From a virus: a DNA stretch of 26,222 bases. The stretch spans positions 1 through 26,222 of IMG/VR virus record IMGVR_UViG_3300023109_000116. The stretch is one strand, 5' to 3'. Both the position numbers and the translations under genes were made by a program. The notes under the pieces were generated by a model. That model saw only the letters and a list, made by a program, of their open reading frames with translations, was not told the origin of the DNA and ran no database searches. Shown here in pieces: positions 1 through 26,222 of this stretch (positions within the stretch are counted from its first letter, which is position 1; each line of letters starts with the position of its first letter).

Positions 1-134
1 AAGAATTTCGCGTAATTTTAAGAGATTGGTGGAAGAGTGGAAAGTATCAAAACGATAGCGTCAAGAACTGGAACGACTATACAGACATCTCTCCAACTGA
101 CACAAGAATATTAATGAAATTAATTAATGAGTGA
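1..134 (+). CDS. C-terminal end of an unrecognised plus-strand protein (partial)
   Basis: Frame 3 is open from the left edge to a TGA at 132-134 and gives 43 residues. The other two plus frames stop at once or by base 58. The peptide has ordinary protein-like composition (Trp, Asp, Lys and Asn rich, with the motif RDWWKSGKYQND and the end TRILMKLINE). The start lies outside the window. It converges on the last gene of the minus-strand tail operon and overlaps its 3' end by 15 bases (120-134). I do not recognise a family and assign no function. It marks the left border of the tail transcription unit. A chance open frame of this length is possible, but this stretch is not covered by a minus-strand gene and would otherwise be empty. 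Confidence 0.55.
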   Translation, partial: EFRVILRDWWKSGKYQNDSVKNWNDYTDISPTDTRILMKLINE

Positions 135-707
135 CTCTTTTATTAAGTTTAACTCTTTTTCTAATTCCTCTATCTGAGCGTCTTGTTCCTGTGTTGCCCC
201 AACCAATAAAGGCACAATTTTTTCATACTTAATACCGAGATACCCATTACTTCTTTCTTCAACTATTTCGGGAGCAATTTTTTGTACCTGTTGAGCGATT
301 AAACCCAAGTCTCTACCTTTGTAGGTTTTTTGAAGATCTTCATTCCAATTAAATTCTATAGCATCAAGAGATAAAATTTTATCTAAACAATTTGGTATAT
401 TTTTTATATCATCCTTAAGTCTCTCATCTGAGGTGGAGAAAGCTATAATATCTGCTTCACATTCTATATTGCCCCTGCAATGAATTGGCCCATCTACAAC
501 CATTCCATTAATCAAGCCGACATAAAACTTATCGTCATTATCTGCAGATCCCCCTGCCGCATTAGCGCCTAACGCAGTTACATTATCACCAATCACATGA
601 ACATTATTTGCACCTGATATTAAATTATTTGCACCATTAATTACGGTACAATAATCTGATGAACTAATTGTATTTAAATGCCCTCCTAAAATTACATTGC
701 TACTCAT
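120..707 (-). CDS. Short tail-fibre tip protein with beta-roll repeats and C-terminal S74 intramolecular chaperone
   Basis: 195 residues. Residues 5-50 are GG/GANN-type short repeats (ILGGHLNTI, VINGANNLI) like the left-handed beta-roll of YadA-type heads. Residues 90-195 are a peptidase S74 / endosialidase-type intramolecular chaperone: the SDERLK motif at 93-98 keeps the Ser and Lys thought to drive self-cleavage, followed by LGLIAQQVQKIAPEIV (134-149), YEKIVPLLVGA (161-171) and a coiled-coil tail (171-195). In this family the domain trimerises the fibre and is then cut off just before the Ser, here leaving about 92 residues in the mature tip. The ATG overlaps the upstream stop (ATGA) and, unusually for this operon, has its own AAAGGA site. 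The N-terminal repeats look like a direct continuation of the end of the 2405-residue fibre protein three genes upstream. The S74 call is very secure; the trimeric fibre role is inferred from the family. Confidence 0.9.
   Translation of the reverse strand: MSSNVILGGHLNTISSSDYCTVINGANNLISGANNVHVIGDNVTALGANAAGGSADNDDKFYVGLINGMVVDGPIHCRGNIECEADIIAFSTSDERLKDDIKNIPNCLDKILSLDAIEFNWNEDLQKTYKGRDLGLIAQQVQKIAPEIVEERSNGYLGIKYEKIVPLLVGATQEQDAQIEELEKELNLIKESLIN
123..431 (-). other. S74 chaperone domain, copy 1
   Basis: Residues 93-195 of the 195-residue protein. The cleavage-site Ser93 and Lys98 are both present in SDERLK, so self-processing is expected. The last 25 residues are Glu/Leu heptads. Confidence 0.88.
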
Positions 708-1774
708 ATATAATCCTTTATTTCTTTTATTTTACTTTTTAAATTATCTATTTTTTTCTGTTTTTCTTTTACGCATGAAACTAAAATTGGTATCATCTTA
801 CGATAATCAATACTTTTTACACCATCAGACCTAGTATTTGATGCCAATGGAAAACATCGCTCAACTTCCTGAGCTATTAATCCAATATCATCACCCTTTA
901 ATACCCCTTGCCTTTCATTCCAACTAAAGCTTACTGCATTTATTTTACTCAATAAACTCAAAGAGTTTTTTATATTTGAACTATTTTTTTTCAATCTCTC
1001 ATCTGATAAATTATTTGATATTATATCTGCGCAAGATTCAATGACATTTGAGTTCTTAACCTGAATAGACCTGGTTGGCGGCGGCAGGGTGAAATTTCGT
1101 TCAACTACCTTAAAATACATTACTTCCAACTCATCATCTGGTTCGGTAATGCTTGGATTATAAGAAGTCCCAGGCGCAGCCCCACCCCTTTGAAACAATA
1201 CAATTTCACCGCCACTTATAGTATGATAAACATAATCCCTGTAATTATAAACCTCTTCGGAACTCCATTCAGAATAGTATACATTTAATACGCTCAACCC
1301 GTTTTTGCAATTTACATAAAAACTATTACTCAAGTAAAAATTATATAAAGATGCGCGTTCTCCCGCTAAATCCTCAGAGCTGTAATAGTTTACATAATAA
1401 TAACTTCCAGAATATTCTAACCTTAGGTCTATCCAACCATCTCTTGTCTTGATTTTTATGTAATTAGATCCGTCAATCGAAGTTATTAAATTTTGATAAT
1501 ATTCATTCAGGACTACTCTATAAACTATTCCAGAATAATATGCTTGCTTGACATAAAATTGAAAATCTACTCCCACGCAATGAGAATTATATTTTTGATA
1601 CAAGTAAAGACTTTCTGAATTTAAAATCGTGCACCTCCTACTATCCTCAATTTTACAAGAACTTCCCGCACATATTAAATTATTACTATTAAAAGAATCA
1701 ATAGAGGAATCTCTTGGTGGTTCTTGTGCAATATTTAATACCGCCGAAGTATATATAGCGTCTTCTAAAGCCAT
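704..1774 (-). CDS. Tail-fibre tip protein, Tyr-rich, with C-terminal S74 intramolecular chaperone
   Basis: 356 residues. Residues about 30-55 are a short Cys-containing repeat stretch (ICAGSSCKI, CTILNS) resembling beta-roll turns. Residues 60-190 form a strongly tyrosine-rich, beta-looking domain with no family I recognise (for example GSYYYVNYYSS), the best candidate for a receptor contact surface in this gene. Residues 190-235 are a Gly/Pro linker (FQRGGAAPG, TLPPPTRS). Residues 250-356 are a second S74 chaperone with SDERLK at 257-262, IGLIAQEVERCFP (297-309), YRKMIPILV (324-332) and a Lys-rich coiled coil. The start follows the upstream TAA by three bases and has no Shine-Dalgarno sequence, so reinitiation is likely. 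It is not a simple duplicate of the 195-residue protein: only the S74 part is clearly shared. Confidence 0.87.
   Translation of the reverse strand: MALEDAIYTSAVLNIAQEPPRDSSIDSFNSNNLICAGSSCKIEDSRRCTILNSESLYLYQKYNSHCVGVDFQFYVKQAYYSGIVYRVVLNEYYQNLITSIDGSNYIKIKTRDGWIDLRLEYSGSYYYVNYYSSEDLAGERASLYNFYLSNSFYVNCKNGLSVLNVYYSEWSSEEVYNYRDYVYHTISGGEIVLFQRGGAAPGTSYNPSITEPDDELEVMYFKVVERNFTLPPPTRSIQVKNSNVIESCADIISNNLSDERLKKNSSNIKNSLSLLSKINAVSFSWNERQGVLKGDDIGLIAQEVERCFPLASNTRSDGVKSIDYRKMIPILVSCVKEKQKKIDNLKSKIKEIKDYI
707..1006 (-). other. S74 chaperone domain, copy 2
   Basis: Residues 257-356 of the 356-residue protein. Ser257 and Lys262 are kept in SDERLK. It is divergent from copy 1 outside the core motifs (SDERLK, GLIAQ-V, the I-P-L/ILV strand), which argues against very recent duplication. 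Confidence 0.85.
714..719 (-). promoter_or_regulatory. Ribosome binding site of the last tail gene
   Basis: On the minus strand the sequence reads AAAGGA, six bases before the ATG at 705-707. It is one of the few well-spaced Shine-Dalgarno sequences in the operon, inside the end of the upstream coding region. It suggests independent initiation for the final S74 protein. Confidence 0.65.
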
Positions 1775-1777
1775 TTT

Positions 1778-2380
1778 TTAAAAAGAATAATATTGAATCG
1801 AAGAAACAGGGCCATCTCCTAAGTTTTTTAATTTCTCAGAAACAAATATATTTCCATTTTCATTTATTATGAATGCATGATACCCAGAATTAACACCAGC
1901 ATCTCTCCACAAAAAAAGCCCATAGCCCTCGGAAAAGGTTCCTAATACAGAAGAGTTATTTATGTATTGAGGCTCAAAAGCCCAATGCCTTAAGATATTA
2001 GATCTTTGAAAATAAGTCCAACCAAAATCACCAATTGGATCTACATTTTTACTTAAAAAATAAAACCATATACCTACTGTTTCTAAATTACTATATATAA
2101 TAGGAGCAAGGTATATCCAACTCAAGTTTTGATGAAGTACCCACCCACCTCTTTCAAATCCAAGATCAATTCCTACTACATATATAGCATTATTCCAATA
2201 ACCATATCCATTAGTTTTTATCATGTTATCATTTATCGATTGATCATCAGATCTAAATAAACATGTATTAGAAAGAAAATTATTCTCAAGAGTGCAATCT
2301 TTACCCTGAGACCCCAGCACTCTTGCAGAGTACAATCCCCCATCAGGATCCTTTACTACATTTGCCAATAAATCTGCCAT
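1778..2380 (-). CDS. Small Trp-rich fibre-tip protein without chaperone
   Basis: 200 residues, no known family by eye. Residues 1-55 begin with a beta-roll-like stretch (VLGSQGKDCTLENN). Residues 74-125 hold a Trp/Tyr-rich module with GGWVLHQNLSWIYL, GIWFYF and FGWTYFQ, which recurs in the I-J fusion and in the M-like giant of this operon. Residues 150-180 (YGLFLWRD, GYHAFIINENGNIFV) end in a short strand-rich tail. Unlike its two downstream neighbours it has no S74 domain. Its ATG lies one base after the stop of the 2405-residue gene, without a Shine-Dalgarno sequence, so coupled translation is likely. Position and shared repeats argue for a fibre-tip or receptor-binding accessory. It could also be a truncated relative of the S74 tips. 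Confidence 0.72.
   Translation of the reverse strand: MADLLANVVKDPDGGLYSARVLGSQGKDCTLENNFLSNTCLFRSDDQSINDNMIKTNGYGYWNNAIYVVGIDLGFERGGWVLHQNLSWIYLAPIIYSNLETVGIWFYFLSKNVDPIGDFGWTYFQRSNILRHWAFEPQYINNSSVLGTFSEGYGLFLWRDAGVNSGYHAFIINENGNIFVSEKLKNLGDGPVSSIQYYSF
2006..2161 (-). repeat. GWIYI/WFY/GW module, copy 1 (200-residue protein)
   Basis: Residues 74-125: SWIYL, then IWFYF, then FGWTYF, with the same order and spacing pattern as two other tail-tip proteins in this window (10648-10893 and 21340-21741). Confidence 0.6.
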
Positions 2381-2381
2381 T

Positions 2382-5300
2382 TTAATTTATAATTTGATTA
2401 TCACTACCACCAAGTATACTTTGATTAGTGCCACCATCTATGATATTGTTTTGACCAGCACCAATAAAATTTGCACCCTGATTAGCTGAGTCAACTTTAG
2501 GCATTTTATTTTGATAACCTCCAACAATAGCAGAGAAATTATCCCCACAAGAATTCTCAAAACCATTTCCGATAAAAGAAAATCTTCCAGTTATAGCATT
2601 ATAAGCACCACCCACAACACTTGAAGCCAGAGATTGATAACCTCCATCAGCAAGAGGAAATGGAATTATTTCATTATTATAACCTCCGCCCAAGAATGTA
2701 GAGACAGTTGTTTCTACATAAGCAGTAGCTTGACTAAATTGATGTAATGAAGCCTCTTTGACTTGTAAAACTGTTGCATTTGTAATCGTTTCTATTGTAA
2801 AAACTTGTTGATTACTACCCTCAACAATTCTAACTTGATAATGCCCAACTAAATATTGATTAAAATCAGTAGTTCCCACAGATCCATATATGGTTTTTTC
2901 TGTTTCAGCAATTTGAATGTTCCCAGGTATATTCAAACTACTCAAGTTAAATCCCACGTCTTCAGCTATAGTATTATTAACCACTGCCCCTCTCATATCT
3001 AATCTTCCTGCATCTGCATCAAATTTAAAATATGAAGGGGGTCCGTCCGCAGGATTAGTCTCTCCAACCGTAAGCGTTGTTGTTATAAACGCTTCTTCCG
3101 TTAACAATAAATCTGTTGCAACATTTTGAAACTGAGCATCAAAACTTCTCCAAAAATCTGATGGATCTCCGGGAGTTGCTGCACCTGGATTCGGACTAAT
3201 TCCGTCTCCATGAGTTTCAGTACATATATAATATAATCCATCAGTATGTTCTACAATGTCTCCTCGTCCAGGCTTATTTTCTGTACTTTCTAAAAAATAA
3301 TATCTTTTGCTTGAGTCGTATTTTCCTCGATAAGTTGGGCTAACCCCCATTACTCCATTTGCTCCAAATTTAGAAACAGCGAAACTTTGAACCTTGGTTA
3401 GGGTTACTGTTTCTCCATTTCCTTTTTGAGCTTTTATTGTAAAAGTTAATGTTCCCGCTCCAGTGGCCGAAGATAGATCTGGCATCGTATATGTAGTACT
3501 TCCTTCAGCAGTAGAACTGGTTCCAAAATTAACACCTCCAGTTTTTGAAATATTCTCCACTTTAAATTTTCCATCAGTTAAGTTGCCGCTTGTATATTGC
3601 AACAAGTTGCTTCCATCAAAAACTTGTATGTCTGTACCTGACCCGCTTAAATCAAAAGTCCCATCAGACAACTCAGTCAGCGTGTGAGACTCATTACTAA
3701 GTACCGCTTGCACATTATTAGAACCATCTTCAACAAGTATCAATGTTGTAGAATCAGATACTCCATCAACATGTGTCGCCGTTATGGTTACTTTTCCACT
3801 CCCCAAAGCTGCCTTATCAACCCAAACTTGATTGGTTGGAGTTGTAACTTTTGTTGTTCCAGTTTCACTGGTATAAATTTCGCTCGACCCACTCCATGAA
3901 GCATTAATACTTGAAGTATTTTGAGTTACGGCGGTTAATTTTATTCTATCTGGAGAAACAGATCCGTCTTTATCTTTTTTAAATACAAGAGATTCAGCAT
4001 TAATTCTTACACTTTTAGCATGAACACCTTGAATACCTTCCTTAGATTTACTGATTGAGTATCTCTTTGTGATAGTTTCTCCATCATATGTTGCAGTAAG
4101 ATCAAAAGTCTCTAAGTCGGTACTCCATGTCGACGCGGTATTATTAGATAGAGTATAAACGCCACTTCCATCGATTGTAATTTTCAAGTCGCTTTTAACT
4201 GAACTGCCGCTAATTCCGAAGGTTATACCAGTTGTAATCTTCTCTCCCCCGTAAAATACTTCAAAGTTTCCTCCTGCAGAAATTAAATTTGAAGACGAAA
4301 AACTACCATCGTTATTCGCGGGGATAGTATGATTTTCATTAGTTAAAACTCCAGCTAGCGCATTTTCTCCCTGCTTAACGCGAATAATTGAAATAGAATC
4401 AGAAGCAGATGCATTCCCAGAGGAGCCTTCTCTTACTTCAACCTTTATTACAGATGCCCCTTGGGTCCATGTATCCGGCGGCCCGTAATTAAAAGTATTG
4501 GTACTCCACGCATAAACAACTCCATCTTTTGTAAATCGATATTGGGGAAATGAGTAAAAATCAGAAGCTTCTGCAGAGATTTGAATCTGAGTAGTATTCG
4601 GGCCACTTTTAAATTTTGGAGAAAGTCCCTTGTCGTCATATATAATTGAATAATCAGTGGCTTCAAGCTTTACAGTTTTTGCGGGCTCTCCATCAATTCC
4701 TATTTTACCATCTATAACCCTTGTTATTGTTGAAGATTTTTCATAAGAAGAATATTCTCCTGACACGTATAAAACTACAGCGTCCCCAGTTGTACCAGGA
4801 ACAGGATTTGTTATAATATCATGAAATCCATCCTCAGTATCCAAGAATCCTCCATTTAATCTTGCATTAACAACTATAGAACCATCCTCTTTTCTCGTAA
4901 ATGTATGATATTGAAATCCACTAATAATTTGATTAAATCCTAATTCTCGGTAATCAAAGACTGTATATGGTTCACCACCAACAATAGATTCCATTTTAAA
5001 ATAAACTTTATCTTCATCTAAATCAGTTCTAGTATTCCTAAAAGAAACTTCAATATCTACAGAGGAGTCATCTTGCAAAACGAAACCATCATCTCCCTCT
5101 ATGTAATTAAAATATCCAGGAACAACATTAATATCAATAAAATCATAATCCTTAGTGTCACTCTGCCTTATCTTCCCTACAAGCGTTAGGGTGTCATTCT
5201 GTAAAGATAAACTACTATCTCCAGCTTGAAAAGCAAAACTTCCATCACCACTTAATAAAAAACCGCTTCTATCAAATGCATGATCAACGCCATCGAAACC

Positions 5301-8300
5301 TCTAGTTCTTATAGCTCCTTCCTCTCCATAAGTAGACCACAATGTTATATCTTGCCCAGATATTTCTCCAGCCAATATCTTATCTGCGGTTAAATCTTTA
5401 ATTCTTGCGCTATCTACTGCGGCTTCTGCTATGTTTGCTGTACCAATCAAAGCGTTAGCGAATACATTAAAAGTTGGAGTAACGAAACCATTCCTACTTC
5501 TTCCTACAATAAAATCTCCATCCTTAAAATTTGAGTTATCAGAATTAGCTGGATGTATAAGTCCAGTAGTATATTGATTATCCTCAAGCTGCCACCATAT
5601 ATAACCGTCACCCATACCTTCTATATCAGATGCATCGATTTGATACTTATCTCCACTAAAATACAAGTCATGCGAATCCCAGGTGATCTTACCTACTTCA
5701 GGATTATTAGCCTGGAAAGGATTATTCGGTTCTAAAGCTATTGTGTTAATAAACCTACTAGTTAAGGAAGTTTCAAAGTCACTTACATCTGTTGCGCTAA
5801 TCGATTCCAAGCTTAGAGATAATCCAGAAATATTATCCCCTTCAGTTAAGGCTGCTCCAGTAAAAGGACTTTTATTTCCAGCAAAATCCACAGCCCTCAC
5901 CCAGAAGTTTTTAGTTTCATTGGCGGACCCAGGATAAACAGTTTCTATAGATTTAGCGTTAGATGGAACTTCAAAAATAACCTTAGCGTTTCTAATTCTC
6001 CACGCTTCATCTACAACTTCTCTTGGCGCCACATCCCCGACACTATAAATAACACCATCAGTTTTTCTGTACCCAGTATTATTTTGTTGCTCAAAAAATC
6101 CTGTAGAGCCGTCTTCTAATCCCGTAATTAGAGATGTAGACTGCTCCCCCTCAAAACCTTCTTTATTCGCCCATACTTCAAAAAAATCTATATCATTATC
6201 AATTGTAGACCAATTTAAAAAATAATTCTCAAAAGCAGCTTGTCCATTTAAGTTTCTAACGGCAAACGGGATAGCTCCTTCTGTAATTGTTAAACCGGCT
6301 CCAACAACAGGACCATTAGACGCGTATTTGTTTTTATTATGGTATGTCTTAGGAAAGACATTAATTAACTCTGACCCATCGTAACGTACTGTATGCAAGA
6401 CACCACTACCAAAATCATCAAAAGGTAAGATTTTATAATAATAACCAGTAGCAACCTCTTTATAGGTTAATTCATACCCTTCATTTTGACCCTGAGACAA
6501 CCAATGAGACTCCCCCCAACTTTCTTTCGATTCAAAAGGATCTTCTAATATATATTGTTCATATATAAATTGGTTTTCATTGACATATTTTTCGTAATCA
6601 GGAACCGTTGGTATAATTGGAGAGTCTTCTAAAAACGTTACATTTTCCCCAAAAGAAGCATCCCCTTCTCCTATAGTAATTTTAGCTAATGTAGAACTTG
6701 GATCTTCCTGAGAGGAATACGGCAACCCATCGCTTCCGGTTATATCAAAATGCTGCTCACTTGACCTGTATAAATGAACTTTTGTGGTTTTTTCTTGAAA
6801 ATCTAATGCGTATTTAAAATTAAATTTTACTTTTGTAGTCTCAGAGACGCTATCAATAAAACCATCAGTATTATTAAAATCGTCATATAAAATATAAGGA
6901 GCAGGATTTTCTGCAGCTATACTACCTGATGAAATTATATTTTCGTTAATATCAAGCAAAAACAATTTTAATCCAACATTTCTTTTTCCTCCTTCAGGAA
7001 TAGCAGAATGCATAAGAGGAATACTTAAATATCCGGAGTCGTATTGCCAAAAAGGCTTCCATTGACAATCTTCGTAATTAGAAAGAGAGTCCCTTTCATC
7101 CATCTTGATTGCATCTATAGGCGCCCCTGTAGGATTATCCGCAAGGCATTTATAAATAGAATCATTATAAATTACTAAATCCCCAGATAAATGATCAGAA
7201 ACTATATCTTCACTTCCATTAAATACATTTACCCAATAAGAATCATCTTGATCAGGGACAATAAACCCTCCGTAATCAGGACCACTATTCTGTAAAGATA
7301 GCCAAATATCATTTTTGTAAACTGAATAATTACCTACTCCAAAATTAATTCCTGTACCCCATTCATTTGAGTTTAAATTATATTGTTCAATAATTAACTC
7401 GAAATGAGTAGTGCAATTTTCTGGATTTTGATATTCCCAATTATCTGTATCCTCATAAGGAAAAAGTGAGCCAGCCAATATATCACTCTTCGCTTTATAA
7501 ATAGCAAAACTTGAAGAGGTTAACGACTCCAATTTCCAATAAAACACGCTTTCTGATGAAGGCGTGAAAACCTCGCCCTCATTTTGCTGTATCAAACAGA
7601 AATATAATTTTCCATTATAATAAACATAATCACCCTCATTATACTCACTTGTACTGTCAAAAATACTTATCCCCCCAAATGATGGAGCGCAGACAAAAGT
7701 GTTTGAGCTATAAGAATTATTTTCATTATAAAATCCTTCTACGATAGAAGACTCCGGGCCAAAGTCTTGCGTCAATTTGTAGATGTTTCCTTGATAAAGT
7801 ACCCTGTCTTCATTTGCCTGATATGTCCTATTACTATCCCATCCTTCATAAGCAGGTCTAATTTTCTCTCCCAAATAAGAATTATTTAATAAACACTCAT
7901 ACAATCTTTCACTCGAATCTGAAAAAGTATAATCGTAATTTTCAGGGCTATAAATTTTATCATTATCAAAAAAATCCGTACCAGGAGGATAACCTTCAGT
8001 TCCGTATATACTATTATTTATTTCTCGAGTATATTCATATTCATCAAACATTCTCGCAGATATCAATCCGCCCACCTCGATAGATCCTCCTATACTAGAG
8101 TCTACAATTGTTTTTGAATTATTACCTTCAGTTATTCTATAAATATTTTGATCAGTATCTATATCATATAACACAGCATGCACGCCCAACAACCCATTAG
8201 GGTCATTAGAAGATGAAATATTTATATCACTTATGTCAACTATTTCTTCTAAATGATTAACGAAATCCCAATTAAAAACAATAGAATCCTCACGCTCTCT

Positions 8301-9599
8301 ATATCTTACGTTACCTATCTTAAGATCAAAAGATCTTGCATGTAATATTGAGTCATCAGATTTTAACTGAACTCCTTCTCTGACTAAATTATATTCAAAA
8401 CCCTTTCCATAATTGTCGTATGTACAAAAAGAATAATAATAATCAAAACCAAATTTCTGACTAAATTCAAAGTAATTATCGTATATATTTATATTATTAA
8501 AATACTCAAATTGAGGAAGGGGCCCTAAGTTTAACCAAAAATCAGTATTAGTTGGATTTTTATTTAAATCAGCTTCATGCTCTTGAATAACCTCGTAAAT
8601 ATTTCCATCTTGATATAAGTATTTTTCCCCTACATTATAAAAGTAATTATTAATTATATAATCCTGCGCATTCGCCATACCAACTATATGATTTGAACTT
8701 ATGTCTATATCTGTTTTTTCATATAATTCAAAGCCCCTCTCTACGGCAAGGATCTTTATATCAACATATTCAAAATCATTATCATTAACATTCCACAAAA
8801 ATTTACTAAAAGAAGATTGTATATTTTCAATAAAATCATCTATCTCAGGTTCAGGATTCTCACATCTTATAATTGCAGTAGAAGAATTATCGTAAGAATC
8901 GAAAGACTTTATCTCTACAGTAAAATTTCTCTCTAAACCCAAGTCTTCAAAAACAGCTTGATTTATTTCGAATGAAAAATTTCTATAATTCAGAAGAGCT
9001 CCAGATACATCATCTGTTAATAAATAATTTTGCAAACCTGGAGAACTGTTTAAAACTTCATCGGAAACAACGACTTCATCTTTTCCGTTTTTAATTTTTA
9101 TTTCAAATTTATTAAAAAATGTATCACTCAATAGATCTCTAGATAAAGACTGTCCTTCCTTAACGTGCCCAGGAGGAGCAACAAGCTCCCAAGATATTAA
9201 AGCTTTTCTTCCTATAAAATTCGAATTTACAATTAAAGTTCTATCATCTTTAGTTGGAGTGGATTGAATAACATTTGAGGCGACAGATGTATCAACATTA
9301 ATAATTACATTATTAAATAAAAAAGTCTCATTAAGCCTAGGGGCAGATATAGAAATATCTTTTTCGATATACTTTGATCTAATTCCTATATCGTTAACGG
9401 CAAAAACCCTAACATTAAACGTTCCATAATTACCTTTCAGGTCTACGGAATGAATATATTCTTCATAAGATTCATCAACTAGATTAGCACCCTTACCCAG
9501 ACTGTATTGAAAAGAATAATTATCAGAAGTACCAACTATTTCATAATTCGAAGATAAGTCGACAACGGTAAATTTTATCCCTATTATAGTTTTTTTCAT
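2382..9599 (-). CDS. Giant tail-tip/fibre protein: C-terminal half of a split J plus beta-roll fibre end
   Basis: 2405 residues. Residues 1-90 look like the rest of a fibronectin-III domain whose first strand ends the I-J protein. More FN3/Ig-like domains run to about 1250, interrupted by CBM5/12-like strips (317-362, 585-851) and a YExY-HW module (1001-1044). Residues 1390-1420 (AAVDSARIKDLTADKILAGEI) match the helical linker of gpJ-type tip proteins that precedes the central fibre. GFLLSGDGSFAFQAG follows at 1447-1461. Two tandem copies of an A-B Ig-like pair occupy 1638-2080, joined by GxxG linkers. Another CBM-like strip is at 2093-2153, then a small beta domain (2235-2295), then beta-roll repeats (2300-2405). 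It has no chaperone of its own; the S74 domains are in the following genes. The role is host recognition and the central fibre. Start: ATG one base after the J stop, no clear Shine-Dalgarno. Confidence 0.82.
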   Translation of the reverse strand: MKKTIIGIKFTVVDLSSNYEIVGTSDNYSFQYSLGKGANLVDESYEEYIHSVDLKGNYGTFNVRVFAVNDIGIRSKYIEKDISISAPRLNETFLFNNVIINVDTSVASNVIQSTPTKDDRTLIVNSNFIGRKALISWELVAPPGHVKEGQSLSRDLLSDTFFNKFEIKIKNGKDEVVVSDEVLNSSPGLQNYLLTDDVSGALLNYRNFSFEINQAVFEDLGLERNFTVEIKSFDSYDNSSTAIIRCENPEPEIDDFIENIQSSFSKFLWNVNDNDFEYVDIKILAVERGFELYEKTDIDISSNHIVGMANAQDYIINNYFYNVGEKYLYQDGNIYEVIQEHEADLNKNPTNTDFWLNLGPLPQFEYFNNINIYDNYFEFSQKFGFDYYYSFCTYDNYGKGFEYNLVREGVQLKSDDSILHARSFDLKIGNVRYREREDSIVFNWDFVNHLEEIVDISDINISSSNDPNGLLGVHAVLYDIDTDQNIYRITEGNNSKTIVDSSIGGSIEVGGLISARMFDEYEYTREINNSIYGTEGYPPGTDFFDNDKIYSPENYDYTFSDSSERLYECLLNNSYLGEKIRPAYEGWDSNRTYQANEDRVLYQGNIYKLTQDFGPESSIVEGFYNENNSYSSNTFVCAPSFGGISIFDSTSEYNEGDYVYYNGKLYFCLIQQNEGEVFTPSSESVFYWKLESLTSSSFAIYKAKSDILAGSLFPYEDTDNWEYQNPENCTTHFELIIEQYNLNSNEWGTGINFGVGNYSVYKNDIWLSLQNSGPDYGGFIVPDQDDSYWVNVFNGSEDIVSDHLSGDLVIYNDSIYKCLADNPTGAPIDAIKMDERDSLSNYEDCQWKPFWQYDSGYLSIPLMHSAIPEGGKRNVGLKLFLLDINENIISSGSIAAENPAPYILYDDFNNTDGFIDSVSETTKVKFNFKYALDFQEKTTKVHLYRSSEQHFDITGSDGLPYSSQEDPSSTLAKITIGEGDASFGENVTFLEDSPIIPTVPDYEKYVNENQFIYEQYILEDPFESKESWGESHWLSQGQNEGYELTYKEVATGYYYKILPFDDFGSGVLHTVRYDGSELINVFPKTYHNKNKYASNGPVVGAGLTITEGAIPFAVRNLNGQAAFENYFLNWSTIDNDIDFFEVWANKEGFEGEQSTSLITGLEDGSTGFFEQQNNTGYRKTDGVIYSVGDVAPREVVDEAWRIRNAKVIFEVPSNAKSIETVYPGSANETKNFWVRAVDFAGNKSPFTGAALTEGDNISGLSLSLESISATDVSDFETSLTSRFINTIALEPNNPFQANNPEVGKITWDSHDLYFSGDKYQIDASDIEGMGDGYIWWQLEDNQYTTGLIHPANSDNSNFKDGDFIVGRSRNGFVTPTFNVFANALIGTANIAEAAVDSARIKDLTADKILAGEISGQDITLWSTYGEEGAIRTRGFDGVDHAFDRSGFLLSGDGSFAFQAGDSSLSLQNDTLTLVGKIRQSDTKDYDFIDINVVPGYFNYIEGDDGFVLQDDSSVDIEVSFRNTRTDLDEDKVYFKMESIVGGEPYTVFDYRELGFNQIISGFQYHTFTRKEDGSIVVNARLNGGFLDTEDGFHDIITNPVPGTTGDAVVLYVSGEYSSYEKSSTITRVIDGKIGIDGEPAKTVKLEATDYSIIYDDKGLSPKFKSGPNTTQIQISAEASDFYSFPQYRFTKDGVVYAWSTNTFNYGPPDTWTQGASVIKVEVREGSSGNASASDSISIIRVKQGENALAGVLTNENHTIPANNDGSFSSSNLISAGGNFEVFYGGEKITTGITFGISGSSVKSDLKITIDGSGVYTLSNNTASTWSTDLETFDLTATYDGETITKRYSISKSKEGIQGVHAKSVRINAESLVFKKDKDGSVSPDRIKLTAVTQNTSSINASWSGSSEIYTSETGTTKVTTPTNQVWVDKAALGSGKVTITATHVDGVSDSTTLILVEDGSNNVQAVLSNESHTLTELSDGTFDLSGSGTDIQVFDGSNLLQYTSGNLTDGKFKVENISKTGGVNFGTSSTAEGSTTYTMPDLSSATGAGTLTFTIKAQKGNGETVTLTKVQSFAVSKFGANGVMGVSPTYRGKYDSSKRYYFLESTENKPGRGDIVEHTDGLYYICTETHGDGISPNPGAATPGDPSDFWRSFDAQFQNVATDLLLTEEAFITTTLTVGETNPADGPPSYFKFDADAGRLDMRGAVVNNTIAEDVGFNLSSLNIPGNIQIAETEKTIYGSVGTTDFNQYLVGHYQVRIVEGSNQQVFTIETITNATVLQVKEASLHQFSQATAYVETTVSTFLGGGYNNEIIPFPLADGGYQSLASSVVGGAYNAITGRFSFIGNGFENSCGDNFSAIVGGYQNKMPKVDSANQGANFIGAGQNNIIDGGTNQSILGGSDNQIIN
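2385..2702 (-). repeat. YadA-head-like beta-roll repeats at the end of the giant fibre protein
   Basis: Residues 2300-2405 contain about six turns of 13-22 residues with the pattern (hydrophobic)-GG/GAG-x-x-N-x-(I/M): FLGGGYNNEI, VVGGAYNAI, IVGGYQNKM, FIGAGQNNII, ILGGSDNQII. The protein stops right after a repeat rather than after a cap, and the pattern resumes at residue 5 of the last gene (ILGGHLNTI). Confidence 0.75.
3141..3323 (-). repeat. CBM5/12-like strip near the fibre end
   Basis: Residues 2093-2153: GDIVEHTDGLYYICTETHGD followed 20 residues later by DFWRSF. The GD-V...(L/I)Y-C...H...W pattern is that of small carbohydrate-binding modules common in phage tail proteins. Confidence 0.6.
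3360..4688 (-). repeat. Two tandem A-B Ig-like domain pairs
   Basis: Residues 1638-2080. The A units start PAKTVKLEATDYSIIYDD and HAKSVRINAESLVFKKDK. The B units start ALAGVLTNENHTIPANNDGS and NVQAVLSNESHTLTELSDGT. Each pair spans about 215-220 residues and is joined by short Gly-rich linkers (GIDGE, KQGEN, EGIQG, EDGSN). This is an internal duplication that lengthens the fibre shaft. Confidence 0.8.
6468..6599 (-). repeat. YExY...WGxxHWxxxG module, copy 1 (giant fibre protein)
   Basis: Residues 1001-1044: YEKYVNENQF at the start and WGESHWLSQGQNEGYEL at the end, about 25 residues apart. It resembles short repeats ending HW/HY-xxxG-xxEGR in bacterial secreted and surface proteins. Confidence 0.65.
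7047..7847 (-). repeat. Array of four CBM5/12-like strips
   Basis: Residues 585-851 hold four strips in a row: WDSNRTYQ...DRVLYQGNIYKL (587-609), YNEGDYVYYNGKLYFCL...FYWKL (653-690), GVGNYSVYKNDIWLSL...SYWVN (754-791) and LSGDLVIYNDSIYKCL...CQWKPF (804-850). Each has the G-D/N-x-V-x-Y-x-(N/G)-x-(I/L)-Y strand pair and a closing Trp. The Cys is present in only some. Confidence 0.62.
8514..8651 (-). repeat. CBM5/12-like strip in the N-terminal part of the giant fibre protein
   Basis: Residues 317-362: YNVGEKYLYQDGNIYEVIQEH, then DFWLNLG. Same pattern as the array further along the protein. Confidence 0.58.
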
Positions 9600-9600
9600 A

Positions 9601-12600
9601 TTAATTTATTGTAACGTCCCTAACAGTATAATCGAATAATTCCAATTCTTCGGGAGCACTAGGAATATCCATATCTGCCTGAGGAGGTATAGGTATGTAT
9701 GGTTTTATGGTGGATATGTCTCTATCAATAGCATCAAATTTAGCTGGATTATATTCACTACCAATCACTTCAAATTTACTTTCGCTTAATTCTTTTATTT
9801 TAATTACTCTATATAATTTACGATCTAAATGTATTTCATTTCTTATACTTAAACCCGAAGAGTTTTCAATATTTCCATATAATGATATTGTTCCTTCTTC
9901 GTTATAAAGTATTTCTTTCAAAGATATAGAATCAACCAACTCAATTCTGTTTTCATCTACATAGATAGTAGACCACTCCGAGTTTATTGAATTTTGAAAT
10001 TGAAGATTAGAGTCGTTTTGAGAGACTCCCGTTATGTTTATAAATAAATTTTTGTTTAAACTTAAGTTATGTCCGGAATTTAACTCCAACTGTATACAGT
10101 CTAATCCAGAAATAGAATCGTATTTATCAACAGCAAAAAATTCTTTTATAGATGACCTATTTAATCCAGGGTCAGTGTCAAGAGTTTCCTGACTAAGATC
10201 CCCCGGTACAGTCTCAGGTACTAAATCTTCAACATTTCCATCTTCATTTAAAAAACTAATAGTAAATCCCGTACTAAATAATCTAGTAATTCTAGCCTTC
10301 TTACCTTGCTCAGAACTAGAACTATTATATCCTAAATAAAAATAATTAAAATCAAAAGAATCTTTTCCTATGTGAATAATGATATTATCAAACCCATCTA
10401 AAGTTATCGAAGTTTGCTCAGGCAAAGAATTATATTCATAAACTTTCAGTGTTAACTCTGAAGAATTCCAAAATTGTTTTAATTCCTCTGTATTAGATCG
10501 AATAGGATTCCCATTTATATCATTAAGAAATATAGAATCATTTTCCCCCAAGTATGATTCTTGAACATCTACAGATCTTATATACGCAGAAAAATTCTGC
10601 ATATCATTATTAGTGACAAAAAAATGACTTATTGAATCTTCTTCATTCTTATAAATAAATAACCATGGATTAATATTTGCATGGTCTTTATATGCAGATA
10701 AGAAAATTATATTATCATCGTCATTTAGCGGCACATAAGACCAGCCTACATATTCTATATAAAACCAAATATTATCTGAATTTGTATCACTTATAGCCGC
10801 CCCTATATAAATCCAGCCTAAGTTTTTAACATGAGCCCATTTTCTAGAATGTATATACATTGAACCAAAATACCTAGAAATTGTCCACGTACTAAAGCCT
10901 ACAAAATCTTTATCTATTCCAAGAATACCTAATTCTTCGCTAGACAAAAAATCCTCTTGTATATTATCTTCTATACCGGAATTTACATAACTCTTCAAAG
11001 AATAAGTGGAACCTTCTGACACTTGATTTAAAGCTTCTAGCGTAAAATGATTATCGGAATATAAGTTTTCGGGACATACATAATGCAAGCCTCCTGAATT
11101 TTGAAGATAATCCATTCCTTCGCTATAAATATTTACTACACCTCCATTTTTTGTCTTAGATATTTGAAAGCTATGCTTGGTGGGATTTATAACGAAATAG
11201 GATTCTTCATGAATATTTCTAGATGAAATACCAGAAGGTAAGGTTCCATCACTTGTAAACCTAACCCTATCACCTTCTTTAAATCTATGGTTATATAAAA
11301 GAATTAAATTGTCTTTTATTGAAACCTTAATTAATTTCTTAAGGATTAAATCGGATATAATAGTTTCCTCAAAAACGACTCCGTTGTTTTCTTCTTGAGG
11401 AATTAAATCTACAGTGCCTTCAAATTTTATAATTTGACTTGATTGCATATTTTCTACTTCTACATCCTGATCTTGACTTGACTCGTATGTTCCCGCAGAT
11501 GCTCGTCTCGTTATATTATTAAAATCCTCCTGACCCTGTCCGCAAGATATAGTCAATTCCACCCTAGATAAGCCTCCCAAGGTTAATGCAGGCTTATCTA
11601 TTACAACATAAGGATCGAATATTCGGATTGTCTTCTTTTTCTTTATTTCCCTATATGACCCAACCTCCAAGATTCTTCCGCTTTTATATTTCCCAGATCT
11701 CATTTCATCCGAGACTTCAAAAATTGATCCAGGCAATAAGTAATTAGCGTCTAAAGATGTATTGAATTTTATATTTTCTCCCTCTAAGTTCGATGTAGTC
11801 AAAATCCACTTAGCTAATCTCTGGGCTTGAGAGCTAGAAGTTATACCAAACCCAATAGTTTCTTTTTGCGAAAATCCAAATTTCTGCATGAGAGACGGAT
11901 CTTCTTCAAAAACTATATCAGGTTTAAAAGCCTTTTCTTTATTATTGAATCTTACTATTGAGCTGCTGAATTTTTTATTTTTGTAGTCCCCAGCGTAGAC
12001 AAAACCTTCTTTTGATACATTGGAATTTGTAAATAATTTAACCGACTGCTTAGGGGAATCCATAGTAACGCTTACTTGTCCAGCTTGATAAGATATGATA
12101 CCCCTAAACACAGAACTTATTGCATTCAATGTATTTAAAGCTTCAGATTTATCATTTAAATATAAATTCGCAGTAAATCTAGGTTCTATAATTGGATAAT
12201 TAATTTGAGTAGCGCAACCTCCGTAAGAATATTTCTTGTCATCAACAGATACAAAAGAACTATCAACATCCAAACTAGGGCCAGAGATCCTCACTGTTCT
12301 TTTGTCAGGGTTAGCGCTAATAATGACCCTTTCTTCTATATTAAAATAACCTTCCTTCAAGCATGATTTTTTCTGTATATTCTTTTTTATATCTTGATTA
12401 GTTTCATTAAAATGATGTTTATTTAAAAATAGAGCAATTTTCTTACCTTTCATCGAGGAACCTTCTCCGAATTCCTTCTCAAAATCAAATCTAGAAAAAC
12501 TGATTGATTGTAATTTTTTTTCGATATCCTCAATTTTATTTTTTACTTCAATTTCCGCAGGAGATTCTCCTGATTCAGAAAGAATCTCTAAGGCTCTAAT

Positions 12601-15093
12601 TCTTAATTCTTCATTAGAGTACCCAAATATAAAAGATATTAAATTTTCAACAGTAATACCTATATTAGCATATCTTACAACTTCGGAAATAGTAGCATCT
12701 TCATTGAATATATCTTGGTATACTAAATTAATATTCTCGGAAGTTATTAAATTTGATCTTGAACCTAAACCCGAAGGAACATAAGTTGAGTTCAAAAATC
12801 TTTTTTCAGAAAATTCTGCTTCCCCATATTCATTAAAATACCAAAAATAATCCTCGATTTCTATTTCTATAAAACCATAATCGCCATTAATATTTTCATC
12901 AAAATTAACAACATTATCTGTAGAGAAAGCTCGAGGTACAGAAGTTTTTGTTTCAGGCGTGTATCCAGTTTCAACCAATTCATCGCAATATTTTGCAACT
13001 TTATATAATTGCCACTTATCAATATTGTATTCCTCTAATCCATATTTTGCCACACCAAACCTTGGGTTACTTAATATGTCATAAAATATCCACGCTGGAT
13101 TATCGCTCCAATATTTATTGGAATCCGATATAGATAATATAGAATCTCCATCGTTTTGACCCTTAAATAATCCATTCCAAGCCCCTTTATACTTTCTACT
13201 GGAAGGGTCATAATTACTAGGAATTAACATTTTCTTCATTTTTAAATGATATGTTCGCTCCGGTACTGAAGCAAAATTCCTAGAATCAAAACTTATGCTA
13301 GCTAAAGCAGTATTAGGGTAAAAAAAGTTTTCTTCTATATGTTCGGCCACAGAAGTTATATATACAACTCTTTTATTAAGAATTCCATCTATAGCATTCC
13401 ACTGCGATGTTTGGCTATCTCTTGGGCCTTGAAGTATTTGCCCGTAATTTTCATTACCATTCTCGCCCATCGTCATATCAAATTCTTCTTTTCTAGCGCT
13501 AACACTAGGATCATATTCATTACTAAGTTTTATAACTTTAAATGTCATACCACTGTTAAGCTTTTCAGTCAAATCATTCCACTCGAATTTTATATTAATA
13601 GAGAATTCATAAGAAGAGGTGGCAATACCTTCAATACGAAAATACTTTCTATCAATAATATATCTTTGATATTTATTTAATATTTCTGGATTATTATCAA
13701 CAAACAACTCGTAAGACCTTATTTTTATATCTTCAGAAATTTCACCTCCAATACTAGGCTTAAACGGCATAACTGCTTGCTCAGAGCCCGTCAAGCCGTC
13801 CCAAATTTTTTTGCCAAATTGATATTTAGGTTGATTATTCTCACTTCCATCTACAATAATTTGATTAGCAAAACCTTCGATTTCTAAATTATTAAATAGA
13901 CATACACAACCAGATTCTGGATCTAAAACATTATACTCCTTACCCGCAGATTGTACAAGTATAATAAAATCACACCAATTAAAATAAGTGTCACCCTTTT
14001 TATCTTTCCTAACCATTTGAACATTAAAATTAATATCTATTTCATTAACATTAATATTAGTTACCATGTGCGAAAATATTTTAGCTCCATTTTCTTTAGC
14101 AAACTCGACCTCATTAAAATCAGAAGACCGATTAACAGACCCAACACCTAACTCAAGATTTTCAAACTTTTCAACTTGATAAGTTTTACCATCGGAAGCG
14201 TAAGGTTTGGGCCCAAATAATAAAGCGTCATATTGCTTCGAATAGGACGCTCCAGCGAACATATTCTTAGTGCCGAAAGAATCTTCTTCTCCTGTGGATA
14301 TTTTTATTAAGTCAGAATGTTCCTGTTTAGAGTCTTCGGATAATATATAATTATATAAACCTTGATTATTCCTTACTGGCACCCCATTAAGGTATATAGC
14401 TTTATCGTATTCTTCTGGATCAACTATTTGATTCCCAGCTTCATCTACAAATCCTAAAATGGGACCCTCGCATAATAAATCAAGATATTGAATTGTAGAA
14501 AAAGATTCCAATGAATTTTGATCCTTACTGTCATCTAATTTTTTAAATGTTTTCCTTGAACTTATAACATTTGAACCTATCCTTAATCTTCCATAACCTA
14601 TTGGTACTGGAGATCCCTGCGAAGCTCTATTTGAAGGCCCGTTAAGAACATAAGATTTTGTGGAAATTTGATTACTTGTAATCTTGGGTGGGTCCGGAGG
14701 TTTAGTCAAAGCAGCGATTCCATAACTTATCGCCGTCATAATAACAGCATTAAGAATCAATTCTCCTATCACAATTTCTCCGACAATAGGTAAAACAACA
14801 GCTCCTCCTTCAATAGATGAGATTATATGTAATTCCTCAGAAATTAAACCTTGATCAAGCTCATCTTGAGATAACACATTTTCCTCAAAATCTTTTTTGC
14901 TTTTGATTTTATTTATATCTTTCTTTAATATTGTATACTTACTACCTTCATATAAAGAATGTATAACAGTATCAAGGAAATTCCCGTTGTTACAATTTAT
15001 AGCATGAAAAGCCTCAGGAATAGACTTAACATCTAATTCCCATTTTTTGCCAAATTCTTGACCCAATTTGCCGTGTAAATATATACTTTTCAC
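9601..15093 (-). CDS. J: Fusion of tail assembly protein I and central tail tip protein J
   Basis: 1830 residues, lambda-type. Residues 1-135 match gpI: SIYLHGKLGQEFGKKWELDV, then a hydrophobic Gly-rich segment at 96-128. Residues 150-1200 carry the gpJ core: VPIGYGRLRIGS (163-174), LLCEGPILGFVD (206-217), FYPNTALASISFDS (591-604), RTYHLKMKKMLIPSNYDP (613-630), DNPAWIFYDILSNPRFG (664-680), then RLAKWILTTSNLE (1092-1104) and LDANYLLPGSIFEVSDE (1114-1130). Residues 722-960 insert a region with a Glu/Lys coiled coil. Residues 1261-1320 resemble the FCCH-like domain of phage tail proteins (HRFKEGDRVRF, GTLPSGIS). Residues 1401-1482 are a Trp-rich module. The tip domain closes with LYRVIKIKE and YNPAKFDAIDRD (1760-1792). 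It forms the trimeric tail tip. The start is GTG with AAAGG six bases upstream; no early ATG exists. It ends just as the first FN3 begins. Confidence 0.92.
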   Translation of the reverse strand: MKSIYLHGKLGQEFGKKWELDVKSIPEAFHAINCNNGNFLDTVIHSLYEGSKYTILKKDINKIKSKKDFEENVLSQDELDQGLISEELHIISSIEGGAVVLPIVGEIVIGELILNAVIMTAISYGIAALTKPPDPPKITSNQISTKSYVLNGPSNRASQGSPVPIGYGRLRIGSNVISSRKTFKKLDDSKDQNSLESFSTIQYLDLLCEGPILGFVDEAGNQIVDPEEYDKAIYLNGVPVRNNQGLYNYILSEDSKQEHSDLIKISTGEEDSFGTKNMFAGASYSKQYDALLFGPKPYASDGKTYQVEKFENLELGVGSVNRSSDFNEVEFAKENGAKIFSHMVTNINVNEIDINFNVQMVRKDKKGDTYFNWCDFIILVQSAGKEYNVLDPESGCVCLFNNLEIEGFANQIIVDGSENNQPKYQFGKKIWDGLTGSEQAVMPFKPSIGGEISEDIKIRSYELFVDNNPEILNKYQRYIIDRKYFRIEGIATSSYEFSINIKFEWNDLTEKLNSGMTFKVIKLSNEYDPSVSARKEEFDMTMGENGNENYGQILQGPRDSQTSQWNAIDGILNKRVVYITSVAEHIEENFFYPNTALASISFDSRNFASVPERTYHLKMKKMLIPSNYDPSSRKYKGAWNGLFKGQNDGDSILSISDSNKYWSDNPAWIFYDILSNPRFGVAKYGLEEYNIDKWQLYKVAKYCDELVETGYTPETKTSVPRAFSTDNVVNFDENINGDYGFIEIEIEDYFWYFNEYGEAEFSEKRFLNSTYVPSGLGSRSNLITSENINLVYQDIFNEDATISEVVRYANIGITVENLISFIFGYSNEELRIRALEILSESGESPAEIEVKNKIEDIEKKLQSISFSRFDFEKEFGEGSSMKGKKIALFLNKHHFNETNQDIKKNIQKKSCLKEGYFNIEERVIISANPDKRTVRISGPSLDVDSSFVSVDDKKYSYGGCATQINYPIIEPRFTANLYLNDKSEALNTLNAISSVFRGIISYQAGQVSVTMDSPKQSVKLFTNSNVSKEGFVYAGDYKNKKFSSSIVRFNNKEKAFKPDIVFEEDPSLMQKFGFSQKETIGFGITSSSQAQRLAKWILTTSNLEGENIKFNTSLDANYLLPGSIFEVSDEMRSGKYKSGRILEVGSYREIKKKKTIRIFDPYVVIDKPALTLGGLSRVELTISCGQGQEDFNNITRRASAGTYESSQDQDVEVENMQSSQIIKFEGTVDLIPQEENNGVVFEETIISDLILKKLIKVSIKDNLILLYNHRFKEGDRVRFTSDGTLPSGISSRNIHEESYFVINPTKHSFQISKTKNGGVVNIYSEGMDYLQNSGGLHYVCPENLYSDNHFTLEALNQVSEGSTYSLKSYVNSGIEDNIQEDFLSSEELGILGIDKDFVGFSTWTISRYFGSMYIHSRKWAHVKNLGWIYIGAAISDTNSDNIWFYIEYVGWSYVPLNDDDNIIFLSAYKDHANINPWLFIYKNEEDSISHFFVTNNDMQNFSAYIRSVDVQESYLGENDSIFLNDINGNPIRSNTEELKQFWNSSELTLKVYEYNSLPEQTSITLDGFDNIIIHIGKDSFDFNYFYLGYNSSSSEQGKKARITRLFSTGFTISFLNEDGNVEDLVPETVPGDLSQETLDTDPGLNRSSIKEFFAVDKYDSISGLDCIQLELNSGHNLSLNKNLFINITGVSQNDSNLQFQNSINSEWSTIYVDENRIELVDSISLKEILYNEEGTISLYGNIENSSGLSIRNEIHLDRKLYRVIKIKELSESKFEVIGSEYNPAKFDAIDRDISTIKPYIPIPPQADMDIPSAPEELELFDYTVRDVTIN
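10648..10893 (-). repeat. GWIYI/WFY/GW module, copy 2 (I-J fusion)
   Basis: Residues 1401-1482: HVKNLGWIYIGA, NIWFYIEYVGWSYV, then FLSAYKDH and PWLFIYKN. This is the most complete copy in the window. It sits between the FCCH-like domain and the end of the J tip domain. Confidence 0.65.
14689..15093 (-). other. gpI-like N-terminal domain of the fusion
   Basis: Residues 1-135. A ubiquitin-like first strand (IYLHGKLGQEFGK) is followed by IPEAFHAINCNNGNF and by a hydrophobic stretch at 96-128 (VVLPIVGEIVIG, NAVIMTAISYGIAAL). In lambda, I and J are separate genes. Confidence 0.75.
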
Positions 15094-15099
15094 CTTAAA

Positions 15100-15104
15100 C
15101 CTTT
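15100..15104 (-). promoter_or_regulatory. Ribosome binding site that fixes the GTG start of I-J
   Basis: Minus-strand AAAGG six bases before the GTG at 15091-15093, inside the 23-base gap after gpK, the only real intergenic space of the operon. The gpI fold begins at residue 3, which supports this start. Confidence 0.7.
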
Positions 15105-15116
15105 AATGTTTTACAC

Positions 15117-15434
15117 TTATTTTTTATATATGTAAAAACCATCATCCCTTAAACTGTAAATTAAGAAAGGAATAAGTATTTGATCATACATTTTAATATC
15201 AAAAATAGATGGTTTTGCGGAAGCATTAACATGAGAATGATAAATATAAAACACATTATATTCTACTAAATATCTAGGATCAATTTCGAAATGCACACTT
15301 TTATTTTTACTTAAATTTTCACACTTCAAAAAAGAAAGCTCTTCACCTTTTTGATAAATTATACCACAAGATTCTTCTGTATCTTTACTTTTGGCGTATT
15401 TTTTTATCTCAAAAAGTATACGCTCGGAAATCAT
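15117..15434 (-). CDS. K: Tail assembly protein K, JAMM (MPN) metalloprotease domain only
   Basis: 105 residues. It contains an intact JAMM zinc site: the Glu of EESCGI (E21), then H66-S-H68, seven residues, S76 and D79 (HSHVNASAKPSIFD), which fits HxH(x7)SxxD exactly. FEIDP at 49-53 is typical for gpK N-domains. Lambda-type gpK is about twice as long and adds a C-terminal NlpC/P60 peptidoglycan hydrolase; here the protein stops after the JAMM domain (FYIYKK) and no NlpC/P60 signature (Cys-His) is found elsewhere in the operon. The gene lies between L and I-J, the canonical place, and its ATG shares a base with the L stop (TAATG), with no Shine-Dalgarno. The likely role is processing or assembly of the tail tip; the substrate is unknown. 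Not a degraded gene: the catalytic residues are all present. Confidence 0.9.
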   Translation of the reverse strand: MISERILFEIKKYAKSKDTEESCGIIYQKGEELSFLKCENLSKNKSVHFEIDPRYLVEYNVFYIYHSHVNASAKPSIFDIKMYDQILIPFLIYSLRDDGFYIYKK

Positions 15435-16609
15435 TAATCAAAAGGATAAGGTTCTGCGCCAGGAAATCCCCCGAAAGGTAAATTGGTTTCCTCGTGAGTT
15501 ATCGAAGCCGGATTTTTTGTTCCAGCTATTGAGTTATAACCATCCAACTCTTTTAGATTAGAAAATCTTTTTTTGCACGCCTTAATATCTTTACTGCATT
15601 CATCTTTCAGCCAATTAGATTTACTAATAAATGGATGATTTTTTGCTGGATCTGAATGAGCTTGAATACAAACAAAAACTTGCGGCACATTAATATATGG
15701 ATTGGAAGAGTTATTATTTATAATCTTAACAACATCCCCCAACTGATAACCGTATTTAGAGTCTTCGTCGCCCTCTATAAATTCATTGTTTTCATATTTA
15801 TGGCCAAATTTACTCCACTCAGGAACAGCATTCATCAATTGTCCCTTTCCTGTGTATTTGTCAGGATCAACCCTACCAAAGTTAATGCTAGAATTATTAG
15901 AATTTGCGTTTGAAGCGTACTTCAAGTCTTTAGTTAAATTTCTACCCTCTAAAGTTTCAATAGGTAAACCCTTATACCTACAACCTATAGAACACCTATA
16001 AGTCCAAGAGCAATGATTTGCTATAATTGGCCTAGCAGGAATCCAGGCCTGCTCCATTTCGAGAGCGGAAACAAGTTCGAATTGGATTGTTTTTTTATCT
16101 TCTGAAGTTTTTCTATTTATATAATATACATCTTCGGGAAAATGCGAATTAGGATCGCTTGAGCCAAAGGTATTCTTATTATTATCATTTACTCCCCTCG
16201 AAGAGATTTCGAAATTTTCATTATCAAGAAATTTGGCAAATGTTCTCTTTCGGGTAATTTTGCAGTTCATAAAATCATGATTAGAGTATATGATTTTTGA
16301 AAATAATCCTTCAGGATTTGCGATTGTTAATTTTGGCCTAGGTAATCTTCCTTCTCCTTGATACTCAAAGCCTTCCATCTTTATTGGTAAAGGTTGATAT
16401 GAATTCCCTTGCCAAACAATAGGGTTGGAACCATTGATCATCGGGCAAAACCGATAGACCGGCTCGTTATTTATATTAATTGAAAAAGAATCACTTAAAA
16501 ATTGCAGACTCTCCTGAAGATTTCCAAAATTAATTTCGTATAAATCTATAACTACCCCAGGATTAATTGACGCGATTTGCTTGTTTGTATTTGACGAAGA
16601 TCTACTCAT
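15434..16609 (-). CDS. L: Minor tail protein L (Fe-S tail tip protein) with inserted CBM-like module
   Basis: 391 residues, against about 230 for lambda gpL. The N-terminal half has the family pattern: IDLYEINFGN (21-30), PIVWQGNSYQPLPI (63-76), RLPRPKLTIANPEGLF (88-103). The Fe-S cysteines are recognisable as two pairs: HCSWTYRCSIGCRYKG (C200, C210, plus an extra C206) and ECSKDIKACKKRF (C338, C345), followed by the family's LPFGGFPG ending (377-384). In lambda gpL the two pairs are close together; here about 128 residues separate them. Residues 287-336 of that insertion (YQLGDVVKI, QVFVCIQAHSD, SNWLKD) look like a CBM5/12-type module. It forms the ring linking the tail tube end to the J trimer. 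The ATG overlaps the upstream TGA by four bases. Confidence 0.9.
   Translation of the reverse strand: MSRSSSNTNKQIASINPGVVIDLYEINFGNLQESLQFLSDSFSININNEPVYRFCPMINGSNPIVWQGNSYQPLPIKMEGFEYQGEGRLPRPKLTIANPEGLFSKIIYSNHDFMNCKITRKRTFAKFLDNENFEISSRGVNDNNKNTFGSSDPNSHFPEDVYYINRKTSEDKKTIQFELVSALEMEQAWIPARPIIANHCSWTYRCSIGCRYKGLPIETLEGRNLTKDLKYASNANSNNSSINFGRVDPDKYTGKGQLMNAVPEWSKFGHKYENNEFIEGDEDSKYGYQLGDVVKIINNNSSNPYINVPQVFVCIQAHSDPAKNHPFISKSNWLKDECSKDIKACKKRFSNLKELDGYNSIAGTKNPASITHEETNLPFGGFPGAEPYPFD
15599..15979 (-). other. Insertion between the two Fe-S cysteine pairs of gpL
   Basis: Residues 211-337. The first part (211-285) is Asn/Ser-rich and poorly structured by eye. The second (287-336) is a CBM5/12-like strip with GDVV, FVCIQAH and a closing Trp. 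The cysteines flanking it are in normal gpL context. Confidence 0.68.
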
Positions 16610-19600
16610 TTTAAATTAATATCAGGTTTTAAATATAAATCATCATCAGGTCTCGCCGGTCCATAACTAACATTATAACCTAAATCCTGAAGCATTCCAA
16701 TAGATATTCTCGACAAGGCTGCACCAGGATTAGTGATTGGAGTCGCGGGAGCTCTAGCGATTAATCCAAAATCAGTCATAATTTCACCAGGTATAGAAGG
16801 TTGTATTTTTGAAGATGCCCCATCATCAATTTGCTTAACCGCGCTTCTTAGATATAACCCATTATCAGCTAAAGGTAGCTTTATTGTATAATAATCAACT
16901 AATTGATTATTCTTTGACATGGTTAATGTGTCATCATTAATACCGCTAGAAAACCAATGATTGATACCCCATTCATTCTTAGACAACTGATCCTCTTCAG
17001 GAGTTTGCGCCAAGTAAGTTTCATACTCCTGTAATACAGTTGGATTTTCATCAATATATCTTTCATAATCATTAACATCAAAAACTTCTCCAGCTTGACT
17101 CCATGATTCAAGAAGGTTTAGATATTCCTCGACTCCATTCGTGCCTATATATTGACCGGCTGGTTCTGACAAATTATATATAGAATTTAAATCATCATCA
17201 TCCAAAGACCAAACCCTATTTTCATTCCACAAATACCCCAAACCCATCATACTCAACATTTCATGAAGAGCAGCGTAATACAATGGAGTCCTGGAGGCTG
17301 GATCATAATTAACACTTACTCTTTGAGAGTATTCGGCGCTTCTTATTTTTTCAGGATTAATTGACATAACTGCAGAAATTCTTCTCAAGAAATGGTTATC
17401 TTCACTAATTAGATAACCCCAAAATCCATTTCCAAAGTCTGCATCTTGCTGACTTCTATCAAAATGATGCAAGCCTCTTTTTAGAAATTCTTTCTCAGAA
17501 TGCCGAATCTTAACTATATTCTGAGCAGCATTACCTTCATGCAATCTGTTATGTTGATCTTCTATAACAGTAATTTTAATAGAAAATCCCTGTTGAACGA
17601 TAGACTCTAAAGTTGAAGCGGCAGCATTTATTTCTTCTTTAAAATTATCTTCTAAATTCATCGCATAATCTATATCTATCCTCAACCCGTCTCCGTGCAT
17701 TGCAGGTAATGATGACTTTTCAAGACTCAATAAATTACTTGAAAAATTGTCTATATAATTAGAGTTGTAGACACTCCCTAAGATACTTCCCTCAAAATCA
17801 CTACTATAAACATGCTTCCAAGAACTTAAATTACATTGATTATTCAGCGTGAATTTTTTGTAAAATATTTTCCCAGACTTGTTGACATTTTTTAAACTCC
17901 ACTCTCTAATAGCATTTTCTATAGTTAAGTCTTCAGCAACCTTCCTCTGCAATGATCCAAAGAACTGCTTACCCAGAATCATACGCCCATCAATAAGCTC
18001 GACTTCAACTACAGCCGAATTTGCGTATTCTTCCGCAGACAGTAAAATTTCTTTTGATTGAACTAATGAAAAAGGAAATTCCTTCATAAAAGATCCATCT
18101 ATCGATCTAACCGAAATAAAGTTAATATACTCTTTCCGTTCTTCATAATCCAAAACTTCGTACGCCTCATCAGACAATCCAAATGATTTTTTTACTAAAT
18201 TATATTTTTGATTAAAAAAGGAAGGTGCACTATTTTTAAAGTTATTCACTATTCCATAATCACTCGCAAAGTTGTCAGTGGAAATTTTTATATTACCAAC
18301 TCCAGAGTTGGAGTTATCCAACCAACACGGAATTTGAGCGTAGACATAGAATTTACCCTCGCTTGTCTTAAAAAAATTATCAACAAAACTCTTAGATAAT
18401 AATGCAACTCCTCCAGAGCTTGTATTCTCCACTTTGACTATCCCTTTTTGTATATAGCCAGAGGTATACCCAGGTGGGAGATCTTGAAAATTTATACTCT
18501 CAACAGAAAACAAAGTATGACTTTCGGTATTTACTATTGACTGATTAATATTCTTGGTATTAATTCTCAACTCTGAACTATTATTCTGCGCATCAAAAAG
18601 GTCAATTAAATCTTTGGTTGTATTAACAGGAATATTTTGACTTTCACTTTTAAATACAGAGTTTCTTGGAAAAATTATTGAAGCGCCACCAATCGGCGGC
18701 GGGCTATTTCCATTTTCTATCCAGTGCTCAAACCCCCACCGCTGTTTATCTTTATCTCCGCCATCACTAACATAATTATCATATAAAGCTAAAATACTTG
18801 AATCACTATCTACGTACGCTTCATAATCTCCCTCCTCAGAGTAGGCTTCAACTTGATAAGGAATCCATATGTCCTGAAAATCTCGAAAAACCTCATTGAT
18901 ATCAGCTTCAAAAATTACATAACCGTGTATGACATTGTCTTCCGCTTGAAGAGAGTTGTGGTTTTGTATAAGTGCTTGCCCGTCAAAAGCAAGAAAAGGA
19001 GAAGATATTATATCTTCATAAACCCACGGCTGAATCTCCTCTTCTTCTTGAATCTCAGGGTCTATAAATTTAGCCCATGTATTTAAATTACATTCGGACA
19101 CATTACCCTGAAATTCTAAATTTAGCAGGCCCGTTATTAAGGTTATTCCCCTACCTATTTTTATATACCCTTGTTCGCTTTCGGAATAATCTGTCCACGA
19201 AATTAAGCTTCCAGAAGAATCAATCAGAAAACTATCTTTCTCTTCGTTTGCTTGAAAATATATATCTATATAGCCTTGTTCTCCACCATTTATCGTCTTA
19301 GTTCCATGCAACTCAAACAATCTTTGATCTATAAAATATAAATCATCCGACCTCAAGGATTCATTTCTAGCCAAGTCAAAGATAACCCCCTCGTGATTCT
19401 GAAAATAATTTTTATCCTCAGATATAACCTTAAAATTTATTCCTTCATTTGTTTGTTTTTTAATCTGTATCCTCTTACCATTCAATCCAACATCTTTTAG
19501 TCTATTATCAGGAATACAGAACCTTCTATCACTTCCTGTGATTTTTTTTGTTACAATTTTTGGATTTAATCTTAAATAATCATTTCTCTTAGAAGAGCTT

Positions 19601-22143
19601 TCTATTAAATTTTTTACCTCATTTAAACTATTTAAATTGAGATAACTCAAGGTCGAGAAAGCAGATTCATTAGTTAAATCTTTATGTATTATTTGTATAG
19701 ATTTTATTGTTGGAACTTTTGATAAAAAATGTTCGTCATTTAAAAGAGAATAAACCAAATCCCCGACAGTCCAGTTTTCAGCCCCCGCTTTTTCGTAGTA
19801 ATGTGTAGTTTGAATTTCCTCTTCATTTATATCTAAATAAATATTTTCAATATCCGCGTTAGTTAAAGAATTATTTCTATCAAAACCATCAGGAGTATAT
19901 AAAGATCCAAAATCGTCATATCCAACTATATAATAATCCTGAGTATCTTCACTTAAATACAAAGAATCTACCACAGCCTGCTTGTCACCTATATTTTCAA
20001 TATAAATTCTTTTTTTGATATAAGAACCCTTGCCCAAATCACTAATAAGATCCACATCTTCTTGGGATGAAAATTCTGCAATATTGCTAATTATTATTTC
20101 TGCATTAGATTCCGCAGCAGGAGTTACATTATCTAAAATTTTTCTACTACTCAAATCAATAGGATACTGCTTAAATGTAGCCTGTATACTATGGTTGTTT
20201 TTATAATTATAAGTATGAAGCCATTCTTCGCATACAAAATTATGAGGCGCTTCGTATGGAGCGGGAGCAGAAAACATAAAAGGAATATACCCACAGCGCT
20301 GTTCTAAAAAATGTAAAATAGCGTAAGCTTCAGAGTCACTTCTATTATTAAATTGAAGATCAAGAGTTAGTAAATTATCATTTATTCCATCTTGATAAAT
20401 TTGAGTATATCCAGCGCCTAAATTGATTTCACTTAATCTAGGTTTTTGAGATACGTTAAGACCTATAGAAGGTTTCCAGAAGAAATCTCTAGTCCATTGA
20501 CCCGTGTTGATATGCGAGAAATTGCCATTTTCCCTACTCCATTCTTCATGCATCTCAACAGGAGGCAAACCTTGAGATTGTCCATCGCCACTTGCAAAGT
20601 AATAATACTCATTATTTCCAGTATAAAAAACAACATCATTTTTCTCATAATATTCGTCGTCAGAATAAGTTGGAGAGCTAGAAACAAATAGCGAATTACT
20701 TTTTTGCAGCAAAGAAGTATCTAAATTTCTTAATTTAACATTAATATCATTACTGTTTTCAAAATTTAATGAGTGCGAAAAATCTTGACAGTAAAAAGTC
20801 TTGGTTTGTATATCCAAGGAATCATAAGGATGAAAAGTGGAAGCTCCGTCCCAATTAAATCCGGATATACCTTGAGTATAATTCAAGTAAGACAAAGGTT
20901 TATCGTCTTGATTTTTTCCTTGGTGACTTTCAAGAAAATGAACTATAGCATTAGCTTCTCTGTTTGTTCTATTTTTAAATTTTAAATCTACCTCAAAGCT
21001 TAAGCTGTTAATGTTCCTTGGTTGAAGAACATAATATCCATTACCATATTCGTGCCTATAATTATTGGCCTTGAAACTTACAGAAGAGCCATAATCCGCA
21101 TCAAAAAAGAACCTATTTGATACCCAAGAGTCTGGATCTTCAGACGGATTACTCTGAACTCCTGACAAGGTAATATTATTCTGTCCTCTAATTTCATATT
21201 GATTTATAGAATAAGAATTATTTGTAGCAGATACTCTAATTCTAGTATTCCTTCCATCGGAATTCAAGCTTTCAATTACTTCACTAGGAAAAGACTTGAT
21301 TTCAAAATTCGGACTAGTAATTTTTTGCATATCAGAAAAAGAATTAAATCCAAACCATTGAAAATCAGTATAATTATAAAATAAAGCCTTATACTTTTTA
21401 CTGGGATCATTCCTCCAATAAAGCCAGCTGTCTGAACCAGCAATTCTACTTTCCCCTCTATTTTCTAATTTTAAAAAACTATTAGAATCCGGATTTGATG
21501 CGTTACCCAATAATTGTTTATCAGAATAAAACCACAAACCTTTACCTCCTCCATCTGTAAACCAAAAAGTTTTATTACCATCTTCAATTAAATGTATATA
21601 TATCCAACCAAATAAAAGATGATAAATAAATGAACTTGAACTTTTTGAAAAAGCAGAATATCCGTCGAGAAATGAATCTTCACCAACGTTTGGCCTAAAA
21701 AACCAAGAAGAAGTATACCAATTACTACCTAAACTTTCTGCTTCGAATATAGAATCGAAATCATAAACTTCACTAGAATGAGATGCATCATCAAAGTCTT
21801 TTTCTATAGATAATATTTTATATATACCATCAGAATCAAAACTAGATCCTTGTAGAGAAATTTTTTGCCCAGTTTCAAGATCATCAGAATTATTATATTC
21901 GTCGAATATATAAAAAGTATCTTCTCCTGCCAAGCTCGGCGCGCTTGGATCTAAAGAAAACCTATAGACTCCCGAAATTACTGCGTTAGAATTACTTACA
22001 TTATCTTTTGCATAATAAAAATTTTTATCTTGCTCGTCATATACAAAATCAAACTTTTCATAATACTCACCTGTTTCAAATATACCCTTATAATTAGATA
22101 TATTCGTAGGAGCTTGAGTTAAGTATATTTTTTCTTGAGACAT
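16606..22143 (-). CDS. Giant M-like minor tail protein with two gpM domains and a pseudo-metzincin end
   Basis: 1845 residues; lambda gpM is about 110. Order: CBM-like strip (22-50); small beta domain (70-115); Trp-rich GWIYI module (135-268); first gpM-like domain (350-475, YGNGYYVLQPRNINSLSFEV, NAIVHFLESHQG); CBM-like strip (494-556); second, clearer gpM domain (567-662, GAGYTQIYQDGINDNLLTLD, AILHFLEQRCGYIPF, FVCEEW). Then an Ig-like domain (680-735), long beta-rich stretches with no family I know (780-1450), a YExY-HW module (1107-1147), and a leishmanolysin-like domain (1487-1840) containing a second HW module and a broken zinc motif, HEMLS. Position between tube-like proteins and L is that of M. 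The ATG overlaps the previous TAA (TAATG); an AAAGGA lies 12 bases upstream, rather far. The gpM part is secure; the extension's function is unknown. Confidence 0.8.
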   Translation of the reverse strand: MSQEKIYLTQAPTNISNYKGIFETGEYYEKFDFVYDEQDKNFYYAKDNVSNSNAVISGVYRFSLDPSAPSLAGEDTFYIFDEYNNSDDLETGQKISLQGSSFDSDGIYKILSIEKDFDDASHSSEVYDFDSIFEAESLGSNWYTSSWFFRPNVGEDSFLDGYSAFSKSSSSFIYHLLFGWIYIHLIEDGNKTFWFTDGGGKGLWFYSDKQLLGNASNPDSNSFLKLENRGESRIAGSDSWLYWRNDPSKKYKALFYNYTDFQWFGFNSFSDMQKITSPNFEIKSFPSEVIESLNSDGRNTRIRVSATNNSYSINQYEIRGQNNITLSGVQSNPSEDPDSWVSNRFFFDADYGSSVSFKANNYRHEYGNGYYVLQPRNINSLSFEVDLKFKNRTNREANAIVHFLESHQGKNQDDKPLSYLNYTQGISGFNWDGASTFHPYDSLDIQTKTFYCQDFSHSLNFENSNDINVKLRNLDTSLLQKSNSLFVSSSPTYSDDEYYEKNDVVFYTGNNEYYYFASGDGQSQGLPPVEMHEEWSRENGNFSHINTGQWTRDFFWKPSIGLNVSQKPRLSEINLGAGYTQIYQDGINDNLLTLDLQFNNRSDSEAYAILHFLEQRCGYIPFMFSAPAPYEAPHNFVCEEWLHTYNYKNNHSIQATFKQYPIDLSSRKILDNVTPAAESNAEIIISNIAEFSSQEDVDLISDLGKGSYIKKRIYIENIGDKQAVVDSLYLSEDTQDYYIVGYDDFGSLYTPDGFDRNNSLTNADIENIYLDINEEEIQTTHYYEKAGAENWTVGDLVYSLLNDEHFLSKVPTIKSIQIIHKDLTNESAFSTLSYLNLNSLNEVKNLIESSSKRNDYLRLNPKIVTKKITGSDRRFCIPDNRLKDVGLNGKRIQIKKQTNEGINFKVISEDKNYFQNHEGVIFDLARNESLRSDDLYFIDQRLFELHGTKTINGGEQGYIDIYFQANEEKDSFLIDSSGSLISWTDYSESEQGYIKIGRGITLITGLLNLEFQGNVSECNLNTWAKFIDPEIQEEEEIQPWVYEDIISSPFLAFDGQALIQNHNSLQAEDNVIHGYVIFEADINEVFRDFQDIWIPYQVEAYSEEGDYEAYVDSDSSILALYDNYVSDGGDKDKQRWGFEHWIENGNSPPPIGGASIIFPRNSVFKSESQNIPVNTTKDLIDLFDAQNNSSELRINTKNINQSIVNTESHTLFSVESINFQDLPPGYTSGYIQKGIVKVENTSSGGVALLSKSFVDNFFKTSEGKFYVYAQIPCWLDNSNSGVGNIKISTDNFASDYGIVNNFKNSAPSFFNQKYNLVKKSFGLSDEAYEVLDYEERKEYINFISVRSIDGSFMKEFPFSLVQSKEILLSAEEYANSAVVEVELIDGRMILGKQFFGSLQRKVAEDLTIENAIREWSLKNVNKSGKIFYKKFTLNNQCNLSSWKHVYSSDFEGSILGSVYNSNYIDNFSSNLLSLEKSSLPAMHGDGLRIDIDYAMNLEDNFKEEINAAASTLESIVQQGFSIKITVIEDQHNRLHEGNAAQNIVKIRHSEKEFLKRGLHHFDRSQQDADFGNGFWGYLISEDNHFLRRISAVMSINPEKIRSAEYSQRVSVNYDPASRTPLYYAALHEMLSMMGLGYLWNENRVWSLDDDDLNSIYNLSEPAGQYIGTNGVEEYLNLLESWSQAGEVFDVNDYERYIDENPTVLQEYETYLAQTPEEDQLSKNEWGINHWFSSGINDDTLTMSKNNQLVDYYTIKLPLADNGLYLRSAVKQIDDGASSKIQPSIPGEIMTDFGLIARAPATPITNPGAALSRISIGMLQDLGYNVSYGPARPDDDLYLKPDINLK
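16624..17685 (-). other. Leishmanolysin-like (metzincin) domain with degenerate zinc site
   Basis: Residues 1487-1840 of the M-like giant. Family-like landmarks: LRIDIDYAM...INAAASTLESIV (1487-1516), AALHEMLSMMGLGYLW (1624-1639), GEIMTDFG (1786-1793) and ALSRISIGMLQDLGYNVSY (1809-1827). The HExxHxxG motif reads HEMLSMMGLG, with Ser (AGT) for the second His, and the usual third His before the (E/G)xMT strand is absent. It is probably not an active protease. Confidence 0.6.
16924..17067 (-). repeat. YExY...WGxxHWxxxG module, copy 2 (inside the pseudo-metzincin)
   Basis: Residues 1693-1740: YERYIDENPTVLQEY, then WGINHWFSSGIND. It interrupts the leishmanolysin-like domain between the HE motif and the SRIS...DLGY end. 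Confidence 0.62.
18703..18825 (-). repeat. YExY...WGxxHWxxxG module, copy 3 (M-like giant)
   Basis: Residues 1107-1147: YEAYVDSDSSILALY, then RWGFEHWIENGN. The second copy in the same protein; the pair are not adjacent. Confidence 0.62.
20158..21096 (-). repeat. Duplicated gpM-type domain
   Basis: Residues 350-475 and 567-662 of the M-like giant. Both have a Y-G-(N/A)-G-Y start, an L-x-(F/L)-(E/D)-x-(D/L)-L-x-F strand, (R/S)-(E)-A-x-A-I-(V/L)-H-F-L-E, then F-x-C followed by a strand ending the domain (FYCQDFSHSL; FVCEEWLHTY). A CBM-like strip separates them. Confidence 0.72.
20464..20664 (-). repeat. CBM5/12-like strip between the two gpM domains
   Basis: Residues 494-560: EYYEKNDVVFYTGNNEYYYF, then QWTRDFFWKPS. 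Same strand pattern as the strips of the giant fibre protein, with Phe in place of Cys. Confidence 0.5.
21340..21741 (-). repeat. GWIYI/WFY/GW module, copy 3 (M-like giant)
   Basis: Residues 135-268: FGWIYIHLIEDG, FWFTDGGGKGLWFYSD, then SWLYWRND and FQWFGF. It is longer than the other copies, with an additional Ser/Gly-rich section after WFYSD. Confidence 0.55.
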
Positions 22144-23060
22144 TATTTTATAATTTCCTTTATAGTTATATTACTTTTAGCATGAGAATTTTCAGATATT
22201 GATACAGATTGAGATTGTATTTTTCCTTTTGAAGAAAAAGTTGCAATCTGAGATCCTTGAAGAGAATACAAATGTGCGAATATCTCAGAGTCTGCTATTC
22301 CTTCTGGAGAAAAAGAACTCTGTTGATCTCCATAGGCATTTAAATCGGGAATCATATCGTTAGCTTCTATTGTCATTTCTGACTCTATAGTTTCAACGGA
22401 AACCCTAATAGGTAATACCCCTTCAGGCCTAGTGTTTACTAAAGTATTCTCAGAAGATCTTATTTGATTAAAAATTTTTCTATTCACAACAGCATTGTAA
22501 GATAAAGAGGTAATTTCAAATTGTCCATTAATAGAATTATCGGCGCTAGAACTACTAGCCCTCATTTCACCAAAAGACTTCAAGCTGTGAGCAAAATTAA
22601 CATCTGTTTTTCTAAAAAAATAATTAGGCTCCTTTTGTATTGACCCATATATATCATAAGAAGCATTTGCTTCAATTAAAGAAAACGGGCTTAGACTAAA
22701 ACTAAAAGATTTTAAATACATATTGTCAAAAAAATATCTTCCCACTTGATTTGTATTTATTGCATCTTCACTCATTCCTGCTCGAATATCGAACAGCCTA
22801 TCAATATTATTAGGCGTACCATCTTTAGCGAATGTTTCCGCAGATATATGAAAAGATATATCCAAAGTGCCTTTTAAATTTTGCGTTGGAGAAAAATTAA
22901 TAAATTCAGTTCTAGCTCCAGCTATTTTTGGATCATAGTCTCCGTATACCTTTTCTGGAGTCAATGTCGGCGCGATAGAAAGATTTGCAGATTTTACAGA
23001 AAGATCTTTATTATCCAAGGATATCTTACCATCCTCATATCTTAAAAATGGAGAGCTCAT
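22143..23060 (-). CDS. Tail-tube-like structural protein (paralogue of the next gene upstream)
   Basis: 305 residues in two beta-rich halves. The first half has a strand pair, LKSFSFSLSPFSLIEANASYDIYGS (117-140, with the Y-x-YG end), that matches VSRYSVTCSVGEIPDIQTDITVYGN in the 449-residue neighbour. The second half (ITSLSYNAVVNRKIF at 183-197, then LPIRVSVETI at 216-225) matches VSDFSYTRTINLVPVY and PIETDINFNI there. The alternating short strands with a Gly-ended sheet resemble phage tail tube proteins, though no diagnostic motif is visible. It lies between the tape measure and M, whereas the main lambda tube gene (V) lies upstream of the tape measure, so this is more likely a tube-like ring or completion protein. 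The ATG overlaps the neighbour's TGA by four bases. A structural role is likely; the exact identity is uncertain. Confidence 0.6.
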   Translation of the reverse strand: MSSPFLRYEDGKISLDNKDLSVKSANLSIAPTLTPEKVYGDYDPKIAGARTEFINFSPTQNLKGTLDISFHISAETFAKDGTPNNIDRLFDIRAGMSEDAINTNQVGRYFFDNMYLKSFSFSLSPFSLIEANASYDIYGSIQKEPNYFFRKTDVNFAHSLKSFGEMRASSSSADNSINGQFEITSLSYNAVVNRKIFNQIRSSENTLVNTRPEGVLPIRVSVETIESEMTIEANDMIPDLNAYGDQQSSFSPEGIADSEIFAHLYSLQGSQIATFSSKGKIQSQSVSISENSHAKSNITIKEIIK

Positions 23061-24406
23061 TGCAAATAAAATTGATTATGTAAAGACTCATACCCTTTAA
23101 ATGTTAAGGATATATTCATTTGTTCTTCTATAGTACTATTTATACTCTCACTAATCAATCTAACATTATAGCCAGTAAAACTATTAATGACCTGACTATT
23201 ATCCTGAGCGTCTAATATCTCAATCTCTACATTACTTTTGGGAGCAGACTGCAACCTATCTTTAATTTCGCGGATTTCATATTCATCAACAATTATATTA
23301 AAATTAATATCTGTCTCAATTGGATACTGAGTATCTACTTGTATTGGATCTAGATTATTATTCACCATTTCCCCTGCAAGACCCTTGGGGATAGCGTATA
23401 CAGGAACTAAATTAATGGTCCTCGTATAACTAAAATCACTTACGGCATCTATTTCGAAATCACTAACTTTTATTTTAATACTTGATTGATCAGGATATTT
23501 TGTTTGTGGATGAGAATTAGTAATCAAATTTCCATATCCATTCATAAAAAAAGCATCTTTTCCCAAACCAAGAGTGTGTTTAATGTAGGAGTAGTACATA
23601 TCTCTTCCTTCCGATTGCCCTACATTAATCCAATGACTTTCTCCAAATTCAACTTTAGTTTTTGTTTGAATCAATTCAGGAATTCCATCTGATTCATAAT
23701 CCCATAAATTCGCTGGATCATTATAAAAATTTAGCAAATCAGAATTCGCATTAATATAAGCTTCATAATTTTCCGTCTTTACTCCTCCAGCATCATCAGT
23801 ATTCGTCTCTAAAAGCTCTATAACATCTCTCGTTCTAGGATTAAGGCTATTGTATATATAATCAGAAATAATTAAAGAATTATCATTCCAAGACTGCTTT
23901 AAATTTTCACCTTCATCTAATATCTCACCTTGAACATTTGTATTATAAACATAATCTCCATCAAAAGGATAATATTGACTAGAAACATCAACAGAATAAG
24001 GATCTACTTTCAAGACATTACTACCAAGATTACCATATACAGTTATATCAGTTTGTATATCAGGAATTTCACCAACCGAACATGTTACAGAATATCTAGA
24101 AACTCTTGCCTTAGTAAACCCAAATCCCTTAGTATTATCTTGATATAATATAGCTCCACTTATTTCCTGTTCATCCATATCATATTTGCCCACAGAGTTT
24201 GTGGAAAGCAAGGGGTCAGCGCTCACCATCTTTCGGTTGATAGAAAAATTACCCTCGAGAGGAGAGTCTACAATTGAATCTATAAAGCCCACGCCTGCAA
24301 CCTTTATTGGTCTTTCGCTTATTCCATAACTTCCATCCACACTTTGAACGCCATTTAACCTATAACCATTAATTATTACGGTTTGTTCGTGATTCGAATA
24401 ACTCAT
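23057..24406 (-). CDS. Tail-tube-like structural protein with a YExY-HW insertion
   Basis: 449 residues. Residues 1-135 and 305-449 form two beta-rich halves that match the two halves of the 305-residue gene next to it (for example RVSRYSVTCSVGEIPDIQTD at 101-120 and SDFEIDAVSDFSYTRTINLV at 315-334). Between them about 165 residues are inserted. That insertion contains a YExY...HW module: YEAYINANSDLLNFY (214-228) and FGESHWINVGQSEGRDM (254-270). Without the insertion it would be about 285 residues, close to its paralogue. The ATG is two bases after the tape measure stop (TAA TT ATG), with no good Shine-Dalgarno. The likely role is a tube-like ring at the tip end of the tail, with the inserted module exposed; this is inference from fold pattern and position. 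Confidence 0.6.
   Translation of the reverse strand: MSYSNHEQTVIINGYRLNGVQSVDGSYGISERPIKVAGVGFIDSIVDSPLEGNFSINRKMVSADPLLSTNSVGKYDMDEQEISGAILYQDNTKGFGFTKARVSRYSVTCSVGEIPDIQTDITVYGNLGSNVLKVDPYSVDVSSQYYPFDGDYVYNTNVQGEILDEGENLKQSWNDNSLIISDYIYNSLNPRTRDVIELLETNTDDAGGVKTENYEAYINANSDLLNFYNDPANLWDYESDGIPELIQTKTKVEFGESHWINVGQSEGRDMYYSYIKHTLGLGKDAFFMNGYGNLITNSHPQTKYPDQSSIKIKVSDFEIDAVSDFSYTRTINLVPVYAIPKGLAGEMVNNNLDPIQVDTQYPIETDINFNIIVDEYEIREIKDRLQSAPKSNVEIEILDAQDNSQVINSFTGYNVRLISESINSTIEEQMNISLTFKGYESLHNQFYLQ
23597..23767 (-). repeat. YExY...WGxxHWxxxG module, copy 4 (tube-like protein)
   Basis: Residues 214-270. It keeps the full ending GESHWINVGQSEGRD, closest to the bacterial HW/HY-xxxG-xxEGR form. 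Phe replaces the Trp before the Gly. Confidence 0.65.
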
Positions 24407-24408
24407 AA

Positions 24409-26222
24409 TTATTCGCTCAAAATTCCACCAGGCCTTTGCTCTTCAATTATAACGGCAACAACCTGTTGCTTTATTTTTTCTGCCATTCGAGCATTTTTTT
24501 CTTGATCCTTGGATGAATCCACAGGATTATTTCCAGATGAACCCGCCTCAGAAGTTTCTTTTCCTGAAGATGATCCTCTTTCTAAATTGATTGATATGTT
24601 TATATTGTTTGTATTTCCCGCTCCCGCAGAAGAGGTTTCGTTGGATCCATCAATTTGAGTTACAGCTCCGCCTTCATTAAATTTACCTGCATTGATGCGA
24701 TCGAGCATTGGTTTCCCGATTTGTCGAGCACTACTCGCGCGGATAACATATTCCCCCTCACTTAACATTGCGGGAATTTGGTCGATTCCAGATTTTCCAG
24801 AGATGTGACCGCCGCTGGCGTATTTTTGAATTGGACCTCCAAGATACCGACCCTTGCTAAAAGCTGAAAGTTCTGATTGAGTAAACATTCCAGGATTTGT
24901 TTGCAGATTAGAGTGAAGGCTTATCCTTGAACCATTAGGATTTAAACCCATCATACCAAGTTCATCTAATGAATACTTGGTAGGATTAATCATTGCATCG
25001 TGCTTAAAACCCACTTCGTCAAGGCTTAAACTTGTATCCGATGCGACGCTATCAAATGTTGGACTGTTTCCAAACAAATTTAAATTGCTTAACGCCTTAC
25101 TAGCTACACCCATCGCAACAGTACTCAAAAGAGAAGTTATTAAGCCTCGTCTTTTTGCTTTTTTCTCCGCCGCTTTTTGCGCGGCTTCTCTTCGAGCCCG
25201 ATCTTCTTCTGATAAAATTTCTTGTATTTTCTGAGAGTCTTCTTGTAAACCTATTGTTTGCGTTTGCCCTGCATAAAATCTTGAAGACATAGCTTTTGAT
25301 TGATATTTTCTGCCTGATTTGTGAGCCCGTGCACCGCCAAAGTTCGCAGCCAGAGCAGACCCAACTTCCCCCCCTTCGTTAAAACCGGGGACACCAAGAA
25401 ACGAACCAAACGCTTTAAATGGAGAAAATAACATCTCAAATATTTTACTCATAAATCCCCCGCTTGCAGGATTAATTGCATTATAAACGCTTGCGCCAGG
25501 AGCTTCGCCCATAAAATTACCCTGACTAGAACCGATTTGTTGCCCGAAATTAAATTGAGGGGAAGATCCTGAATTTATCGCTCTCCTTATTGATGAGGAA
25601 TTATTTTGGCTTGGCATGGGTTTACTGAAAAAATCTCCCACGCTTGGTTGTTTTTTGAAAAAATCTCCTACGGTTTGCCCTCCATTTGAATATTTAGGAA
25701 TTTCCCCCCCTGCATTCAAGCCGTGCATAAATGATCCGCCATATTTATTTACGGCGTCGCGATTCATTACATACTCTCCATTGCTCACCATCGCAGGAAC
25801 TCCGCCTCCCCGAGAATAATTACGTACATTGCCCCCGCCAGAAAACCCCATGGCTCCCACTAATTGATAAGCCATTTTTTGCATCATAGCTTGCTGAATC
25901 ATGCCTAAGAAATTTATCGCGGCATCCCTTAATGCATCATCCAAATCTTTTGCGCCATTTATGGCTTCTGTCATTGCGTTAGCGAGTCCATCGGCGAAGG
26001 CAAATGGAATTTTTTGACCAAGCTCGTAGTCCATAGTTTCGACTTGATCACGCATACTCCCAAAAGAATCCTGCATGCTTCTACTAAACGCACCTGGTCC
26101 AGTCATTCTTGCGCGCATTCTTTCTCTTGCTACCTGCTCTTCTTTTACTGTGTCTACATTTTTTTTATTTAATATGTTTTGCTCTTTTAGGTCTCTGTTG
26201 GCGGCTGATATTTTTTCATTTA
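24409..26222 (-). CDS. H: Tape measure protein, C-terminal part (5' end beyond the window)
   Basis: The frame is open from the stop at 24409 to the right edge, giving about 604 residues; the Met at 26118 is internal. Upstream of it the sequence is charged and helical (RDLKEQNILNKKNVDTVKEEQ). FADGLANAMTEAINGAKDLDDALRDAAINFLG is the lambda gpH-like helix pair near the C-terminus. It is followed by two copies of a motif common in such proteins: GGVPAMVSNGEYVMNRDAV...G..FM..LNAGG and IDQIPAMLSEGEYVIRASSA...GKPMLDRINAG. Between them lie Gly/Asn-rich linkers, a doubled VGDFF-K-P motif, an Ala/Lys/Arg helix (RARREAAQKAAEKKAKRRG) and a mildly hydrophobic segment (LLSTVAMGVASKAL). It sets tail length, fills the tube and leaves with the DNA. 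G+C looks higher than in the genes after it. Confidence 0.88.
   Translation of the reverse strand, partial: NEKISAANRDLKEQNILNKKNVDTVKEEQVARERMRARMTGPGAFSRSMQDSFGSMRDQVETMDYELGQKIPFAFADGLANAMTEAINGAKDLDDALRDAAINFLGMIQQAMMQKMAYQLVGAMGFSGGGNVRNYSRGGGVPAMVSNGEYVMNRDAVNKYGGSFMHGLNAGGEIPKYSNGGQTVGDFFKKQPSVGDFFSKPMPSQNNSSSIRRAINSGSSPQFNFGQQIGSSQGNFMGEAPGASVYNAINPASGGFMSKIFEMLFSPFKAFGSFLGVPGFNEGGEVGSALAANFGGARAHKSGRKYQSKAMSSRFYAGQTQTIGLQEDSQKIQEILSEEDRARREAAQKAAEKKAKRRGLITSLLSTVAMGVASKALSNLNLFGNSPTFDSVASDTSLSLDEVGFKHDAMINPTKYSLDELGMMGLNPNGSRISLHSNLQTNPGMFTQSELSAFSKGRYLGGPIQKYASGGHISGKSGIDQIPAMLSEGEYVIRASSARQIGKPMLDRINAGKFNEGGAVTQIDGSNETSSAGAGNTNNINISINLERGSSSGKETSEAGSSGNNPVDSSKDQEKNARMAEKIKQQVVAVIIEEQRPGGILSE

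Follow-up and report, generated by a model that had tools for sequence, protein, structure and literature searches.

The stretch of DNA analysed here, hereafter the window, is an IMG/VR record in full, 26,222 bases long, and its main genes all lie on the minus strand. Judged by its gene content, it is the tail module of a lambda-like siphovirus, probably a marine one, as assumed from the kind of phage. The tail genes encode proteins of 1845, 391, 105 and 1830 amino acids, followed by a 2405-aa fibre and by three small proteins of 200, 356 and 195 aa. Upstream of the fibre, J-, L- and M-like genes were recognised, with Phage-tail_3 and Phage_min_tail matches: the 1845-aa protein is M-like (Phage_min_tail), the 391-aa protein gives L-like matches, and the 1830-aa protein is J-like with an I-like start. 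The J-like gene (9601-15093) holds this lambda-I-like start within the same open reading frame, and a single base separates it from the fibre gene. The 195-aa gene is the final gene of the window, and in relatives a convergent gene stands directly after it. A preliminary description had pointed to four consecutive frames at this end, and these do exist, with lengths of 2405, 200, 356 and 195 aa, all on the minus strand. Their features are as follows.

2382-9599, minus strand: 2405-aa tail fibre (open reading frame), after the lambda-J-like tail-tip gene; bare roll end, without chaperone
2385-2705, minus strand: terminal roll of the fibre, residues 2299-2405; GG-x-x-N-x-I coils up to the final residue
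1778-2380, minus strand: 200-aa tip protein, Trp/Tyr-rich; free-standing homologue of the fused tip of class B relatives
704-1774, minus strand: 356-aa S74 protein (S74-a); N-terminal extension, roll coils, variable insert, S74
1571-1684, minus strand: roll coils of S74-a, about residues 31-68, from alignment
707-1006, minus strand: S74 domain of S74-a with conserved Ser257...Lys262, from Pfam and alignment
120-707, minus strand: 195-aa S74 protein (S74-b); no N-terminal extension; roll coils, FYVG segment, S74
570-698, minus strand: roll coils of S74-b, about residues 4-46; predicted strands 5-10, 21-26 and 37-41, spacing 16
123-431, minus strand: S74 domain of S74-b, from Pfam, with predicted self-cleavage at Ser93 (Ser93/Lys98)

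The fibre terminates in TNQSILGGSDNQIIN, directly followed by the stop codon, with neither an S74 nor any other C-terminal domain in Pfam, which bears out the earlier claim that it ends in GG-x-x-N-x-I turns without cap or chaperone. A profile of the fibre roll, built from 16 relatives, matched the head of the trimeric adhesin UspA1 (3pr7, E 5e-13; 3ntn, E 4e-4), although both matches are repeat-rich and of high bias. The single-chain AlphaFold2 model of the fibre end showed confident, repeated strands of parallel type, with a pLDDT of about 87-93 for most of its final 78 residues and a strand at 174-176 of 177, i.e. near the C-terminus. Foldseek searches with this model did not return UspA1, and VIA-align gave a middling best Z of 9.3, to unrelated solenoids, among chains from which UspA1 was absent. 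Elsewhere in the fibre, at about residues 648-683 (window ~7643), lie two CBM_5_12 carbohydrate-binding stretches (Pfam E 1.8e-13).

Both of the last two proteins carry S74, a trimerisation chaperone with a Ser-Lys dyad at its self-cleavage site (PMC8326128); such domains drive trimerisation and then remove themselves (PMC8326128, PMC7289586). The 195-aa protein starts with MSSNVILGGHLNTIS and reaches 60.3 bits in Pfam, and the C-terminal S74 of the 356-aa protein reaches 44.3 bits (cutoff 22). The preliminary description had thus been right about the former and had missed the latter. The 356-aa protein is a paralogue of the 195-aa protein, with 42% identity across residues 81-191 of the shorter one. 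Ser and Lys of S74-b (S93/K98) are invariant in 33 aligned rows, and S257/K262 are present in the 356-aa protein. PDB relatives of the S74-b profile were 6f45 (chain A), 8jov and 7dc3, and the best fold match of the 195-aa model was the MyRF ICA (S74-type) domain, with E 0.008. In this model strands are predicted from residue 5, with a 16-residue spacing at the start, at low to modest confidence (roll pLDDT about 60-68). A tree of S74, resting on few columns, gave no age order of S74-a and S74-b.

The coils of the small S74 proteins were then compared with the fibre end. A coil profile of these proteins scored the fibre C-terminus, which lies outside its training set, at 23.9 bits (E 1.6e-6), against at most 6.8 bits in 250 shuffles, whereas the reverse test, of the fibre-roll profile against residues 1-92 of the 195-aa protein, was marginal (12.7 bits; best shuffle 10.8). 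The same turns therefore recur at the start of the 195-aa protein, as previously proposed. Shorter rolls had also been proposed at the starts of the 356- and 200-aa proteins. Those of S74-a are real by alignment to other coils, the 75-bit coil score of this protein not being independent, as it belongs to the training set; the supposed coil of the 200-aa protein scored no better than shuffles with the coil profile. This latter protein found no match in Pfam, PHROG or the phage collection, in none of which was homology to known gp38 or phage tip families detectable, and its best PDB match (E 0.34) is unrelated.

Scans of viral contigs provided 44 non-redundant contigs, the window included, with the same fibre gene and a readable fibre end, and these fall into three architectures. 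In class C (n=9: the window, L013, L040, L052, L053, L060, L062, L065 and L073) the fibre has a bare roll end and is followed by a separate tip gene, an S74-a with an extension, and a short, extension-free S74-b. In class B (n=32) the roll leads through a linker into a C-terminal tip, as a rule Trp-rich, and one S74 gene with an extension follows. In class A (n=3: L050, L054 and L055) the roll is missing and S74 is fused to the fibre. The roll was thus found in 41/41 class B and C fibres and in 0/3 class A fibres, with S74 in trans for all 41 roll fibres and in cis for the three without roll. A bare roll end together with a second, extension-free S74-b occurs in 9/9 class C and 0/32 class B contigs; four of four independent pairs agree with this association, too few for significance (p 0.125). 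In all nine class C contigs, as read from the sequence ends, the fibre stops 1-4 residues past its last coil, and the last S74 protein has its first coil within about 11 residues of the start Met. S74-a and the class B S74 proteins place N-terminal extensions of 20-75 residues, often Pro-rich, before their coils. S74-a of class C often holds a variable insert and grows to 1083 aa in L073 (7085-10336), with about 900 residues between coils and S74. A glycosyltransferase gene (Glycos_transf_1) lies near the tip genes in relatives (L006, 12561-14468).

The fibre end, the 200-aa protein and one neighbouring gene had no match in 50,697 phage records, and the whole fibre found weak matches in seven records, with at most 35.5% identity. 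The genome collection gave 27 matches, mostly to the S74 end alone, that in L226 also covering the roll region, and none of the 27 names a host for this fibre family.

Pieces that are separate in the window occur fused elsewhere. Fused tips of class B fibres are homologous to the 200-aa protein (L034, E 2e-9; L061, 4e-7; L032, 8e-6; L057 and L047, 2e-5). At the fibre end of L047, in one chain, residues 3-86 match the fibre roll and residues 102-178, which begin 16 residues later, match the 200-aa protein; fibre and tip are likewise fused in L032, L057, L061 and L025. In L052, tip and S74-a form one 422-aa protein joined by a Gly/Ser/Pro linker. Finally, a roll-profile search found roll and S74 in one chain in unrelated phages, in at least eight distinct proteins (L185, L191, L192, L198, L203, L205, L213 and L215). 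The 195-aa protein aligns nearly full length with such fibre ends, after coils that match the end of the window's fibre: in L192 the fibre end matches residues 1212-1298 and the 195-aa protein residues 1290-1470, and in L205 the latter match has an E of 2e-29. These proteins present the same coils, last coil, FYVG-like segment and S74 as the 195-aa protein, but as one polypeptide. A roll that runs directly into a 195-like sequence, which the preliminary description had suggested looking for, is therefore found in distant phages. In another unrelated phage (L188, around 5001-8112), a roll fibre gene and, 28 bases behind it, a 399-aa roll+S74 gene stand side by side, and nothing points to frameshifting; the arrangement reads as an independent split.

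Closely related viruses differ in precisely this region. L038 (class B, two genes) and L040 (class C, four genes) share 96.4% identity over the 14 kb that run up to fibre codon 1501, are unrelated across the tip block, and return to 95.3% identity from codon 83 (L038) or 54 (L040) of their last S74 genes. The same pattern was seen in L021/L041, L019/L041 and L026/L057. In four pairs the right breakpoint falls inside the last S74 gene, past the coils and 23-24 residues before the predicted cleavage Ser, and in L044/L046 the break comes earlier, at codon 21; being ends of local alignments, these breakpoints are accurate to a few codons only. Since the right breakpoints lie past the coils, the fibre end and the S74-gene roll move together in most pairs. 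As a rule, then, the exchanged unit comprises the fibre end, the tip and the coils of the S74 gene, with the fibre core and the last S74 domain staying in place; some of this joint exchange could be due to linkage. Between L047 (B) and L060 (C) the S74 domains of the last genes are 92.7% identical, so that the class B S74 domain corresponds there to that of S74-b. On the fibre-core tree the architecture changes between B and C at least 4-5 times, and a single origin of the split was not supported, as the two classes are interleaved. The fusions, together with the exchange of the tip block between near-identical viruses, lend good support at the gene level to the earlier idea of a split and exchangeable tip.

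Comparison of the window with L013 showed that the tip and the two S74 genes are intact, conserved and under purifying selection, with dN of 0.09-0.13 and dS of 0.36-0.9 for the small genes. Across the last 35 residues of the fibre there are no amino-acid changes, while 10 codons differ, a degree of conservation that only about 1% of the fibre's 35-codon windows reach. In L052/L065 the conservation of the last residues is average, and strong end conservation is absent from some pairs. In the 195-aa protein the coils are more constrained than the chaperone, with dN of 0.07 for the roll part versus 0.18 for the S74 part (window/L013).

Taken together, we consider it fairly probable that the products of the four genes make up a single fibre tip of separate trimers, which would dock non-covalently through their open roll ends. 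This reading rests on the occurrence of the pieces as fusions (fibre with tip, tip with S74-a, roll with S74), and on the association of the roll with S74, in trans in 41/41 roll fibres and in cis in 3/3 without roll, and of the bare roll end with S74-b, in 9/9 versus 0/32. It draws as well on the exchange of the tip block as a unit between near-identical viruses; on the unchanged last 35 residues of the fibre and the constrained 195-aa roll in window/L013; and on predicted strands that reach the last residues of the fibre and begin at residue 5 of the 195-aa protein. The small S74 proteins would trimerise with the aid of their own S74 domains, which would then cut themselves off at the conserved Ser (Ser93 or Ser257), leaving short, roll-headed trimers. 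Because the roll end of the fibre and the roll start of the 195-aa protein are predicted to be both open and in phase, a mature S74-b trimer, of about 92 residues per chain, may dock end-on onto the fibre roll, supplying its last coils and its cap. A single in-line cap cannot be provided by both S74 proteins, and the 356-aa piece would therefore have to attach elsewhere. Receptors may be bound by the 200-aa tip and by the 356-aa piece, which carries the variable insert, both attached at the joint through leader or linker segments. With a conserved joint and a replaceable tip block, recombination in the stretch from the fibre core to the last S74 domain would change the tip in one step. More tentatively, the open end of a trimeric beta-roll may be a standard plug, onto which roll pieces that are made separately and process themselves are stacked end-on, and which any tip block with a matching roll could fit non-covalently; the family would then alternate between fused and plug-in tips, and S74-a and S74-b trimers may share one joint.

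The two S74 proteins would be easier to place on a branched fibre, in which they and the tip are side branches held by their N-terminal segments, as LtfB is on LtfA in phage DT57C, with the rolls unstacked. Such an arrangement has a precedent with two S74 proteins (PMC4728585), and it suits the 20-75-residue, often Pro-rich extensions before the coils of S74-a and the class B S74 proteins, as well as the flexible linker that ties the tip to S74-a in L052. However, S74-b is extension-free and coiled from the start, the C-terminal roll is the strongly conserved end of the fibre in the closest pair, and in four of five close pairs the exchange took the S74-gene roll and the fibre end together; on balance, we regard branching as rather unlikely. 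Lower still do we place the possibility that the 195-aa protein acts only as a chaperone in trans, i.e. that it serves as a folding template for the fibre roll without being retained in the particle. This would provide for a roll that has no chaperone of its own, S74 being a trimerisation chaperone (PMC8326128), but the part to be discarded is more conserved than the chaperone part (dN 0.07 versus 0.18, window/L013), and in the one-chain roll+S74 relatives the predicted cut would leave that segment with the mature protein.

Direct contact between the pieces is inferred only, and tip-like, Trp-rich modules occur also in the 1845-aa and, weakly, in the J-like tail proteins, both of which would suit small independent adhesins that bind elsewhere on the tail and are adjacent merely by operon order. 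The fusions in relatives, the matched roll ends and the joint exchange make this very improbable. It is scarcely credible that the four genes are one gene broken by decay or assembly error, or that they yield one protein by frameshifting or readthrough, even if they abut or overlap by a few bases. The boundaries recur in nine contigs and dN is well below dS in each small gene, and a decayed gene or assembly error was ruled out on these nine conserved cases and this ratio. As for recoding, the gaps between fibre and tip genes in class C are 1, 1, -1, 1, -8, -1, -1, 6 and -1 bases, and because they differ, no common shift or readthrough can join the two genes; this candidate was likewise ruled out.

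Multi-gene fibres with several S74 pieces are already known from DT57C LtfA/LtfB and S16 gp37/gp38. The T4 long tail fibre is not known to have S74 pieces, and its joints have different folds. It resembles the fibre of the window in that several gene products (gp34-gp37) make it up (PMC12892980). The L-shaped, branched fibre of DT57C and DT571/2 is encoded by consecutive genes, ltfA and ltfB, each with a C-terminal, predicted self-cleaving S74 (pfam13884); the two proteins are inferred to be joined on the virion, recombination exchanges their specificity regions, and spontaneous deletions fuse the genes (PMC4728585). The 356- and 195-aa genes are likewise consecutive and each ends in S74. Unlike in DT57C, where the main fibre has S74, that of the window has none (S74 in cis is confined to class A relatives); S74-b keeps only about 70-100 residues after the predicted cut, whereas both DT57C parts are large fibres; and in the window the proposed joint falls within a GG-x-x-N roll, and a third gene, which lacks S74, encodes the tip.

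In the T2/S16-type system, a gp37 fibre trimer with a self-cleaving C-terminal chaperone bears a separate receptor-binding tip, gp38 (6f45, PMC12892980, PMC7289586). Here too the tip protein is separate, and the S74-b profile matches 6f45 chain A. However, gp38 has a polyglycine type II core, and the fibre that it caps has its chaperone in cis, whereas the window's chaperone is in trans and no known family matches its 200-aa protein. In the T-shaped fibres of BASEL phages, and with gp14/gp15 in phiEco32, a distal, chaperone-bearing fibre sits on a separate proximal one (PMC11990801, PMC4728585); these distal pieces are full-size fibres, and the available text of these papers describes no open roll-to-roll joint. 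The UspA1/YadA-type head (3pr7, 3ntn) has the GG-x-x-N repeat in common with the fibre roll, but belongs to a bacterial adhesin of one unsplit chain without S74.

The suggestion that a tip of this kind would be new stands in part: a split and exchange are well supported at the gene level, but the kind is not new, as multi-gene S74 fibres are published (PMC4728585, PMC11990801). A roll split in this way, with S74 in genes of its own, was not found described in the open literature, which misses most subscription journals. As far as searched, what is new is the split site inside an adhesin-type roll, the very short S74 pieces in trans, and the gradation found in nature between fused and split forms. 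S74 is usually found in cis, at the end of a long fibre, and here it is delivered in trans, on a very short mature piece. Across the 44 related contigs, the natural fused-to-split series of one fibre tip includes near-identical pairs that differ only in the tip block, which makes testable both the use of open beta-roll ends as a non-covalent joint and the exchange of receptor-binding tips without loss of assembly. Fused, split and swapped, the tip block suggests a plug-together, exchangeable fibre tip.

Trp-rich modules resembling the tip are not confined to the fibre end. Residues 131-268 of the 1845-aa protein (gene at 16606-22143) match the L073 tip with 34% identity over 146 aa (E 4e-17), and the L017 tip gives a weak match to the J-like protein at residues ~1411-1507 (E 0.005). 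The same 1845-aa protein has, at residue 1627 (window ~17265), the sequence HEMLSMMGLG, a metalloprotease-like motif without further His residues. A module with the motif [FW]G..HW...G is present in four copies in three structural proteins, of 2405, 1845 and 449 aa (window ~6518, ~18738, ~16971 and ~23647), and the L048 tip also matches the copy in the 449-aa protein.
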